Shown here: positions 1 to 64,000 of the stretch, one piece after another
How the letters are laid out: each line of letters begins with the position of its first letter
How positions within the stretch are numbered: the first letter of the stretch is position 1
DNA from: a virus
Reading direction: 5' to 3' (one strand)
IMG/VR virus record: IMGVR_UViG_3300032229_000588
Span: 1 to 64,000 of that record
Length of the DNA: 64,000 nt
Position numbers and translations under genes: made by a program
The notes under the pieces: generated by a model
Told to the model about the DNA's origin: nothing
The model's input: only the letters and a program-made list of their open reading frames with translations
Databases searched by the model: none

Positions 1-549
1 AATACCCATACCAATCTTATCTGCCAATACAGATGCGTTGTGTTGTTTACCACCCTTACCATCAAAAGTCATCTTACAAGGAACTGAACCAACAGAATCC
101 CACAAGAACAATAAACTGTAGTCCAATTCACCTTTATCTTGAGCGTCTAACAAACTGTTGATGTAGTCTGTAATTTGTTCGATGTAATCGAAGTCATTGT
201 TGAAGATGTAAAAACCATCCCAATCAATCTCACCTGTCTCCTCATCAACTACTTCCTCACATTCAAAACCCATAAGTTTTGCGTGTTCAAAAGACCATTT
301 TTGTTCTGTAATAATGAATACAGGTAGGATACCCTTCTTTTGAGCGTCAACCGCAGTCTTAACCAAAGCAGTTGTTTTACCTGTATCCGAGTGACCCAAG
401 AACATATTCAAGTGTCCAATCGCAGGACCTGGTAGTCCAACCGCATCCAAGAAATCAGGACCTAAGTCGAAAAATCTTTGTGGTTTGTACTTAGCCGATG
501 TAGAGAATTTCTTCTTTACCGCACTAAAATCGTTTTTCTTAATTGCCAT
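1..549 (-). CDS. uvsX: UvsX-like RecA-family recombinase (3' part outside window)
   Basis: The gene starts at the ATG complementary to 547-549 and runs off the left edge, leaving about 183 N-terminal residues. These show a RecA/UvsX core: a Walker A loop GHSDTGKTT preceded by LNMFL, and a Walker B-like hydrophobic strand ending in WDS (LLFLWDSVGS), followed by a KGGKQHNASVLADKIG segment typical of the DNA-binding loop region of phage RecA proteins. UvsX catalyses ATP-dependent strand exchange in recombination-dependent replication, working with the gp32-type protein encoded just upstream. The start overlaps the end of the preceding small gene by 11 bases, so the two are probably translated together. 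The C-terminal half cannot be judged here. Confidence 0.9.
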   Translation of the reverse strand, partial: MAIKKNDFSAVKKKFSTSAKYKPQRFFDLGPDFLDAVGLPGPAIGHLNMFLGHSDTGKTTALVKTAVDAQKKGILPVFIITEQKWSFEHAKLMGFECEEVVDEETGEIDWDGFYIFNNDFDYIEQITDYINSLLDAQDKGELDYSLLFLWDSVGSVPCKMTFDGKGGKQHNASVLADKIGMGI

Positions 550-766
550 AATGTTTTGCGTAAAATTCTTTTATGGTTACAAGTTTATCTGACGCGTTTG
601 CAAGTTTCTCGACGAAATTATCCATCTCTTCCAAATGTTGTGGGTGTTCACCAATCCCTACCGCATTTTCCATATAAACCATTAATGTTGCCTCAGCCTC
701 AGCAACTTCACTCTCGTATTTCAATACAAGAGATTCAAACATTCTTTTTCCAATTCTATTTTGCAT
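539..766 (-). CDS. Small helical hypothetical protein upstream of uvsX
   Basis: 75 residues, start ATG, no family recognised. The sequence is acidic and predicted mostly helical, with an N-terminal basic patch (NRIGKRM) and long alternating hydrophobic runs (SLVLKYESEVAEAEATLMVY), so it may form a coiled coil or small helical bundle. It lies between the gp32-like gene and uvsX on the same strand, and its stop codon overlaps the uvsX start region, which suggests co-expression with recombination and replication genes. In T4 the uvsX neighbourhood also holds small accessory genes, but I see no motif that would identify it with any of them. Confidence 0.7.
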   Translation of the reverse strand: MQNRIGKRMFESLVLKYESEVAEAEATLMVYMENAVGIGEHPQHLEEMDNFVEKLANASDKLVTIKEFYAKHYGN

Positions 767-789
767 GTGTTGTTTTTTTCTTGATTAAA

Positions 790-831
790 TAAAAAAAGCA
801 TGGACACTATGTCTATCCAAGTGTCCATGCT
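790..831 (-). terminator. Rho-independent terminator after gp32 gene
   Basis: An 11-bp perfect stem (797-807 with 821-831) is followed on the minus strand by a run of seven T (complement of 791-797). It sits nine bases beyond the stop of the gp32-like gene. Its position would let the abundantly needed gp32 mRNA end separately, with reduced read-through to uvsX. Confidence 0.88.
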
Positions 832-839
832 CTGTTAAA

Positions 840-1688
840 TTAGAATGGTAATTCTGAGTCAGTTTCGTCGTTAGCCTGTGGGTCAACAGACGGTGTAGAT
901 TTACCACCACCGATAGATGTTGTTGATTCGAGGTCGTTTGCATAAACGTATCCACCTTTTTCAGAATCCCACTTTGGAGTTTCTCCACGAGCAATTGCCT
1001 CAAGGTAATCAACAGGTTTCTTAGAATATACATCCATCCAAGTCAACTCGTCATTAATCCAAGCGTCAGCCTGAGCTTTGTCTTCATGAACAGAAGTTGG
1101 GTCATCGTACATGATTGTAGAAATACTTGTGTACTCTTTACCCGCAGGTGTTTTAGATTTAGTCAATTCGATGATAAGGTCACGTCCTTTTTCAGGGTCA
1201 GTGATGTCACCTTTGTTTCTCCAAATCGGAATGATTTTATCCAAGATACCATCATTCTTATAGTTGTGTTTAAATCTCCAAAATTTAACTCCGTCTTCCT
1301 CATTATCACGGTCGATAACTTTAACGATGTAAAATTTACGAGACTTGTATTGTTTTGCCAATTCTTTGTCTGATTCTTTACCCGTAGACATCAACTCTTC
1401 GTAAACCTCATTCAAAGGTGAACGCTCGTTGTCATTTTTTCCTGGGTCATAGAATTTGTTCCACTGACCACCAACTTGAATTTCGTGGTACCATGCTTCT
1501 TTGAATGGTGAAGAACCATCATGTGTTGGGAGGATACGTACTCTACGTTGTCCTGATTTCTCTTTGTCAGAGAGGATACAAGCGAAATACTTTTTCATTC
1601 TTTCGTCTTGCGACATCTTACTTTGGGCCCCGCCCCCTTGTTGTGCTTTTTCGTACTGTGCCAATACGGCGTCTAATGAACTCATCAT
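840..1688 (-). CDS. 32: Single-stranded DNA-binding protein, T4 gp32-like
   Basis: 282 residues. The architecture fits gp32: a short basic/polar N-terminus for cooperativity, an OB-type core with the conserved YHEIQVGGQWNKF and KFYIVKVIDRDNEEDG segments, and an acidic C-terminal tail ending DETDSELPF, the tail type that recruits replication proteins. T4 gp32 is 301 residues and holds a zinc via one His and three Cys; here the core has only one Cys and no CxxC, so the zinc site appears to be absent. Two adjacent ATGs (1688 and 1685) could start it. It is framed by its own Bacteroidota-like promoter and a strong terminator, consistent with an independent, highly expressed unit. The role is to coat ssDNA during replication and recombination. 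Confidence 0.88.
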   Translation of the reverse strand: MMSSLDAVLAQYEKAQQGGGAQSKMSQDERMKKYFACILSDKEKSGQRRVRILPTHDGSSPFKEAWYHEIQVGGQWNKFYDPGKNDNERSPLNEVYEELMSTGKESDKELAKQYKSRKFYIVKVIDRDNEEDGVKFWRFKHNYKNDGILDKIIPIWRNKGDITDPEKGRDLIIELTKSKTPAGKEYTSISTIMYDDPTSVHEDKAQADAWINDELTWMDVYSKKPVDYLEAIARGETPKWDSEKGGYVYANDLESTTSIGGGKSTPSVDPQANDETDSELPF

Positions 1689-1718
1689 GTTTTATATATT
1701 TAAGTTTAATTTGTTCTA

Positions 1719-1750
1719 CAAATATAGTCTAGTTTTCCCACTTTGTCAAA
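1719..1750 (-). promoter_or_regulatory. Bacteroidota-type promoter of the gp32 gene
   Basis: On the minus strand TTTG (complement of 1747-1750), 20 bases, then TATATTTG (complement of 1719-1726) match the Bacteroidota housekeeping sigma consensus TTTG / TAnnTTTG. It lies 30-60 bases before the gp32 ATG, in a leader without a Shine-Dalgarno sequence. This is the best direct evidence for the host group. Confidence 0.7.
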
Positions 1751-1751
1751 T

Positions 1752-1779
1752 AAAAAAAGGTCACCTTTTGGGTGACCTT
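1752..1779 (-). terminator. Terminator at the end of the tail module
   Basis: A 9-bp stem (1757-1765 with 1771-1779) and a five-base loop, followed on the minus strand by a T-rich run (complement of 1752-1758). It lies about 20 bases past the stop of the 232-residue gene and so closes the long leftward tail transcription unit just before the gp32 promoter. Confidence 0.82.
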
Positions 1780-1798
1780 CCATTATTTATTGTGTTTG

Positions 1799-2497
1799 TT
1801 ATTTGTATTTGAATTCGTCCTCAAATCCGTTACCTTGGAAAGAATTCTTAATGTCATTAACATTGATGTCAGTCACGTCATCAGGTGTTAAAACATAATC
1901 ATTTTTTCCCGTCTTTTCCATCTCTTCTGATTTGTCATCGAAGAATTGTGATAATTTTTGACTGTAAGGATATGAATCATATGTTCTTAGCTCCAATTTT
2001 TCTTGTGGAGTTTTTTCACGATACTTTTCGATTTTATTTTCAAGAGCATTTAACTTATTCATAATTGAATCCATCTCACCCAATCTTGATTCCAATTTGT
2101 TTAATTGTCCAAACAAATTATCAAAATAACTATCTTGTTTTGATTGAATATCTTTTTGAGTAGTAACTAATTCAGTTATATCTAATTCCTCAGAATCGGT
2201 TTCTTCAGCACCTTTTTCTTGTGATTCCCCATCATCTCCAATTTTTTCAACATCGGGGTCATTCTCAACATCAATAGGTGTTGGAGCTGCGTCTGCTGCT
2301 GGTGGAGCTGCCGCATCACCTGGAGGTGGTGGGGGAACTGCCGCAGCATCTGCGGGTGGTGGTGGAGGTGCCGCCCCTGCATCAGGTGCAAGTGCCGCTA
2401 AATCATCAGGAGCAGGCTCTGCAGCTTGTTCCATAATATATTTATTGATACTTCTGTATCTTTCAATTTCACTTAAAATTTTTCTGTCTATGCTCAT
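1799..2497 (-). CDS. Pro/Ala-rich, coiled-coil protein, last gene of tail module
   Basis: 232 residues, family not recognised. Three parts are visible: a short N-terminal helix (MSIDRKILSEIERYRSINKY), a disordered Ala/Pro linker (about residues 25-75, with AAPPPPPADA-type runs) followed by an acidic stretch, then a clear heptad-rich segment (about 105-160, FDNLFGQLNKLESRLGEMDS) and an acidic tail. That layout is common in phage structural or assembly proteins that act as tethers. It is the final gene before a terminator in the leftward baseplate/tail operon, so a virion or assembly role is plausible, but the function is unknown. Confidence 0.7.
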   Translation of the reverse strand: MSIDRKILSEIERYRSINKYIMEQAAEPAPDDLAALAPDAGAAPPPPPADAAAVPPPPPGDAAAPPAADAAPTPIDVENDPDVEKIGDDGESQEKGAEETDSEELDITELVTTQKDIQSKQDSYFDNLFGQLNKLESRLGEMDSIMNKLNALENKIEKYREKTPQEKLELRTYDSYPYSQKLSQFFDDKSEEMEKTGKNDYVLTPDDVTDINVNDIKNSFQGNGFEDEFKYK

Positions 2498-2501
2498 TTC
2501 G

Positions 2502-2726
2502 TTAACCGTTTAACAATTGCTTTATACCTTTAGAGGTTTCAACTCTAACTTTTCTGTTGGCAGTTGTTTGGTGTCCAGCTCTTTCAATAAGACCATCTCT
2601 TTCTCTTACAGTATAACAATCTCCTGTATCCAAGTCACAAACTTGCTTAGTTCCGTCACCATTATCTTCTTGTGAAAATCTTGTAGATTTACCAAGGTAG
2701 TTGTCTAATGCTGTTTTAATGTCCAT
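2502..2726 (-). CDS. Small hypothetical protein of tail module
   Basis: 74 residues, unrecognised. It begins with an amphipathic helix (MDIKTALDNYLGK) and continues with a compact, charged beta-like stretch containing two Cys in a CDLDTGDCYTV hairpin-like context, ending in a basic segment. It is separated by four bases from the following 232-residue gene and follows the giant baseplate gene by transcription direction in the opposite order: its start lies only 38 bases from the end of that gene. A TATTTAT element (complement of 2741-2747) precedes it. A small virion protein is plausible but unproven. Confidence 0.65.
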   Translation of the reverse strand: MDIKTALDNYLGKSTRFSQEDNGDGTKQVCDLDTGDCYTVRERDGLIERAGHQTTANRKVRVETSKGIKQLLNG

Positions 2727-2764
2727 AATTATGTTTCTATATAAATATATCGTTATTTGTTAAA

Positions 2765-5700
2765 TTATATTTGTATGTTTAGTTTAAAGAATTGGTAAAC
2801 CGTTTGAGGTGGTACCGCAGCAACTAAAATAGGTTCAGCGTTAAACGCAAACTCACAAATAATATTACTGTTTGGTGGTGGAGTTTGCCAAGCAGTCGTA
2901 ATAACCGATATTATATCATTTTCTGACATATAGAAATTAGATGGTGTTGTGAAATAAATCACATCTAAGGCAATTTCACCACTCTCATAAACCGTATATG
3001 TTTCCGTAACATTATTTGTTGTATTTTGTTGTGTTACCTTAAATTTAAGTATTGGTGGTATTTGTGTTGGTAACATTGTGTATGAAGCGCTTAACAATGG
3101 ATTAACACTAACGTTGATAGACGCCTGACTTAACGAGTATAAACCATTTTGAGTTGCACCAATCAATGGTAATTCACCAGTCTGTTGTGGTTGGGTATTA
3201 GCATTTAACGGTACATTTGATACTGTTGATGGAGGTGCCGCAGATACTTGTTGCGGATTATATGTAAATGTTGTCGTACTTGAACCGACACCGTAAACAC
3301 CTTTTAATGTTATTACGTTGTTTTGTGGAACAATAGTATTACTAAATGGAACTACGACAACTACATTAGTATCACTATTAATAGTAATACCCGTTGTAAC
3401 GGTAACTCCATTTATTGTTACACCAGTCACTGAACTAAATTCTTTACCAATAATATTAACTATCGTACCTGTAACACCTGTTGATGGTGTAAATGATGTG
3501 ATAGATGGTGGTAAACAAACAGGTGCAGGAACCGTTGTAGTATTTTGATTATTTGTGGTACCAGTACCTCCACTAGCAATTTGTTGTTCTTGTTCTTTAT
3601 TTGCCTTAGCAACATTAAAATTAGCATCAGTACTTAATTGTACTTCTCTAGCTGATTTTAATCCTTTTTTAACCGTTTCAAAAAGTGTTTTAAACTCATC
3701 TTGATTTGCATCAAAATATTCTGGAGTCGTATTAGGATTTGCACTTGTTGCTGGCGTCCAATAACAAACATAGAATTTTGGTAATCCTAATGGAGCATTA
3801 CCATTCTCACCAAACAAAATACGTCTAACATTTGGCGTTAACCTTGCAATCATAAAATCAATAAACTTGTCAATACTATCAAAGTTAGCGATTGGTGTTG
3901 AACTATTTGCTAATGATGAAGTTGAGTTTGAAACTGAAACACATGATGCTTGTTTTTGTATGAAGTATTGTGTACTTTGCCCCCAATATACACTTAACTC
4001 AACATTGGCGAAGTTGTTATTATAACCATAGAAACTATCCTTATTATATGTTTTAATATAACACATTAGGTAAATAAGCATTTGTAAATTCACATCACTT
4101 GTTTTAGCAACAATTGCATCCGCTAATTGTTGTTCACTCAATTTAATTGTTGCGGATTCAACAAAATCTCCCCAAGTACTATAATTAGTGTTCAAAGATA
4201 AAGTACAACTATTCACTGCTGCCGCAGTATTTTCACCTATTTGTGAAAGAAGTGCGGTCTTATTTATATTTGTGATTGGTTTTGCAGGTATGTTATCTTT
4301 CTTAGTTAATATCGCGGTTTCAATTTGTGTTAATAAATTCTGATTTAAACTTTGTAATAAATTATCGATAGATGGTAAATCATAAATACCCTGTCTAACA
4401 CCCGTAAAATCTGTTTGGAATTGACCTGGTTGAATTGTGTGATTAACCTCTGTTATCAAATAAGGTCCATTAAACATTGGGACGTGTCTTAAATTAAAGT
4501 ACATCGTTGGTTGTAATAAAGCATTACCCAAACAAACCACTTGGCATTGGTAACTTCTTTGTTTATATAGATTATATAACCCGACGTTTTGTGTTGCAAC
4601 ATTTTTACCATTAGCTTGATTAACCATGTTAATCTGAGTCTGTATTGTTTCAGATGTTGCTTTACCACTATCCATTGAAACATTGAATGAGTAAAATATG
4701 TTTTGATTTCTAGTTCCAATATCAACATTAAATCCAACACATTTATTAGAAAATGCCCAATCTCGTTTACCAACTTGATTTTCAATTAACGGATTTTCAG
4801 ATGCTCGTCTTAATTCAAATGAATCATCTCTAAATCTTGAATTACCTTTAGGTAAGTCTAATTGAGCGGATGGTAATCCCGCATAGAAACAAACCACTTT
4901 TGGACTTGATTTTCTATAATCAACATCTAAAAATGTACCCCACATATTATCCGCAAATTCTAAAGAACCCTCAGCGCTTTGTGATATGGTTGTTCCATCA
5001 GCGTCTTGTACATTATAAAAATTAACGTAAGCTGGTAATGGCATCACATTAAATTTATTTCTAATTAATATTCCACTTATGAATGTGAAAACACTCATTT
5101 CCATATTAAATGAAGATTCTTCAAAAGTTTTGTTACCTAAAAGACTATCTTTTAATGAGAAGATGTCAACTAATAAAGTGTCACCAATATTTCTTGACGC
5201 TCTGTCTAAGAACAAGAAATCTTCGAATAATGTTTTACTTGAATAATCTCCACCCGCAATCCATTTATCATTTAACGCTTTGAACATTTCATAGTTCTCA
5301 ACTTTAGATTGTTGCCCGTCAATAACACTCTGTATTTTCTTTTCAGGTAATTCTTGTTGATTAGGTAACTCAAGTCTAACTCTTGTTAATATTTGATTTA
5401 AAAACAAATCTTGAATCGCAGTAGTACCATCCAAATAAGTTTGTAATCTCGTTTTAAACTCACTACTTGTTAAAGTTGGCGTTAAAAGTTTTTGTGTTGC
5501 GTATTGTTTTATTAACTGGGAACATAAAACAATGTTGTCCACAGTAAACTCGATGTTATTATCAATAAAGAAATCCGTAATATACGAACCTTGATTAGTA
5601 TATCTCAAGTTTTGAATTGTTGAGAATCCAACTTCAGTTTCTAATGCTAACCATTGATTAGGATATAACGCTTTAGATTGAGCTAAAGTTATAGTTCCGT

Positions 5701-8700
5701 TACTTGACGGTAAGGTACCATTAACGTAAGTTCCAAAATTAATTGGGTCGGTAACTGTATTTGGTCCGTTGTTAGCCTCGATAAACGAATCAACAACTCT
5801 TCTCTTGTAATTAGCGGGGTTACCATATTTCAACATCACATCATAATCTAAAAACGATTTGATTGTATTTGAAAATGAAACTAATTGTGTATTACCAAGT
5901 GTGTTAAAATATTCCGAATTAGATAGTCCAAGGTTTGTATTTACAGACATTAAACTTCTAAACAAATATTGGAAATTCCTATATAATGCCGTGTTATCAA
6001 CAGGGGATTCACCAACAGGTACACTTACTTGTGGACCTAAATCAATATCCGCAATTGGCTTAGAGAAATTTAAAAACTCTTGTTCAAATTTATCCAAAAT
6101 ACTTTTATCAAATACAGAGAATATTTCTTCAATGTTTGAATATTCGTCAGTAATTAATAATTTAAATGCCGATTGTTTTGTGTTACCCGTTAATATCTTA
6201 TTGACATATTTTTCAGGACTTGGTTTAACTACTTGTGTGTTATCAAAATAACCATAGTTTGGTGCCGACCACAACATTCTCACAGAACCATTATAAATGG
6301 AAGGGTTATTTAAGAACGGAACAATCTGAACATTATTTTGTAATAACTCAACGTTTATTTGGTTTATAGGTGTACCAAATGAAGGTACTATAAAATACTT
6401 ACCACTTTTAGTATTTTGGTTTGGTTTACAATTACTTGCTAAATTATCTAAATCCATTACCGTATCAGGTAACACCACAGACCAAGTCTCAATTGTCGTT
6501 ATTTTAGGAACACCAGTTAAAAGGTCTACAACCGAACCACTTGGATTAATATTTGAATCTTTAAAGTTATACACTTTCATACCTCCACCAATACTCGATT
6601 GAATCTCAGTATCAGTATAATCCTTGTATAAATCATAACCATTATAAAACACGTTAAAGTCATTAATAACTTTAGGATAAAACCCTGATTGTATTTTTGG
6701 ATTTAAACTTGATGTTGTGTTTTGTAATGTGATTTCTTTAAAACCGTCAAACTCAAATTTATATGTTTTAGTATCTGAACTAGTTATTGGGTCAAAATTA
6801 GTCTTATAGTCAAAGTTGGTCCAAGCGCTATCCAAGAAATCAACGCCAGTTGTTTTATACGTTTTATATCTATACCAAATAGACCCCATCTTTAAAACCC
6901 AAGCGTATGGCATTTTATGAATCGCACCAAACTTCTTAAAACAAGACGCGATGTAATCTAAATCATTCGATGAGTTTAATGTCTTGTATTTTTCTTTTAG
7001 AGATGCTAAAGGTAATGAATTAATAAATAAGTAAGCAGCTTGAACGTATGGGTACTTATCTTTCTTTCTCCAATTATAGACACCATTTTGAATTGCGTTC
7101 ACCATGTACGGTGTATTCAACATAGTGGTTGTTGTTTCAGTTGTAATATTATTTACCTGTCTTGTATGGTAAACATACCCTTCAGTTGGTATGAACTTTT
7201 CAGGGTTTTTTCTAGTATCCAAAAATATCGCCAAATTAGTTTGGGTAATCTCAGGAATTGGGTCAGTTACCGTTAAATAAGAAAAATTAGTTACAGGTCT
7301 GTTTGTTGTATAATCATAAACACTATCAAAGTTAGATATAACATTTCTTTCTTTAAAAACTCTCAATACTTGTTTTGTATTATAAACAGAATTGTTAGTG
7401 TTTGTTATACTTTGAGCCATGTTATTAGAAACCCAAGTTGGGTTTGTAAACGGATATGTGTCAATAATTAATGGGTCATTTGACGCGTTTTTAACTAATT
7501 GTTCTAACGCTTCAAATTTGGCGGCATTTTGGGGTTCTTTACCCAAGTCATTTATTGTGAGTATATTAAAAGAGTTTTCAGTTAAATTTCGAATATATGG
7601 TGTTACATAAAAATCTCGTATAAATTCTTGGTACGCCTTACCCGTACCTTGGTTAGAGAAATTAGATAAAGTTTGTTTATAGTTCTGAGCAGTTATATCA
7701 TAATTTTTAAGCTTCAACGTTAAAAATGGTGAACTAACACCTAAACTTGTAACAATATTAGTTGTTTCGGAATTTGAAACTAAGTCCGTTAATTGACTTA
7801 ACTGATTTGTATTTGCTCTAATATATCCTGAGTAGTTAGCAGTTAAAAATTGTCTTTCCCAAATTTCATAGAAGAATTTAATTTCTTCTTTATTAGCATA
7901 AGCAATCCCATTTGAAGGGTATTCAATCGCATTAATATTGATAATATTCGTAGTTGCCTGACTATCTGTTGGTACCTGAGCAATAGGCGGATTAAACCTT
8001 TGGGTAATACCTCTCATATATTCTTCAACAAACTCAACTTCAGGCCATTTGTCATACAAAAATCCTTTTGTTATATCAACAACTGAAGGGTCGGCAATAT
8101 ACCTTAATTGAAAACGTCCTTTTTTATCGTCAGGGGTTTCAACAAAGAATTGAGGCCAAGGATAAACAGGTACATCACTTGTTGATAATCCTTGGTTTTG
8201 ATTTGCAGCTTCTTGAGTTTTCCCAACTTTTTGTACCGTGTCAGTACCAGGCGCCGAAGAGGGATTATCTAATATCGCTAATTGTCTAACAGGGTCATAT
8301 TTTACATTCCAAGCATTTGTATGAACCTCATCCATTAAACGAATAAACGCTTCAGCAGATGCCATTATAACCGCACAAACATTTCTTACCGTTGGTCTAA
8401 ATCCAAGACCAATTTTAGAATCCTCAATTTTTCTTGAAAAATCGGCGGTTAATATAGTTTCATATTCCGTTAGTTTTCTATTAGCTTCCGCTTCAACTTG
8501 GTAAATTAAATTTTCAAATCTTGGCTCAACTTGGTTTGTCACCGTATTTGTTTTAAAAATAAAAAATGGTGATTTAATTACATTTAAAGAACTTGACTGA
8601 TTTGAAGATGTTGTCGGATTTAAAGTTATTTCAGCAATTGGTTGGTACAATTCTTGTAAGTACTTTTTAGTCGCGTCAATATTTCCCTGGGTTGGTGCAA

Positions 8701-10129
8701 ATATACCTGTTTGTTGAATTGTTGTTTTAACCAAATCAATATCATCTATATTAACCGTAATTAACATAGTATTATTGGTTATTGGGTTTTTAATTGGTGA
8801 TTTACCTTTTACCCCAAGTGTTGGGTTTTCAGCTAACAATGTATTATATTGTGAGGTATAACCACTTAACAATGTTCGAGCAGCTTGTTGTCTTGTAGGG
8901 TCTTTTAATATTTCTTCTTTAAACGCGTAAATGTAAGTTCCATTTTTTAATACAATTGGTCTTGTATTCATGTATGTATTATACCAAGACGTATCAGAAC
9001 CATAAATTTCGTTATAATAATTTTTCAAAGTTTCTTTATACGCCCTAATATTAGTCAATGGTTCCACATCAACTTTAGTATATGAGTCAATGATAGTCTT
9101 TTCAAAGTTCTCCAACGCATTCATAAACTGAGCAAATGTCATTTCAGGAAAATCAGGGTCAAGTAATCCTTTGGCTTTATATTCACTATAAACCTCAATA
9201 ACTTTCTGATAACCTTTTTCACTTACAATTTGGGTAACCACATTATTTTGACTATTACTTGCCTGACCAGCAATTGTATTACTTTGCTTTGTAGTTGATT
9301 CAATGTTTTTATTACCACCCTCCGCAGATGTTGGTGATTTAGAAATATCAAATCTTGTACTATACATGTGTGGAGCAGCCAATAAATGACCCATAGATAT
9401 TTCATTAAGGATATTAAATTTATATCCAACAAATTCTAACGTAACTTGATAATTCCCACTGAATGAATTAAATCTGGCATTAAAAGTTTTTAAATTTAAT
9501 TGATACTTAATCGCTTGACCATAATAACCTTTAAGTGTAAGATAAAATGGAGGATATGGTAAATTAAAAAATGCCGCGTAAGGTGAGTTATCACCGAGTT
9601 CAAATAAAGCTTTACCTTGAATATCCTCTAATTCAATTGTTACTTGAGGTACAAATGAAGTGTTTGTTCTTACGTTAATTGAAGTGATACCCAATAACCC
9701 GTTGTCGGTTGCCACATTTCCAGGGTTGTTTACCGTAACTTTATCATATGGTTTTGTCCCATCATTTGGGTCAATAGTTTGTGTTCTTGTTTGGTTTACA
9801 CCTAAACCATTTGTACTCCCCTTACCTGTCAGCTCATCGTAATACCCTGAAGTTAAATAAGTCCCCTCAGTTGGTCTTAAAAAATTAATTTTAGCAACGG
9901 AAATAACTCGAGCCCTATCTTCAGGACTTCCACCTACCGCCAACTTAGTTCTTGGCAATACTTCAGCTTCAAGGTTGGCAAACATGACCAAATTCTCATG
10001 GTCAACCAATCTTTCACTAATATTACCAAACGCATCAATAGTTTTATTTGGGTCAACAACAATAATGTTATTGTAATCAAATTCTACTAATACGTTTCCA
10101 CTGTTGTCTCCTGGTCTGTTACCTGCCAT
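2765..10129 (-). CDS. Giant baseplate/hub-like structural protein with IPT/TIG domain
   Basis: 2454 residues. The N-terminal 300 residues read as a phage baseplate scaffold (FDYNNIIVVDPNKTIDAFGN and later YPPFYLTLKGYYGQAIKYQL). A segment around residues 1850-1920 (NLRHVPMFNGPYLITEVNHT then QTDFTGVRQGIYDLP) resembles the tail-hub signature in which a protein reports an axis-forming fold with a GPY-ITxVxH motif. Residues about 2205-2290 form an IPT/TIG immunoglobulin-like domain (PSITSFTPSTGVTGTIVNI). Most of the rest is Asn/Thr-rich beta. The gene follows, with an 11-base overlap, the gp53-like wedge gene. It is far longer than any single T4 baseplate gene, so it probably replaces several; hub versus wedge placement is my inference. 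Confidence 0.72.
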   Translation of the reverse strand: MAGNRPGDNSGNVLVEFDYNNIIVVDPNKTIDAFGNISERLVDHENLVMFANLEAEVLPRTKLAVGGSPEDRARVISVAKINFLRPTEGTYLTSGYYDELTGKGSTNGLGVNQTRTQTIDPNDGTKPYDKVTVNNPGNVATDNGLLGITSINVRTNTSFVPQVTIELEDIQGKALFELGDNSPYAAFFNLPYPPFYLTLKGYYGQAIKYQLNLKTFNARFNSFSGNYQVTLEFVGYKFNILNEISMGHLLAAPHMYSTRFDISKSPTSAEGGNKNIESTTKQSNTIAGQASNSQNNVVTQIVSEKGYQKVIEVYSEYKAKGLLDPDFPEMTFAQFMNALENFEKTIIDSYTKVDVEPLTNIRAYKETLKNYYNEIYGSDTSWYNTYMNTRPIVLKNGTYIYAFKEEILKDPTRQQAARTLLSGYTSQYNTLLAENPTLGVKGKSPIKNPITNNTMLITVNIDDIDLVKTTIQQTGIFAPTQGNIDATKKYLQELYQPIAEITLNPTTSSNQSSSLNVIKSPFFIFKTNTVTNQVEPRFENLIYQVEAEANRKLTEYETILTADFSRKIEDSKIGLGFRPTVRNVCAVIMASAEAFIRLMDEVHTNAWNVKYDPVRQLAILDNPSSAPGTDTVQKVGKTQEAANQNQGLSTSDVPVYPWPQFFVETPDDKKGRFQLRYIADPSVVDITKGFLYDKWPEVEFVEEYMRGITQRFNPPIAQVPTDSQATTNIININAIEYPSNGIAYANKEEIKFFYEIWERQFLTANYSGYIRANTNQLSQLTDLVSNSETTNIVTSLGVSSPFLTLKLKNYDITAQNYKQTLSNFSNQGTGKAYQEFIRDFYVTPYIRNLTENSFNILTINDLGKEPQNAAKFEALEQLVKNASNDPLIIDTYPFTNPTWVSNNMAQSITNTNNSVYNTKQVLRVFKERNVISNFDSVYDYTTNRPVTNFSYLTVTDPIPEITQTNLAIFLDTRKNPEKFIPTEGYVYHTRQVNNITTETTTTMLNTPYMVNAIQNGVYNWRKKDKYPYVQAAYLFINSLPLASLKEKYKTLNSSNDLDYIASCFKKFGAIHKMPYAWVLKMGSIWYRYKTYKTTGVDFLDSAWTNFDYKTNFDPITSSDTKTYKFEFDGFKEITLQNTTSSLNPKIQSGFYPKVINDFNVFYNGYDLYKDYTDTEIQSSIGGGMKVYNFKDSNINPSGSVVDLLTGVPKITTIETWSVVLPDTVMDLDNLASNCKPNQNTKSGKYFIVPSFGTPINQINVELLQNNVQIVPFLNNPSIYNGSVRMLWSAPNYGYFDNTQVVKPSPEKYVNKILTGNTKQSAFKLLITDEYSNIEEIFSVFDKSILDKFEQEFLNFSKPIADIDLGPQVSVPVGESPVDNTALYRNFQYLFRSLMSVNTNLGLSNSEYFNTLGNTQLVSFSNTIKSFLDYDVMLKYGNPANYKRRVVDSFIEANNGPNTVTDPINFGTYVNGTLPSSNGTITLAQSKALYPNQWLALETEVGFSTIQNLRYTNQGSYITDFFIDNNIEFTVDNIVLCSQLIKQYATQKLLTPTLTSSEFKTRLQTYLDGTTAIQDLFLNQILTRVRLELPNQQELPEKKIQSVIDGQQSKVENYEMFKALNDKWIAGGDYSSKTLFEDFLFLDRASRNIGDTLLVDIFSLKDSLLGNKTFEESSFNMEMSVFTFISGILIRNKFNVMPLPAYVNFYNVQDADGTTISQSAEGSLEFADNMWGTFLDVDYRKSSPKVVCFYAGLPSAQLDLPKGNSRFRDDSFELRRASENPLIENQVGKRDWAFSNKCVGFNVDIGTRNQNIFYSFNVSMDSGKATSETIQTQINMVNQANGKNVATQNVGLYNLYKQRSYQCQVVCLGNALLQPTMYFNLRHVPMFNGPYLITEVNHTIQPGQFQTDFTGVRQGIYDLPSIDNLLQSLNQNLLTQIETAILTKKDNIPAKPITNINKTALLSQIGENTAAAVNSCTLSLNTNYSTWGDFVESATIKLSEQQLADAIVAKTSDVNLQMLIYLMCYIKTYNKDSFYGYNNNFANVELSVYWGQSTQYFIQKQASCVSVSNSTSSLANSSTPIANFDSIDKFIDFMIARLTPNVRRILFGENGNAPLGLPKFYVCYWTPATSANPNTTPEYFDANQDEFKTLFETVKKGLKSAREVQLSTDANFNVAKANKEQEQQIASGGTGTTNNQNTTTVPAPVCLPPSITSFTPSTGVTGTIVNIIGKEFSSVTGVTINGVTVTTGITINSDTNVVVVVPFSNTIVPQNNVITLKGVYGVGSSTTTFTYNPQQVSAAPPSTVSNVPLNANTQPQQTGELPLIGATQNGLYSLSQASINVSVNPLLSASYTMLPTQIPPILKFKVTQQNTTNNVTETYTVYESGEIALDVIYFTTPSNFYMSENDIISVITTAWQTPPPNSNIICEFAFNAEPILVAAVPPQTVYQFFKLNIQI

Positions 10130-10442
10130 AATAATAGAAATAGTTATCTAAAGCCGCTTTATAGTCTTGTAATGAAGGTAGTAGTGGATAAGGAATAATC
10201 AATACCGCACCATCGAATATATTATTTTCCAAACCACCAAATTGAGGGTTAGCTTGTAAAATTAACCAACCAAAATATGGTGAGTTATAATACTCTTGAG
10301 ATACCACATCTAATCGACTACGAGCCACTTTATATATGTAAGACTTATCTGTTGGTTTTTGAGGTAATTGCACAAAAGGAACAACGGTTTGTTCACCATT
10401 AATTAAAAAATCACTATACCTATTCCAATATTGATACGCCAT
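10119..10442 (-). CDS. 53: Baseplate wedge protein, gp53/LysM-like
   Basis: 107 residues with the layout of the T4 gp53 family: an N-terminal RYSDFLINGE segment, then a LysM-like core in which SRLDVVSQEYYNSPYFGWLI and LQANPQF correspond to the repeated pattern 'dRLDxIaxxyYgdpxlwWvixxaN', ending with an IIPYPLL strand. T4 gp53 is 196 residues, so this is a short version. In T4 the protein clamps adjacent baseplate wedges together. The gene shares one base with the end of the 1690-residue baseplate gene (TAATG overlap) and overlaps the giant gene downstream by 11 bases, so the three are translationally coupled. Confidence 0.72.
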   Translation of the reverse strand: MAYQYWNRYSDFLINGEQTVVPFVQLPQKPTDKSYIYKVARSRLDVVSQEYYNSPYFGWLILQANPQFGGLENNIFDGAVLIIPYPLLPSLQDYKAALDNYFYYYGR

Positions 10443-13400
10443 TAGTTAAACTTCGCTTTTGATATATATACGTCGGCAGATAATTCATCATTCCACGTTT
10501 TATTATTTGTATTTTGGTTTTCAATCGAACCTAACCCTTTGATTAAAGTTTCTTGAGGTTTTGTTCCCGCATTTTCAGTCGTGTAACTGAATACACGTTT
10601 TTTAGTTGGATAAGGGGTGTATTTTAAGAAAGGTTCTAATTTAACTTTTTCTTGACTTGTTATAAACTCTTTAGTTAAATTATTTTCTTCATTAAATAAT
10701 GGTTTTGCAATTTTATCCCAATATGCATCAAACTGTTCGCTTAATTTAGTACCGTCCCATCCATCACCAATAAGCCCCTGATTATTAATTATATTACCAA
10801 TCATAGCATTTTTAAAGGTTTCATATTTTTTTGAATCAACAACATCATCAGACAATAACATATATACCATTTTAAATGTCGTATTTTCAAATGTTGCTGT
10901 TGGACTTAAGTTAACATAACTTTGATTTTTAGAAATTGGTACAAATACTTTTACCCCTTGAGGGAAAGTATAATTTGGCGGGAAAACTAAATAAACTCCA
11001 GCATATAATTTACCGTCGCCAGGATTTAAGAAAGAACTTGGAGTCATTACGACTTTATTAAATTCAGTAATTCCACTGTTAATTTTTTTGATATCAAGTA
11101 CCAATTCTTCTAATGTGTTTGTAACACCTTGAGAACTAGTATCAACCTCTAAAGTTGGTATTGTAATGTATGTAATAACATTTCCATTTTTTTGTTGTGA
11201 ACCATCAGTACCAGTATTCGTAAATGATGGAACAGTATATGAAATAGTATTAGCTCTAGCAATATAACCAACATAAGTTTGTTGGGTATTAACAATACTC
11301 TGAGTAATGTTAGTTACCGCATTTTGATACGTTCCTCGTTTATCGTTAAGTATTTTAGCATAATTTTCTTTTACTTGTCGAATTACTTTGTTTGAAAAGT
11401 TTTTTTGAGAATTATCAATAAATTGAATAAATCCTTCGTCACCTTGTTTAACATCTTTAATTAAGTCGTTGAAAATATCATCGATTCTTTTTTCAAAATT
11501 ATATGGTTTTCCAAATAAAATAGTATCACTGTTTTCAGTTAACAAGAACTTACCTTGTTGATAATTTCTCTCTAACATCCACTGTTGACGTAAAGCGTTG
11601 TTATACTGATTTACAGCTTCTTTATTTTTATTTACAACATTTGTAAAATAATTTTGTGTTTCAGCCACCAACTTATCCATAAAAGTTTGATAACTAATAG
11701 TACCTGTTTGACCCGTTTCACTAATAACATTTGTCAATATTGTACCAATTGTACTTTCATTTGATAAACCATTGTTTGGTTCCGCACTATTGATGGATGG
11801 TGGTGGTACATTAGATAATGCCGCAAATTGTAAAAATTCTTTATCCAATACTTGATAACTTGTATCGGTAACATCTGCCCTATCATCATAAATCTCAGTA
11901 TTTGCATAGTAGTTAAATGTTAGTGCGTTCTGTAATCTATCAACAGACTCTTTCAATCCACTACCACCAACAAAGTTAAATTGCATCTGAACTTTAGCAA
12001 TCATAGGTTGAACCCCAATACCTTCAGGGTTAATATCTAAATTTTCATAACTTATACTCAAACTTGTTGGTATAATCTTGGTATTATAAAAGTCTCCAAC
12101 CCTTAAAATAAGAACTGGTGGAGCCCCAAATGCAGTGTTAGTAGCATTATTATATTCTAACACATCCTTACCCCCAATAGACTTAACCACAGGTATTGTA
12201 TCACCAGGTCTCATACATTGTTGTAAGAAGGTTAATCTCGTATTTAAACCTTCAGGTGTTGTTGAGTGGAAAGCTGGTTGGAAAAACTTTAATTTATCTT
12301 TAAGATTATCAAACACCATTGGTGTTTCTTCTTTAATAACTTCAAAATAATCACACTCAGATAAAAGAGCTCTTAAAACTCTTTTTGTAATATTATCTCT
12401 TGGTGCCCAAGTTTCTTCAACTGTTGTTTGAGTCTCAGTTGTTGTAACAACATTACCCGTAACAACTGTTTGTGTTCTTTGTGCAGGAGTTGTAGGTATT
12501 GGTTGCGGAACCTTTAAATTAGATTTAATATTAGAAATATATGCCCTTCTACATGACATAGCATTTATTGTATATATTTCTTTAGAAACTGATTGAGTGT
12601 CACCACCAACAGCTTGACCATCGTTGTCAGTACAATTCACAACATTCCCTACGGGTGAAAGTCCCTCAATGGAATATGGTGCTTGAGTTGTTTTAGATTT
12701 TAAAGGTTGTGATGTTGTTTGTTCTCCAAAACCTGTACCACTAAGTACTAATAATCTTTTTTCTTTCATCCATTTGGATGTTGCAGGATTGTTTTCAAAA
12801 AATTTAATAACAGAATTAATTCTTCGAGCCGACAATGATTTGTTATACGCGACCGTTTGAGGGGCAGAACAACTTGAATTAACATAAACAGTTACAGTAC
12901 CGCTTTCACTATTTTTTAATTGTTCTGCAACATCAATAGCGAATTGTTTAGCAACTTCGTAGTTTGGCATAACCACAGTATTATAAAACTCATCCAATTG
13001 TGGTCCATTTGATTTTTTAGAATATGTTGGTTTTTCACCAATATATTCGGTATACATTTCTTCATAGTTTGGAGATGTTTTAGGTTGTGGATAGTCGTTT
13101 GAAAAATAAAATCCAAGTTGCTTATACTTGTTAAAATAATCTTCACTACCTGCGCCACTACCTCCCGAACCAGAAGCTCCTCCACCACTATTATTTGCGG
13201 CAACTTGGTCAGTTACAGTTATCTCACTAACCGCATATTGCATCTGTTCTTTTGTAATCTCCTTTGATGTTATCGCTTGTTGGATTTGGAACAAATCGTT
13301 AGGGTTAATTGTATAATATTTTTTAGCTAATTCATATAGGTCGTATTTTCTACATCCAGCAAAGAATGAATCTAAAATACTATCAATTCTTGGTTTGTTA

Positions 13401-15514
13401 GTTTCGTTAGCTAAAACCTTATTTACAATAACATTCAATACTGATGGGTGGTCAACCACAATATCCCAACTTAAACTACCACTTCTACTTGTATTTTTAT
13501 AAGTATAAATTGGTTCAGGTCTTCCAATAAAGTCATTACCTTGCCAACTTGCCTGAACGGACTCATTGAATGTTAGATTATATGGTGGGAACCACATAAC
13601 TCGACCTCCATTAGGTCCTCTCTCACACACCGCCAAATCTGAAACCGAATAACCTGGAGTATTTGATGTTGCCCATGCCAAGTTTTCTAATGAGAACATA
13701 TACTTTTTAGCATAAGCGTTATTCATTGTTCCAATTATATTTGTTGAGTCTTGCCCCCCTTCTTGTTTGTTTGGAGCAATGTTAAGGTTGTATGTCTTAT
13801 CTAAAACAGACCAAGCAAATCTTCTACCTTCGGTTGTAATACCGTCAGTTTTTTGAAGGTCGTTGTATTGTAAGTAAGGAATGTCTTTGGCAAATACACG
13901 ACAATATTCAGTTCCGACTTCTTGTCCAATAGCCCCAACATAACTTAACACTCTTGAACCTTTAGTCATTTCTTTGTATCCATCGTTGAATACCTTACTG
14001 ACTTGGTCAATTGCATTACCCGCATGTTTTAAACGATTACCACCTTGTGGTTGACTATCAATAATTCTTTGGGTGTCGTCAAGGATTGAACCTTCTCTGA
14101 ATGTTCTTTGAGTAGACTCAGTCGAGTTGTATGATGATGGTTTAAAGTCCTCATCTTCGTTTGTAATCTCTCCACCAATACCAACTTTCTTACCCGCATT
14201 ACCTTTATACTTTGGAGATACCCATGTGAATCCACCTTCAATACCCCCACCATTACTGTAAGTCGGTCCGTTAGCACCAAGTCTAATCTCTTTACTTGGT
14301 CCCTCATATAATTGAGCCAGTACTTCAGGTCCATAAACAGGTGATTGTTGTTCAAATCCAAAGGCATTGTTTGGAAGTGCCCCTGATGGAGAAAAGATTC
14401 TTGATGGGTCTGATGTTGTTGAACCAATATAATAGTTGGCATTGTTTGTGTTGGTACCAACAAGAGCACCACCCAATCTATCAATTAAAGTTCTATCGTA
14501 ACTTGGTTTATATTTGTTAAAGTTAATGTTCTTAAACAATAACGATTTTTGACCTTGTCCTGTATTTTCGTAAAATATTTGAGAACCAGTCTTACCAGCA
14601 CCTAAAAGATTACTAATTAAATTACCTACCGCAGCAATAGGATTACCAAGAAGTGCTTGACCAATCGTTGAAGGCTGTGGTGGGTTAACATTTGGGTCCC
14701 AATATGAACCAGGTATAGTTGAGAACGGTACTTGACTTCCCGCAAGACTCAATCCAAATTGTGCAGCAGCACCAATTGGGTTAGAAGGTACCGTAATATT
14801 ATAATTTGGTTCAATTAAAGGTACATTACCTGTTAAAATATTAACAAGATTACTACTACTATTAACATTTAATATGTTGGCTTTACCTAAAGTTTCTCTA
14901 ATGATTGCTCGTCCAATTCGGTCTTCAAATTCTTTCTTTAAAGTTTTGGCACCTAAACGAGCAATAAACGAGTCAGCACTCAATAAACCATTACTACCTT
15001 GAGGGTCAGGGTTTAATAATATTGATATTGGTCTATAGGATGATGGATTAAATCTTGGGTATGGTTGTCCGTTTGCAGGTCTATCTTGGTCAGGAGTAAC
15101 AACTTCTAAAGACACAACCGCTTCACCCGCATCAAAATTATTTGGACTTGAGTAAGCGTTTAATGGTCTCCATAATTGAGTTGCTGCAAATCCTGTATCA
15201 ACAATGTGTGCGTCTTGTTGTCCAGGTCCGTATTCACCTTGGTTAGACGTTGTGTTTAAATTACCCGTTAAGTCAGGAGCAAACTCATATCCCCCCTCAT
15301 TACCCCACCTGTTAAGTGGATATTGTTTGTCGGCAAAAAATGTTGTATCAATTAAGAAATCGGGTGAATCAACAGGTGTTAAATCTTGTTGAATTACTTC
15401 ATAAGTAATTGGTGGCGTAGCAGGACTTGGCGATTTAGCATAAGGTACTAAATTACGAGTCATCAGTTTTTTTCTGAATCCTTCGGTGCTAATATAATCT
15501 AACGGACTACCCAT
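10442..15514 (-). CDS. Large baseplate/tail-tip protein with OmpA-like domain
   Basis: 1690 residues. The N-terminal half is proline-, glycine- and asparagine-rich and includes a block near residues 640-740 (MWFPPYNLTFNESVQASWQG; RSGSLSWDIVVDHPSVLNVI) typical of myophage proteins that bind the tail tube end. Residues about 780-790 form a Gly/Ser linker. Residues about 860-1010 look like an OmpA/peptidoglycan-binding domain (NKSLSARRINSVIKFF and a later CRRAYISNI). The following part (DFYNTKIIPTSLSISYENLD, then MQFNFVGGSGLKESVDRLQN) resembles baseplate hub proteins. The tail region is helical with many charged residues. It lies between the tape measure and gp53-like genes, which supports a baseplate or tail-tip location; a cell-wall contact role is inferred. 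Confidence 0.68.
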   Translation of the reverse strand: MGSPLDYISTEGFRKKLMTRNLVPYAKSPSPATPPITYEVIQQDLTPVDSPDFLIDTTFFADKQYPLNRWGNEGGYEFAPDLTGNLNTTSNQGEYGPGQQDAHIVDTGFAATQLWRPLNAYSSPNNFDAGEAVVSLEVVTPDQDRPANGQPYPRFNPSSYRPISILLNPDPQGSNGLLSADSFIARLGAKTLKKEFEDRIGRAIIRETLGKANILNVNSSSNLVNILTGNVPLIEPNYNITVPSNPIGAAAQFGLSLAGSQVPFSTIPGSYWDPNVNPPQPSTIGQALLGNPIAAVGNLISNLLGAGKTGSQIFYENTGQGQKSLLFKNINFNKYKPSYDRTLIDRLGGALVGTNTNNANYYIGSTTSDPSRIFSPSGALPNNAFGFEQQSPVYGPEVLAQLYEGPSKEIRLGANGPTYSNGGGIEGGFTWVSPKYKGNAGKKVGIGGEITNEDEDFKPSSYNSTESTQRTFREGSILDDTQRIIDSQPQGGNRLKHAGNAIDQVSKVFNDGYKEMTKGSRVLSYVGAIGQEVGTEYCRVFAKDIPYLQYNDLQKTDGITTEGRRFAWSVLDKTYNLNIAPNKQEGGQDSTNIIGTMNNAYAKKYMFSLENLAWATSNTPGYSVSDLAVCERGPNGGRVMWFPPYNLTFNESVQASWQGNDFIGRPEPIYTYKNTSRSGSLSWDIVVDHPSVLNVIVNKVLANETNKPRIDSILDSFFAGCRKYDLYELAKKYYTINPNDLFQIQQAITSKEITKEQMQYAVSEITVTDQVAANNSGGGASGSGGSGAGSEDYFNKYKQLGFYFSNDYPQPKTSPNYEEMYTEYIGEKPTYSKKSNGPQLDEFYNTVVMPNYEVAKQFAIDVAEQLKNSESGTVTVYVNSSCSAPQTVAYNKSLSARRINSVIKFFENNPATSKWMKEKRLLVLSGTGFGEQTTSQPLKSKTTQAPYSIEGLSPVGNVVNCTDNDGQAVGGDTQSVSKEIYTINAMSCRRAYISNIKSNLKVPQPIPTTPAQRTQTVVTGNVVTTTETQTTVEETWAPRDNITKRVLRALLSECDYFEVIKEETPMVFDNLKDKLKFFQPAFHSTTPEGLNTRLTFLQQCMRPGDTIPVVKSIGGKDVLEYNNATNTAFGAPPVLILRVGDFYNTKIIPTSLSISYENLDINPEGIGVQPMIAKVQMQFNFVGGSGLKESVDRLQNALTFNYYANTEIYDDRADVTDTSYQVLDKEFLQFAALSNVPPPSINSAEPNNGLSNESTIGTILTNVISETGQTGTISYQTFMDKLVAETQNYFTNVVNKNKEAVNQYNNALRQQWMLERNYQQGKFLLTENSDTILFGKPYNFEKRIDDIFNDLIKDVKQGDEGFIQFIDNSQKNFSNKVIRQVKENYAKILNDKRGTYQNAVTNITQSIVNTQQTYVGYIARANTISYTVPSFTNTGTDGSQQKNGNVITYITIPTLEVDTSSQGVTNTLEELVLDIKKINSGITEFNKVVMTPSSFLNPGDGKLYAGVYLVFPPNYTFPQGVKVFVPISKNQSYVNLSPTATFENTTFKMVYMLLSDDVVDSKKYETFKNAMIGNIINNQGLIGDGWDGTKLSEQFDAYWDKIAKPLFNEENNLTKEFITSQEKVKLEPFLKYTPYPTKKRVFSYTTENAGTKPQETLIKGLGSIENQNTNNKTWNDELSADVYISKAKFN

Positions 15515-15555
15515 TTATATCTTTACTAATAAATAGGTTGATTGAGTTTTTTTTA

Positions 15556-17397
15556 TCATTGGTAACTAATAACACCTGAACCTTTTGTATCTTTTCCAAG
15601 AGTGGCAACATATTGTTTAAATCCTTCACTATTGAATATTTGAGTTAATTGTTGTTGTGTTAATCCATTGGCACCAACAGGACCATCTATAGTTATTTTA
15701 ATACTACCCGTTACGTTATTTGTAACATTAGTTGTTTTTGGTTGAGTGGTTTCAATTTGTTTTGACGCCATTTTAGATTGTATTGTTTCACCTAAAATTT
15801 GAGCATCACTAATTGGTTTTACATTTGCTCTTTCTTTTACCGCCTCAGCAGCTGCTGTTGGTCTACCCACAGCATTTAAAACTTCATTAGCATATGTCCT
15901 AAATTCTTTTTCAATACCACTTGAACCTTTAACATTTTTACTTGTTATTTCTAAAACATCTTTAAGTGCTTCCATACCTTTATCACCAAGAGTTCCAGCC
16001 TGTTTAAGAATACCATCTTCCAAAGCCTTAATCTTTTTGGCAAAATCATCTTGGGACAATTTACCAGCATCTTTTTCAACAAACAACGCCCTCATCTTAT
16101 CAATTGCACCTGTAACACTTTTAGTAATCTCAGCACTTTCAGGAACTGTTTTATCAACAGCCTTTGCTAATGCCCCCATAATTCTGTCCGCACCCATAAG
16201 GTTTTCACGAATTACTGGTGTAGCTGCAACACCAAAAGTACCTTTAGCAAGGTTAGCCCTAAGGGACGCATCTATATTTTCTAAAACCCCTAATTGACTT
16301 ATCGAAATATCTTCAAGTGTTTTAGGTCTGTTTTCTTGAATCTCTTTTAATTTATTAAATTCGTCTTGAGTTAAATCACTTAATTTCTTTTGTTCAATAA
16401 TACCTGTTTGGTCATTTTTAAGTTGGACAACATATTGACCGTCTTTCATTGTCGCCATATTTGCCAACAATTGTTTGTCCTCTTCTTTTTCAAATTGTAT
16501 TTCAGGACTAATCGCAGATATTCTTTTGTCCAAATCTGCCGCAGCTAAAGCCGCCTTACTTAAAGAACCAGCCGACATTCCCGCTTCTTGTTCAATTTCC
16601 TTTAACATTAAAACACCTTGTGGGTTTATTTTAAATGTTTTCGTTTTTTCGTCAAACTCTGTAAATTGTTTTGCGGCTTTAATAATACTATCTTGTAATC
16701 CTGAAGGGTCAGTCAATGATTGATTCATTAATGCAAATGGGTCAGTTAAGTTCCCAATAGACACTCCTAATCTTTGTAAACCTGCCGCGGTTTCAATTGC
16801 ACCTTCAGGCGTTAAAACTTTTTCAGCGAAATTAAACGTCTCTTGCATATCAAACCTCAACATTGAAGCTTGAGCCGCCATTTTTGCCATACCTTGAACC
16901 CCACCTTCAAATTGGTATCGGTTCATTTTGGACATGTTTTCATTAACATCTCCCATTACATCCTTAGCATTTAATCCAACACTTTGAATGTATTCAATTG
17001 AACTTTCAAGGTTTGTACCTATTTGAGATGCTTCAATACCGACTTCCGCAAAATTATTAACTAAGTCCTTTGATGTTCCACCTAATAATGTCGTAGCCGC
17101 ATATAACTTTGAAACTTGTTCTTCAGTGGCAATTACATTTCGTTTTGAACCTTCAGCAATTTCTGCCATTGTTCTAGATGCCGCAGCAGCATCCCCACCT
17201 AAACGAATGACACCCGCAGCAGACCTTGCAACCGCGTCCGCCATTTCATCCATTCGGGTTCTTCCTTGGAGAAACGCTTTGTTCAGCTCTTCAGCTTGTT
17301 CAAACATGTCTCCCATTGACTCAAGAATTCTGTCAATTGGTTTACCAATACCCTCAATCGATTTTTTTAGATTTTCAAAATCTTCTTGTGATGCCAT
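15556..17397 (-). CDS. Tail tape measure protein (T4 gp29-like position)
   Basis: 613 residues, strongly helical and Ala/Glu/Lys-rich, with long coiled-coil stretches (residues 1-110 and 400-520) and a small beta-rich C-terminal piece (TNNVTGSIKITIDGPVGANG). The length is close to T4 gp29 (590), and the gene directly follows the tube gene and the chaperone pair, the standard place of a tape measure. Such proteins fill the tail lumen, set tail length during tube polymerisation and are ejected with DNA. I see no lytic domain. A hairpin and a TATTTAT element lie just before its start, so it may also be transcribed or processed separately. Confidence 0.75.
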   Translation of the reverse strand: MASQEDFENLKKSIEGIGKPIDRILESMGDMFEQAEELNKAFLQGRTRMDEMADAVARSAAGVIRLGGDAAAASRTMAEIAEGSKRNVIATEEQVSKLYAATTLLGGTSKDLVNNFAEVGIEASQIGTNLESSIEYIQSVGLNAKDVMGDVNENMSKMNRYQFEGGVQGMAKMAAQASMLRFDMQETFNFAEKVLTPEGAIETAAGLQRLGVSIGNLTDPFALMNQSLTDPSGLQDSIIKAAKQFTEFDEKTKTFKINPQGVLMLKEIEQEAGMSAGSLSKAALAAADLDKRISAISPEIQFEKEEDKQLLANMATMKDGQYVVQLKNDQTGIIEQKKLSDLTQDEFNKLKEIQENRPKTLEDISISQLGVLENIDASLRANLAKGTFGVAATPVIRENLMGADRIMGALAKAVDKTVPESAEITKSVTGAIDKMRALFVEKDAGKLSQDDFAKKIKALEDGILKQAGTLGDKGMEALKDVLEITSKNVKGSSGIEKEFRTYANEVLNAVGRPTAAAEAVKERANVKPISDAQILGETIQSKMASKQIETTQPKTTNVTNNVTGSIKITIDGPVGANGLTQQQLTQIFNSEGFKQYVATLGKDTKGSGVISYQ

Positions 17398-17426
17398 TTA
17401 GTTTTTTTGGTTTCTATATAAATAGA

Positions 17427-17453
17427 AGAAGGACTAATTTTTTTAGTCCTTCT
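17427..17453 (-). other. Hairpin between chaperone and tape measure genes
   Basis: An 11-bp perfect inverted repeat (17427-17437 with 17443-17453) with a five-base loop covers the stop codon of the 59-residue ORF. On the minus strand the stem is followed by TCTATTTATATAG rather than a long T run, so it may be a weak terminator, an mRNA-end or a processing signal. It sits immediately before the tape measure leader. Confidence 0.55.
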
Positions 17454-17622
17454 GATTATCTTCTATCCATTTATTAAGTAGATATTTTCTAACAAATATT
17501 GGCATCCTCTCAAAATCTTGATAAGAAACCTTCATTAACGTAGTTAAATAATAAAATTCGTCGATTTGACTTTTCCTATACTCAGAAGAAAGGGCGAAAA
17601 AAGTCGACCCCAAAACCAACAT
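17443..17622 (-). CDS. Short ORF, probable frameshifted extension of tail assembly chaperone
   Basis: A 59-codon reading frame from the ATG complementary to 17620-17622, overlapping the end of the preceding 247-residue gene by 41 bases in the +1 frame. The C-terminal 40 residues have protein-like character (DEFYYLTTLMKVSYQDFERM then PIFVRKYLLNKWIEDN), the kind of short helical module seen in the T portion of phage G/GT tail chaperones and at the position of T4 gene 51. The first ten or so residues merely shadow the other frame. I therefore think it is mainly expressed by frameshifting, giving a fusion of about 293 residues; independent initiation at an internal Met (30-residue product) is also possible. 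Confidence 0.6.
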   Translation of the reverse strand: MLVLGSTFFALSSEYRKSQIDEFYYLTTLMKVSYQDFERMPIFVRKYLLNKWIEDNQKD

Positions 17623-18325
17623 TTACTGTTAGTCTTTCTCCTGACGGGGTCATAATTGTTTTGTTCATGTCTAATCTTGGTTCATTTTCATTCATAAAGT
17701 TTCTAATGAACTTTGAATCAGCAATTGGCATTGACTCAATAAACTTAGCAATTTGTGCCTTATCTCTTGAACCGTCAACCTCTAATATTTCTTTTTCCAT
17801 TCTCCAAGTAACTCTCGGAACAACTCGACCTTGTGGGTATGTTGAAGCCATACGATTAATATCTTGAATCTCACCGTATGATAATGGTTTAATTTTAATT
17901 GTTGATTGTGATTTTGGTAGCATTATAGTAAATGTTCCGTCCTCATTTGGTTTTTGATTACTAATAATAGACAATTCATCTAACATTACTGTGGTTTGGA
18001 ATTGTTTCTTAGTGGTGGGGTCTGTAACATTTAATGTCATTTCAGGACCAAACGCAGTATTTCTTAAAAAGATAAGAATCGCCTCAACGTCACCTTCAAT
18101 TAAGTCTTCAACTTTAATATCTGGTTCGTATATTTTAGCTCTTAACAAACTCATTGTTAAGTCATTAGCACCACCCATCAAAATGTTTTCATCTGATGCG
18201 GTAAGGTAACCAACTTTAATTGCCTTCTTCTTATTTTTGTAAAACACACCTTGTGAAGGTAGTTGAACCACGTCATGTGGTAGTGTGAAATTGTCTTGAC
18301 CGTAGTCTCTTGCTTGATTGTCCAT
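17582..18325 (-). CDS. Tail assembly chaperone / gp26-type baseplate protein
   Basis: 247 residues. The N-terminal part (FTLPHDVVQLPSQGVFYKNK) and the central PLSYGEIQDINRMASTYPQG segment match the T4 gp26 family (Pfam T4_baseplate), with the family's usual aromatic C-terminus (GVGVDFF-like, here NVGFGVDFFRPFF). T4 gp26 is 208 residues and was long called a hub component; comparative work places it at the position of the tail assembly chaperones of other phages. The gene lies between tube and tape measure, exactly where lambda-type G/GT genes lie. Near its 3' end a run of six T precedes a +1-frame ORF, suggesting a programmed frameshift product. Confidence 0.66.
   Translation of the reverse strand: MDNQARDYGQDNFTLPHDVVQLPSQGVFYKNKKKAIKVGYLTASDENILMGGANDLTMSLLRAKIYEPDIKVEDLIEGDVEAILIFLRNTAFGPEMTLNVTDPTTKKQFQTTVMLDELSIISNQKPNEDGTFTIMLPKSQSTIKIKPLSYGEIQDINRMASTYPQGRVVPRVTWRMEKEILEVDGSRDKAQIAKFIESMPIADSKFIRNFMNENEPRLDMNKTIMTPSGERLTVNVGFGVDFFRPFF
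17597..17602 (-). promoter_or_regulatory. Candidate programmed frameshift site (T6 run)
   Basis: On the minus strand the codons GAC TTT TTT CGC contain six consecutive T. A tRNA-Phe reading TTT could re-pair on TTT after a +1 slip (or a -2 slip), moving into the frame of the 59-codon ORF and avoiding the TGA 10 bases further on. Position near the 3' end of a chaperone gene just before the tape measure is the canonical setting for such events. Confidence 0.45.
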
Positions 18326-18327
18326 AT

Positions 18328-18363
18328 AAAAAAATAACCGTAAAGTTTATTAGCTTTACGGTT
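18328..18363 (-). terminator. Terminator after tail tube gene
   Basis: A 10-bp perfect stem (18336-18345 with 18354-18363), loop of eight, followed on the minus strand by a T-rich run (complement of 18328-18334). It lies about 35 bases beyond the tube stop codon and would help give the tube gene a high-level separate transcript. Confidence 0.88.
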
Positions 18364-18397
18364 AAATATAAATGAATATGATTTTATGTAAATAGTA

Positions 18398-18886
18398 TTA
18401 GTATACTAACACACATCTGTCCATTCTTAAAGAAGCTGTGATATCCGCTAACGCATCCTGACTGTAAGATAACGCTCCGAAGTTTACATCAGTTAAGAAT
18501 GTTCCATAAAGAATCCATTTCTCAACAACAACTCCTGTAGGGTCCAACATTTCAAGGTCAATGTCTTTTTTGTAACCCGCAGCATAACCCATACGACCTG
18601 TCACTGATTCAGCGTGTAAACGAACCCACTCCATAAGTGCTTGAGCCGCAGAAGGTCCAATAGGGTCACGGAACTTAACACTAATTGGGTCCCAGTTAAA
18701 TCTACCTGCAACGAATGTAGATGTGTTTAAGAATTGAATTTCAGTTGCTCCAATCTTGATAGATGGTCTTGAAGCACTTTCAACAAACCATTCGTTAATA
18801 CCTAAACTTGATGGAAACCTTAAGATGAAACGGTTCTGGCGTTTCGGTTCGTAAGGTATCGGCATTTTCATTAATAAATCAGCCAT
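18398..18886 (-). CDS. 19: Tail tube protein, T4 gp19-like
   Basis: 162 residues, almost the same length as T4 gp19 (163). Family features: NRFILRFPSSLGINEWFVES near the N-terminus, an IEFLN-type strand (TEIQFLNTST) leading to the hallmark FNWDPISVKFRDPIGPSA, then EWVRLHAESVTGRMGYAAGY and a C-terminal WILYGTFLTDVNFGALSYSQ. Six copies form each ring of the inner tail tube that the sheath contracts around. It is flanked by its own leader with a GACTATATTT element and its own terminator, consistent with strong independent expression. Confidence 0.92.
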   Translation of the reverse strand: MADLLMKMPIPYEPKRQNRFILRFPSSLGINEWFVESASRPSIKIGATEIQFLNTSTFVAGRFNWDPISVKFRDPIGPSAAQALMEWVRLHAESVTGRMGYAAGYKKDIDLEMLDPTGVVVEKWILYGTFLTDVNFGALSYSQDALADITASLRMDRCVLVY

Positions 18887-18920
18887 GTTATTTTAATTTT
18901 TGTTTTTTTTTGTTGTTTAT

Positions 18921-18937
18921 ATCCTATAAATATAGTC
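18921..18937 (-). promoter_or_regulatory. Promoter-like element before the tube gene
   Basis: On the minus strand GACTATATTTATAGGAT shares the ten bases GACTATATTT with the gp32 promoter and contains TATTTAT. It lies about 35-50 bases before the tube start in a gap of 98 bases. A TTG at the expected -33 distance is not present, so recognition by the plain host factor is uncertain. Confidence 0.45.
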
Positions 18938-18984
18938 TTGTTAAAAATTTTTTCTCTTTACTTTTAATTTGTCGGGATTATAAT

Positions 18985-19815
18985 CTACTTATATTCCTTC
19001 TTAACGCCTCCAGCAGTAGAATAAGTTTTAACTATATTATCTGGTTTATCTTTAAAATGTTTACTCATTACTTCTACATTTCTAACATCATCATCTGAGA
19101 ATCCAATACTAGGTTGCTCTGGAACAAAGTTATTAGATACATCATTTTTAAAAAATGCTCTTTTATTTAAGTCATTTGCCATTTGTTTAATATAAGAAAC
19201 AAATCCTTCCATAGCACGAACTTTTGCTTCTTCGGGGTTGGCGGCACCTTCTTCATCGTCAAAAGACACTGGATGATATTTGTTAAGGTCTAAATACGAC
19301 TTGATTAATTCATCGTCCGTCATATCGTCCTCGTCATAAAACGACCTGTATTTTTTAAGGTTCTTAACGAGTTGGTCTTTATCTATACCATTAAATCCGT
19401 CAATAATATAATTGTAAACGGCTTGTTTTAAAGTGTTGGGGTTATGACCTCTTGCCGTGATGATGGAAAATATTGAACCATTATTAATTGCTTCTCTAAA
19501 ATCATTAAACGCTGGTCCAAGTTTTGCTCTCATCGCATCGACCAAGAAATCTTTATCACCTTCAGTTCTAAAATTTTTAAAAGGGTCTTCACCGAATCCA
19601 ACAATAGTATCTCCGTTATATTCAAAATCTTCTTTTCCGATTATACTTCTGTATTCGGCAAAATCATCAGTACTCATACCAACTTCGTCACCATCTTCAG
19701 TTTTTAATATTATCTTTGTTGGCATATGGACAATATTATCATCCCAATCAAAAGCATAATATTTCATATCTGGTGTTCCCTCACCTTTAAATCCCTCTCT
19801 AAGTTGTCTTTTCAT
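18985..19815 (-). CDS. HAD-superfamily phosphatase-like protein
   Basis: 276 residues from the ATG complementary to 19813-19815; a TTG nine bases further up would add three residues and overlaps less well. HAD motifs are visible: motif I YYAFDWDDNIVH (nucleophile Asp about residue 23 and acid/base Asp two further), motif II IITARGHN (about 118), and motif IV GFSDDDVRN (about 238). Between them lies a large helical cap. HAD enzymes in phages include the 3'-phosphatase domain of polynucleotide kinase and 5'-nucleotidases. There is no P-loop kinase domain here. It sits between sheath and tube genes, an odd place for an enzyme; substrate unknown. Confidence 0.7.
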   Translation of the reverse strand: MKRQLREGFKGEGTPDMKYYAFDWDDNIVHMPTKIILKTEDGDEVGMSTDDFAEYRSIIGKEDFEYNGDTIVGFGEDPFKNFRTEGDKDFLVDAMRAKLGPAFNDFREAINNGSIFSIITARGHNPNTLKQAVYNYIIDGFNGIDKDQLVKNLKKYRSFYDEDDMTDDELIKSYLDLNKYHPVSFDDEEGAANPEEAKVRAMEGFVSYIKQMANDLNKRAFFKNDVSNNFVPEQPSIGFSDDDVRNVEVMSKHFKDKPDNIVKTYSTAGGVKKEYK

Positions 19816-19829
19816 ATTTGGCAAATAAA

Positions 19830-19850
19830 GGGGGTATGATTAGTACCCCC
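19830..19850 (-). terminator. Weak terminator after tail sheath gene
   Basis: A GC-rich 7-bp stem (19830-19836 with 19844-19850) and seven-base loop, ten bases past the sheath stop codon, followed on the minus strand by TTTATTTG. The T run is short, so termination is probably partial. Confidence 0.6.
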
Positions 19851-19860
19851 GTTAAGTTTA

Positions 19861-22800
19861 TTAAATATTCTCAAACGAAGCTCCTGTTGGAGTGATGAAG
19901 AATTCGATATCGATGAATTCTAACGCCTTCGTAGGTTTTAAGTAGATTTTACCTGTTAATGTATTTCTATCTAAGTCTTCAGGTGAAGATGATACAGTTA
20001 CACGGAAATCGTATAAACCTCTGTCTCTTCTGATTGAATCTAAGATAGGGTTAACACTATCCAAGAATTGTTGTCTAACAATTTGGTCGTTTTGTTCGAA
20101 CAATAATCTTACAGCTACTGCGGAAATCAACTTACGAGCCTGAAGTAATAATCTTCTTACGTTCAATCTGTTAAGTGCTGTGTCAGCAACTTGTAATGTT
20201 TTATTACCCCAAATTACAGTTCCAACATCAGAGAAAGTTGCGATAGGGTTAATTCTACCTTGATACAATGTATCTCTATCTGTTTGTGTAAGTTTTTGTC
20301 TAGCTTTGATTGAATTAACAAGACCTCTTGTGTAACCCGCTGATGCGAACCATGGGAATGAAATGTTATCGGTCAATGCCAAGTTTCTACAAACTTCACC
20401 TGTTGGTGGTAAATAGATTTGTGTGTTATTAACAGTATCACGAACTAAAATCCAAGGATAGTAAGTCGCTGTGTAGTTAGAGTCAATTCCTGTATTATCC
20501 AAGTTGTCAACCGCTTCCTGTGAGTAGATAACATCTAAAGAGTTAGTTGAGTCTGGTGTATACATTCTATAGTCAGGTGTTGTTGCAATATAAACAGAAT
20601 CAGCTCTTGAGTATTGAACCATATCAATTGCTTCCTCAACTAGGTTTGAGTTGTTTACATAGTCAATACTCGCAGTTGCAAATACATTTATATTTGTAGC
20701 TTCAGGGTTTGCAAATGTTAAGATACCAAGTAAGTATGCGTAGTAGTCAGTGTTTGCAAAATCCTGAGTATTGTTTTGAACAACAATTCTCTTAAACATA
20801 CCGTCACCTGTTGCAGTTGGGTATCTTGATGAAGGATATGCTCCAGCCAAATAACCTGATGCCCCTAATTGGAATCTATCTTCGTTAGTTCTCCACTCTC
20901 TGTAGATATCCCAACCATCAAATCCACCTGCAAAACATACTGTATATTTTCTTGAGTAGATGAAGTAGTATGGGTTTTCTTGAGTTTCAGGGTCATTTCT
21001 AAAATCCGCAGTACCACATTCAAATGCTGTTTGTCCACTTGACATTGAAGTATTTGAAATAGTTACAACAGTCGCTCCTGAGTCCATGTGGAAACCTTTA
21101 CTTAATACATTCCATTTAATTGAATCTGTTGCAGTTTCCCAACCTGTTTGTGGGTTTTGTTTTCCTTTATAAGTTAAGAATGATTCATCAATACCATATT
21201 GAGTTGAGAAACCTAAATACGCTCTTCTTACAATATCACCTGGAGACTCAATAGAATTTGAACCTCCTGTTGCAGTACCAAATGGTGGATTAGCAATAAC
21301 TTCACCAGGGTAGTCATATTTTGTTTTGTATTTAGGGTAAGGTGATGGATATACCGCAACATCTTCATATTCTCTTTGTGTATATCCGTAGAATCCACAA
21401 GGAATTGCGTCGATTGGTGCCTCATCCGCCATCTCAACCATTATATACTTTGAAATTAATGCGAATTCACCGTTAGATGAACCTATCTTTTTAGCGATGA
21501 AATTATTTGATGCTGGGTCCAAATTACAATTTGTGAATTTTTCAATTACAACAGGATTAGCATCAGTATCAAAGAAATTTCTAACCAATACATCAAACGA
21601 CATATTGTTAAATGATAAGTTTGCGATTGAAACTTTAATTTCAGTGTTTGCAGAATCACCGTCAGAAATTGAAATAAATTTAAATAAGTTATAAACTTTA
21701 TTACCTCTTAATTCAGAAACTAAGAATGGTGTTTCAGGTGATTGATATTTTTCTAAATTCCATGCGATTGATTGACTTGACTGACTTCTTGCATCAGGTA
21801 GTGCAATTAATTGAGAATTTAAACCTCTGATGTAACCTTGATTATAAGCATAATTTAAACTTCCTTGGTAAACCTCCTCAACAAAAATCGGAACTTCAAA
21901 TCTTGATTTTCCGAAATTATCAACACCTAAAACTTTAGTTAAGTATTTTGACGATGATGCCAACAATGAAGTCTCAAATGAGAATGTGTCATTATCTCTA
22001 GTAATACCTGATAGTAAGAAAGTTGCGAATGGTGAATCTGTAATACCTGAGTATTGACCAGTACTTATAAGTTGTAAATCTGTAAGACCACTTACTTGAT
22101 AAACAGGTCCGTGATTTTCACTTGTTGAACTATTACTATATAATGAAATACCTCTTGAACGAAGTGTTCCAACAACCATGTTATTAAACTCAGTATAAGC
22201 AGTACCTGTGAAAGTATAAGATTCACCTGTAATTACACCTGTAAATACACCTGTTCCACCTGTACTTAAACTACTTACAGAATAATAGAAAGAATAACCT
22301 GTATATGCATTTCCACTTGAGATGTCAAAGTTTGCGTAAAACCATGGGTCATTTGATGAAGATGATAAATCATTATCATTAAATGTGTTAACACAATTGT
22401 ATGGGTCAGTAACCGCATTGTATGTTGCAACTAAAGTATCGTAATCTGCGTTTGGTATTGCACCGTAAACAACTGAAGTAGTTGCCGATAATGATGGTGT
22501 ATCTAATATATTACCTAAAGTCGTATTGAAATCAGATTGTAGTGTAGATGTAGAACCATCACTTAATCTATATTGTGTATTCAAATTTACTTGCACTTGT
22601 GCAGGTAATTGACTAATATTAGTGAATGAGATAGTACTACCTGAAGAATATCCTGTAAATGTGGCACTAAAGGTAGTTGCGTTTGATGGGTTACCAATAG
22701 TCGTTGGGTCAACGTTGGCGATTAAGGATAAACTCCAAGATGGACCCGCATCATAACCCGACAAACCTAATACTCTCGTAACAAACAATTGGTTTGATTG

Positions 22801-23064
22801 TTGCAAGTATGATTTAGCAATGTATGCTGCCTCATATTTTGGGATTTGGGTGTTATAAAATTTAACGGGTTCGGTTCCGCCAAAGTAGGCTTGGAACTCG
22901 TCGTAGTTAGTTATGAATACTGGTTCGAACGCTGGACCTTTTAAAGTCTCACCAACAATACCTAATGTAGTTACCCCAACGCTCTGAGCTACAAATGATA
23001 AGTCGGTTTCAGATGTGTATACGCCTGGTGATACGAATACTTTTTGATTTACTTGTGTTGCCAT
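19861..23064 (-). CDS. 18: Tail sheath protein, T4 gp18-like
   Basis: 1067 residues. The N-terminus VFVSPGVYTSETDLSF and GIVGETLKGPAFEPVFITNY are the standard sheath opening, and the C-terminal domain (RRLLLQARKLISAVAVRLLF, later FRVTVSSSPEDLDRNTLTGK) is the conserved sheath core that forms the contractile mesh. T4 gp18 has 659 residues. The extra length lies mainly in a Ser/Thr/Gly-rich region around residues 110-380, probably surface-exposed insertion domains. Sheath subunits assemble around the gp19 tube and contract to drive the tube into the cell. It is preceded by a TATTTAT element (complement of 23099-23105) and followed by a hairpin. Confidence 0.93.
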   Translation of the reverse strand: MATQVNQKVFVSPGVYTSETDLSFVAQSVGVTTLGIVGETLKGPAFEPVFITNYDEFQAYFGGTEPVKFYNTQIPKYEAAYIAKSYLQQSNQLFVTRVLGLSGYDAGPSWSLSLIANVDPTTIGNPSNATTFSATFTGYSSGSTISFTNISQLPAQVQVNLNTQYRLSDGSTSTLQSDFNTTLGNILDTPSLSATTSVVYGAIPNADYDTLVATYNAVTDPYNCVNTFNDNDLSSSSNDPWFYANFDISSGNAYTGYSFYYSVSSLSTGGTGVFTGVITGESYTFTGTAYTEFNNMVVGTLRSRGISLYSNSSTSENHGPVYQVSGLTDLQLISTGQYSGITDSPFATFLLSGITRDNDTFSFETSLLASSSKYLTKVLGVDNFGKSRFEVPIFVEEVYQGSLNYAYNQGYIRGLNSQLIALPDARSQSSQSIAWNLEKYQSPETPFLVSELRGNKVYNLFKFISISDGDSANTEIKVSIANLSFNNMSFDVLVRNFFDTDANPVVIEKFTNCNLDPASNNFIAKKIGSSNGEFALISKYIMVEMADEAPIDAIPCGFYGYTQREYEDVAVYPSPYPKYKTKYDYPGEVIANPPFGTATGGSNSIESPGDIVRRAYLGFSTQYGIDESFLTYKGKQNPQTGWETATDSIKWNVLSKGFHMDSGATVVTISNTSMSSGQTAFECGTADFRNDPETQENPYYFIYSRKYTVCFAGGFDGWDIYREWRTNEDRFQLGASGYLAGAYPSSRYPTATGDGMFKRIVVQNNTQDFANTDYYAYLLGILTFANPEATNINVFATASIDYVNNSNLVEEAIDMVQYSRADSVYIATTPDYRMYTPDSTNSLDVIYSQEAVDNLDNTGIDSNYTATYYPWILVRDTVNNTQIYLPPTGEVCRNLALTDNISFPWFASAGYTRGLVNSIKARQKLTQTDRDTLYQGRINPIATFSDVGTVIWGNKTLQVADTALNRLNVRRLLLQARKLISAVAVRLLFEQNDQIVRQQFLDSVNPILDSIRRDRGLYDFRVTVSSSPEDLDRNTLTGKIYLKPTKALEFIDIEFFITPTGASFENI

Positions 23065-23098
23065 TATTAAATTATTCTGTTACAGATTTATTTTATTG

Positions 23099-23149
23099 AT
23101 AAATATTAGAGATTTTACGAAAAAACTTTACTTTTGGATAAGTATTTAT
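23099..23149. promoter_or_regulatory. Divergent TATTTAT elements between sheath gene and small plus-strand gene
   Basis: The complement of 23099-23105 reads TATTTAT toward the sheath gene, and 23143-23149 reads TATTTAT toward the plus-strand gene at 23185. Each copy is on the coding strand of the gene it precedes, as at many other starts in this window. Promoter function is inferred. Confidence 0.45.
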
Positions 23150-23184
23150 AAACGGTATGAATTAATTCTACCTTTTTTCTACCT

Positions 23185-23346
23185 ATGAAAATCAAGAAAG
23201 AAATAAAGAACATTAAAATATCCCCTGAATCACATGATATCCTAAAAAAGTATTGTGATAAGCGTGGAATAAAGATTTATAAGTTTTTGGAAAATTTGAT
23301 TTTTGAAAACTGTAAAGAAAAGAAAGATATCTATGGGGAAGATTAA
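23185..23346 (+). CDS. Small ribbon-helix-helix-like protein
   Basis: 53 residues. A short basic start (MKIKKEIKNIKISPESHDIL) gives one beta strand followed by helix, then KKYCDKRGIKIYKFLENLIF makes a second helix: the strand-helix-helix pattern of small MetJ/Arc/CopG-type DNA-binding proteins, in which ISPESHDILKKYC would be strand plus helix A. It is the only plus-strand gene between 1 and 25379. It has its own TATTTAT element 35-42 bases upstream, and its stop overlaps the stop of the converging gene on the other strand by four bases. A regulator of late genes is possible; no experimental basis. Confidence 0.62.
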   Translation: MKIKKEIKNIKISPESHDILKKYCDKRGIKIYKFLENLIFENCKEKKDIYGED

Positions 23347-24386
23347 ACTAATTTGTTTTCGTATTTCACAACTGCTTCTTGAGTATTGTCATTTTTTGTA
23401 ACTTCGATTCGTAATACATCGTTTGTGGTAATTTCAATTCTTTGTAAATCACTACCATAATAATCACCATTAATATAGACATCAAACGTATCAACATTAT
23501 CAGTTGATATTAAACTCATATTCGCAGTAAAATCAATTATATCGGTTAAAATCGTGTTACCTGAAACAAATAAAAACGGCATTTCAAATTCATCAGGATT
23601 TTCAGGAAATTTGTTTCTTCTTTGTTTTCTTGTTGAAGTATCAAGTTCAATAAGTTGGGTAACCCTTTGAATTGCAGGTTTTACTTCAAACTCTTCTTCA
23701 TCAATTAGGTAACCTAACATGGTAAAGTCATAACTTTGAACATAATACTTTCTTGAATCCATATTCAATTGAGATTCATCAGAAACATTATTTAATATAA
23801 TTGGGACATATTGACCTTTAATAAAGGTGTAAGCTTGTCTTGATGAAAAAGTTTGCATTACAATTTTATTTAATTGGTTCAACTCTCTCATTCTGTTGCA
23901 AATAATTTTAACTTGATAGTTGATGTCAACAGGTACAGGTTGTGGAATTGTGTAAATGTCCATTCCTTGTTCGTTTCCATTCCAAGTCGGAACAGAAGCA
24001 TAATAAAATTGTTTTCTGTTTGGTATTGTATATTGAAGTGATGGGTTGCTACCATACTTAACTTCAGGCGTTCTAACTACTGTAATAAATGGTGGGGATG
24101 CGTTATAATCTAAATCCACAAATTGCCATGTCTCCAAGTATTGAGTCCAATTTTGAGTTGTAATGATAATATCTAATAAAGGGACAACTTTACCTGCAGT
24201 TACAACTTCAAGGTCTGTTTTAACAAAATCAAGCATACCTCTATCCAAGTCGGCATGTAAAACTGACTTAGGTAAATAAGTTCCATCCTCTTTAATATAT
24301 TCTAAAAGTTGTTCTCTTCTTTCAGACAAAACTTTTTTTGGTACTAAAGGTAAGGTAGGTTTGACTATTGTTCTTGGTAGCGGCAT
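23343..24386 (-). CDS. Tail completion / sheath stabiliser candidate (gp15-like)
   Basis: 347 residues. The centre (VDINYQVKIICNRMRELNQL followed by IVMQTFSSRQAYTFIKGQY) resembles the T4 gp15 tail terminator region in which a beta strand describing 'initial positions of the measured quantity' is followed by a helix and a second strand, a layout shared with many tail terminators. A QSYDFTMLGYLIDEEEFEVK stretch after it also fits. The C-terminal 80 residues look like an added beta domain. The gene starts on the same bases as the end of the next one upstream (ATGA-type overlap) and lies in a cluster directly upstream of the sheath gene, where neck and terminator proteins are expected. Assignment to gp15 is tentative. 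Confidence 0.5.
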   Translation of the reverse strand: MPLPRTIVKPTLPLVPKKVLSERREQLLEYIKEDGTYLPKSVLHADLDRGMLDFVKTDLEVVTAGKVVPLLDIIITTQNWTQYLETWQFVDLDYNASPPFITVVRTPEVKYGSNPSLQYTIPNRKQFYYASVPTWNGNEQGMDIYTIPQPVPVDINYQVKIICNRMRELNQLNKIVMQTFSSRQAYTFIKGQYVPIILNNVSDESQLNMDSRKYYVQSYDFTMLGYLIDEEEFEVKPAIQRVTQLIELDTSTRKQRRNKFPENPDEFEMPFLFVSGNTILTDIIDFTANMSLISTDNVDTFDVYINGDYYGSDLQRIEITTNDVLRIEVTKNDNTQEAVVKYENKLV

Positions 24387-24799
24387 TATTCTTTTGTTAC
24401 AAATATTTTATCTCTTAAGTTGGCAAGCACTACTTCTTTAGCCGAGTATATTGGTTCACTTGTTGATTTATATATAAATGAATCATATTCATTGGGATAG
24501 TAAGTTACCGTAATATTTGAATTTGGGTTTGGTATGTCATCACAAGGATATTCACAATAATCCATTAATGTTCCAATTACAAATGCGTGAACATTTTTTT
24601 GTTTCTCTCTTTTAACCCTTTCATTTCCACCCTTTCTCACTCTAAATTCAACATCATCTAATTTAACATAGTCGGCATGCATAATTACTTTACTCTTATA
24701 TGTTATGGAGAATGTGTGTTTGTGTAAGTTGTAATATACCATTACTTTTTTACCCAAAAATAAATTATCGAATTGTGATTCTGTTATTATTACTTGCAT
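24386..24799 (-). CDS. Phage protein of unknown function in neck cluster
   Basis: 137 residues, no named family. It has an N-terminal MQVIITESQFDNLF segment, then a beta-rich core (VYYNLHKHTFSITYKSKVIM) that leads into a basic, Arg/Lys-rich conserved-looking stretch (RKGGNERVKREKQKNVHAFV) and an aromatic C-terminal part. The basic stretch suggests nucleic acid contact. Its stop overlaps the start of the gp15-like gene by one base, as does its own start with the previous gene, so the three are translationally coupled and probably needed in similar amounts. Confidence 0.62.
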   Translation of the reverse strand: MQVIITESQFDNLFLGKKVMVYYNLHKHTFSITYKSKVIMHADYVKLDDVEFRVRKGGNERVKREKQKNVHAFVIGTLMDYCEYPCDDIPNPNSNITVTYYPNEYDSFIYKSTSEPIYSAKEVVLANLRDKIFVTKE

Positions 24800-25323
24800 T
24801 ATATTCCTCTAAATTCGTTTTCACTTACCCATGTTGCGGTAATTGTTCTATAGAACGGTTTGTACCCACCGTAAGTGTGTTTATTATCTGACTTAACATA
24901 TCCATCATCACTGACAACATAATATCTAACTCGGTCTTCACTTTCGTAATATCCAAAATAATCGCCCATCCATATCTCAACCCCTAAATCATCAAGAGTT
25001 TTTTGATAAACCGAAAACTTCATACTTCCTGGTTCTTGAATCTCAACTCTTGAATTACCATAGAACTTATTGGTTGGTGCCATAACTTGAACCAAACCTT
25101 TTATTTCTACAGGTGCCATGAATTGAACTCCGTCTTCAACTACTTCACCGTATACTGAATCCTTTTTGGTTTTGTAACGGTCAATACGATATAAAACCAC
25201 TGTAAAGTTCATATCACCTTCTAACCACTCTTGTCCCATCCCAACATCAAGGTCATAATCCTCACCTCCGAAGAACATACCCAATCTTGTAATTGGAACT
25301 AACTTTTCTGATGTCTTTTTCAT
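24799..25323 (-). CDS. Neck / head completion protein candidate (gp14-like)
   Basis: 174 residues, mostly beta. The pattern GSMKFSVYQKTLDDLGVEIW then GDYFGYYESEDRVRYYVVSD (entering a rigid ring-like fold) and the ending PFYRTITATWVSENEFRGI are reminiscent of head-to-tail connector proteins in which a small beta barrel contacts the portal-tail interface. T4 gp14 is 256 residues. This is the first gene of the leftward tail operon, preceded by a TATTTAT element (complement of 25330-25336). The identification as a neck protein rests mostly on position beside the gp15-like gene and on shape; low to moderate certainty. Confidence 0.5.
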   Translation of the reverse strand: MKKTSEKLVPITRLGMFFGGEDYDLDVGMGQEWLEGDMNFTVVLYRIDRYKTKKDSVYGEVVEDGVQFMAPVEIKGLVQVMAPTNKFYGNSRVEIQEPGSMKFSVYQKTLDDLGVEIWMGDYFGYYESEDRVRYYVVSDDGYVKSDNKHTYGGYKPFYRTITATWVSENEFRGI

Positions 25324-25326
25324 ATA

Positions 25327-25357
25327 TTGATAAATACCTAAACTTTTACTATATTTA
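25327..25357 (+). promoter_or_regulatory. Bacteroidota-like promoter of the SNF2 helicase gene
   Basis: TTG at 25327-25329, a 20-base spacer and TATATTTA at 25350-25357 approximate the TTTG / TAnnTTTG pattern of Bacteroidota promoters with the same spacing as at gp32. The gene starts 23 bases later without a Shine-Dalgarno sequence. The -33 part overlaps the leftward TATTTAT element of the neck gene. Confidence 0.5.
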
Positions 25358-25379
25358 AGATAAAATTTACGAATATTAA

Positions 25380-27134
25380 ATGAGTGATGTTAGTTTAGAG
25401 TCAAAAGCGATGACGATACTTGAATCTTATGAAGGATTCAATAACTATATCTTGGAATTAAAACGCAAATCACAAATCAATAAAAAGTTTTATCCGACAC
25501 GAAGTCAATCAGAATACATTATTAATTTCCACGACCAAAAACCAAAGGTTGCTAAGAAGTGGGTTATCCTTGACGCATACTTCGCTCAAAAATTAGCCGA
25601 TGATAAATTGTATACTGAAATACCACAGAAAGTGTGGGTGGAGAAGTTATTGGCGGATAAAGAAAAGGCATATCACATTTGGGGTAGGATTTTAGAAACT
25701 GAAGAATTACACGATTTTTGGTTACCGAAAGCGGCAATCATTAAGGATAATTCAGTCAAAGACGTGGTAATTGATTATTCAAAGTATTCACACCGACCAC
25801 CACTTGAACACCAAAAAGAAGCAATCCAAAAATTAGTTGAGAACAAAAAGTTTATCCTTGCCGATGACATGGGTCTTGGTAAAACAACTTCAACAATTAT
25901 TGCGGCATTAGAATCAGGTTCAAAAAAAGTATTAATTATTTGTCCTGCAACATTAAAGATTAACTGGAAACGTGAGATTGAAAACTATTCAGACAAATCA
26001 ATTTATATCGCTGAAAGTAAAAACTTTAGTACCGAAGCAGATTTTGTAATTATAAACTACGACATAATAAAAAATTTCCATGACACTAAAAAGAAAGATG
26101 ACTCTCAAGTTCTTGCTGCCAATTTTGATTTGGTCATTGTCGATGAAGCACACTATATCAAAAATGCTACGGCTCAAAGAACGAAACTAATTAACGACAT
26201 CGTTAAAAAAACTGAACGACTTTGGTTGTTGACGGGGACACCGATGACATCAAGACCAATAGATTATTTCAACTTATTAAGTATTATTGATTCTCCTGTG
26301 GCAAAGAATTGGATGGCTTACGCAATCCGTTATTGTTCAGGGTACCAATTCAAAGTTGGAAATAGAAAAGTTTGGAACGTAACAGGAGCATCTAACTTGG
26401 AGGAATTAAGAGACCGAACTGTTGGTCTTACATTAAGAAGACTAAAAGAAAACGTACTTGACTTACCTGACAAGATTATCACACCAGTATATTTAAGATT
26501 GAAGTCGAAAGAATATGAAAATGTAATGGGTGAGTATTACGATTGGTACGACAAGAACCCTGAAGAATCAAAATCACTTACAGTTCAGTTCACTAAACTT
26601 ACAAAAGTTCGACAAATCATAGCCGATGAAAAAATTAAGCAAACTATTGAACTCGCTGAAAACATTCTTGAACAAGACAAGAAAGTTATTATTTTCTGTA
26701 ATTTCACTGATTCCTTAAATAAAATTACAGAACACTTTGGTAAGTCGGCAGTTAAACTTGATGGTTCTATGTCAAAACCTGAAAGACAAAACTCAGTTGA
26801 CCAATTCCAAGACAACCCCAAGGTTAAAGTATTTGTGGGTAACATCAAAGCGGCTGGTGTAGGTATTACACTAACCGCAGCTGAAGCTGTTATTATGAAT
26901 GACTTATCATTCCTTCCATCTGACCACGCACAGGCTGAAGACCGAGCTTATCGTTATGGACAAAAAAATAATGTTTTGGTTTATTACCCAATATTCGAAA
27001 ACACAATTGAAGGTATCATCTACGATATCTTAAATAACAAAAAACAAGTTATTGCGACGGTCATGGGAGACAACCAACACCCCGCAGATATGGCAGAAGA
27101 AATACTACAAAGAATCAACGAACTGCGACATTAA
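25380..27134 (+). CDS. SNF2-family DNA translocase/helicase
   Basis: 584 residues with the full SNF2/superfamily 2 set: PPLEHQKEA (Q-like, about 140-148), Walker A ADDMGLGKTT (161-170), Ia ICPATLKINWKRE, DEAH box VIVDEAHYIKN (252-262), motif III LTGTPMTSRP (284-293), and C-terminal helicase motifs (FVGNIKAAGVGITLTAAEA; DHAQAEDRAYRYGQ). The first 130 residues are a distinct region resembling the HARP-like front of SMARCAL1-type annealing helicases. Such enzymes remodel forks, and phage UvsW/RadA-type helicases serve recombination-dependent replication, which is the most likely role. The neighbour downstream contains a nuclease-like domain, so a joint defence or DNA-processing role is an alternative. 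Confidence 0.88.
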   Translation: MSDVSLESKAMTILESYEGFNNYILELKRKSQINKKFYPTRSQSEYIINFHDQKPKVAKKWVILDAYFAQKLADDKLYTEIPQKVWVEKLLADKEKAYHIWGRILETEELHDFWLPKAAIIKDNSVKDVVIDYSKYSHRPPLEHQKEAIQKLVENKKFILADDMGLGKTTSTIIAALESGSKKVLIICPATLKINWKREIENYSDKSIYIAESKNFSTEADFVIINYDIIKNFHDTKKKDDSQVLAANFDLVIVDEAHYIKNATAQRTKLINDIVKKTERLWLLTGTPMTSRPIDYFNLLSIIDSPVAKNWMAYAIRYCSGYQFKVGNRKVWNVTGASNLEELRDRTVGLTLRRLKENVLDLPDKIITPVYLRLKSKEYENVMGEYYDWYDKNPEESKSLTVQFTKLTKVRQIIADEKIKQTIELAENILEQDKKVIIFCNFTDSLNKITEHFGKSAVKLDGSMSKPERQNSVDQFQDNPKVKVFVGNIKAAGVGITLTAAEAVIMNDLSFLPSDHAQAEDRAYRYGQKNNVLVYYPIFENTIEGIIYDILNNKKQVIATVMGDNQHPADMAEEILQRINELRH

Positions 27135-27175
27135 CGAACTACGGATTATTTATATACAACGGATAATCCAAAACT

Positions 27176-28705
27176 ATGAAAAAAACAGAAGCGAAAATCC
27201 AACAACTAGAGTTACAGATACTTGAAAATCACGTAACCAAAGAAAAAGAGTTGTTGATTACAGAAATGAAGAAAATCGGAATAGAAAAACTACCTTATTC
27301 CTACTCAGCCCTCAAACAGTTTATTGACCCTGAAACCATGAGTTTTCACTACAATAAACACTACAAAGGGTATGTCGATAAACTAAACGACGCATTATCA
27401 AAGAAAAAATACGGGGATTTAGATTTAGAAAAAATCATCAAAACAATCAGTCGTTTTGATAAAACAATTCGAAACAACGCAGGTGGAGCATTTAATCACG
27501 CTTTGTTTTGGAACATGTTAACTCCCGAACCCAAAAAACTTACTGGTGAACTTTACAAAAAGATTACAAAACAGTGGGGGACATTTACAAACTTTAAAAA
27601 AGAATTTGAAAAAGTTGCCAAAGAAAGATTTGGTTCAGGTTGGGTGTGGTTAGTTTTGACATCTCGAAACACCTTGAAAATTATGTCGACCCCAAACCAA
27701 GACAATCCATTAATGAATGTGATTGAAGGTGGGGGATTTCCGTTATTAGGTTTGGACCTATGGGAACATGCATACTATTTGAAGTATAGAAACAAAAGAG
27801 ATGAATATATTTTAAACTTTTGGAAAGTTGTGAATTGGGACTTTGTTACTAAAATGTATGAAATGAAAATTGAAACTAAATTATTAGAGTCGACAAAGAT
27901 GAAACAAGTTATTAGTGAAGGTAAATCTGAAATGTGTTCCAAGTCTGAAACAGAATTTTACAGAATGTTATTCAATGTAAACCAAGAAGTTAAATGGACT
28001 TACATGAATGGTATTAATAGAATCCTTAGAGATGCGTTTAGTGAAAACTTTATTGAAAAACCTGACAACAATCAATTATCGGGTGTCTACGATTTAGAAG
28101 GTACTGGTAGGTCGGTGATTAATAAATTGAATACGAATTACACAACGTTCTGTATTTTATTGAGAGATTTGAATCAAGTCATCTCAAAGATTCCAAACAA
28201 ACAACCAATCAGTTTTACAGACAAAACTCCTGCAGAACAAAAGAAAGAAGTCGAAAGATTTATAAGTGCATTGAATTACTTTAAAGATAGAATCTTTGAT
28301 AAAGACAGTTCAACCCTTCACAACATATTAAGAGTCTTAACTGAAAAAGATAAGGCGGGTAGTAAAAGAGAAGAAATCACCGCATCAATTCTTAAAAGAT
28401 TTTTTGGTAAATCCGCCAAAGTTGAATTGGTTGGTGAGTTAGGAAATAAGAAAGACGCAATACAAGGTGTAGATTTAGAAATAATTAAAGACGGTAAGTT
28501 ATATACCGCTCAAGTTAAACCATTCAGAGAAATGAAAGAAACTGAAGATGGGATTTCTTTAGAGGGTACCGCAAGTGTTAAATTATATAAGACGGATTGG
28601 ATGGTATTCCAACGAGGTAAGAACGTTTTAGTGTTCGACCAAAAACCAAAAATAGTTGATGGTAATTTTCTTTTCCCGTCTGACTCACTTTTATATAACA
28701 TATAA
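27176..28705 (+). CDS. Fe/Mn superoxide dismutase fused to PD-(D/E)XK-like nuclease domain
   Basis: 509 residues in two parts. Residues about 35-225 are an iron/manganese superoxide dismutase: KLPYSYSALKQFIDPETMSF leads to metal ligand H58, then H62 and Y66 of the second-shell motif, GGAFNHALFW gives H108, and LGLDLWEHAYYLKYRNK gives D194 and H198. All four metal ligands are present, so catalysis of superoxide dismutation is plausible. After a helical linker, residues about 395-475 read as a PD-(D/E)XK fold: GSKREEITASILKRFF (E399/E400), GVDLEI (D433) and YTAQVK (Q446, K448). I know of no such fusion. The 5' leader has TATTTAT (27147-27153); the following gene is a neck protein. Confidence 0.78.
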   Translation: MKKTEAKIQQLELQILENHVTKEKELLITEMKKIGIEKLPYSYSALKQFIDPETMSFHYNKHYKGYVDKLNDALSKKKYGDLDLEKIIKTISRFDKTIRNNAGGAFNHALFWNMLTPEPKKLTGELYKKITKQWGTFTNFKKEFEKVAKERFGSGWVWLVLTSRNTLKIMSTPNQDNPLMNVIEGGGFPLLGLDLWEHAYYLKYRNKRDEYILNFWKVVNWDFVTKMYEMKIETKLLESTKMKQVISEGKSEMCSKSETEFYRMLFNVNQEVKWTYMNGINRILRDAFSENFIEKPDNNQLSGVYDLEGTGRSVINKLNTNYTTFCILLRDLNQVISKIPNKQPISFTDKTPAEQKKEVERFISALNYFKDRIFDKDSSTLHNILRVLTEKDKAGSKREEITASILKRFFGKSAKVELVGELGNKKDAIQGVDLEIIKDGKLYTAQVKPFREMKETEDGISLEGTASVKLYKTDWMVFQRGKNVLVFDQKPKIVDGNFLFPSDSLLYNI

Positions 28706-28728
28706 TAAACTAAAAGATATTTATTAGC

Positions 28729-29850
28729 ATGTCAGTTATACCAGAACCAGAAAGGTCAAAAATTTATACAAGAGTAAAGCATCTCTTGGGAGCTCCATTA
28801 CGTAGTGTTGAAGTCACTGACGAAATGATGGATTCTTTAATGGAATTATCTATTCAGGATTACGAACAGTATATCTTGAATTGGTTGATTGATAGTCAGT
28901 GGGTTAACTTGGTTAATCTTAACATGACTGAGAAATCTGTTGCTCAAGCGTTAATCACAAGAACTATGGACTTTGAACAACAGTTCTCATATTCATATTC
29001 TAAAATTGTTGGTCTTCAGACACAAGGTCCTTGGGTCTTGAAAAAGGACTATATTGTTCTTGAAAGAGACAAACAAAACTATGAAATCCCTGCTGGTCGT
29101 GAAATCAATGAAGTGTTATGGTTTAGTAATCAACCATGGACCGCCTTTGGTATGGGTGGTATTGGTGGATTTGGTGGTGTAGGTCTTGGGGCTAAAGAAG
29201 CAGGATTTGCTCAAATGGGTTATCAAGGTTCTTACTTCATGATGTCAGGTTTTGATTATCTAATCAGAATGCAAGAGGCAAACATCTTAAATAGAATTTT
29301 AGGTGGTTCTTTAACTTATAGAATCACAGCATTACCTGACGGTAAAAAAGATTTACAACTATACAACGCACCTGGTAATAACTTTAACTGGAGTCAGTAT
29401 AGTAATTATGTTGGTAAAGCGGTATGGTATTGGTATTATGATGTAACACCTGATAGTAGAGCAGATTGTTTAAAGAACAATCCTGACGTAATTAAAATGC
29501 CAAACGAAGTTCCTTTAGAAGAAATGACTTGGACTGATTTAAATGTTCCTGCACAACAATGGGTAAGAAGATGGTTTACCGCTTATGTAAAAGAAACATT
29601 AGGTCGTGTTAGAGGAAAATATAGTGGTAATTTAAAAACTCCTGACTCGGAACTACAGATGGATTATACAAGTCTATTGACGGAAGGTAAGGATGAAAAA
29701 ACAAAATTAATTGAAGAACTTACAGGTGCTGAAGGATGGTTAACCAGATTAAGACCTGAAAAAGTTATGGAGAAAGAAGCATTACTTGCTGAAAACTTGA
29801 ATAAACAAATGAAGTTTAGAGCAATGCCTCGTCAAATATACGTAATATAA
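28729..29850 (+). CDS. 13: Neck / head-tail connector protein, gp13-like
   Basis: 373 residues. The opening SKIYTRVKHLLGAPLRSVEV and a WYYDVTPDSRAD region, plus a tryptophan-rich helical C-terminal half (WVRRWFTAYVKETLGRVRGK then KTPDSELQMDYTSLL), agree with the T4 gp13 neck family (309 residues), whose members bind the portal after packaging so that the tail can join. A Gly-rich loop (FGMGGIGGFGGVGLG, about residues 140-155) is an unusual flexible insert. The gene starts only five bases past a TATTTAT element (28718-28724) and lies 23 bases after the SOD-nuclease gene, so the two may be expressed together. Confidence 0.62.
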   Translation: MSVIPEPERSKIYTRVKHLLGAPLRSVEVTDEMMDSLMELSIQDYEQYILNWLIDSQWVNLVNLNMTEKSVAQALITRTMDFEQQFSYSYSKIVGLQTQGPWVLKKDYIVLERDKQNYEIPAGREINEVLWFSNQPWTAFGMGGIGGFGGVGLGAKEAGFAQMGYQGSYFMMSGFDYLIRMQEANILNRILGGSLTYRITALPDGKKDLQLYNAPGNNFNWSQYSNYVGKAVWYWYYDVTPDSRADCLKNNPDVIKMPNEVPLEEMTWTDLNVPAQQWVRRWFTAYVKETLGRVRGKYSGNLKTPDSELQMDYTSLLTEGKDEKTKLIEELTGAEGWLTRLRPEKVMEKEALLAENLNKQMKFRAMPRQIYVI

Positions 29851-29853
29851 TTT

Positions 29854-30189
29854 ATGGCAATTATTAGAACAATACCGTCCACAAGATTAATCAATGGTGA
29901 GATTCTTGAAACATCGGAAATTTCAATCGTATCTGAAAAAGAATACAGAACAAACGGTGAAGCGTGTGTTATTATTAGAAACGTACAAGAATCAACAGTA
30001 ATATTGGATTCAAAAACAACAGACCACGTTGTAGTTAAATCCATGACATTACTAACAATCAAACCAGATATCGGTAAAATTGATGAAGATTACGATGAAA
30101 TCGTTGCGGACAAATATTCTTGTATTGAGTTTAGATTCTGTGCAGGAAATTGGTATATCCTATCATCAGACGGTCTCAAGAATTCCTAA
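29854..30189 (+). CDS. Small beta-rich phage protein
   Basis: 111 residues, unrecognised. It is strongly beta with short alternating hydrophobic strands (EACVIIRNVQESTVILDSKT), and ends in an aromatic motif FRFCAGNWYILSSDGLKNS of the kind that closes small capsid or fibre-decorating domains in other phages. Start is three bases after the neck gene stop, so it is probably co-translated with it. Its final 24 bases overlap the convergent DNA polymerase gene on the other strand, a very tight junction with no terminator between. A virion decoration role is only a guess. Confidence 0.62.
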   Translation: MAIIRTIPSTRLINGEILETSEISIVSEKEYRTNGEACVIIRNVQESTVILDSKTTDHVVVKSMTLLTIKPDIGKIDEDYDEIVADKYSCIEFRFCAGNWYILSSDGLKNS

Positions 30190-32895
30190 TTTTTCTTTCC
30201 AATCTGCTTCAGCAAAATCATACATGTAGTCTGGTTCAAGACCTCGTTTTTCCCAATATTTCAATTCTTGTTCAGTAATATCAAGTACGTCTTCTTGTAG
30301 TCTATCTTGGTCACCTTCACCTAATGGATGTCCATTGATAAGTTCACATTGTGATTTAGTGAAGATACCTCTTTTTTCAGGGTCATTAACAATTAAGTTA
30401 TTTCTTACCTCATCTTGGAATACAACCATTAATGGTTCCATTCTTTTGTTAAATGTGGTAATCGCTCTTGGTACATTGTAATCACCTGTTAAGTTTGGAT
30501 TGTTTTCCAAGATGTCCTTACTCAACATATAACAGTTAATCTGAACACCATCACCTTTTTTCTGAACATCACCATGAGATGCCTTCAAACCATTATTTAC
30601 ATACATGATAACATCCCCAAGATTTACTGCAAGGTTTTCTTGTAGTGCAAGTTCCATGTGAGCCATTCTACTCATACTATTACCCGCCTTAGTTTTTGTG
30701 GTTAATCGTTTCTTATAATCATCAAGAGTCAACTTAACCTTAGCTCGTTGTGCAATCTTACTTAATGGAATTTGTTTGTCAAAAATCTTTTGTAGGTATT
30801 CGTAGTAGTATTCAACAAATGCCTGACCATCACCTTCTAACAACATCTTAATACCTTTGTCCAAGAACTCCTCGATATAGATTGGAAGTTTCTTTGACTT
30901 GATACTGTTACCTGTCAATTTGATTTTACCCTTGGCATCCATAACCGCATAGTTCTTACGAGCCAAGTTAATACATGAAGGCCAAACACCATCCGTATCG
31001 AGTGCCATCTCACCTCTCATGAAGATATCGTTATACTCGGCAACGTCAGCTTCGGGACCATAATATTCTTTACCCTCTTTAACTTTCCAATTCAATCCAC
31101 GACCAACATATACTCTGTCTTTAGCGTCGTCAGGAGTCGAGAAGTTCACACCGTCCGTATCCATTACCAATGGAACATATCCTTTCGTCATAAAGAACTT
31201 AATCATTTGACGAAGGTATTGTCTACCTGTACAAGTAATTTGTTCTCCCATATACATGTCACCCCAAGCAAATACCTGTGGTGCTGACAACGCACCGAAC
31301 ATCGAGTTGATGAAAATCTTAATCGGTAATTGTTTGTTACCGTATGACTCTGATTTCTTACGGTCAGTATCATAGTATTGTTCCGCAAGTTGTTTGTACT
31401 TGATACGAGTATCACGGAAATACTTTAACATTCCTTTCATCGCACCTGTAACATCACACTTAGGGAATACATCATGTACCAACTGAATAGATGGATACAG
31501 AGACGAGAAGTCGAGCTTAAGTACGTTCTTACTATAACCAACCTTAAGTAGTCGTGAAAGACCTCCTACGAAGTCTGTCTTACCCTGTTTAGCGGGGATT
31601 GCAAGTCCGTGTTTGTAAGACCAAGCCAACATCAACATTTTCCATAATGTGGCGGTACCCATGGTTGAAACCCTTTCATATGTTGTTGGAATCATCGCCG
31701 CCAACAAGAACGAACCTTGGTTGAACTCTTGGTCAACCTTTAGGGTTTCATCTAAGTCATCGTCAAGATACATCTCGACAATCTTATCACCTGTAACTTT
31801 TTTGTAGACGTTAGGGAATTTAATATCTAAGTTATCGTATTCAGGATTGTCAGCTTTTTTGTATTTACCGTTCTGAGTATTTAACCAAAACTCTTCTTTG
31901 TTAAGATATAACTTACCGATGTTATCGTGTTCTATATAAACACGACTCGGTGATTCAGCATTGATGTACTTGGTAATGTATTTCAAACCTGCCGCTTTGA
32001 TACTTGAATTGATTGCCTGAGCTCTACGAACTGCGTGGATAATATCAATTACATTATATCCCCAAATTGAAGTTTGAGTATATGTCTCTACCTCGTTGGC
32101 AAGTTTCAACATCCCGTCTTTTCTTGTAAATGAATGTTGGGGGTGTAGAGATTTACAAATCTTTTTTGGGTCAAGTCCCAAGATTTTACAACGTTCAAAT
32201 ATCCAATGCCAGTCAAAGTTCGCCGAGTTATATCCACCAATGATACTTGGTTTTAATTCGTCAATTACTCGGAAGAATTCGATAATCGCATTTCGTTCTT
32301 CAGATTCATCGAAACATTCAATAACTCTGTGGTATCCTTTATTTGTTTTAATTCCAATCATGAATATACGACCGTCCTGTGGTTCAAGAGAGGTCGTCTC
32401 CAAGTCATATACGAGTCGGGTGACTTCATCGTAGTTCTCGAATCCCTTAAATAGTCGTTTTTCTTTTGAGATGAGGTATTGTTCTACAGGTGGGAGGATA
32501 ATAATTTTATCCTTCGTTTTTTCTCCCCATGGGTCACATCCACCTTCTCTAAAGAATTGGATAAGTTCACGATAACCTTTAAGAGATTTAACCATAAAGG
32601 TCATACCCTTTTCTAATCGCTCATCACCATGAGTTTCCAATTTGTCAATCATGATACCATGTTTGGTCATGGCTTCCTTTTGAGCGGCTTTGGAACCACC
32701 GTAAAAGTTGATATTGCGTAAATCACCTACCCAAGCGAATGGGGTAAATGTATCCTTACGGATTTCTTTTCCTTTACCAGGAATTTCTTTTATTTTGTAA
32801 ATGGAGTTGGATGCGTAGTCAAATTCGATTGCTACAATAAATTCTTCAGGGTCATTACCATGTAAGAATGATTCAATTTCTTCGTTAGATATCAT
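30166..32895 (-). CDS. 43: Family B DNA polymerase, T4 gp43-like
   Basis: 909 residues (T4 gp43 has 898). N-terminal 3'-5' exonuclease motifs: Exo I VYDLETTSLE (about 162-171) and Exo II GGYNSANFDWHW (about 219-230). Polymerase motifs: A LKLDFSSLYPSIQL (about 456-469), B KIFINSMFGALSAP (about 520-533) and C VMDTDGVNF (about 577-585). Motif C has DTDG in place of the usual DTDS, which keeps both metal-binding Asp. It is the replicative enzyme of the phage, working with the UvsX, gp32 and helicase genes elsewhere in the window. It lies alone on the minus strand among virion and glycosylation genes, converging with and overlapping its right-hand neighbour by 24 bases. Confidence 0.95.
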   Translation of the reverse strand: MISNEEIESFLHGNDPEEFIVAIEFDYASNSIYKIKEIPGKGKEIRKDTFTPFAWVGDLRNINFYGGSKAAQKEAMTKHGIMIDKLETHGDERLEKGMTFMVKSLKGYRELIQFFREGGCDPWGEKTKDKIIILPPVEQYLISKEKRLFKGFENYDEVTRLVYDLETTSLEPQDGRIFMIGIKTNKGYHRVIECFDESEERNAIIEFFRVIDELKPSIIGGYNSANFDWHWIFERCKILGLDPKKICKSLHPQHSFTRKDGMLKLANEVETYTQTSIWGYNVIDIIHAVRRAQAINSSIKAAGLKYITKYINAESPSRVYIEHDNIGKLYLNKEEFWLNTQNGKYKKADNPEYDNLDIKFPNVYKKVTGDKIVEMYLDDDLDETLKVDQEFNQGSFLLAAMIPTTYERVSTMGTATLWKMLMLAWSYKHGLAIPAKQGKTDFVGGLSRLLKVGYSKNVLKLDFSSLYPSIQLVHDVFPKCDVTGAMKGMLKYFRDTRIKYKQLAEQYYDTDRKKSESYGNKQLPIKIFINSMFGALSAPQVFAWGDMYMGEQITCTGRQYLRQMIKFFMTKGYVPLVMDTDGVNFSTPDDAKDRVYVGRGLNWKVKEGKEYYGPEADVAEYNDIFMRGEMALDTDGVWPSCINLARKNYAVMDAKGKIKLTGNSIKSKKLPIYIEEFLDKGIKMLLEGDGQAFVEYYYEYLQKIFDKQIPLSKIAQRAKVKLTLDDYKKRLTTKTKAGNSMSRMAHMELALQENLAVNLGDVIMYVNNGLKASHGDVQKKGDGVQINCYMLSKDILENNPNLTGDYNVPRAITTFNKRMEPLMVVFQDEVRNNLIVNDPEKRGIFTKSQCELINGHPLGEGDQDRLQEDVLDITEQELKYWEKRGLEPDYMYDFAEADWKEKLGILETV

Positions 32896-32984
32896 AATAT
32901 TAATTTCGTTGGTTTATTAGCTTTCACACCATCGTGAAATTTACCTTCGTAAATAAATATAAATGAAATAACGAATTAATCAAA

Positions 32985-33362
32985 TTAACAACAAGCAGTT
33001 TCTGAAATAAAACTTGGTTGGACGTTAATATACAATTCCTCTCTAATTGGGAGAATTAAATTACCCTCATCGTTCTTAATTAAGAATTGACCAACGTATC
33101 TACCAGGTTCGTCCGTATCTCTTGAACTAAACTTGAAATAGATGTAATATTCAGGTGCAGCACCTAATGGTAGGATAAGTGAAACGATTTCACAAGGTGC
33201 AGATACTATTTTAGGAATTTCGGTTTCAACATTAATCATTGTAAAGAAAATAGTAGAAACTTCCAAGTCCTGCATTAGTTCCAAGTAACCAGCTCTACCA
33301 TCTTTTACTACTTGCATTTTTAATACAGGTAGCGTCGCATTTTGTTTAATAAAGAATTCCAT
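32985..33362 (-). CDS. Small beta-structured virion-like protein
   Basis: 125 residues, mostly beta, with the shape of a single immunoglobulin- or BppU-N-like domain: MEFFIKQNATLPVLKMQVVK, then a central ILPLGAAPEYYIYFKFSSRD strand pair and GNLILPIREELYINVQPSFI near the end, finishing in a pair of Cys. Related-looking proteins in other phages serve as upper baseplate or receptor-binding adaptors. It stands 16 bases downstream of the glycosyltransferase block and upstream of the polymerase, with a TATTTAT element (complement of 33367-33373) right before its start. The role is not proved. Confidence 0.6.
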   Translation of the reverse strand: MEFFIKQNATLPVLKMQVVKDGRAGYLELMQDLEVSTIFFTMINVETEIPKIVSAPCEIVSLILPLGAAPEYYIYFKFSSRDTDEPGRYVGQFLIKNDEGNLILPIREELYINVQPSFISETACC

Positions 33363-33378
33363 AACAATAAATATATTG

Positions 33379-35055
33379 TTAAGACTCTTTTCTTAAACTT
33401 CTTTCATAATGTTCAAATCTATCGTGTTCTGTTGGTGTCATCAGTAACAATCCAGGGTATAACTCACCTTTCTTAACCAACTGATACATATGACTCATCC
33501 AAGTCTGTTCAAATGGATGACCCCATGTTGTATCTAAAAACATTTTTTGATTTCCTGTTCTTGTAACTATCTGAGGCCAATTACAATAATAAACTTCACC
33601 TGTCACATATGGTATTCCTTGAAACGAATTAATTGAATCGTATACGGCTCTTGGAGCATTTGGGTCCAACCCTTGAACAGGTAATCTATTTTTGCCAGGC
33701 CAAAATTGCTCTCTAACATTTTGAGGTACATTATACCAAGACCATTGGGTTCCGTTGTCACCAAAAAATTCACTGTAATTAAGTTTTAAGAAATCAAAGT
33801 TTTCTTTTTTAACAATCTGTAATGTCTTTGAATATAAATTTGGGACGTATCTGTTAAAACCATTACGACATACCTCACCTTCGTGTGGGTAGAAAAACAT
33901 ATCATCTTCAAAGAACAAATAGAAGTCTAAATCAGTTTCATTTTGAAAATGTTCTGCAATCCATTGACGACCGCCACAAATACCTAAATTATCTTTTTTA
34001 ATATGTTCAAATCCATATTCTTCACATAACTCAGCATAATCGTCAAATGTTGATTTATCACTGGAGTTATCTAATAAAAACTTTTTAGTTTTTAATAAAT
34101 AATCTTTATCATACGCCTCCATTGACTCAATTAGAGTTAAGAATTGTTTTGGACTATTAAAAGTAATAACATATAAACCAACTTTATTCACATCTAAAGA
34201 ATTTGTAGTCCCTCTAATATTTTCTGATTTAGCAACTAAGTTATTGTTTTTTAAATCTTCGAAAAACTTACCAACTAATCCGTTTGGTTCAATTTCAAAA
34301 TAGTTAATTAAATCAGAATGTTTGTAACACATGATACTAAAGATTGATTCTTCAGTTCCCATGTAACCCTCATCTAACGTTGTCTTTAGTAAATTATAAT
34401 ATATTCCATTAATATCCGCAATTGAATGTTTTGGACCACCAAAAAACCCACCACGAGCAACTTTATTTACCTTTGCTCCCGCAAGAGAATTTAATTTATT
34501 ATATTCAAATCCATGAATTTCTCTTTCCGCGTCGTATGGGAAACAAATAAATGAAAACTTTGAAATGTATTTTGATAAATTATTAAAAACTTTATCATGG
34601 GTAAAATAACCTTGGTGAACGGTATTTGTTAATCCTCCATCAATCCAAAACATATATTCAGAATCAAATCTGTCCATAATTTTTGCATCATGTAATAAGA
34701 ATACTTTGGACATTACTAATGGATTATAATTTTCTAATCTACCTTGAGTCGATTCTTTTAACCATCCTGCCAAGTTTTGCCAGTTTTCATCAGTTCTGAT
34801 AGACTGAATCTTATCAAAAAATTCAGAATCAGTGAACCAAGATAATGGTCTTAAAACAAATTGGGTGTTGTCCGAACTACGTCTTTCAAATACAAACTTT
34901 TGAAGTTCTTCATCACCAAAAATTATCATATTCTCCTCACACTTTAAAAGTTGTTCGAACTTATCTAAATAATGTTGGAATGGTCTTGACCATCCTTCTG
35001 ATAATTCACCTCTACCGATGTCCCAAATTCCTGTTACTAATGTTATATTACTCAT
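33379..35055 (-). CDS. Two-domain glycosyltransferase (HtrL/YibB-like plus GT2-like)
   Basis: 558 residues. Residues 1-290 match the HtrL/YibB family: ITLVTGIWDIGRGELSEGW at the start, RPFQHYLDKFEQLLK, then MFWIDGGLTNTV (about 135-146), where WID is the DxD-type nucleotide-sugar site, and a GGFFGGP loop. Residues about 300-558 form a second GT-A domain: VGLYVITFNSPKQFLTLIES opening strand and FFEDDMFFYPHEG (about 380) as acidic metal site. It probably transfers two different sugars. It is the first of four adjacent glycosyltransferase genes in transcription order's downstream end; its start overlaps the neighbour's end by eight bases. Substrates cannot be read from the sequence. Confidence 0.76.
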   Translation of the reverse strand: MSNITLVTGIWDIGRGELSEGWSRPFQHYLDKFEQLLKCEENMIIFGDEELQKFVFERRSSDNTQFVLRPLSWFTDSEFFDKIQSIRTDENWQNLAGWLKESTQGRLENYNPLVMSKVFLLHDAKIMDRFDSEYMFWIDGGLTNTVHQGYFTHDKVFNNLSKYISKFSFICFPYDAEREIHGFEYNKLNSLAGAKVNKVARGGFFGGPKHSIADINGIYYNLLKTTLDEGYMGTEESIFSIMCYKHSDLINYFEIEPNGLVGKFFEDLKNNNLVAKSENIRGTTNSLDVNKVGLYVITFNSPKQFLTLIESMEAYDKDYLLKTKKFLLDNSSDKSTFDDYAELCEEYGFEHIKKDNLGICGGRQWIAEHFQNETDLDFYLFFEDDMFFYPHEGEVCRNGFNRYVPNLYSKTLQIVKKENFDFLKLNYSEFFGDNGTQWSWYNVPQNVREQFWPGKNRLPVQGLDPNAPRAVYDSINSFQGIPYVTGEVYYCNWPQIVTRTGNQKMFLDTTWGHPFEQTWMSHMYQLVKKGELYPGLLLMTPTEHDRFEHYERSLRKES

Positions 35056-35929
35056 AGATTCTGTTAAATTCTTCTAATATTCTAAAAAAGCTTTTATTTA
35101 CTGTGAACATTTCATCCGTCACTCCTGCGGGTGCATTATCTCTACACCACCAAATGTCAAAATGTTTACGTTCAAACAATTCACGATGATTTACATACAT
35201 GAGACTCATAACTTGTTCTTCATGTGGAAGACCCTCATCCTCAGTTAAAATGTCACTAACATATTTCTCAAACAAAGTTACAACCTCATCCCATTTATCT
35301 CTATGACCACCAAACATACCACCAATGATGTGAATACTTCTATCAAACTCTTTATACCATTTTGGGTCAACAGTTCCCGACCAATAGTTTCGGTCGTTCT
35401 CTTTACCAAGAAGTAAAAACTTATCGTTAGTGTCGGTTATCACGTTTTTAAGAAATTCATTATTGAATAGAGTACTTTCATAATATCTCGCTTGAGGATG
35501 TTCTCCAACAAGATATTTGTTTGGTATTAAACCACAATGTGAAAGACCAGCATCAATCCAATAATAGTAGTCGTAAGATTTATCTTCGTTCCACCACCAA
35601 TGGAATTTAGAGTATTGAATCTCAATACATCTATCTCCTTGTTTAATTTGGTCTACATTTTTTCTTAATTTGATTAAATCCCTGAATTTTGTTTCAGAAA
35701 TGTCAAATATTTGAAATTTTAATTTTTCAGGTGAGATTGAGTGTTCGTCGTAAAAGAAAGACTTTAACGATTCGATTTCACGGTCTGATGTATAACATAG
35801 GAAATCTGCGTCGGTCATCTTTAACAATGAAAGAAGACTATATCTGTAATGACCATTTCTACCTACCCTACCACCGAATTCTGTTCCGTGTAAATCACTG
35901 TATATTGATGTGATAAATTTAACTGACAT
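35048..35929 (-). CDS. HtrL/YibB-like glycosyltransferase
   Basis: 293 residues, a single-domain relative of the first half of the gene downstream: opening KFITSIYSDLHGTEFGGRVG, then YYYWIDAGLSHCGLIP (about 121-136) in the place of the WIDGG nucleotide-sugar motif, and IIGGMFGGHRDKW matching its GGFFGGP loop. The family's members add sugars to lipopolysaccharide core. It overlaps both neighbours by several bases (eight with the two-domain gene, 11 with the GT25-like gene), so the group is one translational unit. The pair of similar genes suggests duplication. Confidence 0.72.
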   Translation of the reverse strand: MSVKFITSIYSDLHGTEFGGRVGRNGHYRYSLLSLLKMTDADFLCYTSDREIESLKSFFYDEHSISPEKLKFQIFDISETKFRDLIKLRKNVDQIKQGDRCIEIQYSKFHWWWNEDKSYDYYYWIDAGLSHCGLIPNKYLVGEHPQARYYESTLFNNEFLKNVITDTNDKFLLLGKENDRNYWSGTVDPKWYKEFDRSIHIIGGMFGGHRDKWDEVVTLFEKYVSDILTEDEGLPHEEQVMSLMYVNHRELFERKHFDIWWCRDNAPAGVTDEMFTVNKSFFRILEEFNRIYE

Positions 35930-36653
35930 ATGTAAATTCTTTGTGTTGTTTATTTTTTTTCATTTCATCGGTTAGTGTTCCATGTAAATACTCTGAAGGT
36001 ATCTTACAAGGACTGTATAAATTCCAATTATATGTTTGAGTATAAAAATTATTGTATTGTCCTTGAGACACATCAGACCAACTACTCATTTGAGGAGCAA
36101 TTGGTAAAATTGGACAATAACTTTGTTTTAATGGGAGAATAAATTGATAGATGAAATCATCAATTGCATAATAATTTAAATTTTCAGGAATCTCCATTTT
36201 AAGAACTTCGTCGTATATTGACTCATGATATAATATCATATTTGTTGCAAATATACCCCTTTCGTGTTCTTTTTTTGGAGGTAAGTTTGTTATGTCTAAA
36301 AACAATGGTTGTTCTTCACTACGATTAACAGGTCGATTTAATGTTGGTGCAAAATTAATTATACCGAAATCAAACTCACCAGTTTCAGTTTCAATCTTAT
36401 TAATTAAATCTTTTGAATATGGTAAGAAGGTACAATCATCTTCTATTACCAAAACTGATTTATATCCACGTTCTTTAGCGATTTTAATAATTTCAGTATG
36501 AGACAAAGTACATCCACCATGATGATTTAAATCAACCGCTTTAAACAATTCATAGTCCCAACCCATATAGTCCAATTCTTTTTGGATATGTTCTAATCGG
36601 TCAGGTCGTCTTTCTAAATTAACGACAAACTTAGGTATACTTGTGATATTCAT
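35919..36653 (-). CDS. GT25-family glycosyltransferase
   Basis: 244 residues. GT25 hallmarks are clear: KFVVNLERRPDRLEHIQKEL (9-27), the CTLSHTEIIK motif (about 48-57) and VLVIEDDCTFLP (about 68-79) supplying the acidic metal ligands. GT25 enzymes add galactose or other hexoses to lipooligosaccharide or, in collagen-type systems, to hydroxylysine. It overlaps the next gene downstream by 11 bases and touches the upstream gene by one base. The segment 80-150 is more variable and probably sets acceptor choice. Confidence 0.78.
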   Translation of the reverse strand: MNITSIPKFVVNLERRPDRLEHIQKELDYMGWDYELFKAVDLNHHGGCTLSHTEIIKIAKERGYKSVLVIEDDCTFLPYSKDLINKIETETGEFDFGIINFAPTLNRPVNRSEEQPLFLDITNLPPKKEHERGIFATNMILYHESIYDEVLKMEIPENLNYYAIDDFIYQFILPLKQSYCPILPIAPQMSSWSDVSQGQYNNFYTQTYNWNLYSPCKIPSEYLHGTLTDEMKKNKQHKEFTYVS

Positions 36654-37918
36654 TAACTAACGTGGTTGTGGGTTAATCTACCTGTGATTCTATCACACCA
36701 TCCTTTTGATTCTGAGTGAGGCCATACAACCCAATAAGATGGCATCTCATCTGTTTGGAATTCTCTCCATACTTTACAATATCCATCAGGGTCTCTCATG
36801 AAACCTGCAATTTCATTTTTGTCCGCATCTTTTCTAAATAAAGTTTCATCTTTATCGTTATGGAATGCAACAACCCAAAAATCATAATCTGTTTCAGGAA
36901 CTTGAGAATAACCAATATCAATGCAATGTTTGAACATCATACAGAAACTATCTTTCCATTCTTGTTCGGTTTCAAAATTATATGGGTTTGGTGGATAGTT
37001 TTTATCTAATGTGTGTTTGTCGATTGCTCTTTTTGAAAAAAGGATGCCTGTATATTTTTCATAATCAGTTAAGGTTCTAACAGGACCAAAACCATAAGGA
37101 CCATCATGACCCTCTTGAGTTTCACCATCCATACCAAACAACTTTCTATTTGTTAAATGTGAGTGAGTATTTCGTTGACCCCAAGTTTTGTCATCATCCC
37201 ACTGTTTTGTTCTACCTTTACGAGTGTACTCATGGTAAACAACAGGGATGTGTGGGTGGAATAAATCGTAACCCCAAGTGTAAGCTCTTGCAGCAATTGA
37301 AATCTCTTCTCCGTGGAAATAATATTCAGGGTTGTGTTGAACTTCAGTTGAGAATTGTCCTAATGTAAAACAGAAGTGAGCCGAGTAGAATCTTGCAGTT
37401 ACAGGTTTTGTCATTTCTCTCCAACCTGGAATTGTTTCAGGTAAGAAGAACACCGCACCTTCAGGAATAAAACGGTCAAACACCATTCTCCAAGCGTCTT
37501 GAGCTCTCCCTGCAGGGTCATTTTCGGGGTCAAAAGAAGGAACGTAGCCCGTAAGTAGAGGCTTCTTATACCCGTCCTTCTGTAACCCCTTTATCATTTT
37601 GATAAGGATATCATCCCAATCCTTAACAAATCTCATGTGAGAATCAATTTGTAGTGTGTATGTTTCACCCTTGTAAAGTTGTTGAACTTGATGTCTTGCC
37701 CAACATACACCTTTGGCATCTTGATAAGGAATATCTAAGATTCTAAATCTTTTGTCTTTTCTGTATTCATCTAAGTTATCAAACCCATCTTCGTCGCTAT
37801 ATTGTCTTGCAATACCGATAACAAGGTTATTTGGTTTCTTGGCATTTGCCAACATGTCTTTAATTGTTGGGACCAACTGTGGGTCTCTGTACGATGCGAT
37901 TTGAACGAATATTTTCAT
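36653..37918 (-). CDS. GlcNAc-transferase-like protein (GT60 type)
   Basis: 421 residues from the ATG complementary to 37916-37918. The start MKIFVQIASYRDPQLVPTI is characteristic of the GlcNAc family (Pfam GlcNAc, related to the Skp1 hydroxyproline GlcNAc-transferase), with a long helical stretch after it and YTLQIDSHMRFVKDWD (88-103) as the DxH-type nucleotide-sugar site. Later blocks RFYSAHFCFTLGQFSTEV and HGEEISIAARAYTWGYDLFH also fit. An in-frame ATG 39 bases upstream lies in a terminator hairpin and is rejected. It is the first gene of the leftward glycosyltransferase group, right after the fibre block. Confidence 0.78.
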   Translation of the reverse strand: MKIFVQIASYRDPQLVPTIKDMLANAKKPNNLVIGIARQYSDEDGFDNLDEYRKDKRFRILDIPYQDAKGVCWARHQVQQLYKGETYTLQIDSHMRFVKDWDDILIKMIKGLQKDGYKKPLLTGYVPSFDPENDPAGRAQDAWRMVFDRFIPEGAVFFLPETIPGWREMTKPVTARFYSAHFCFTLGQFSTEVQHNPEYYFHGEEISIAARAYTWGYDLFHPHIPVVYHEYTRKGRTKQWDDDKTWGQRNTHSHLTNRKLFGMDGETQEGHDGPYGFGPVRTLTDYEKYTGILFSKRAIDKHTLDKNYPPNPYNFETEQEWKDSFCMMFKHCIDIGYSQVPETDYDFWVVAFHNDKDETLFRKDADKNEIAGFMRDPDGYCKVWREFQTDEMPSYWVVWPHSESKGWCDRITGRLTHNHVS

Positions 37919-37940
37919 GTAATAATATTTTATACATAAA

Positions 37941-37974
37941 AATAAAAAACCCTCCACGAAGGTGAAGGGTTTTT
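37941..37974 (-). terminator. Terminator closing the tail-fibre block
   Basis: A 9-bp stem with one G-T wobble (37947-37955 with 37964-37972), eight-base loop, then a T-rich tract on the minus strand (complement of 37941-37949). It lies just past the last fibre gene and separates fibre transcription from the glycosyltransferase group. Confidence 0.85.
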
Positions 37975-37995
37975 GAGTATATTAATTTTGTTTTT

Positions 37996-39111
37996 TTAGA
38001 TACATGCGTTAGGGTCAACTCCAGTAACTTCACCCAATCCTCCTGATACTATGAACGCTGCAGTTCCATTAGAGTAGTATCCGTCAATAACAGGTACTGT
38101 TAATGCTGTATCGAAGTATAAGTACTCACCCGCGTTTGGACCAGGTCCTCCTGCTACTGTACCATAGATTGTATTAGGTGCTGAAATAAAGTCAGTACAT
38201 GCATCATTTGCCGTTGCTCCTGTTCCTAAACTATAAGTGTAATAACCAAATGTTGCCGTTGGTGTTGATGTAACTGTTGGTGTTTGTGTTGTAGTTGTTG
38301 TTACTGTTGGAGTTATTGTCGGTGTTAATGTGTTTGTCGGTGTTGGTGTTAAGGTTGTACATAATGAACCAAACCCTGTAGGAACACCAAAGTCATCCAA
38401 TTCAGTAACATAATTACCATTTTTATAGAAACCACTCAAATCAACAGTTGAATTACCTGTTGGTACATTCCAGAATTCAGTAGATAAATCAAATTGTGGG
38501 TTATTACCGTAAATTGTTACTGTTGAGTTATATTGACCACAAGCCTCATCTTGAGTTGTACCAGTATAAACTGTGAAAGCAACTCTAGCAATTGTTGGAG
38601 TTGGTGTCGGTGTTGCCGCTGCAGTTCCTGTTTGTGTATTTGTTGGAGTTATACTTGGTGTTGGAGTTACAGGTGAAGTTCCTGTAGGTGTAGGTGTTGG
38701 AGTTACTGCCGCAGTTCCTGTGTTAGTTGGTGTTGGGGTTACTGCCGCAGTCCCTGTTTGAGTTTGAGTTATTGTTGGTGTTGGTGTTGGAGTATGAGAT
38801 GCGGTAACACTTGGTGTCGGTGTATTAGTTGCAGTAACACTTGGTGTTGGTGTATTAGTTGGTGTAACTGATGGGGTCATTGTAGGTGTTGGACTTGGGT
38901 AAACAGGTGGGAATACACCTTCATTTACCAATACAATACTACTTTGATATAGTTGTGCAATTGAATACGTGTTATTGATTAACCAAATATTTTTGGTTTG
39001 GTTAGGGTACAATTCTACCTGGTATTCCCACATAGAATCATCACATCTTCTATAATTGAAGTTGATTATAGTAGAACCTGTGTTCGTCAAAGTATATTTA
39101 CTACATGCCAT
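37996..39111 (-). CDS. Thr/Pro-rich tail fibre or appendage protein
   Basis: 371 residues in modules. Residues 1-72 are an adaptor-like beta domain ([12 protein letters not shown] then [20 protein letters not shown]), nearly identical to the first 70 residues of the next gene. Residues about 73-170 are a mucin-like Thr/Pro tract (repeats such as [16 protein letters not shown]). Then come two related globular units, one starting VAFTVYTGTTQDEACGQ and one starting YYTYSLGTGATANDACTDF, separated by another Thr/Pro linker; the protein ends in a Cys (NACI). Members of this fibre set probably attach through the N-terminal domain and present different tips. Receptor binding is inferred from position and repeats. 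Confidence 0.7.
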   Translation of the reverse strand: MACSKYTLTNTGSTIINFNYRRCDDSMWEYQVELYPNQTKNIWLINNTYSIAQLYQSSIVLVNEGVFPPVYPSPTPTMTPSVTPTNTPTPSVTATNTPTPSVTASHTPTPTPTITQTQTGTAAVTPTPTNTGTAAVTPTPTPTGTSPVTPTPSITPTNTQTGTAAATPTPTPTIARVAFTVYTGTTQDEACGQYNSTVTIYGNNPQFDLSTEFWNVPTGNSTVDLSGFYKNGNYVTELDDFGVPTGFGSLCTTLTPTPTNTLTPTITPTVTTTTTQTPTVTSTPTATFGYYTYSLGTGATANDACTDFISAPNTIYGTVAGGPGPNAGEYLYFDTALTVPVIDGYYSNGTAAFIVSGGLGEVTGVDPNACI

Positions 39112-39181
39112 CGTTTTGTTTTCTTTTAATATAAATACTTTATACAGGTTAAAGTTTACAACTAATTATTTTATTTTTTAA

Positions 39182-41143
39182 TTACGGTGTATAACTTGTC
39201 CTGATGTCAAGTTTATTTGTTGGTTGAGGTGGAACTAATGAAGAAATATAAAGACCTGTAAATGTATAAGTTCCACTTGCAGTAATTGTTTGAGTATACT
39301 GAACTCCATTAGAATCTGTCACAGTAAGGTCAATAGTACCCGATGGAACTGACTGTAAATCAATACCAACCTGAGCAGTATAGTTATTACTCCAATTTGA
39401 TGTAGTAAATCCTGAATTAAATTGTGAAAATAATAATGGGAATCCATCACCACTTGCGGGTTGTCCAAGAGGTGAGGAACCTGTAACACCTGAAATGGTT
39501 ACTCCTGTGATTGTACTTGCACTTGAACTATCGTAGTTTTCAACGTAAACAAATGTTGTTGGTTCAGGTAATAAACCTAACGATAATAAAATGGAATTAC
39601 CATATAATTCATTCATTGTTGACGATGTAAATGTTGATATGTTGGCAACATATGCGTTTATACTCACCAATGTTGCCCCACTAACTTTCTTATAAGCCAT
39701 CGCACTATAACTTGGTGAAACCCAAGTTGCTAATGATTTAGCTCCTGTTGATGTAGAAATTGGTGTTGCTGGTGTTGTGGTACTACTACCATTTATTGAA
39801 ATCGAAGTTCCAAATCCGCTATTAGTTAAACCTGAAGTGATTGGATTACTTAACACTTGATTAACCCATATAGTATTACCTGCAAATACAGTACCAACAG
39901 TATTTCTTACATTATATGCCGTTAGTTCTGAATGATTAAATCCTGAAGGATATGATGACCATAATCTAGCCCCCGATACAAAGCTACCTCCACTACTCAC
40001 ATAATTATATAATGCGGTACTCAAAGTTGATGAGTATGGACTTCCACTCAATGAATCTATGGTGTACATAACAACTGCATCATAATTCGAAGGTGTTATT
40101 CCATCACTACCTGTATAAGATGCGTCTAAAGTAACTGCCGAGAATGTTGATGAATACCCCGTACTACTTAAGTAATTTTGTATTGATATTACTTCATCCG
40201 CAGCATTTGGACCTCCAATATATAATACATTAAATGCTGAAGTTGCAGTTGGAGTTGGTGTTGGGGTTGTTGTTGTAGTATTAGTTGGTGTGACCGCAGG
40301 TGTTCCCGTATTAGTTGGTGTTGGTGTGACATCAGGTGTTCCCGTATTGGTTGGTGTTGGTGTGACATCAGGTGTTCCTGTATTGGTTGGTGTTGGTGTT
40401 ACAGACGCAGTCCCTGTGTTAGTTGGAGTTGGTGTGACATCAGGTGTTCCCGTATTGGTTGGTGTTGGTGTTACAGACGCAGTCCCTGTGTTAGTTGGAG
40501 TTATTGTAGGGGTTGGTGTTTGAGTTTCAGTTGCCGTTGGAGATGCACCAATTGTACCTGTTGGAGTTGGGGTCGAAGTTTCAGTACTTGTTGGAGTTGG
40601 GGTCGAAGTTTCAGTACTTGTTGGAGTTGGTGTTGCACCTGCAGTTCCTGTATTAGTTGGTGTTGGTGTAACATTAGGCGTTCCTGTAACTGTTGCCGTT
40701 GGTGTCGGAGTTGATGTTTCAGTTGCGGTTGGGGTTGCCCCTATAGTTGCGGTTGGTGTTGAGGTTGCGTTTGGTGTACCCGAATTTGTTGGTGTATTTG
40801 TTGGTGTACTTGTATTCGTAGGAGTAACTGCTGGTGTTCCTGTATTAGTAGGTGTGACTGAAGTAGTCGTAGTTTGTGTTGGGGTATTACTTGGGGTTAC
40901 ACTTGGCGTAGGTGTAGGTGTTGGTGTTACATAAACTGGTGGAAATACACCATTATCCTCCAAAATTAAATTTGTATTATACAATGGAGCGATTGAAAAA
41001 GTATCATCCATTAACCAAATATTTTTGGTTTGATTAGGGTATAACTCTACTTGGTATTCCCACATAGAGTCATCACATCTCCTGTAATTAAAGTTTATTA
41101 CGGTAGTTCCAGTATTTGTTAAAGTATATTTACTACAAGCCAT
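39182..41143 (-). CDS. Thr/Pro-rich tail fibre with GATase/ThuA-like domain
   Basis: 653 residues. Residues 1-72 share the adaptor of the neighbouring fibre gene ([12 protein letters not shown]). Residues about 75-300 are an exceptionally long Thr/Pro mucin-like tract built on 12-residue units ([12 protein letters not shown] and [12 protein letters not shown]) and 10-residue units. Residues about 305-530 form a globular Rossmann-like domain: [20 protein letters not shown], then [29 protein letters not shown] and [10 protein letters not shown]. Its strand-helix order and GG motif recall the ThuA / class I amidotransferase fold, with no obvious Cys nucleophile. The last 100 residues are beta-rich. 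It appears to be a tail fibre whose tip carries an enzyme-like or binding fold. Confidence 0.66.
40281..40490 (-). repeat. 36-bp tandem repeats encoding Thr/Pro units
   Basis: Five direct 36-base units lie at 40311-40490 (40311, 40347, 40383, 40419, 40455), preceded by a shortened 30-base unit at 40281. They alternate between two variants, encoding 12 residues with the core NTGTP(D)VTPTPT or [12 protein letters not shown]. Copy number could change by slippage or recombination. Confidence 0.85.
40561..40620 (-). repeat. Exact 30-bp tandem duplication in fibre gene
   Basis: Positions 40561-40590 and 40591-40620 are identical, a 30-base direct repeat encoding two copies of a 10-residue Ser/Thr/Pro/Glu unit ([10 protein letters not shown]). 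The identity implies a recent duplication. Confidence 0.9.
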
Positions 41144-41167
41144 CTTAATTTTTTATTGTTAAATATT

Positions 41168-43264
41168 TTATATTATAATTGATTCTACCGCAATAGTCCC
41201 TCCACTTAAGAAAGTCACTTTTTGACTACTATCCGCAGCATCTAACACAACATTTACAGGAATATTTGTGTAAAGTATTGGATTTCCACCTGTACCACCT
41301 GAAAAAGTTAAGTTTTGATTAAAGTTGGTAAATGTAAAATTATTATTTCTACATTGACCTGAAGTATCTAAATCGGCAAATGTTGTACCATTCATCCCAT
41401 AAGAAATTTTATTATTTATAAAAAAATCTTGAATTACGTTAAACGTAAATAAGTCACCAATCGTATTGTCGTAGAAATATTCTCCAATGTCGTTACCTTG
41501 GAATCCATTTCCAATTACATTACCTCTATAGTTTCCGCCTCCGTAACCAAAGTCACTTGCAATTGTATTACTTGTAAAGTAGTCACCAATTTGGTTATAT
41601 GAAAAATTGGTTGAGATTGTATTACTATAAAACTCGTGTCCGACTTTGTTAAATTGTGTGTTACCTGTAAAAGTATTATTACGGCAACCACTTTGAAATG
41701 AATTATGGTCGAAGCTAAAATTTTGAATATTTGCAGCATCACCTATATTATTACTATAGAAATCAGACCCTAAATTATTTTGTGTAACGTTGTGGTAAAA
41801 AATATTATTGTAAAGATTTGGTCCACCAGTATTGGTCTGAAAAGACCCGTAGAAAGTGTTTGTATAAACAGAATCACCAAGTACATTATTGTCGAAGTTT
41901 TGTTTAATGATGTTACCGTTAAATACATTACCAATTTGATTGTCATCGAAAGTACCCGTAATAGTATTATCAGTGAAATTGGTGCCAATTACGTTTCTCG
42001 CAAAACCATAATGAATTAAATTCTGATTAAAATTATTACCAATTTTATTATTAACAAAATCATTATCACTAAAAGTAAAAAAGTTATTTTGGAATCCCCA
42101 ACCTACTTGATTGAAATCAAAATCTTGTCCATCGTTGTCTCCTAACATATTATAGTCAAAATTACCAACAATGGTATTCCCTTGCATATCACATTCTATA
42201 AAGTTGTATGTAAAGTCAGAACCAACTATATTATTATCAAAATTATTTGTTATAATGTTGAATTGGAAAAATGGACCGCAGGTAGAACTAGTCATAAAAT
42301 TGTCAAACGTGTTACCAACAACATTACCTCCAAATGTCATATCTTCATAGTTACCATTCAAAAACACGTTATTAGACAAAATGAAATCATTATAATTTTG
42401 ATTATCTCCCAAATATGTGTTGAAGTTTTGATTATTGTTGAATGTGTAATATTCTGAGGAACCTGTATATGACGGTGTAGGTACGTTACATTGGAATGGT
42501 GACCTAAGTCCTCCTGAAAGACCTCGTGAATAAAATCTGTTACTTGTAGAATAGAAGGTTGTACCTGTTACTGTCATATTTGTCGCGTCGGCAATGGTTA
42601 AGATTTCATAATACGCGAAGCCACCAATAAGATTAGTGCCTGGAGTAAATATACCTAAAATATTACCAACTGAAAAAGTGTTATCAAAATCAGTACCGAC
42701 TCCAACAACATTACCTGAACCATCTATTGATACCGTACCAGTATAATAATCTTCAGATAAAAATGCTTGATATCTGATAAACTGAACTGCTCTGAAATCG
42801 TACTCCGCTCTGTTATTATTTTGGTCAATTCTTTCAGTAATTCTTCCTTTTGCAGGTGAACCTGTTACTTCAGTTGTACTCCACGTAAAATCATATGATA
42901 TTTTATCTTTAGGATAAAGTGTGGAATATACAGTTGGGGAGAATTCATTTGCTGATATTGCCAACAATAAAATTGGTTCTGTAGTTCCTGTTTTATAATT
43001 TCCTGTTGTTATTGCAACACCCTCATTAGTATAATTTGGTTGGTCATAACAAGTTTGGAAATCTGTCATTAAATAATATTGACCAACAACTAAATTACTA
43101 GTATTAGATGCTATAGTTAATCCTGAATACGTAGCTTGACTATAGTTAATACCTGAAAAGGCAATGTGATAAGTCGTACCCGCCTCTTCAACTGGGATTA
43201 AAAGGTTATTTGTTGTATAATCTAATGCCGTTAATTCACCGATTGTTTTTCCTGTTAGTGCCAT
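41168..43264 (-). CDS. Tail fibre with Asn-rich beta-helix
   Basis: 698 residues. Residues about 1-260 look like a trimer-forming or adaptor beta domain (TGKTIGELTALDYTTNNLLI; DKISYDFTWSTTEVTGSPAK). Residues about 275-625 are a repetitive region in which short turns such as NxIGxxFxxNxI, FDNNIVGSDFTYNFI and FQTNTGGPNLYNNIF recur about every 10-20 residues, so asparagine ladders and hydrophobic strands stack as in right-handed parallel beta-helices of phage adhesins. The final 60 residues are a beta cap. Unlike its neighbours it lacks Thr/Pro tracts. It is probably a receptor-binding or depolymerase-like fibre, though no catalytic residues are evident. Confidence 0.7.
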   Translation of the reverse strand: MALTGKTIGELTALDYTTNNLLIPVEEAGTTYHIAFSGINYSQATYSGLTIASNTSNLVVGQYYLMTDFQTCYDQPNYTNEGVAITTGNYKTGTTEPILLLAISANEFSPTVYSTLYPKDKISYDFTWSTTEVTGSPAKGRITERIDQNNNRAEYDFRAVQFIRYQAFLSEDYYTGTVSIDGSGNVVGVGTDFDNTFSVGNILGIFTPGTNLIGGFAYYEILTIADATNMTVTGTTFYSTSNRFYSRGLSGGLRSPFQCNVPTPSYTGSSEYYTFNNNQNFNTYLGDNQNYNDFILSNNVFLNGNYEDMTFGGNVVGNTFDNFMTSSTCGPFFQFNIITNNFDNNIVGSDFTYNFIECDMQGNTIVGNFDYNMLGDNDGQDFDFNQVGWGFQNNFFTFSDNDFVNNKIGNNFNQNLIHYGFARNVIGTNFTDNTITGTFDDNQIGNVFNGNIIKQNFDNNVLGDSVYTNTFYGSFQTNTGGPNLYNNIFYHNVTQNNLGSDFYSNNIGDAANIQNFSFDHNSFQSGCRNNTFTGNTQFNKVGHEFYSNTISTNFSYNQIGDYFTSNTIASDFGYGGGNYRGNVIGNGFQGNDIGEYFYDNTIGDLFTFNVIQDFFINNKISYGMNGTTFADLDTSGQCRNNNFTFTNFNQNLTFSGGTGGNPILYTNIPVNVVLDAADSSQKVTFLSGGTIAVESIII

Positions 43265-43288
43265 AGTTTTTTATTTTATAAATAGTTT

Positions 43289-44665
43289 TTAAAATTCAAG
43301 ATATTCGTTAGTACCAACACTCAAATATTCATCATTACCAATTAAAATTGCATTTATAATAATTGGGTCATTTGTTGGTGTTGGTGTTTGAGTTAATGTT
43401 GGTGTTGGTGTCTGTGTTGCACAAAGTGAACCAAATCCTACAGGATTACCTTGTGAATCAAGTTGTACCACATAACTAACATTTTTATAATATCCCGTCA
43501 TGTTAATAGTTGAATCTCCATTCAATACGTTCCAAAATTTTGTTGATAAATCAAACTGAGTATTATTACCATAAATGGTAGTTGACGGGTTAATTTCATT
43601 ACAAGCGTCGTTTTGTGTAACTCCTGAATAAACCGTAAATGCAATTCTACTATGAGTTGGTGTCGGAGTTGGTGTTAAACCTACAGTTACTGTTGGTGTA
43701 ACAGTTTGAGTAATGGTTGGTGTTGGAGTATTTGATGTTGTAGTTGTTGGTGTTGGAGTGTTGGATGATGTATTAGTCGGTGTTGGAGTATTAGATGCCG
43801 TGTTACTTGGTGTGTTTGTTTGAGTTGGGGTATGACTTGGAGTTACACTTGGTGTTGGAGTATTACTTGCAGTATTGGTTGGAGTTACCGTTGGTGTTGG
43901 TAAAGGACAACCACCTAAATACGTAATTGTTCCGTCTCCATCGGCAATTATAATTTCCTCCGCACAGAATATTAATGTTTGGAATACGTCTAAGAAGAAA
44001 TCAAATACAAATCCGTCACAATCTCTACCAACAAAAGAGGTTTGGTTTGTCACACCACCAAATAATAAGTAAGTTTTACAAATTGAATTAGTGGGTGTTT
44101 GAGTATTAGTTGGTGTGTTAGTTGGAGTTGTTGTGTTAGTCGTAGTGACTGTCGGAGTTGTTGTTGGCGTTGACGTGTTAGTCGGAGTAACTGTTGGCGT
44201 TTCAGTATTGGTTGGAGTGACGGTCGGAGTTGATGTTTCAGACGCAGTAATACTTGGAGTAATTGACGGTGTTGGCGTGTTACTTGCAGTTGCGGTCGGA
44301 GTCAATCCTATGGTTACTGATGGAGTTGGTGTTTGAGTTACAGTTGGAGTTACAGTTGGTGTTTCAGTAGTTGTTGGTGTTGGAGTTAATGTTGAGGTTG
44401 GGGACGGACTTAATCCTGGTGTTAATGTTGGTGTTTGAGTATTTGTTGGTGTAGGACTTGGTGTAGGACCTGGTACATTTACTGAATATGTGTATCCATA
44501 AGTTGGAACATAACAGTTGTAAATACCATAATAATAGTCGGAAATATAATTAAATGGAAATACTTGGGTACCTAAATCAATCGTACCTCCACTATCAGGA
44601 AGATACGTCACTTCTGTGGTCTGACCACTTAAATTATCACTTAAAATTCTTACCCCTATTGCCAT
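43289..44665 (-). CDS. Thr/Pro-rich appendage protein with repeated tip domains
   Basis: 458 residues. The N-terminal 70 residues are a beta domain ([20 protein letters not shown]). Residues about 70-195 and 255-330 are Thr/Pro/Ser mucin-like tracts ([12 protein letters not shown] types), separated by a Cys-bearing unit ([20 protein letters not shown] then [20 protein letters not shown]). Near residue 340 begins [20 protein letters not shown], a close relative of the tip domain in the 371-residue fibre gene, with the same ending FGSLC. The last 35 residues are a distinct beta tail. A TATTTAT element (complement of 44670-44676) lies just before the start. It shows module sharing within the fibre set. 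Confidence 0.7.
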
Positions 44666-44692
44666 GTCTATAAATACGTATTTGTTTTCATT

Positions 44693-45247
44693 TTAACCAC
44701 AAATTCCAGTATTAACTACTAATGTTCCTGAAAGTTGTATAAATGTTGCTCCGTCAGATATTGTCGAATTTGCATTTATTGGTGGGATTGTTAATGACAT
44801 ATTACCGTAAACATTATCACCAGGACTTAATTCACTGAAAGGTATTAAAGTATAAATTGTAACATTTGAAGGAGTTGCAAACATGGTTACATCTTGACAC
44901 ACATCTTGATAATAACCTCCACTCCATAAATTATATGTGTAGATAATAACAGGAGTTCTTGTTGGTGTTGGTGTAAATGATGGTGTTGGTGTAACAGTTG
45001 GAGTTACAGATGTTTGTGTTGGTGTTGGAGTAATTGATGGAGTTGGCGTTGTTGAAGGACAAAGTCCCATAATTACCACATCCAAAGGAGCCGCATAATC
45101 CTCAACATATAAATCATTAGCACAAACGTAACTTGTTTGTAAAGGTTCAACGCCAGTTACACTGACGATACCTGTACATCCTGTCCATCTGTAAAAACCT
45201 TCTTGGACATTATTGTAATTTGTTATTCTATAGTAGTCGCAACTCAT
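44693..45247 (-). CDS. Short Thr/Pro-linker fibre protein
   Basis: 184 residues: a 65-residue N-terminal Cys-containing beta domain (MSCDYYRITNYNNVQEGFYR; CANDLYVEDYAAPLDVVIMG), a Thr/Pro linker of about 35 residues, and a C-terminal beta unit (YTYNLWSGGYYQDVCQDVTM, ending NTGICG) that has the same overall plan as the tip domains of the larger fibres. It appears to be a minimal member of the same appendage family. It begins four bases after the 871-residue gene ends, so both are co-translated. Confidence 0.68.
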   Translation of the reverse strand: MSCDYYRITNYNNVQEGFYRWTGCTGIVSVTGVEPLQTSYVCANDLYVEDYAAPLDVVIMGLCPSTTPTPSITPTPTQTSVTPTVTPTPSFTPTPTRTPVIIYTYNLWSGGYYQDVCQDVTMFATPSNVTIYTLIPFSELSPGDNVYGNMSLTIPPINANSTISDGATFIQLSGTLVVNTGICG

Positions 45248-45251
45248 TTGA

Positions 45252-47867
45252 TTAGATGAATAAACCGTTAAAGGTGACTAAGTTATACTGTAATGAGGTG
45301 ATATTTTCACCTTCAATACAATTAGATTCGTTAATTGTCACCGTGGTTCCAGGTGATAATGCACCGTACGCGGCAGTAAATGTGTTGTTGTAGAATGTAT
45401 AGTTATCAGGGTCGGCAACCATAGTTCCCCCTTTATATAATGTAACTCTAATTGTTACAGGATTTGAACCAAGTTCTCCATACCAAAATGCTTTAGAATT
45501 CATTACTATTACATTTTCACCAGGATATTGAGATTTAAATTCAATTAAGTCAATTAACACGGATTCAAATCCTGTACCCGTATTATCTCCACCCCATGTT
45601 AAAATTGGATTACCCGTTGTTGGCCATTGTTCAGAACAACACCAACCAATAGAGTCAGTCAATGTTGTTTGACCTATATCAGGTACAGTAACTTTTGTTC
45701 TTGTATCTAAATCTATACCGTCAGTAAACGCATAAGTTAATACGATATAATCGGCATCAAATGTGAAACCACCAGGTACAAATGGTATTGAAGTTGGAGT
45801 TGGTGTTAGAGTTGGTGTAGGGGTTTGAGTTACTCCATTTGTTGGAGTTGGTGTAGGTGTTGGAGGAATAGTTGGAGTTGGTGTAGGTGTTGGAGGAATA
45901 GTTGGTGTGGGTGTAGGTGAACTAGTTTGTGTTGGTGTTGGATTAATTAATTCGTAATACAAATCATTCGCAGGAATACTAATATAATGCAAATCATTTG
46001 AAGGTATGAATATTCTACAATTAGGGCAATCAGGGTCTAATAGATTGTATTTTAATTTTAATAATCTAAAGTTGTGTTTGATTTGAGACGCGTTTAATGG
46101 TTCGGTATACATTCTAAATGCACTAACGTCACCAATCATACTACCACCAAAATATTCTTCTAATTTAATATGAGTAGTTAAACCTGAGTAAATTGTATTA
46201 TCTAAATCGTGAGTTGTTAAACATTCTGGGTCTTGTTGATAAACCATCTCTTCAATTGTTTCAGGACATACACCTGAGAATGTTAGGTTATCGTGAAGAC
46301 CTTGAGTTCCTCCACCAATTGAAATGTTATATCCAACTCCAATTTGTTTTTCTTTTGGAGTGTTCAATAATCTTGGAATAATTTCTTCAAAGTTTTCAGT
46401 AACCATGAATAGCTTTCCATTCACATAAAACTTAAGTGTACCCAATCGATACTTTTGTTCTTCAGTCCACATGTCATTGAACGTAACAACTTCAGTCGAT
46501 GCTGGGTCATAAGGTTGTTCACGAGTGATTGGTGGTTCAATTAATGAAACACTTCTATTTTCAAGGGTTGCATAATAAACATCCTTAACAAGTAGACCAA
46601 GTCCCCCCTTATCATATAAGTCACATTTATCTAACCATTCATATCTTTGGAAGACAGCGTCAATCTGAACCCAATGTTCTACGTTTGAATATGTGGTTCC
46701 TGAACAATTGTCAAAAATACCTCTTGTTGAACACCATTCGGTTAATGATGTTCCTGTCACATAAGTAAGTCCTGTCAAACAAGTTCCTGTACTTTCACAT
46801 CCACCTGTTATCCTATATGTCTTAACACATAGTCTTGGACTACCTGTATCACCACTTAATCTTAATGATAGGGCGTTTGAAACCTCATCATATAATGGGT
46901 CTTTTTCAGGGTATTCCGCCTTAGATTCACAATCACATGGACAACCACAAGTACAATGTGTTATTGTCCCACCTGAAGGTTGGTATACCTGCATACAATC
47001 TGATGATGTGTTGGCAGTACTTGCACAACCACAAGTGTGCATACAAGTTAAACCTGACGTAACTCTTGTGTAACCCGTGTCTTGTTTTGGACTACCATCG
47101 GCGTAATGGTAAAATTTATTTTCGGCTCTTGCCCCCATGTAAAAGAACGTACCCTTATTGTCGGGGTATCTATTGTTAAGACCTCCTGATGTATCACCAG
47201 TCCATCTATATCTTAACATGAATTCTGCTGTCCAACCTAAAGAAACTCTTTGTGGGAAAACTTGGTAATCGTATCCTGGTATTTTATAAAATCCTTGGAA
47301 GAATCCACCTTTTAAATTGGCAACGTATCCGATATCTCCACCAACATTTTGATACGATAAATCGTAGGTATATGAATCATCATCCCATAATCTATTTTCA
47401 GTTGTTGTAAAACCTGTGATAGGGTGAAGTTTCATTCTCCTATCATATTTGTATCGACTAAACTTGTCTGAAATATTTGTATATAATCCTGTTGTAATTT
47501 CGATTGTCTCACCCGACATGTTTTGAACAAGTCCGTTATCAATACCCGTTAACCCAACATCACATAATTCTGTTACGATTGGACAAAAATTTGGGTCAAC
47601 GTCATCAGGGTTCCAATAATTTTCAGAAACGATTGTTTGATAGTCAAAAGAACATGCAGATGTTTGACATAATGTTGTTCCTGAACTATTGAAATCAAAC
47701 TTAAATGGCATTCTGTTTCCGTCCAATTCGCCAATTAATAATGGCGAAAAAACGACTTCTTGGTCATAGTCTCTCTCGTCCGACGCTAAACAAATGTCGG
47801 TGATTTCATTGACAGGTTTTATCCCCCATCTACGAAAATTATACTGATTAATATTCTGATATGCCAT
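45252..47867 (-). CDS. Large Cys-rich tail fibre with LamG-like domain
   Basis: 871 residues, the first and longest of the fibre block by transcription. The N-terminal 250 residues are an adaptor-like beta region. Residues about 270-320 are very Cys-rich (CMHTCGCASTANTSSDCMQV; CTCGCPCDCESKAEYPEKD), which could bind zinc or form disulfides outside the cell. Residues about 450-600 resemble a concanavalin/LamG jelly roll (LGTLKFYVNGKLFMVTENFE; NISIGGGTQGLHDNLTFSG; GDVSAFRMYTEPLNASQI). A Thr/Pro linker follows (about 635-685, with IPPTPTPTPT repeats) and then a beta tip with many acidic and aromatic residues. The layout suits a host-binding fibre; sugar binding is inferred from the LamG-like part. 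Confidence 0.7.
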   Translation of the reverse strand: MAYQNINQYNFRRWGIKPVNEITDICLASDERDYDQEVVFSPLLIGELDGNRMPFKFDFNSSGTTLCQTSACSFDYQTIVSENYWNPDDVDPNFCPIVTELCDVGLTGIDNGLVQNMSGETIEITTGLYTNISDKFSRYKYDRRMKLHPITGFTTTENRLWDDDSYTYDLSYQNVGGDIGYVANLKGGFFQGFYKIPGYDYQVFPQRVSLGWTAEFMLRYRWTGDTSGGLNNRYPDNKGTFFYMGARAENKFYHYADGSPKQDTGYTRVTSGLTCMHTCGCASTANTSSDCMQVYQPSGGTITHCTCGCPCDCESKAEYPEKDPLYDEVSNALSLRLSGDTGSPRLCVKTYRITGGCESTGTCLTGLTYVTGTSLTEWCSTRGIFDNCSGTTYSNVEHWVQIDAVFQRYEWLDKCDLYDKGGLGLLVKDVYYATLENRSVSLIEPPITREQPYDPASTEVVTFNDMWTEEQKYRLGTLKFYVNGKLFMVTENFEEIIPRLLNTPKEKQIGVGYNISIGGGTQGLHDNLTFSGVCPETIEEMVYQQDPECLTTHDLDNTIYSGLTTHIKLEEYFGGSMIGDVSAFRMYTEPLNASQIKHNFRLLKLKYNLLDPDCPNCRIFIPSNDLHYISIPANDLYYELINPTPTQTSSPTPTPTIPPTPTPTPTIPPTPTPTPTNGVTQTPTPTLTPTPTSIPFVPGGFTFDADYIVLTYAFTDGIDLDTRTKVTVPDIGQTTLTDSIGWCCSEQWPTTGNPILTWGGDNTGTGFESVLIDLIEFKSQYPGENVIVMNSKAFWYGELGSNPVTIRVTLYKGGTMVADPDNYTFYNNTFTAAYGALSPGTTVTINESNCIEGENITSLQYNLVTFNGLFI

Positions 47868-47876
47868 ATACTAATG

Positions 47877-47903
47877 ATAAATACCTTATGAGCTAGTATT
47901 TAT
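47877..47903. promoter_or_regulatory. Divergent TATTTAT promoter-like pair
   Basis: The complement of 47877-47883 reads TATTTAT toward the leftward fibre gene (start 47867), and 47897-47903 reads TATTTAT toward the rightward gene (start 47920). The two copies form an inverted repeat 13 bases apart with GGTATTTATC and AGTATTTATAG contexts, so this 52-base gap most likely holds back-to-back start signals. Confidence 0.5.
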
Positions 47904-47919
47904 AGATAAAAAAGAAGAG

Positions 47920-48750
47920 ATGATTAATACAGACCAAGAATTTTATTCGTCACCATATTATTTTTTATTAAGGGAAAAGAAAGAAAAATACTCTTTATAC
48001 TTCTCTGTGGAAGAGAATTTAAATGAAGCTCGTAAAAAAGACGAGGTAATTCACTTCGAAAAAAGTAAAGTTGGGAAAGTTAAAAATCACCTTAAAAAAG
48101 TGGTTAAGGATAAAAAAACAAAAACAACTAAGGGACTTAAAACAGATTTGGAAGAATTGGTGAATTTGGATGGGGCATTTTCTAACTCAAAAATTCCAAT
48201 TCTTGACCCAAGACTTCACCCACAAAAAACTATGGACCAAACGGTTGCCGCCGCTCGTATCACAAACGACCCTATCTCTCGTGGATATAGAACATACTAT
48301 GGTGAATCAGTTGAAGATATTGAGGATATGGAGAATAGTGATATGCCAAGAATTCCAAAACCATTTGGATGGGAAGAAACTGAAGATATGGATGGGGCAG
48401 AAACCTTCAAATATTTCGTTAAAAAAATGGGAATGGAACCTGATGAGGCAAAAGAAAGGACAAAGCAAAAAGGTCAGGACCCGACAGGTGAAAAAGATAA
48501 AAAATCACCTTATTATAAGGATAAGAATTTTATAACAAGAGCAACTATATCAGAAATCCAAAAACAAAAAATGATTAAAGTTGTGGAGGATATCTTGATG
48601 GGTAAGAAAAATTCCGACAATTCTGAAGTTGGAAAAAAAGAATCTGAGGTGTCTAAAGTTTTAAAGAAAAATATTTCATCATTAAAGAAACAAGCGGAAA
48701 AAGAAGGTTTGTCTCTTGCAGAATTACTAAAGATGTTTAAAAGTGAATAA
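47920..48750 (+). CDS. Lysine-rich phage protein of unknown function
   Basis: 276 residues, very rich in Lys and Glu. It opens with an aromatic/acidic segment (MINTDQEFYSSPYYFLLREK), continues with a basic helical region (KKVVKDKKTKTTKGLKTDLE), a more ordered centre with PRIPKPFGWEETEDMDGAET, and a strongly helical, charged tail (KKESEVSKVLKKNISSLKKQ). No family recognised. Charged, coiled-coil proteins of this kind are common as phage head or scaffold-associated proteins. The leader has TATTTATAG followed by an AAGAAGAG Shine-Dalgarno-like sequence, one of the few such in the window. Its stop overlaps the next gene by eight bases. Confidence 0.68.
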   Translation: MINTDQEFYSSPYYFLLREKKEKYSLYFSVEENLNEARKKDEVIHFEKSKVGKVKNHLKKVVKDKKTKTTKGLKTDLEELVNLDGAFSNSKIPILDPRLHPQKTMDQTVAAARITNDPISRGYRTYYGESVEDIEDMENSDMPRIPKPFGWEETEDMDGAETFKYFVKKMGMEPDEAKERTKQKGQDPTGEKDKKSPYYKDKNFITRATISEIQKQKMIKVVEDILMGKKNSDNSEVGKKESEVSKVLKKNISSLKKQAEKEGLSLAELLKMFKSE

Positions 48751-49210
48751 AAGTTTATACGATAAAGAAATTGAGTTTCCGTCCGATAAAAGAGAACATA
48801 TGCGAATATGTTTTCAGATGGTCAAAGGTGCGGATGAAAATACTGAAGGGTTTAATAGAAATAAAGAACTACAAGGAAAAAATTTCATATCATATAAACA
48901 AATGAAAAGGATTAAAAACTTTTTTGATAATTTCAAAGGTAACCAAAACGAAGCACCATTCATTTTAAATGGGGGTGTTAAAATAAAAAATTGGGTTAAC
49001 GATGAATTAAGAAAAATGAGGGACTATATAAAGAATACCAAGACAAACAAAATGAATGCTGGTATGATGAATCAATTTATTGACCCACATGAGAAAAAAG
49101 ATTTTACAAATGTAAGAACATCTCAAGAACACTCAAGAACCGTTGATAAGTATAACCCATCTGTCAATGAAAGTGTTAAGAGAATAAACGAACTAATATC
49201 AAAAATATAA
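48743..49210 (+). CDS. Lysine-rich small phage protein (GTG start)
   Basis: 155 residues starting at GTG (48743), which overlaps the end of the previous gene by eight bases; no ATG is better placed. Two helical halves are seen (SDKREHMRICFQMVKGADEN; KQMKRIKNFFDNFKGNQNEA), then a conserved-looking WVNDELRKMRDYIKNTKTNK segment. The composition matches its upstream neighbour, and the two may act in one complex. No family recognised. Downstream spacing to the next gene is four bases, so they are co-transcribed. Confidence 0.65.
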   Translation: MNKSLYDKEIEFPSDKREHMRICFQMVKGADENTEGFNRNKELQGKNFISYKQMKRIKNFFDNFKGNQNEAPFILNGGVKIKNWVNDELRKMRDYIKNTKTNKMNAGMMNQFIDPHEKKDFTNVRTSQEHSRTVDKYNPSVNESVKRINELISKI

Positions 49211-49214
49211 AATT

Positions 49215-49508
49215 ATGTCAAGTCAAATTACTGTAGATTTAAGTCAAACAGAACCAAACGCACTTACTGCGATTGCTGACCAAGAAAGAGCAAAATTAAT
49301 TCCTAAAAATGATTTTAACGCTGTTGGTAATGAATACTCATCAGTTAACCGTGACGCACTCGCTGACGGTGACTCAATGGGTAGAGGTACTGGTGCGTTC
49401 TTGGACGTTTATAACGTAAATGCTGGTACTATTGATGATATCATTGAAAGAAAAAATGATATCAAAATTAATAAATTTAACTCATCAAACGTATATCCTA
49501 ATTTCTAA
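49215..49508 (+). CDS. Small acidic phage protein
   Basis: 97 residues, no family recognised. It is Asp/Asn/Ala-rich (DLSQTEPNALTAIADQERAK; NRDALADGDSMGRGTGAFLD) and ends in an aromatic/Asn segment (NSSNVYPNF), similar in style to small virion decoration or neck-associated proteins of other myophages. Its last base is shared with the first base of the next gene (TAATG overlap), giving coupled translation. Position between two other small genes in a rightward operon is the only functional hint. Confidence 0.63.
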   Translation: MSSQITVDLSQTEPNALTAIADQERAKLIPKNDFNAVGNEYSSVNRDALADGDSMGRGTGAFLDVYNVNAGTIDDIIERKNDIKINKFNSSNVYPNF

Positions 49509-49990
49509 TGAAACTAAAAGGGGCATTAAAAAGTTTAATTTGTGAAATCGCTTCTTTAGATAGTATTGTTGATGCTATAAAGAACAGACAAGTCGTAATC
49601 ATTTACTACGATGGTGATGAGCCAGGTGGTAGAGGTATTCGACAAATTGAACCTGTATGCTTAGGAGTTAGTAAAGCGGGAAATAAAGTTTTAAGAGCTT
49701 GGGATAGTGAGGGAGCGTCTCACACTGGTTATAAAGGGGAACAACCATTACCTGGGTGGAGATTATTTAGATTGGATAAAATACTATCAAACAAACCAAC
49801 TGGTGAGGTTTACAATGAACCTAAACCTGGTTATAATTTTAATGGAGATAAAAGTATGGTTAGTGTTATTATAAATGCAAAATTTGATAATAACCCTCAG
49901 ACACCTCAACCACCACAAGAACAACCAACAACACCAACAGAAGAACCAACTTCCGACATTAACCCACAAACACCTGAAGAAGAAATATAA
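49508..49990 (+). CDS. WYL-domain-like small protein
   Basis: 160 residues. Residues about 15-100 follow the WYL ligand-binding pattern: IKNRQVVIIYYDGDEPGGRG, then IRQIEPVCLGVSKAGNKVLR, WDSEGAS and WRLFRLDKIL, i.e. the 'A-I-x-x-r-x-v-x-I-x-Y' opening, I-x-P centre and R-(F/Y)-x-l-(D/E)-R/K-I ending of WYL modules. In bacteria WYL domains sense nucleotides or other ligands and regulate transcription or CRISPR and CBASS-type defences. No DNA-binding HTH is attached here. A Pro/Gln/Thr-rich tail (about 130-160, PQPPQEQPTTPTEEPTSD) follows. The gene starts on the last base of the previous one. Confidence 0.55.
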   Translation: MKLKGALKSLICEIASLDSIVDAIKNRQVVIIYYDGDEPGGRGIRQIEPVCLGVSKAGNKVLRAWDSEGASHTGYKGEQPLPGWRLFRLDKILSNKPTGEVYNEPKPGYNFNGDKSMVSVIINAKFDNNPQTPQPPQEQPTTPTEEPTSDINPQTPEEEI

Positions 49991-49991
49991 T

Positions 49992-50630
49992 ATGGACAGA
50001 TTAATGGAAAAATTGGCTTTATCAAAAGCAATTATGGATAAGGCAGATGGAATTAAAAATTCAAATTCCATGAGCGGTGGATTACCACCAACATCATTAC
50101 AACAACTTAACTCGCCAGAAACATTTAATGTTCCTGCGGCAAAATATAATATTCCACAGGAATTCTTACAAGAGTCAGGCTCAGTCCAAGAACCATATCT
50201 TTCTAACGTTCCAAGAGAAAATACCAAGCCAGTTGGTGTACCAACCGTGGATGCAATTAAAAACTCTAAATTACCCGATGAAATTAAAAGGTTAATGATG
50301 GAACACCCAATTGCTCAACCACAACAACAAGTAACTTCAATCTCTGATGAACTTGTAGAAAAGGCAACTCGTTTAATGAAGAGAAATGACGGTAACTATA
50401 TCCCCGAATCCGCAAAGTCTAAACAACAACCACAACAACAGGTTCAACAAACTACAAACGGGATTGATTATAAATTAATCCAAAAAATGATTAATGAAGC
50501 GGTATCAAACGCTCTTAAAGAAAATGGATTGCTTGTTGAAAGTTCAGAAAAATCTAACGAAATTTTTAACTTTAAAGTAGGTAAACACATATTTGAAGGG
50601 AAGGTAACTAAAATCAAAAAATTGTCTTAA
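49992..50630 (+). CDS. Pro/Gln-rich phage protein, prohead-like
   Basis: 212 residues from ATG 49992, two bases after the stop of the previous gene; longer upstream starts lie inside that gene and were rejected. It has an amphipathic N-terminal helix (MDRLMEKLALSKAIMDKADG), a Gln/Pro-rich disordered stretch (AKSKQQPQQQVQQTTNG), a helix KLIQKMINEAVSNALKENGL and a C-terminal beta hairpin (IFNFKVGKHIFEGKVTKIKK). This general plan occurs in prohead core or portal-associated proteins, but no specific family is recognised. It ends just before the start signals of the glycan operon. Confidence 0.66.
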   Translation: MDRLMEKLALSKAIMDKADGIKNSNSMSGGLPPTSLQQLNSPETFNVPAAKYNIPQEFLQESGSVQEPYLSNVPRENTKPVGVPTVDAIKNSKLPDEIKRLMMEHPIAQPQQQVTSISDELVEKATRLMKRNDGNYIPESAKSKQQPQQQVQQTTNGIDYKLIQKMINEAVSNALKENGLLVESSEKSNEIFNFKVGKHIFEGKVTKIKKLS

Positions 50631-50634
50631 CGTA

Positions 50635-50665
50635 TTTCTTTATTCGACAACAATTACTATATTTT
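50635..50665 (+). promoter_or_regulatory. Promoter-like element for glycan operon
   Basis: TATATTTT at 50658-50665 in the context ACTATATTTTAAGA is nearly identical to the element before the SNF2 gene (ACTATATTTAAGA) and shares ACTATATTT with gp32 and tube leaders. A weak -33 match TTTC lies at 50635-50638 with 19 bases between. The gene start is 16 bases downstream, with no Shine-Dalgarno sequence. Confidence 0.45.
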
Positions 50666-50681
50666 AAGAAATATAATAATA

Positions 50682-51896
50682 ATGTCGAAAATTAAAATCT
50701 TAGTAGTACCATCCGATAGAACAGGAGTTGGTAAATTTAGGTCGGTAGACCCTCACGTCTTTTTACAGAATCTTTATGGTGATGATTTCCATGTGGACAT
50801 CGATTATGAGCCACCTTATGATGATATGTCATATTGGTCTCAATACCAAATTGTTGCTTGTCACAGAAGTATTGGTCCTGATTTTGAAAAGGCGAATGAA
50901 CTTATCAAAAAACTTACGGAAAACGGTATAATCACAATTGTCGATATTGACGATTATTGGATGCCAGGTAAAGAACACCCAATTCACGATATCATCAGAT
51001 TCAATAAGATTAACGAAAAAATTGTAGCGAATCTTAAAGTCGCGTCTTACGTAACAACTACAACTACGTTATTTGCAGATGAGATTAAAAAATTCAATAA
51101 GAATGTAGTTGTATTCCCAAATGCGATTAATCCACAAGAACCACAGTTCAACGAACCAACTTTAGAATCTGATAAAATTAGGGTTGGATGGTTAGGTGGT
51201 TCATCTCACTTACATGACTTACAGTTATTGGATTCACCATTAGGTAAAATAACTCACTTAAAAGACAAGTTACAATTTGTTTTATGTGGGTTCGATACTA
51301 GAGGGACTGTAACCGAAATTAACCAACAAACAGGTGAACACAAAAAAAGAGATATTCTTCCACACGAAACGGTATGGGCACAATACGAAAAGATATTTAC
51401 CCAAAACCATTTGTTAGTTTCTGAAGACTACAAAAAATATCTTCTTAAATACACTCAAGAAAAATATCCAAATGAACTTGACGAATCTTATGTAAGGGTT
51501 TGGACACAACCTGTAACATCTTACGCTAAGAATTATTCAAAGTTTGACGTATCTTTGGCTCCAATCAAAAATACAATGTTTAACCGAATGAAATCTCAGT
51601 TAAAGGTAATTGAAGCAGGCTTCTATAAAAAAGCTATTATCGCATCCGATTTAGGACCATATACAATAGATTTGAAACATTGTTTGAATCACGGTAACTT
51701 TGTTGATGGTAATGCGATGTTGGTCGATGAAAATCGAAACCACTCAGATTGGGCAAAGTATATCAAGAAATTAGTTGAAAATCCTAGTATGATAAAAGAC
51801 ATGGGTGAAAGATTGTATGAGACAGTAAAAGACACTTACGACTTAAATGTTGTTACAAAAAACAGAGCGGAATTTTATAAATCATTAATTAAATAA
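50682..51896 (+). CDS. GT4-like glycosyltransferase
   Basis: 404 residues with a GT-B layout. The N-terminal domain starts IKILVVPSDRTGVGKFRSVD; VDIDDYWMPGKEHPIHDIIR is a characteristic segment of phage GT4 relatives. The C-terminal domain has VVVFPNAINPQEPQF, RVGWLGGSSHLHDL and FDVSLAPIKNTMFNRMKSQL leading to KVIEAGFYKKAIIASDLGPY, the sugar-nucleotide binding site with the E-x7-type glutamate. It is the first gene of the long rightward glycan operon, two bases ahead of the cytidylyltransferase gene. Donor and acceptor unknown. Confidence 0.82.
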   Translation: MSKIKILVVPSDRTGVGKFRSVDPHVFLQNLYGDDFHVDIDYEPPYDDMSYWSQYQIVACHRSIGPDFEKANELIKKLTENGIITIVDIDDYWMPGKEHPIHDIIRFNKINEKIVANLKVASYVTTTTTLFADEIKKFNKNVVVFPNAINPQEPQFNEPTLESDKIRVGWLGGSSHLHDLQLLDSPLGKITHLKDKLQFVLCGFDTRGTVTEINQQTGEHKKRDILPHETVWAQYEKIFTQNHLLVSEDYKKYLLKYTQEKYPNELDESYVRVWTQPVTSYAKNYSKFDVSLAPIKNTMFNRMKSQLKVIEAGFYKKAIIASDLGPYTIDLKHCLNHGNFVDGNAMLVDENRNHSDWAKYIKKLVENPSMIKDMGERLYETVKDTYDLNVVTKNRAEFYKSLIK

Positions 51897-51898
51897 TC

Positions 51899-52354
51899 AT
51901 GGACTCAAAAAAAGGTAGGATAGGGTTTACCGCGGGTAACTTTGATTTATTACATCCAGGTTACATTTACACATTTGAATCAGCAAAAGAAAACTGTGAT
52001 TATTTTATAGTTTTCTTACAAAGAGACCCATCTTTAACAAGATTCACAAAATATAAACCTGTAGTTCCTCTATATGAACGATACAAAGTTTTAATGTCAA
52101 TAAAGTACATTGATGAGGTTGTTTGTTATGATGATGAGGATGACTTATTACGTCTTATTGAATTTTACAAACCTGACGTAAGAATTCTTGGTGATGACTA
52201 TATCGGTAAAAGATTTACTGGTGACCACCTACCAATTGATGTTGTCTACACTACTCGTGCTCACGGTTGGTCTACAACAAAAATCAAAGATTTAATTACA
52301 ATCCAAACTTTAAAACAAAATCCAGAAATCACTAATAATATAGAAAATGTTTAA
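51899..52354 (+). CDS. Cytidylyltransferase-like nucleotidyltransferase
   Basis: 151 residues of the TagD/RfaE-C cytidylyltransferase fold. The signature GNFDLLHPGY (13-22) takes the place of the usual GCFDLLHxGH, with Tyr instead of the second His; VPLYERYKVLMSIKYIDEVV and RILGDDYIGKRF follow, and STTKIKDLI near residue 130 is the ISTTxIK motif. It should activate a phosphorylated alcohol or sugar (such as glycerol 3-phosphate or a heptose phosphate) with CTP or ATP. The changed His may reduce or alter activity. It overlaps the next gene by eight bases inside the glycan operon. Confidence 0.8.
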   Translation: MDSKKGRIGFTAGNFDLLHPGYIYTFESAKENCDYFIVFLQRDPSLTRFTKYKPVVPLYERYKVLMSIKYIDEVVCYDDEDDLLRLIEFYKPDVRILGDDYIGKRFTGDHLPIDVVYTTRAHGWSTTKIKDLITIQTLKQNPEITNNIENV

Positions 52355-53048
52355 TATACCACTAACAAAAATTTTATTTTTAGACATCGAAACAGTTGGT
52401 GTCCAACCTGATTGGGATTCATTGGTAAAACATAATGAACCTCTCTCATTTCAATTTGAACATTACTTTGATTGGTTTCAAAAAAGGTTTCCTGAGGATG
52501 GTGCTGAAGGTGTTGGTCAAATGTTTGTCAATCGTTCAGCCTTAGTTCCTGAATTTGCAAGAATCGCATGTGTTAGTGTTGCCTTTGTAACAGAAAAGGG
52601 TGAAGTTAAAATGCAATCATTTAGTGACATTGATGAGAAAAAAATGTTATTAGAAGTCCAAAAACTTTTATATAGAGTTGGAGAACTTGGATTTTACTTA
52701 TGTGGTCATAATGTTAAAGGATTTGATATTCCGATGTTAGCAAAACGTATGATTATGAATGGTATTATGCCACCAAAGATTTTACCTGGTCATGATACAA
52801 AACCATGGGAAATCAAAGCTTTAGATACTAAAGAAGTTTGGCAATATGGTGGATACGGTTCCATCGCATCTCTTGAATTAATGTGTGTTTGTTTAGGTGT
52901 TGAATCATCTAAAACAATGGAAGTAACGGGTAATAAAGTACACGAAGCATTTTGGGTTAAGAAAGATATCGAAGGTATTGTAAAATATTGTGAGAAAGAT
53001 GTGTCGGTATTAATTGAGGTAATTAAAAAATTAATAGACTTAAAATAA
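52347..53048 (+). CDS. DEDD-type 3'-5' exonuclease
   Basis: 233 residues of the DnaQ-like/polB-exo family (similar to Pfam DNA_pol_B_exo2). Motif I FLDIETVGV (11-19) gives D and E, motif II region LCGHNVKGFDIPMLAKRM (about 112-128) gives the Asn-x-x-x-FD Asp, and motif III YCEKDVSVLIEVIKK (about 216) gives the final Asp with its Tyr/Cys. It proofreads or trims DNA 3' ends. It is out of place within a glycan operon, sitting with dUTPase as a nucleotide/DNA-metabolism pair between two sugar blocks. It overlaps both neighbours by one or eight bases. Confidence 0.82.
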   Translation: MFNIPLTKILFLDIETVGVQPDWDSLVKHNEPLSFQFEHYFDWFQKRFPEDGAEGVGQMFVNRSALVPEFARIACVSVAFVTEKGEVKMQSFSDIDEKKMLLEVQKLLYRVGELGFYLCGHNVKGFDIPMLAKRMIMNGIMPPKILPGHDTKPWEIKALDTKEVWQYGGYGSIASLELMCVCLGVESSKTMEVTGNKVHEAFWVKKDIEGIVKYCEKDVSVLIEVIKKLIDLK

Positions 53049-53668
53049 TGGACAATTTAAATGATGTTGGGTTTGACCCAAAAGCTTACGACGAAATTTT
53101 AAAACAATTTGAAAAAATTAAATCTGAAGCAGGGATTGAACCTGATGAAGATTATCAAAAAGAACTTGAAGATTTATTAGGAATTGGATTTGATGAGTTG
53201 GAGGAAGAGATTTATCATAATGCAATGTCTAAAACAGTTCATGTAGAAACGACTCATCCTGATGCGGTTTTTCCAAAATATGCCTACCCATCAGATTCAG
53301 GATTTGATTTACATTCCACTGAAGATTTATCAGTTGGTCCATTCGGTCGAATCTTAGTTCCAACAGGTATTAAAATATCTTTCCCTGAAAACCACGAAAT
53401 TCAAGTTAGACCTAAAAGTGGGTTGGCAATTAAACAAGGATTAACCGTTCTTAACACACCAGGAACTGTTGACCAAGGATATACAGGTGAAATACAAGTA
53501 ATTGTTTTTAACACAAACAACTATACTGTAATGATACCAAAAGGTATGAAAATTGCTCAAGCGGTATTATGTCCCGTTATAAACGGAAAATACGTAAGAT
53601 TTGAGTCTGTTGAGTCTTTAGATGAAAAAGACAGAGGTGATAATGGTTTTGGTAGTACAGGAATATGA
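53048..53668 (+). CDS. dut: dUTPase with N-terminal extension
   Basis: 206 residues. Residues about 65-206 form a trimeric dUTPase: motif I SDSGFDLHS, motif II PTGIKISFPE, motif III RPKSGLAIKQGLTVLN, motif IV GTVDQGYTGEIQVIVFN with the conserved Tyr, and motif V RGDNGFGSTG at the C-terminus (196-205). It hydrolyses dUTP to dUMP and pyrophosphate, lowering uracil incorporation. The first 60 residues are an acidic helical extension (DVGFDPKAYDEILKQFEKIK) not needed for the fold; typical single-domain dUTPases are about 140-150 residues. The gene shares one base with the exonuclease gene and overlaps the small gene downstream (ATGA). Confidence 0.92.
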   Translation: MDNLNDVGFDPKAYDEILKQFEKIKSEAGIEPDEDYQKELEDLLGIGFDELEEEIYHNAMSKTVHVETTHPDAVFPKYAYPSDSGFDLHSTEDLSVGPFGRILVPTGIKISFPENHEIQVRPKSGLAIKQGLTVLNTPGTVDQGYTGEIQVIVFNTNNYTVMIPKGMKIAQAVLCPVINGKYVRFESVESLDEKDRGDNGFGSTGI

Positions 53669-53814
53669 GTACAAAAGAAAAATTAGAAAAGGAATTAAAT
53701 AAGGTTAAACAACAATTAGTGATGAAAGATGCTAATGATGGTTGGTGGAATCTTTACATGGAAGAACGGAAAAGTTTTTTAGAAAAATTAATTAAAGAAT
53801 TAGATAACAAATGA
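53665..53814 (+). CDS. Tiny coiled-coil protein between dUTPase and GT
   Basis: 49 residues, ATG at 53665 overlapping the dUTPase stop (ATGA) and stop overlapping the next start (ATGA), so the reading frame is held on both sides by coupled overlaps, which argues that it is real. It is a short charged helix (STKEKLEKELNKVKQQLVMK) followed by WWNLYMEERKSFLEKLIKEL, consistent with a coiled coil or helical hairpin. It has no recognised family. It may bridge or stabilise partners, but no function can be assigned. Confidence 0.68.
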   Translation: MSTKEKLEKELNKVKQQLVMKDANDGWWNLYMEERKSFLEKLIKELDNK

Positions 53815-55451
53815 TTACAGTAGGATATTCAACAAGAGAACATAACCCCCAATTTATCGAGTACTTAAAGAAAAGTTCGGGGTTTAAAAAAATAGAAGTT
53901 ATTGAAAAGATTAATAACGGAGAAAAATCATTATCTGAGGTCTATAACGAAATTCTTGCAGAATCCACAACTGACATAGTTGTTCTTTGTCACGACGACA
54001 TTTATTTCGACACATCAAGTTGGTTTCACAAAATAAGAACTCACTTTGAAAAAAGTGATTTTGGTATCTTGGGTGTTGCGGGTACAACCAATATGTCTGA
54101 AACTGGTAGATGGTGGGAAACCAATCGTAGAAAAGACATGATTGGTATTGTTAATCATGAAAGTGGTGGAAAGAAATGGACTTCAAAATATTCTGAAGAC
54201 CACGGTAAGTCAATCAGACAAACAGTTATTGTTGATGGTTTATTCATCGCATTGAGTAAATCAAGAATCAAACACAATTTTGACGAAGAGTTTAAAGGGT
54301 TCCACTTTTACGACATTGCTTTTTGTTTTAAAAACCATTTAGAAGGTGTAAAAATTGGTGTAATCAGTAACATTAGAATCACTCACAAATCTATTGGTCA
54401 AACTAACGAACAGTGGGAAGAAAACAGAGAGTTTTTTGTTCAAAAATATAAAGACAACTTACCGTCAAAAATACCGTTTGACCCAAATAGAAGATTGAAG
54501 GTTTTATTATCTTGCATTTCATTTAGAAACTTTACAGGGTCTGAGTTGTATGTTTTTGAGTTAGCCAAATCATTACTTAAATTAAACTGCAGTGTTACCG
54601 TCCTTTCACAAATTGGCGGTCCTTTAACTGACATGGCTAAGAAACTTGGTATTAAATGTGTTTCATTTGAAAACGCACCAGGTTTTAAGATTGGAGATGG
54701 TCAATGGGGAATGAATACACCTGAAGGATTTAAACCTTCAGTTCAAAACATGTTGTATAGAATTTCTGAAGTTGATTACGATATCGTCCACATACAACAC
54801 AAACCAGTTGCCGAGAGAGTTTTAAGTATGTATCCTGAATTAGATAAGATTTGTACTATCCACTCTGAGGTAATGTCAAGAGATTTGGAAAATCCTGTTT
54901 TGGACCCAACAATTAAAAAATACATTGCAATCAGACCTGAAATTAAAGAACACATGATTAATAATTTTGAGGTTCCTGAAGAGATGATTGAGGTAATCTA
55001 TAATCCTGTAGATAATGAAAAGTTCAAATCAAAATCATTACCATCTGAAAACTATGTTTTGTTTGTTGGTACCATTGATTACCTAAGAAAAGAATCAATT
55101 TTGGATTTGATTGAATACACAAGAGAGATTGGAAAAGAGTTGTGGTTAGTAGGTGAAGACAATGGTAATTATTTACAAAATGTGTTACTTGAAAGTCATG
55201 TTAAGCATTTTCCAGCAACTTGGAATGTTGAAAATTACATTTCTAAATCATATGAAACCGCGGGTATCCAATTAGGTAGAACAACTATCGAAAGTTGGTT
55301 GTGTGGTAAACCAAGTTGGATTTATAAAGTTGATGCTGGTGGATTTATCCTTTCAAAAGAAAGACACGAACCACCAACTGATATTGAGAAGTATTATGCT
55401 ATGAACGTAGCTCAACAGATAAAAGACGAGTATCTTAAAATCCTATCATAA
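53811..55451 (+). CDS. Bifunctional GT2-like + GT4-like glycosyltransferase
   Basis: 546 residues in two domains. Residues 1-220 form a GT-A domain: MITVGYSTREHNPQFIEYLK opening, VVLCHDDIYFDTSS (58-70) with the metal-binding HDD, and a GVAGTTNMSETGRWWETNRR segment with the acceptor loop. Residues about 229-546 form a GT-B domain: KVLLSCISFRNFTGSELYVF, IEVIYNPVDNEKFKSKSLP, VLFVGTIDYLRKESILDLIE and GRTTIESWLCGKPSWIYKVD. Both halves should transfer sugars, so one chain may add two consecutive residues. It overlaps neighbours by four and one bases. Confidence 0.82.
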   Translation: MITVGYSTREHNPQFIEYLKKSSGFKKIEVIEKINNGEKSLSEVYNEILAESTTDIVVLCHDDIYFDTSSWFHKIRTHFEKSDFGILGVAGTTNMSETGRWWETNRRKDMIGIVNHESGGKKWTSKYSEDHGKSIRQTVIVDGLFIALSKSRIKHNFDEEFKGFHFYDIAFCFKNHLEGVKIGVISNIRITHKSIGQTNEQWEENREFFVQKYKDNLPSKIPFDPNRRLKVLLSCISFRNFTGSELYVFELAKSLLKLNCSVTVLSQIGGPLTDMAKKLGIKCVSFENAPGFKIGDGQWGMNTPEGFKPSVQNMLYRISEVDYDIVHIQHKPVAERVLSMYPELDKICTIHSEVMSRDLENPVLDPTIKKYIAIRPEIKEHMINNFEVPEEMIEVIYNPVDNEKFKSKSLPSENYVLFVGTIDYLRKESILDLIEYTREIGKELWLVGEDNGNYLQNVLLESHVKHFPATWNVENYISKSYETAGIQLGRTTIESWLCGKPSWIYKVDAGGFILSKERHEPPTDIEKYYAMNVAQQIKDEYLKILS

Positions 55452-56608
55452 TGAAAATTGGTATAGTCGATACCAACATTACTGGTCTATCTTTTGGTTT
55501 ATTATGTGAAAAAAATGGATACGAGGTTTTGTTCTCCAACAAGGACGAAAACTTCGTATTCAATTTAAACCAAAGAGTTTGTATTACAAACGAACCCCTA
55601 ATTCAAAGTTTATTATTTGATTGTCCAAAGTTTAGTGCAACCACAAGCGTATTAGATGTTATTAAAGAATCTGATATTGTTTTTGTCTTTTCTGAAACAC
55701 CAATAAATTTAGAGGGTAATTACGACACAACGGAAGTCTTCAACATCATCACAAACTTTTATAGTTTATCGTCTCAAGACGTAGTTCTGTATGAGAAGAA
55801 GTTGGTTATTTGTTCCACCACTAACCCTGGTGAAGTTGAACAAATTCAATCAAGACTAAACATGTTTAATGTTCAAGTCGCATATAACCCCATGTTTGTT
55901 GAAACGGGAGAGGTTGTAAAAAACCTACAAGAATCTGACATGGTTTTAATTGGTACAGAACACCAAGAATTATCAAACGAATTGATAAACATTCACACAA
56001 GAATAAAGAAGGTAACTATAAACGCTTACGTGATGTCATATAAAGCATCTGAAATTGTTAAAGTAGGTATTAACTCATTTTTGTGTTCAAAAATTAACCA
56101 AGCCAATATGATTGGTCAAATTGCAATTAAATCAGGTATCGAATCAGAAATCGGCATGATTTTAACTGCAATAGGTGGGGTTGATGGAATCGGTAAAAAA
56201 CATATGTCTTACGGATTTGGGTTTGGTGGTCCATCAATTAATAGTGATAATAAAGCAATCAAACACTATTCTGAAAGTATTGGAGTTGAAACTAACTTAC
56301 TAACATCAATTAATGAATTTAATAAATCACAATTAAAGTTCATTAAAGATTATTATATTCAACAAAATCCAACAGGTGAACAACCATTCGTTTTTAACTA
56401 TATAACGTATAAAAATAACGTTAATGTATTAGAAGAGTCCCAACCATTTCAATTATGTGTTGATTTATTAGACGATGGATATAACGTGAATGTTATTGAA
56501 AAACCTGAAATTATTTCACAATTAAATGATTTATCTGAAAAATATAACGGTAGATTAAGATTTTATAAACAAGGTACAAAACCTGAAGGAATACTAATTA
56601 AACTATAA
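55451..56608 (+). CDS. Degenerate UDP-glucose/GDP-mannose dehydrogenase-like protein
   Basis: 385 residues with the domain order of UDP-glucose/GDP-mannose dehydrogenases: a Rossmann-like front (MKIGIVDTNITGLSFG), a central VICSTTNPGEVEQIQSRL (pocket strand), YNPMFVETGEVVKNLQESDM, a helical middle with IVKVGINSFLCSKINQANM, and a YGFGFGGPSINSDNKAIKHY segment. In active enzymes this last motif is GFGFGGxCFPKD with the catalytic Cys; here it is GGPSINSD, so the Cys is lost, and the N-terminal Gly-rich nucleotide motif is also eroded. I therefore expect no dehydrogenase activity; it may act as a binding or regulatory subunit. It shares its first base with the previous stop. Confidence 0.72.
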   Translation: MKIGIVDTNITGLSFGLLCEKNGYEVLFSNKDENFVFNLNQRVCITNEPLIQSLLFDCPKFSATTSVLDVIKESDIVFVFSETPINLEGNYDTTEVFNIITNFYSLSSQDVVLYEKKLVICSTTNPGEVEQIQSRLNMFNVQVAYNPMFVETGEVVKNLQESDMVLIGTEHQELSNELINIHTRIKKVTINAYVMSYKASEIVKVGINSFLCSKINQANMIGQIAIKSGIESEIGMILTAIGGVDGIGKKHMSYGFGFGGPSINSDNKAIKHYSESIGVETNLLTSINEFNKSQLKFIKDYYIQQNPTGEQPFVFNYITYKNNVNVLEESQPFQLCVDLLDDGYNVNVIEKPEIISQLNDLSEKYNGRLRFYKQGTKPEGILIKL

Positions 56609-57321
56609 TGGTAATACTAACAACAACATACAATTGCGAAAACTTTGTAGAGAAATCACTCGTGTCAATTATGACACAAAGATTCGGAGATTTCAAATGT
56701 TATATCACAGATGATTTATCTACTGATAATACGGTGGAGGTAATCAAAAAAACAATAAGTGGTGATGATAGATTTGTATTAATCGAAAATAAAACCAAAA
56801 TGTATCAACCAGGAAATTACGACCAAGTAATTCGTGGTTTAAACATTCCCGATGATGAAATATGTGTTGAGGTTGATGGTGACGATTGGTTACCAAACTC
56901 AAATGTTTTTGGTTTAATTAATGAAACTTATTCTGACCCTAATGTTTGGATGACAAGTGGTTCTTTCAAATACAGTAACGGAGCACAAGGATTTTCAACC
57001 GCCCCAACAAGTTTTAGTAATATAAGAAAACAAGGATTTACCCTATCTCATTTAAGGACTTGGAAGTCTTGGTTGTGGAAAAAAATCAAAGAAGAAGACT
57101 TAAAAGACTCAGATAATAACTATTGGAGTGTGGCGGGTGACTTAGCATTTATGTTCCCAATGTTTGAAATGTCAGGTGAAAAACACTATAGACATATACC
57201 AACAATAACTTACATTTACAACGAAACTAATCCTTTGAATGACCATAAAGTTAACATGCCTAAAGTAAATTCAACGGTTAGTATAATTAGAAATAAACAA
57301 CCATACGAATTATTATCATGA
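56608..57321 (+). CDS. GT2-family glycosyltransferase
   Basis: 237 residues. The start MVILTTTYNCENFVEKSLVS and YITDDLSTDNTVEVI (D-D-x-S-T-D motif, about 32-46) are classical GT2, with EVDGDDWLPNSN (about 89-100) as the DxD nucleotide-sugar site. Later, WMTSGSFKYSNGAQGFSTAP and NNYWSVAGDLAFMFPMFEM form the acceptor side. It shares its start base with the previous gene and overlaps the next by four bases. The sugar transferred is unknown. Confidence 0.85.
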   Translation: MVILTTTYNCENFVEKSLVSIMTQRFGDFKCYITDDLSTDNTVEVIKKTISGDDRFVLIENKTKMYQPGNYDQVIRGLNIPDDEICVEVDGDDWLPNSNVFGLINETYSDPNVWMTSGSFKYSNGAQGFSTAPTSFSNIRKQGFTLSHLRTWKSWLWKKIKEEDLKDSDNNYWSVAGDLAFMFPMFEMSGEKHYRHIPTITYIYNETNPLNDHKVNMPKVNSTVSIIRNKQPYELLS

Positions 57322-57968
57322 GTTTTGATTCAAGCATTGAAAACAGAATTAAACATTATAATGAAACCAATCCAATTAAAAACATCCTACACATAGGTGC
57401 ATGTTTAGGTGAGGAAGTTTCATTTTACGAACAATTCAACCCAAATGTAGTTTATTGGTTCGAACCAAATCCAAAACTACTCACAAGATTAACAGAAAAT
57501 GTACAAGGTAAATCATTTACCAACATCGTGTTTCCATACGCGGTAAGTAATAAAAAAGGAACCGCCAATTTCAACATCATTGAAAATAGGGACGGTTCAA
57601 ATCCTGGATGTTCATCTCTTCAAGATTTAAAATTACATTCAGAATTATATCCCGATATTAAAAAAGTTGACACTTGTGTTGTAGAAACAATCAATGTTGA
57701 TGAATTCCTTTTGGAAAATAAACTTGAAACACAATTTGATTTAGTGAGTCTTGATACACAAGGTCACGATTTTGAAATTTTAACTTCAAGTGATTTTATA
57801 TTAAACGCTAAATTGATAGTTATTGAAACCGCATCAATTGAGTTATATGAAGGTCAACAAACTGATACTAAGATTGAAGAGTTCCTGATGACCAAAGGTT
57901 TCATTAAGGATTATTATCACGCCTTCCATAATGTTTGGGGTGATACTTTATTTGTAAAACAAGATTAA
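57318..57968 (+). CDS. FkbM-family methyltransferase
   Basis: 216 residues of the FkbM fold. The SAM pocket begins NILHIGACLGEEVSFYEQFN (about 20-39), followed by VYWFEPNPKLLTRLTENVQG and VFPYAVSNKKGTANFNI, with FDLVSLDTQGHDFEILTSSD (about 133-152) as the D-x-x-G/DxEG-like motif IV. FkbM enzymes O-methylate sugar hydroxyls in glycans or natural products, so a methylated sugar in the product is likely. It overlaps the GT2 gene upstream by four bases and is two bases from the fucosyltransferase-like gene downstream. Confidence 0.82.
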   Translation: MSFDSSIENRIKHYNETNPIKNILHIGACLGEEVSFYEQFNPNVVYWFEPNPKLLTRLTENVQGKSFTNIVFPYAVSNKKGTANFNIIENRDGSNPGCSSLQDLKLHSELYPDIKKVDTCVVETINVDEFLLENKLETQFDLVSLDTQGHDFEILTSSDFILNAKLIVIETASIELYEGQQTDTKIEEFLMTKGFIKDYYHAFHNVWGDTLFVKQD

Positions 57969-57969
57969 T

Positions 57970-58779
57970 ATGATTTCAGCACATTTGATGGGTGGTTTAG
58001 GTAATCAATTATTTGAAGCCGCTCATGCCCTAGCACAAGGATGGAAACATAATAGAGAAGTTAAATTTTTTCCTGATTCATGGACACCTGGTCAAGGACG
58101 AAATGCTAGAAATTATGTAGATAACGTTTTTAGAAATTTGGAGTTTTCGGAAAATTTAGAAGGGTTTACTCACGTATATGAGGGACCTTTTGAATATTCT
58201 GAAGTTCATCCATTAGATACCAATACATCTTTTCACGGATACTTTCAAAGTTCAAAAAATTGGTTTGGATATGATGACAAGATTAGAGACACTTTTGAAC
58301 CTTCAATTGAGTTTACTAAAAAGATGTATGAAAAATATCCCCAACTTTTAAAACCAAATACATTATCTCTTCACGTAAGACGAAGTGAATATCTTCAGTT
58401 TCCTGAGATTCACCCAACAATTACTTTAGAATATATTCAAGAGGCACTCAAACTTATTGGTGAGTATTCCACAGTATTTGTGTTCAGTGATGACCACGAT
58501 TTTGTAAAAGAAAACCTTAATTTCCCTGACGTAGTTTATGTAAATGAGACTGAAGACTGGGAAGAATTATGGTTAATGGGATTGTGTAATAACCACATCA
58601 TTTCAAATTCAACATTCTCTTGGTGGGGAGTGTTTTTAAATCAAGATAAAAATAAAAAAGTAGTCGCACCTTCAACTTGGTTTGGACCTAAAGGACCAAA
58701 TGCTAAAGATATTTACGAACCATATTGGTTAGTAGTTCCAACAAAGTGGGAAGAGGGTGGATTAATCAAACCAATATAA
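57970..58779 (+). CDS. Alpha-1,2-fucosyltransferase-like protein (GT11)
   Basis: 269 residues with GT11 motifs: GGLGNQLFEAAHALAQG (8-24), SFHGYFQSSKNWFGYDDKI (about 87-105), LSLHVRRSEYL (132-142), and NNHIISNSTFSWWGVFLN (about 212-229), in which the HxRR-x-E and S-x-F-S-W-W segments bind GDP-fucose and position catalysis. Known family members transfer L-fucose to terminal galactose. It is next to a GT10-like gene, so successive fucose (or similar L-sugar) additions are likely. Enzyme presence in a phage is uncommon. Confidence 0.87.
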   Translation: MISAHLMGGLGNQLFEAAHALAQGWKHNREVKFFPDSWTPGQGRNARNYVDNVFRNLEFSENLEGFTHVYEGPFEYSEVHPLDTNTSFHGYFQSSKNWFGYDDKIRDTFEPSIEFTKKMYEKYPQLLKPNTLSLHVRRSEYLQFPEIHPTITLEYIQEALKLIGEYSTVFVFSDDHDFVKENLNFPDVVYVNETEDWEELWLMGLCNNHIISNSTFSWWGVFLNQDKNKKVVAPSTWFGPKGPNAKDIYEPYWLVVPTKWEEGGLIKPI

Positions 58780-58781
58780 TC

Positions 58782-59615
58782 ATGGAAAAACAAAAAATCA
58801 GAAAAGTATCGGATTGGTGGGGTGAATACGATTGTTCATCTAACCGTAACATGCCAAAGTATCTACAATGGCTATCAAGAGACACACAAGACCCTTACAC
58901 AGTAAGTGTTTATGTTGATAACTACATTAAAGATGTTGGTTTCAACGACCCATCAAGAGAAAAAATTGGTTGGTTGTTAGAATCGCCACAAATGAATGAA
59001 GGTACCATTAAGTATCTTGTAGATAATTTGGAAATGACAAGAGAACATTACAAATGTATCTTTACTTGTATGGATAGTTTAATTGAACTTGGTGCTCCAT
59101 TTACTTACACTATTTCTAACGCAGCTCCTTGGATTTGGGAAAGAAATAGAATGATTTATCCAAAGACTAAATTGGTGAGTATGATTGCGTCTAACAAAGG
59201 TTGGTTACGTGGTCACCAAAACAGATTAGAGTGGGTTGAAAAATTAAAAGATAAAGTTGATTTGTTTGGTACTGGTAGACCTCACCAACTTAATGATAAA
59301 GAAGATGGTTTAAGAGATTATATGTTCTCTGTTTCAATTGAAAACGATGACTCTGATGGATACTTCACGGAAAAATTGACGGACAACTTTGTAATGGGTA
59401 CCGTACCAGTTTATTGGGGTTCAAGAAAAGTTGTTGAAAGATACTTTGACCCTGCGGGTGTTATCTTCTTGGAGGACGACCCAGATTTATCAACATTAAC
59501 TCCTGAAAAATATCAATCAATGATGCCCGCTATTGAACGTAATTTTAAAATTGCAATGGAAATGGGGACATCAGAAGATTATATGTGGGAACATTATTTA
59601 AAAAACTTATTTTAA
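58782..59615 (+). CDS. Alpha-1,3-fucosyltransferase-like protein (GT10)
   Basis: 277 residues from ATG 58782, two bases after the GT11 stop; an upstream in-frame start inside that gene was rejected. The C-terminal catalytic half has the GT10 signature SIENDDSDGYFTEKLTDNF (about 188-206) followed by VMGTVPVYWGSRKVVERYFD, in which the conserved FxxEN/YxTEK motif holds GDP-fucose. The N-terminal half (SREKIGWLLESPQMNEGTIK; WIWERNRMIYPKTKLVSMIA) supplies acceptor recognition. It forms a fucosyltransferase pair with the upstream gene. Confidence 0.87.
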   Translation: MEKQKIRKVSDWWGEYDCSSNRNMPKYLQWLSRDTQDPYTVSVYVDNYIKDVGFNDPSREKIGWLLESPQMNEGTIKYLVDNLEMTREHYKCIFTCMDSLIELGAPFTYTISNAAPWIWERNRMIYPKTKLVSMIASNKGWLRGHQNRLEWVEKLKDKVDLFGTGRPHQLNDKEDGLRDYMFSVSIENDDSDGYFTEKLTDNFVMGTVPVYWGSRKVVERYFDPAGVIFLEDDPDLSTLTPEKYQSMMPAIERNFKIAMEMGTSEDYMWEHYLKNLF

Positions 59616-59616
59616 T

Positions 59617-60426
59617 ATGAAATATCTTGTATTAGGTTCTGCAGGACAAGTTGGAGCAGAACTTTGTAAATTTTTAAGAAACGAAAATCACGAGGTAGTT
59701 GAATTCGATATTGCATCAGATGACTCACAAGATTTAAGAATACCTAACGTAATTGATAATTTGGTTGAGGAGTCTGATTTTGTCATGTTCTTGGCGTTTG
59801 ATGTTGGGGGTTCAAGGTATTTGAAAAAATACCAACACACTTATGAGTTTATTGAAAACAACACCAAGTTAACTCTTTATACTTTTGAAAGTTTGAGAAA
59901 ACATAATAAACCATTTATTTTTGCGTCCTCACAGATGGCAAATATGTCTTACTCACCATACGGTATTTGTAAATCATTAGGTGAAGTTTATACGAAAGCG
60001 TTAAATGGATTAACAGTTAAGTTTTGGAACGTATATGGTCCTGAACACGATTTAGAAAAATCTCACGTAATTACTGACTTTATCTTAAAGGCTAAGGAAG
60101 GTAAGATTGAAATGTTAACAGATGGTAAAGAAGAAAGACAATTTTTACATGCGGAAGATTGTTCGCGATGTCTCTTAACATTATCGGAAAAATATGATGA
60201 GATTGACCGTGAATCAAATTTACACATTACCAATTTTGGTTGGAATACAATTTTAGAAGTTGCACAAATTATTCAAGAATTCATTCCTTGTGAAATTATT
60301 CCTTCGACAGAAATTGACACAGTACAATTAAATAAAAGAAATGAACCTGATACATATATCTTGAATTTTTGGAAACCCGAAATTTCATTAAAAGACGGGA
60401 TTGAAAAAATTATCAAAGAAATTTAA
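59617..60426 (+). CDS. NAD-dependent sugar epimerase/dehydratase-like SDR
   Basis: 269 residues of the extended SDR class. Nucleotide motif VLGSAGQVGAELCKFL (5-20), catalytic YSPYGICKSLG with Tyr115 and Lys119, and IFASSQMANMS for the Ser side. Then VKFWNVYGPEH and a FLHAEDCSRCLL segment in the C-terminal substrate part. Length suits GDP-sugar or dTDP-sugar epimerases/reductases. Within this operon it could complete GDP-fucose or a related sugar (GDP-L-fucose synthase-like) or act on a different nucleotide sugar; I cannot tell from sequence alone. Two bases separate it from neighbours. Confidence 0.8.
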   Translation: MKYLVLGSAGQVGAELCKFLRNENHEVVEFDIASDDSQDLRIPNVIDNLVEESDFVMFLAFDVGGSRYLKKYQHTYEFIENNTKLTLYTFESLRKHNKPFIFASSQMANMSYSPYGICKSLGEVYTKALNGLTVKFWNVYGPEHDLEKSHVITDFILKAKEGKIEMLTDGKEERQFLHAEDCSRCLLTLSEKYDEIDRESNLHITNFGWNTILEVAQIIQEFIPCEIIPSTEIDTVQLNKRNEPDTYILNFWKPEISLKDGIEKIIKEI

Positions 60427-60428
60427 TT

Positions 60429-61037
60429 ATGGAAAAGTACCTTATTGAATTAATGAACCGTACTTTAAAAACTGTTAATGATGGTGAAACCCAACATTTT
60501 GAACACGTTTTAACATTCTTTTCAATTGCACTTCAGATGAAGACAAAAAAGATTTTAGAACTTGGTGTAAGAAATGGTGGGTCAAGTTATCCATTCTTGG
60601 TTGCTTGTAAAGTACTTGGAGGTCATTTAACCTCAGTTGATATAAATAATAGTGTTTGGAAAGCACCCGAAGATTTAGCACAATACCAAACTTTTATTCA
60701 ATCAGATGCAATTGAGTTCTTAACAAATAATAATGAAAAATACGATTTAATATATGTTGATGATTGGCATAGTTATCCTCACGTTAAAAAAGAACTTGAA
60801 CAAATTGACCGAGTAAGTGATGAAAACACCATCATATTATTACATGATTTGATGGGACAAAGTTGTCACCCGCATTATTACAATCCTTTATACTCAAAAG
60901 AAAGTACAGAGTGGGGACTAGGTGGTCCATACAGAGCGGTGAATGAATTAGACAAAAGTAAATGGGAGTGGATGACTATTCCAATAAATCACGGGTTAAC
61001 CATTTTAAGAAAAAAGGGGAACGTAATAACAACTTAA
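60429..61037 (+). CDS. Class I SAM-dependent methyltransferase (Methyltransf_24-like)
   Basis: 202 residues. The SAM motif KILELGVRNGGSSYPFLVAC (about 38-57) is followed by GGHLTSVDINNSVW and YDLIYVDDWHSYPHVKKELE, with the DDWHSYxHV core that marks the Methyltransf_24 / cephalosporin-hydroxylase-like group often found in glycan clusters. A later HDLMGQSCHPHYYNPLYSKE block fits the same family. It probably modifies a sugar or lipid carrier in the pathway. Start is two bases after the SDR stop. Confidence 0.78.
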   Translation: MEKYLIELMNRTLKTVNDGETQHFEHVLTFFSIALQMKTKKILELGVRNGGSSYPFLVACKVLGGHLTSVDINNSVWKAPEDLAQYQTFIQSDAIEFLTNNNEKYDLIYVDDWHSYPHVKKELEQIDRVSDENTIILLHDLMGQSCHPHYYNPLYSKESTEWGLGGPYRAVNELDKSKWEWMTIPINHGLTILRKKGNVITT

Positions 61038-61040
61038 TTA

Positions 61041-61910
61041 ATGGAATTTACTGATTTTTTATCACCATATTACGATTTTTATAACACTGAAACCAAATTA
61101 TATACTAATAAACGAGGTGCTGGTTTATACGCGGTTTTAAATTGGATGGTGAGAGCAATTTGTCTTTTGGAATTAAAGGGGGATAAAGTTGAAAAGATTG
61201 AAATGTTCCTTAACGAATATGCGAGTAACGTAGAGATATTTAATTCATTGTTTGACATTTCTCCCCAAGAAATTAAATTACCTGAACTAACGGAATCTGA
61301 AAAATTAGACTTTTTAAAAGTTAGTCATTATTCAAATACAGGATTATCTGAAAACCCTAAATATCTAAATTTAGAGATAACCAATCAAATAATTTCAAAG
61401 TTTTTTAATCCAAAACAAGAAGTTTTGGATTGGTACAATATTTTTATTAACCACATTGGTTGTGATGTAAATGACATTATTTTTATTTGGGCTAGAAGAA
61501 CAGATAAATCTTCAGAATCAAAAATACCATCAGTTGATGAATATTTAAGACTATTATCCACAATAGATTGTGGAAATAAAAAAGTTTTAATTCAAACTGA
61601 TGACCATTCAGTTCTTGAGGAATTTAATTCTAAAAATTTATCATTTTACACATTATCACAAATACCTTTACCTAAAGATAAGGACAAACCATTTCATGTT
61701 GATTTATGGTTGGTGTCAGATGAAGATTTTAAAAAAATGTATGGTATAACAAAAATAGACCATTTGAGACAAATGGTTGCACTTTCATTAATTGCTAAAA
61801 ACGCACATAAATCAATAATATATCCAGGTAATCCAACAACTTTTATTCCATTATTTAAAGGTTCGTTTGATGACTGTATTTTATATAAAGATGATATAAA
61901 TTTATTTTAA
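61041..61910 (+). CDS. Putative GT23-like (NodZ/FUT8-type) glycosyltransferase
   Basis: 289 residues. The N-terminal part (FYNTETKLYTNKRGAGLYAV) describes a helical acceptor domain. Residues about 155-180 give IIFIWARRTDKSSESKIPSV then DEYLRLLSTIDC, matching the H-x-R-R-x-D-K...E-E-Y motif of alpha-1,6-fucosyltransferases (GT23), with the first His replaced by Ala-type residues; KKVLIQTDDHSVLEEF (about 190-205) follows. Given GT11 and GT10 relatives just upstream, a third L-fucosyl-type donor enzyme is attractive, but identity is too weak to be firm. An unrelated sugar-binding protein remains possible. Confidence 0.5.
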   Translation: MEFTDFLSPYYDFYNTETKLYTNKRGAGLYAVLNWMVRAICLLELKGDKVEKIEMFLNEYASNVEIFNSLFDISPQEIKLPELTESEKLDFLKVSHYSNTGLSENPKYLNLEITNQIISKFFNPKQEVLDWYNIFINHIGCDVNDIIFIWARRTDKSSESKIPSVDEYLRLLSTIDCGNKKVLIQTDDHSVLEEFNSKNLSFYTLSQIPLPKDKDKPFHVDLWLVSDEDFKKMYGITKIDHLRQMVALSLIAKNAHKSIIYPGNPTTFIPLFKGSFDDCILYKDDINLF

Positions 61911-61923
61911 AACAAACACAAAT

Positions 61924-62997
61924 ATGAAAAGAGTAGTAATACTTGGTGGTGGTGGTTTCATTGGAGGTCACTTAGCCAAAAGATTAAAAGAAGAAGGTAA
62001 TCACGTTAGAATCTGTGATATAAAAAAACACGAATATTTTTACCATGACGAAATTTGTCATGAGTTTATCTTGGGGGATTTAACTGACCCTAAAGTTGTT
62101 GATACCGTAATTGAGGAAGGTGTTGATGAGGTTTATCAGTTAGCTGCAGATATGGGTGGAGCATTATATATCTTTACTGGTGAAAATGATGCTAATTTGA
62201 TGCATAACTCAGCAATGATTAACTTAAACGTATCAAGAGAGTGTGTTAAGAAAAACGTTAAAAAAGTATTCTATTCATCGTCAGCATGTATGTACCCTGA
62301 ACATAATCAGTTGGACCCTGAAAATCCAAACTGTGAAGAAAGTTCTGCATACCCTGCAAACCCTGACTCAGAATACGGATGGGAAAAATTGTTTTCAGAA
62401 AGAGTATTTTTAGCATACAACAGAAACTACGGTTTAAATGTTAGAATTGCAAGATTCCACAACATCTTTGGACCACAAGGTACATGGACAGGTGGTAGAG
62501 AAAAATCACCAGCTGCGATGTGTAGAAAAGTCGCTGAAGCAAAAGAAGGTGATGTTATCGAAGTTTGGGGTAATGGTCAGCAAACTCGTTCATTCTTATA
62601 TGTTGATGAATGTGTTGAGGCAGTATTGAGATTGATGAATAGTGATTTTACAGGTCCTGTTAATATTGGGTCTGAAGAAATGGTAACTATTAATCAGTTG
62701 GCAGAAATAGCAATTAATATTTCAGGTAAAAATTTAAGTATCAAAAATATTGAGGGGGAGGAATTTGTTAATAAATATGGTTTCAAATGTCCTTTAGGTG
62801 TTAAAGGTAGAAATTCAGATAACGAATTATATCGTGAAAAAATCGGTTGGGAAGTTAATCAACCATTATTAGTTGGATTACAAAAAACGTATAATTGGAT
62901 TAGTGCTAAAGTAATTGAAAAAGAACAGAATACTCTTTGGATTTACGAAAGTCCTGATGGTGGTAAAACCGTAAACCGTAGACCTATGAACCAATGA
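61924..62997 (+). CDS. GDP-mannose 3,5-epimerase-like protein
   Basis: 357 residues, extended SDR. Cofactor motif VVILGGGGFIGGHLAKRL (4-21), then QLAADMGGALYIFTGEN, YSSSACMYPEHNQLD (Cys about 121), DSEYGWEKLFSERV (Tyr about 151), ARFHNIFGPQGTWTGGREKS with Lys about 193, and GVKGRNSDNELYREKIGW. Cys, Tyr and Lys match the catalytic set (C145, Y174, K217) of plant GDP-mannose 3,5-epimerase, which converts GDP-D-mannose to GDP-L-galactose. Plant enzymes have about 370-380 residues. A short C-terminal tail (YESPDGGKTVNRRPMNQ) is extra. It may feed the fucosyltransferase-like enzymes with an L-galactose donor. Confidence 0.83.
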   Translation: MKRVVILGGGGFIGGHLAKRLKEEGNHVRICDIKKHEYFYHDEICHEFILGDLTDPKVVDTVIEEGVDEVYQLAADMGGALYIFTGENDANLMHNSAMINLNVSRECVKKNVKKVFYSSSACMYPEHNQLDPENPNCEESSAYPANPDSEYGWEKLFSERVFLAYNRNYGLNVRIARFHNIFGPQGTWTGGREKSPAAMCRKVAEAKEGDVIEVWGNGQQTRSFLYVDECVEAVLRLMNSDFTGPVNIGSEEMVTINQLAEIAINISGKNLSIKNIEGEEFVNKYGFKCPLGVKGRNSDNELYREKIGWEVNQPLLVGLQKTYNWISAKVIEKEQNTLWIYESPDGGKTVNRRPMNQ

Positions 62998-63377
62998 TAA
63001 CAATTCCTGTCAGTGTTGGTGAATTACTTGATAAGTTATCAATTCTTCACGTAAAAAAAATAAAAATTTTTAATGAAGAAAAACTATTGTTCATTAATAA
63101 AGAATTTGAATTACTATATAATATGTCATCGTATTATTTGAATGACTCTGAGATATCAAAATTATATCATGATTTAGTGAACGTTAATACCAAATTATGG
63201 GAAGTTGAAGATGAACTTAGAGTTTACGAATCAAAAAATGTGTTTGATGCGTCATTTGTTGAATTGGCAAGAAAAGTTTATTACACAAATGATGAAAGGT
63301 TTTCATTAAAAAATAAAATTAATGAGTTGACAGACTCAGAAATTAGAGAACAAAAAGAATACATTGAATATAAATAA
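62994..63377 (+). CDS. DUF6165-like protein at end of glycan operon
   Basis: 127 residues. The opening TIPVSVGELLDKLSILHVKK is the signature of a small all-helical family (I-x-V-S-x-G-E-L-I/L-D-K-x-x-I-L) that is repeatedly found in lipopolysaccharide and other glycan clusters, and NVNTKLWEVEDELRVYE is its middle part. Function is unknown for the family. It overlaps the epimerase gene by four bases and closes the operon before the PhoH gene, supporting a role in the same glycan process. Confidence 0.65.
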   Translation: MITIPVSVGELLDKLSILHVKKIKIFNEEKLLFINKEFELLYNMSSYYLNDSEISKLYHDLVNVNTKLWEVEDELRVYESKNVFDASFVELARKVYYTNDERFSLKNKINELTDSEIREQKEYIEYK

Positions 63378-63392
63378 ATTTAAAACAACATA

Positions 63393-64000
63393 ATGGCAAA
63401 ATCGACAAGAAAAACCCCAACACCTACTCCTTCATTAAATGAGGAGAGACAGGTTAGAACTAAAAAAGAAATCATTTGTTCAATAATTAAGAAGAAAACT
63501 AAAGAAAAATTTTTAACTCAAACTCAAAAAAATTATTATGATGTTTTAACCTCAAGTGAGGTAACTGTTTGTTCAGGACCTGCAGGTGTAGGTAAAAGTT
63601 ACATTACAATGAAAGCGGCTGTTGATTTATTGGCAGACCCAAACACACCTTACGAAAAAATAATAATTGTTAGACCAGCGGTTGAAGCGGAGGAGAAGTT
63701 AGGTAGTTTACCAGGTAATGTAGAAGAAAAACTTGACCCTTATATTTTCCCATCATATTACTTATTAAATAAAATTATTGGTAAAGAAGCTAGAGAAAAA
63801 TTAAAGGATTTAGAAATTATCGAGGTATTCGCATTGGCATTTATGAGAGGTATGAATATTGACAACTCAATTCTAATTTTTGAAGAAGGTCAAAACGCAA
63901 CCCCAAGTCAAATGAAACTTCTATTGACAAGGATTGGGTTTAATAGTAAATTTTTTATTTCAGGAGATGTTGAACAGTCCGACAGGTATAAGAATAAAAC
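63393..64000 (+). CDS. phoH: PhoH-like ATPase (3' end outside window)
   Basis: About 203 residues are visible and the frame stays open to the edge. After a Lys/Thr/Pro-rich start, LTQTQKNYYDVLTSSEVTVC leads to Walker A GPAGVGKSYITM (about 68-79), IIVRPAVEAEEKLGSLPG (about 89-106, the PhoH P-loop-following motif), NSILIFEEGQNATPSQMKLL (Walker B, about 163-182) and FISGDVEQSD. PhoH proteins are ATP-binding proteins, common in myophages as auxiliary genes, with a role in RNA or phosphate metabolism that is still debated. It follows the glycan operon by 15 bases, and its own short leader is A-rich. Confidence 0.9.
   Translation, partial: MAKSTRKTPTPTPSLNEERQVRTKKEIICSIIKKKTKEKFLTQTQKNYYDVLTSSEVTVCSGPAGVGKSYITMKAAVDLLADPNTPYEKIIIVRPAVEAEEKLGSLPGNVEEKLDPYIFPSYYLLNKIIGKEAREKLKDLEIIEVFALAFMRGMNIDNSILIFEEGQNATPSQMKLLLTRIGFNSKFFISGDVEQSDRYKNK

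Follow-up and report, generated by a model that had tools for sequence, protein, structure and literature searches.

A gp26-type tail gene in a 64,000-nt window of viral DNA (the whole stretch analysed, from a 77-kb IMG/VR virus contig) is overlapped at its 3' end by a second ORF, which is conserved and under strong purifying selection. Judged from the sequence, there is strong support for a G/GT-like (TAC-N/TAC-NC) pair of tail assembly chaperones produced through a programmed frame change. It comes from the sheath-tube-gp26-T-tape measure gene order, a conserved slip site, a conserved helical T domain encoded in the +1 frame, and the homology of the family's fusion proteins to T4 gp51; such a pair had been proposed in an earlier note on this DNA, and these lines of evidence bear it out. 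We consider it probable that the tail chaperone pair of an uncultured contractile phage related to T4 is encoded here and that the fusion product of the locus arises by +1 ribosomal slippage. We infer the ribosome as the slipping agent, as well as the efficiency of the shift and the chaperone function of the products.

Tail Gene Neighbourhood and the gp26-Type Protein

The genes follow each other on the minus strand in the order tail sheath (19861..23064, 1067 aa, phrog_23, 3.9e-55), a 279-aa ORF, gp19-like tail tube (18398..18886, 162 aa, phrog_4542, 3.7e-24), gp26-type gene (17582..18325, 247 aa), +1-frame ORF (17622..17443), a 613-aa gene (15556..17397) and a gene for a 1690-aa protein. The 613-aa product is a putative tape measure protein, named from gene order alone, as the family matches sought for it were not found; the gene in this position carries a tape measure annotation in the phages SP-15, LIS04 and immuto. 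The chaperone locus thus sits between the tail tube and putative tape measure genes, and the +1-frame ORF ends 45 nt upstream of the latter. Terminator-like hairpins flank the chaperone unit on the minus strand, one between the tube and chaperone genes (18335-18364) and the other separating the T ORF from the tape measure gene (17427-17453). The 1690-aa protein (10442-15514, minus strand) contains a weak OmpA-like stretch (861-932) and is perhaps a fused peptidoglycan-binding hub protein.

The gp26-type protein, the candidate short chaperone (G or TAC-N), matches the T4_baseplate family PF12322 with E 6.7e-8 and 32.9 bits, above the curated cut-off of 24.5 (T4 gp26 scores 8.8e-64 and T4 gp51 3.9e-52), and phrog_150 with 8e-14. 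For the 293-aa fusion, the E value against phrog_150 is 3.2e-15 and the match is extended to profile position 262. The N domain is present once in the 77-kb record, and a second full-length gene with N and T domains, as in T4, is absent from this record, which may be a fragment.

An AlphaFold2 model of the fusion (from a 45-row alignment) has a mean pLDDT of 83. Its N domain is modelled with confidence, whereas the linker at residues 243-248, which coincides exactly with the junction, has low confidence, and the T domain forms a separate three-helix unit. Viral matches in Foldseek were largely gp26-type proteins, 53 of them with E <= 0.001. Neither the sequence search nor the fold search of the PDB returned a related solved structure, and the search for relatives of the window at the DNA level among named phages was likewise empty.

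Slip Site and Conservation of the +1 Frame

The last codons of the gp26-type ORF are GAC TTT TTT CGC CCT TTC TTC TGA, giving a protein that ends in GVDFFRPFF at the TGA stop (17582..17584), while the +1 reading of the same stretch is ACT TTT TTC GCC CTT TCT TCT GAG and continues for 46 codons beyond this TGA. The slip site TTTTTTC (17596..17602, minus strand) is read TTT TTT C(GC) in the zero frame, and the A-site codon CGC (17594..17596) accounts for only 4 of the 15,098 codons counted in the window. The earlier note had the gene ending with a T6 run; the run is there, but it occupies codons 242-243 of the 247, a little short of the gene's end. The +1-frame ORF of 59 codons, as well as the junction peptide GVDFF/ALSSEYR of the 293-aa product, were given correctly. 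Beyond the junction, the +1 frame encodes the 50-codon T domain (ALSSEYRK...NQKD, 17446..17595, with its stop at 17443-17445), which is supported by its conservation, selection and three-helix model.

By itself, an open stretch of 46 codons is weak evidence, as 18.8% of random stretches of this kind in the window are open. Chance is excluded by the conservation across relatives. All 80 close IMG/VR relatives (79-98% protein identity) keep the 247-aa length, TTTTTTC and an open +1 frame; they reduce to 37 distinct sequences, the window included, among which the slip site is invariant and the +1 frame is in every case free of stops beyond the end of the gp26-type gene, whereas both other frames of the T stretch contain stops in all 37. 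The conservation of the frame in relatives, which had been suggested as a check, is thereby confirmed. A -1 frame product was also considered for the window clade and rejected, since the -1 frame is closed in 37 of 37 sequences and the site lies outside the canonical -1 heptamer class.

The dN/dS of the T stretch is 0.054 in the +1 frame, compared to 1.95 and 0.78 in its other frames and 0.135 in the gp26-like body. Together with the three helices of the model, this agrees with the conserved-looking helical ending that had been noted before. Upstream of the T run it is the zero-frame residue (Val/Ala) that is kept and the +1 residue that varies (S/L/Q/R/W), while downstream the +1 residues LSS(D/E)YRK are kept. 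The constraint therefore switches frames across the T run, which places the frame change at this run. In the named relatives, the T domain is either missing from the annotation or listed there as a hypothetical fragment.

RNA Structure at the Slip Site

On the minus strand, an RNA hairpin at 17606-17651 reads GACCCCG...AGACTAACA(GTAAA)TGTTGGTTT-TGGGGTC and is followed by GAC and the T run, so that it lies 3 nt upstream of the run (dG -19.5, z -2.8). In 16 of the 18 distinct clade sequences, the hairpin exceeds synonymous recodings in stability (p<0.05), with a mean z of -3.1. When few representatives were used, the clade gave p 1e-7 and the other +1 members z -1.2 with p 2e-4, while the -1 members showed no such effect at the same folding length and reached z -1.0 (p 0.02) with a shorter one. 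Paired bases fill 95.3% of the cells of the hairpin alignment. Covariation (0.140, compared to 0.101 after shuffling and at most 0.045 for slid positions) is modest, with three pairs changed on both sides among related sequences. The +1 clade thus has a conserved 5' hairpin, on the unexpected side of the slip site. In the window, a stimulatory structure 3' of the site was not found (z 0.1 and 0.5), and the Rfam search returned nothing credible.

Proposed Mechanism

According to the proposed mechanism, most ribosomes would read to the TGA and release the 247-aa short chaperone, with the TAC-N role of lambda gpG, while a minority would shift +1 at GAC TTT TTT CGC. The peptidyl-tRNA-Phe would re-pair from TTT to the overlapping TTC one base forward, and the rare CGC in the A site, being slow to be read, would give time for this. 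A shifted ribosome would then add the 50-residue helical T domain, giving the 293-aa fusion with the TAC-NC role of gpGT and gp51. Reforming in the wake of the ribosome, the hairpin 3 nt upstream of the T run probably impedes movement backward and favours movement forward. The short and long forms are expected to coat the tape measure protein, recruit tail tube subunits and be lost from the finished tail.

The P-site codons of the +1 sites can re-pair one base forward (TTT-C, TTT-T and CTT-T). In an E. coli 70S system, a hairpin beside the E site raises +1 and lowers -1 frameshifting, and the effect of the upstream hairpin on +1 was also seen with a hungry A-site codon (PMC6321510). Stimulation by an internal Shine-Dalgarno sequence is unlikely, as 29 of the 30 window genes checked have no SD-like motif before them.

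Distant Relatives with the +1 Layout

The +1 layout is also present in Microcystis phage Mel-JY01, Bacillus phage SP-15, Listeria phage LIS04, Streptococcus phage GXN1 and an uncultured huge phage, whose gp26-type proteins are 23-31% identical, and, found through Mel-JY01, in Flavobacterium phage immuto and Rhodothermus phage RM378. Two further scans brought about 70 distinct distant sequences with this layout. Nearly all of them carry a site of TTY TTT T type followed by CCT, together with a +1-frame peptide FFGL...Y...MP..LR.., and an NTT-Y slip codon occurs in nearly all distant +1 sequences. The codon after the slip site is CGC in the window and TGG in most relatives. The T domain of the window clade aligns with the distant +1 T domains (hhalign E 3.3e-8). 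Two members inside the +1 group, L187 and L193 (at about 2700), encode T in an ORF of its own, whose ATG lies 6-9 nt beyond the gp26 stop, an apparent loss of the frameshift.

Alternative Explanations

Because of the 5' hairpin, which the earlier note had missed, we leave a minor share of the probability to transcriptional slippage, in which the nascent hairpin would make RNA polymerase drop one U from T6 and the same G/GT pair would result. The hairpin, 3 nt and T6 C of the window resemble a known hairpin-driven slippage signal, and also an intrinsic terminator, while the run is a T7 in 55 of 75 distinct relatives. There is a precedent in the IS630 element of Roseiflexus, where a stem-loop immediately upstream of T5C5 causes RNA polymerase to omit one base, giving transcripts one base short and the same +1 direction (PMC5009743); the stem-loop of the window is adjacent to its T run in the same manner. 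According to that review, even a single rC:dA mismatch is non-viable at T5C5 (PMC5009743). Realignment of the run by one base with few mismatches is possible in T6 and T7 members, but impossible in members with broken runs (TTTCTATTC, TTCTTTCGT, TTTCTTTGG and TTCTTTTGG), which would need mismatched hybrids, while ribosomal +1 re-pairing is possible in all of these. Therefore, since broken runs do not fit slippage by RNA polymerase and the family should share one mechanism, the ribosome is clearly preferred as the slipping agent.

It seems improbable that the T ORF works as an independent small gene, translated from its own ATG (17622) or by re-initiation and never fused, even if this ATG is conserved in the window clade, T has its own ATG in another frame in L187 and L193, and L086 has a TAATG restart. 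Of 72 usable distinct +1 sequences, 23 have no ATG, GTG or TTG at or before the slip codon of the +1 ORF, so that their conserved T start is reachable only by a frame change. Furthermore, the stretch from the ATG to the slip site is unconserved in the +1 frame, and the ATG lacks an SD at the usual spacing. We give a still smaller chance to -2 ribosomal slippage on U6, a kind of slippage reported for some U6 sites and used by Mu, in which the T6 run would let the P-site TTT re-pair two bases back to give DFFF-ALSS with one extra Phe, since this re-pairing fails in relatives with TTC TTT TGG, TTT CTT TGG and TTT CTA, and the site is without a 3' structure.

Recoding in the -1 and +1 Frames within the Family

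In cyanophage-type relatives, T lies in the -1 frame at 77 of 80 loci and the phase of the run is T TTT TTC, whereas in the +1 clade it is TTT TTT C with the rare CGC next. The -1 layout is likewise found in Rhizobium phages, PA5oct and Atu_ph07, while genes 26 and 51 are separate in T4 and Aeromonas phage Aes508. The window gene shares with cyanophage-type -1 genes (e.g., that of Synechococcus phage Sf-FS3) the family, the FF motif on the T6 run and T directly after it; the cyanophage-type loci differ in their -1 frame, an SD-like GGAGG upstream and structure downstream, the structure being upstream in the window clade. Across loci L198-L277 of the cyanophage type, some 30 nt upstream of the gp26-type stop, the GGAGG is near-invariant and lies about 9 nt before T TTT TTC. 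Downstream structure in the -1 class has z -2.9 compared to other 40-nt windows of the gene, with none upstream, and the GGAGG together with this stronger-than-average structure is the classical -1 design.

T4 gp51 is a PF12322 protein with a T-like end (phrog_150 13-280), and the fusion profile of the -1 class matches it with hhalign E 6.7e-15, or 3.6e-7 for the T part alone. The T domain of the window clade, taken alone, has no significant similarity to the cyanophage T domain or gp51, and its link to them runs through the motif, the position and the shared N domain. In the N-domain tree, a 99/99 branch separates the T4/cyanophage group from the +1 members, which make up a deep group of their own. 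This tree requires the -1 label to change twice and the separate-gene label three times; its details are unsure, because several branches are long. A tentative hypothesis, to which we give somewhat less than an even chance, is that the recoding direction switched in evolution, the T run moving by one base relative to the codons and the structure to the other side (3' for -1, a 5' hairpin for +1), and that the window clade holds a natural, conserved +1 site driven by a 5' hairpin in a translation system largely without Shine-Dalgarno pairing.

Relation to Known Systems

Chaperone pairs made by frameshifting are classical. Vladimirov, Gautam and Davidson (2022, Virology 566:9) are said to have identified gp26 and gp51 as the tail assembly chaperones of T4-like phages, and reportedly also describe frameshifting in some groups; the earlier note still regarded the role of gp26 and gp51 as unclear, which no longer holds. 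Chaperone pairs with +1 frameshifts are known too, e.g., in HSTV-2 (PMC5009743). The chaperone pair found here is therefore well supported but not new in kind, and what is added is the +1 direction in a large clade, compared to -1 in the cyanophage type, and the conserved 5' hairpin.

T4 gp26 (TAC-N) and gp51 (TAC-NC) share the N domain family with the window protein, and gp51 carries both N and T domains, but in T4 they are encoded by separate genes that lie on opposite strands, where the window has one gene and a frame change. As in lambda G/GT, a single gene ahead of the tape measure gene would yield both a short and a long chaperone, the long one gaining T through a frame change close to the 3' end; the N domains are compared here by role. 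The parallel to lambda, P2 and Mu that had been drawn before holds for this logic but not for the direction, which is -1 in lambda (on GGGAAAG) and P2, -2 in Mu and +1 here. The upstream hairpin, the slow A-site codon and the +1 direction are shared with the construct of Huang, Cho and Chang (2018, PMC6321510), a designed reporter, whereas the window would be a natural and evolutionarily conserved case. With the Roseiflexus IS630 element it shares an adjoining stem-loop on the 5' side of a T-rich run and a +1 product, the run there being T5C5 and in the window family T6, T7 or broken, with slip codons in phase.

The locus would supply the missing tail chaperone isoform for a large group of contractile phages, most of it unannotated. 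It also offers a natural comparison of -1 and +1 recoding inside one gene family, with the RNA structure on opposite sides, and the homologous -1 and +1 sites would allow the roles of 5' and 3' structures to be tested.

Host and Other Genes of the Window

An SD-like motif was found at one of 30 gene starts in the window, and this scarcity, together with the Flavobacterium and Rhodothermus phages among the relatives, suggests a host in the Bacteroidota. The first half of a 509-aa ORF (27176-28705, plus strand) is an iron/manganese superoxide dismutase (PF02777, 1.8e-39; PF00081, 2.9e-22), which is unusual in a phage. A family B DNA polymerase (30166-32895, minus strand) is closest to those of Salinibacter phages and not to that of T4, so that the description as T4-like fits the tail and gp32 more than replication.

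Follow-up and report, generated by a model that had tools for sequence, protein, structure and literature searches.

A superoxide dismutase joined to a predicted PD-(D/E)XK-like nuclease in a conserved gene of T4-like jumbo phages

Our analysis of the window (the whole stretch of DNA analysed, 64,000 nt from a virus record of 77,456 bases) reveals a gene in which a full Fe/Mn-type superoxide dismutase (SOD) and a predicted PD-(D/E)XK-like nuclease share one reading frame. The fusion is real, and the gene belongs to the core set of a T4-like jumbo phage lineage. Each domain is of a familiar type; what looks new is that a conserved phage gene unites the two. Our preferred, though tentative, explanation is a nuclease that would cut branched DNA during late DNA processing and has an active SOD attached. 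Specifically, the 509-aa protein comprises, in order, an N-terminal helix, the SOD, a linker, a helical middle domain, and the PD-(D/E)XK-like nuclease. The gene, its parts, and its neighbours are located as follows:

25380–27134, + strand: SNF2-type helicase gene, upstream (Pfam PF00176, 3.2e-28; PF00271, 2.8e-19)
27176–28705, + strand: SOD-nuclease gene (509 aa, uninterrupted ORF, ATG start)
27176–27280, + strand: N-terminal helix, residues 1-35, retained by SOD-less relatives and containing [LI]-x-E30
27281–27865, + strand: Fe/Mn-type superoxide dismutase, residues 36-230 (ligands H58, H108, D194, H198)
27866–27934, + strand: linker, residues 231-253, modelled with low confidence; E238 and E248, each in an [LI]-x-E triplet, are conserved
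27935–28309, + strand: helical middle domain, about residues 254-378, delimited from the C-half model
28310–28702, + strand: predicted PD-(D/E)XK-like nuclease domain, about residues 379-509 (E399, D433, Q446, K448; fold match)
28729–29850, + strand: neck / head-tail adaptor-type gene, downstream (phrog_211, 2.9e-10; without a Pfam match)
29854–30189, + strand: 111-aa ORF, function unassigned
30166–32895, − strand: B-family DNA polymerase gene, convergent (Pfam PF00136, 1.7e-13)

Relatives of the C-half occur, among the matches listed, on at least 208 distinct IMG/VR contigs: 187 encode both halves in a single frame, as the window does (a few of them truncated by a contig end), 18 are without SOD, one (L126) has both parts in two frames, and two (L322 and L323) encode remote stand-alone nucleases. 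Because the fused frame is common to 187 of these 208 contigs, an assembly artefact or two genes run together can be ruled out, confirming the SOD-nuclease fusion proposed in a first-pass annotation of this DNA; in close relatives the two halves are one gene, not separate genes. The two pieces of L126 are 97.6% and 99.6% identical to the fused L125, with SOD and nuclease in different frames, and L126 is therefore read as a frameshift. The first 184 loci represent 177 contigs (7 loci are second copies of a contig); later scans contributed a further 31, with 34 loci analysed and the rest lying on contigs already counted. For two of the scans, the relatives used are the best 80 of 432 and the best 80 of 424, and the counts are lower bounds from a non-random sample. 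A third remote stand-alone nuclease is encoded by LR745206, a 634-kb uncultured phage record. LR745206 is the only C-half relative in the phage collection, where 29 matching records each match at most 41% of the protein, in the SOD part only; a scan of viral contigs with the LR745206 protein alone found no relatives. C-half relatives were found neither in plasmids nor, by a short-peptide-pattern scan, which can miss, in bacterial genomes. BFVD contains a relative of 1113 aa (A0A8D9CCA0, E 7.3e-16).

The SOD domain is complete. Pfam Sod_Fe_N matches residues 36-115 (2.9e-22) and Sod_Fe_C residues 123-226 (1.8e-39), both above their cut-offs (79.4 bits versus 27, and 134.3 versus 20.9), and the top PDB sequence match of the protein is named superoxide dismutase (6e-57). 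The four metal ligands H58, H108, D194, and H198, which the first-pass annotation had picked out, do not vary across the unique full-length fused ORFs (104/104, drawn from the first 184 loci and the window, among the matches listed), and the same holds for each of H62, Y66, W156, W158, Q175, E197, and Y201. The invariance of the catalytic and neighbouring residues makes an active enzyme most likely, and the domain is probably dimeric as well. The NCBIfam Mn-SOD model fits better than the Fe-SOD model (4.5e-58 versus 4.3e-49, both below their curated equivalog cut-offs), and the invariant Q175 occupies a position typical of Mn-SODs; the SOD is therefore probably Mn-type. In 11 relatives, identity to the window copy is 70-96% in the SOD part and 37-79% in the nuclease, indicating a slow-evolving SOD part that is more conserved than the nuclease.

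The SOD is a bacterial enzyme set between the N-terminal helix and the nuclease. In a SOD tree, the phage SODs (32 rows) group together, except that one bacterial row on a long branch (L277) is placed among them; this is consistent with a single origin of the phage SODs. The best 80 bacterial SOD relatives are 45-57% identical to the window SOD, and the C-half is absent from their loci. From their titles, 66 of these 80 read as Bacteroidota, which gives a weak hint that Bacteroidota are SOD donor and phage host; the hint is weak because enterobacterial-type SODs in the phage collection also reach 49% identity.

The C-half has no convincing match in Pfam, PHROGs, NCBIfam, PADLOC, or PDB sequences, and in particular matches no resolvase family in Pfam (HMMER may miss remote relatives). 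Weak matches to MC4 (0.039 with the whole protein, 0.02 with the C-half), phrog_8089 (0.13 and 0.07), phrog_21859 (0.15), maf (0.068), and DUF6602 (0.14) were judged chance, as were DUF5636 in one relative (L048; 0.0029, below its cut-off) and other weak matches in relatives. A PDB profile search with the C-half returned a single match, an unrelated phosphatase (E 1.1). PADLOC returned none for the fusion protein and one, also judged chance, for a SOD-less relative (L176, 0.093).

Structure prediction of the C-half suggests the PD-(D/E)XK-like core that the first-pass annotation had suspected. The AlphaFold2 model of residues 236-509 (58 sequences) has a mean pLDDT of 90.4 and a pTM of 0.85. 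Foldseek against PDB ranks I-Ssp6803I highest (E 2.6e-3, prob 1.00); no match reaches E 0.001. VIA-align places Hjc resolvases at the top (2wcw: Z 8.3, rmsd 3.4, 99 aligned residues), followed by a SPARDA complex (7.4), I-Ssp6803I (7.1), and NhoI (6.8), with RecU and EcoRV lower; Z values below 8 may reflect a common arrangement. The fold matches span protein residues ~386 to 509, and a helix and the central sheet of the model match I-Ssp6803I and Hjc; the second core helix of the PD-(D/E)XK fold, expected between the hairpin/active-site strand and the next strand, is not seen in the model. No known relative of the helical middle domain (~254-378) appears among the fold matches. Of the nuclease motif described in the first-pass annotation, most stands: of 118 unique ORFs compared (first 184 loci plus the window, among the matches listed), E399 is present in 118, D433 in 117 with one gap, and Q446 and K448 in 116 each with two gaps. 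The second acidic residue of its "D-x-E-I" element does not hold, E435 being K in 34 of 104 unique fused ORFs. The Q-x-K variant of the PD-(D/E)XK motif occurs in Mrr-type enzymes. For the C-terminal domain, the prediction is a PD-(D/E)XK nuclease akin to both Hjc resolvase and I-Ssp6803I. Because I-Ssp6803I and NhoI fit the model about as well as Hjc, the label "resolvase" depends on genomic context.

The SOD-less relatives separate the two halves of the protein. Among the matches listed, 18 of 206 non-remote relatives are without SOD; they retain the N-terminal helix and the C-half, with nuclease residues and gene neighbours unchanged. Clade A comprises 11 of these contigs and clade B seven. 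In clade B, the chain runs from EMKKIEIEK directly into LKSIISEGKSERCS; in the fused sister L162, EMKKIGIEK is followed by the SOD and then by LKSVISEGKSERCS. Because clade B is nested among fused rows in the tree (starred branches) and its C-part shares about 93% identity with that of L162, it is most simply explained by a clean in-frame loss of the SOD. The position of clade A fits either SOD loss or a SOD never gained; the outgroup, L051, has a very long branch. None of the 18 SOD-less loci has a SOD in its flanking sequence, no SOD is present anywhere in the two SOD-less long contigs (318 and 309 kb; completeness unstated), and exactly one SOD is present in each of eight fused long contigs. 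Judged from these comparisons, the core of the protein is the nuclease, to which the SOD is an optional addition, dispensable for the nuclease since the 18 SOD-less relatives keep nuclease residues and neighbours.

This arrangement argues against a nuclease gated by reactive oxygen species (ROS). The first-pass annotation had offered an oxidative-stress sensor controlling the nuclease, or a ROS-triggered weapon or counter-defence; the one point in favour of such gating is the covalent link between two probably metal-dependent enzymes. Set against it are the nuclease residues and neighbours retained in the 18 SOD-less relatives, the ~93% identity of clade B to its fused sister in the C-part, and the low-confidence linkers that flank the SOD, and we regard redox gating in either form as very improbable. 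The full-length model (pTM 0.59) leaves the relative placement of the domains unfixed. A different role, in which the SOD is mainly a dimerisation scaffold for a dimeric nuclease and its catalysis is incidental, is also improbable, though less so. Fe/Mn SODs and Hjc both act as dimers, and E197 and Y201, residues of interface type, do not vary; however, the active-site residues are likewise invariant, conservation is higher in the SOD than in the nuclease, and SOD-less forms persist. Under the reading that we prefer, a nuclease carrying an active SOD, fusion would provide co-expression and co-localisation, perhaps dimerisation, and no redox gating, because SOD-less versions retain the nuclease.

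The gene neighbourhood bears on what the nuclease may do. The gene order SNF2 helicase, SOD-nuclease gene, neck gene is fixed: among the 184 loci listed, the SNF2 helicase is present in 183, the neck gene in 178, and the polymerase in 161 (loci without a given neighbour may reflect contig ends), and the helicase and neck neighbours are kept in 18 of 18 SOD-less contigs. The longest contigs of the lineage measure 295-318 kb. Six of 10 long contigs have an above-cut-off match to a gp21-type protease, and six of 10 to a gp23-type capsid protein, indicating that the phages are T4-like. Endonuclease VII, the T4 resolvase, is found in none of these 10 long contigs, most of which are fragments and for which there was no T4 control; its absence would fit a branch-cutting role for the nuclease. 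T4 gp4 (head completion) is likewise found in 0/10, a result that is uninformative in having no positive control.

With a Hjc-like fold and a helicase next door, branch cutting before packaging is the most economical guess at the function of the nuclease. The indispensable part would be the C-half, that is, the helical domain and the PD-(D/E)XK-like nuclease of Hjc-type shape, which may cut branched phage DNA late in infection, before or during packaging, together with the SNF2 helicase encoded alongside. The SOD may remove superoxide near the DNA-processing machinery and so protect DNA or the cell during infection. Alternatively, the nuclease might be packaged or expressed against host or rival phage DNA, with the SOD as a separate benefit. 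A homing endonuclease, I-Ssp6803I, is the top Foldseek PDB match, and these phages have other nuclease-like ORFs, but the position of the gene is fixed across the lineage, unlike that of a mobile gene, and the fusion has no match to a defence family in PADLOC; we consider such an anti-competitor role rather improbable.

A further alternative, unlikely in our judgement but the strongest rival to a nuclease for late DNA processing, is a virion polyprotein that enters the prohead and is cut by the gp21-type protease after [LI]-x-E at E30 and at E238 and/or E248, so that a near-exact SOD and the nuclease are released, packaged, and delivered into the host along with the DNA. Conservation of 80% or more is seen for just four [LI]-x-E triplets; three of them flank the SOD, in stretches of low model confidence (E30 in 104/104, E238 in 112/113, and E248 in 113/113), and the fourth lies inside it. 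In addition, the gp21-type protease is present in six of 10 long contigs, INE-A occurs at residue 60 of the capsid protein of G003, and the LR745206 relative begins MKKFTEYIKE, in the style of MKTFKEF of T4 internal protein I (IPI). T4 Alt is cleaved after ITE and LTE, according to the available portion of PMC5694885. Against these points, the motif is short and the argument was made after the fact, the nearby I34, L39, and C254 are equally conserved, residues 221-248 form a low-confidence helix rather than a loop in the full-length model, and the stand-alone relative L323 is without a MKKFTEYIKE-style start. As far as the available portions of PMC3012670 and PMC5694885 describe gp21 processing and the T4 internal head proteins, the style of the Glu-directed cutting motif is alike; unlike in those proteins, the putative sites of the SOD-nuclease lie inside the chain. 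If the polyprotein reading were true, the virion would carry an antioxidant enzyme, with a SOD and a Hjc-like nuclease packaged as one chain.

Recurrent N-terminal sequences occur elsewhere in these phages. A tag like MKKIIKLTESDLxKIVKKVLxEQ is common to unrelated phage proteins, at L226:13361-13852 (record base 73361 on), at 102905, 170758, 186729, and 192274 in G003, and at 35396, 54400, and 143933 in G001; N-terminal versus internal pattern matches number 4 versus 1 in G003 and 3 versus 0 in G001. The tag may serve to target proteins to the head; the linker of the SOD-nuclease resembles it but is shorter. Several neighbours of the stand-alone nuclease in LR745206 (L051) begin M-K/R-x-F...E, like T4 internal proteins. 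In the L051:3770-4525 region the stand-alone nuclease adjoins, by eye, a polymerase-like ORF; the window polymerase matches this region at E 1.1 only.

Comparison with known systems places each half of the protein in familiar company. The SOD is like Fe/Mn SODs (PF00081/PF02777) in its whole domain and all ligands, and unlike them in being fused to a nuclease. The nuclease is like Hjc-type resolvases in predicted fold and in its acidic/QxK residue set, and unlike them in having no sequence-level match and in being preceded by a helical domain and a SOD; it also has Q where Hjc-type enzymes usually have E before K. I-Ssp6803I resembles the C-half in fold, but the phage gene is not intron-borne or mobile and its order is fixed. 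The closest named parallel is A0A6J5L953 in UniProt (501 aa, uncultured Caudovirales phage), named "superoxide dismutase" only, which matches the C-half by Foldseek (E 5.5e-23, 35% identity); name and length alone fit the same fusion. Because A0A6J5L953 matches the C-half by fold, such proteins appear to have been deposited with the nuclease unnamed, and the automatic name "superoxide dismutase" can thus conceal a nuclease.

No SOD-nuclease fusion was found in listings from searches of open-access papers. In the available portion of PMC6802176, SODs of freshwater phages are proposed to protect the host, phage proteins, and DNA, and among the ROS-defence genes described there a nuclease fusion is unmentioned; an active, protective SOD is in line with that proposal. 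Fe/Mn SOD is listed among Microcystis-virus genes in the available portion of PMC12542629. Phage SODs are usually classed as auxiliary metabolic genes, and here one is built into a conserved DNA-processing gene. The lineage is widespread and uncultured, and its natural SOD-less relatives, one very close, offer a ready comparison by which the benefit of the SOD to the phage becomes testable.

Other nuclease-like ORFs were noted in these phages. L365:4473-5549 (+), as also L364, has an extra 358-aa ORF between the SOD-nuclease and neck genes; it begins MKYIFTESQLDILKNKILINED, shows by eye an E...GQD...FQVKPF motif, and has no match in Pfam or PADLOC. The motif GVDxTIDGxNYQIKP marks further ORFs, 345-495 aa long, at L150:458-1939 (−) and in L151, L156, and L172, as well as at L217:8119-9156 (−), and four of them have a cysteine-rich, zinc-ribbon-like N-part. 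By pattern only, these would be other nuclease-like proteins of the lineage.

Elsewhere in the window, positions 33379-37957 (−) and 50682-62997 (+) contain many sugar-related genes, some recognised by eye only, including glycosyltransferases (phrog_24687, phrog_7162), a UDP-glucose dehydrogenase-type gene, and a nucleotide-sugar epimerase gene. Positions 37996-47867 (−) encode four proteins and the end of a fifth with long Pro-Thr repeats, probably tail fibres or adhesins, with weak phrog_15511 matches in four. A 1067-aa tail sheath is encoded at 19861-23064 (−); its similarity to known sheath families is confined to residues 850-1065.
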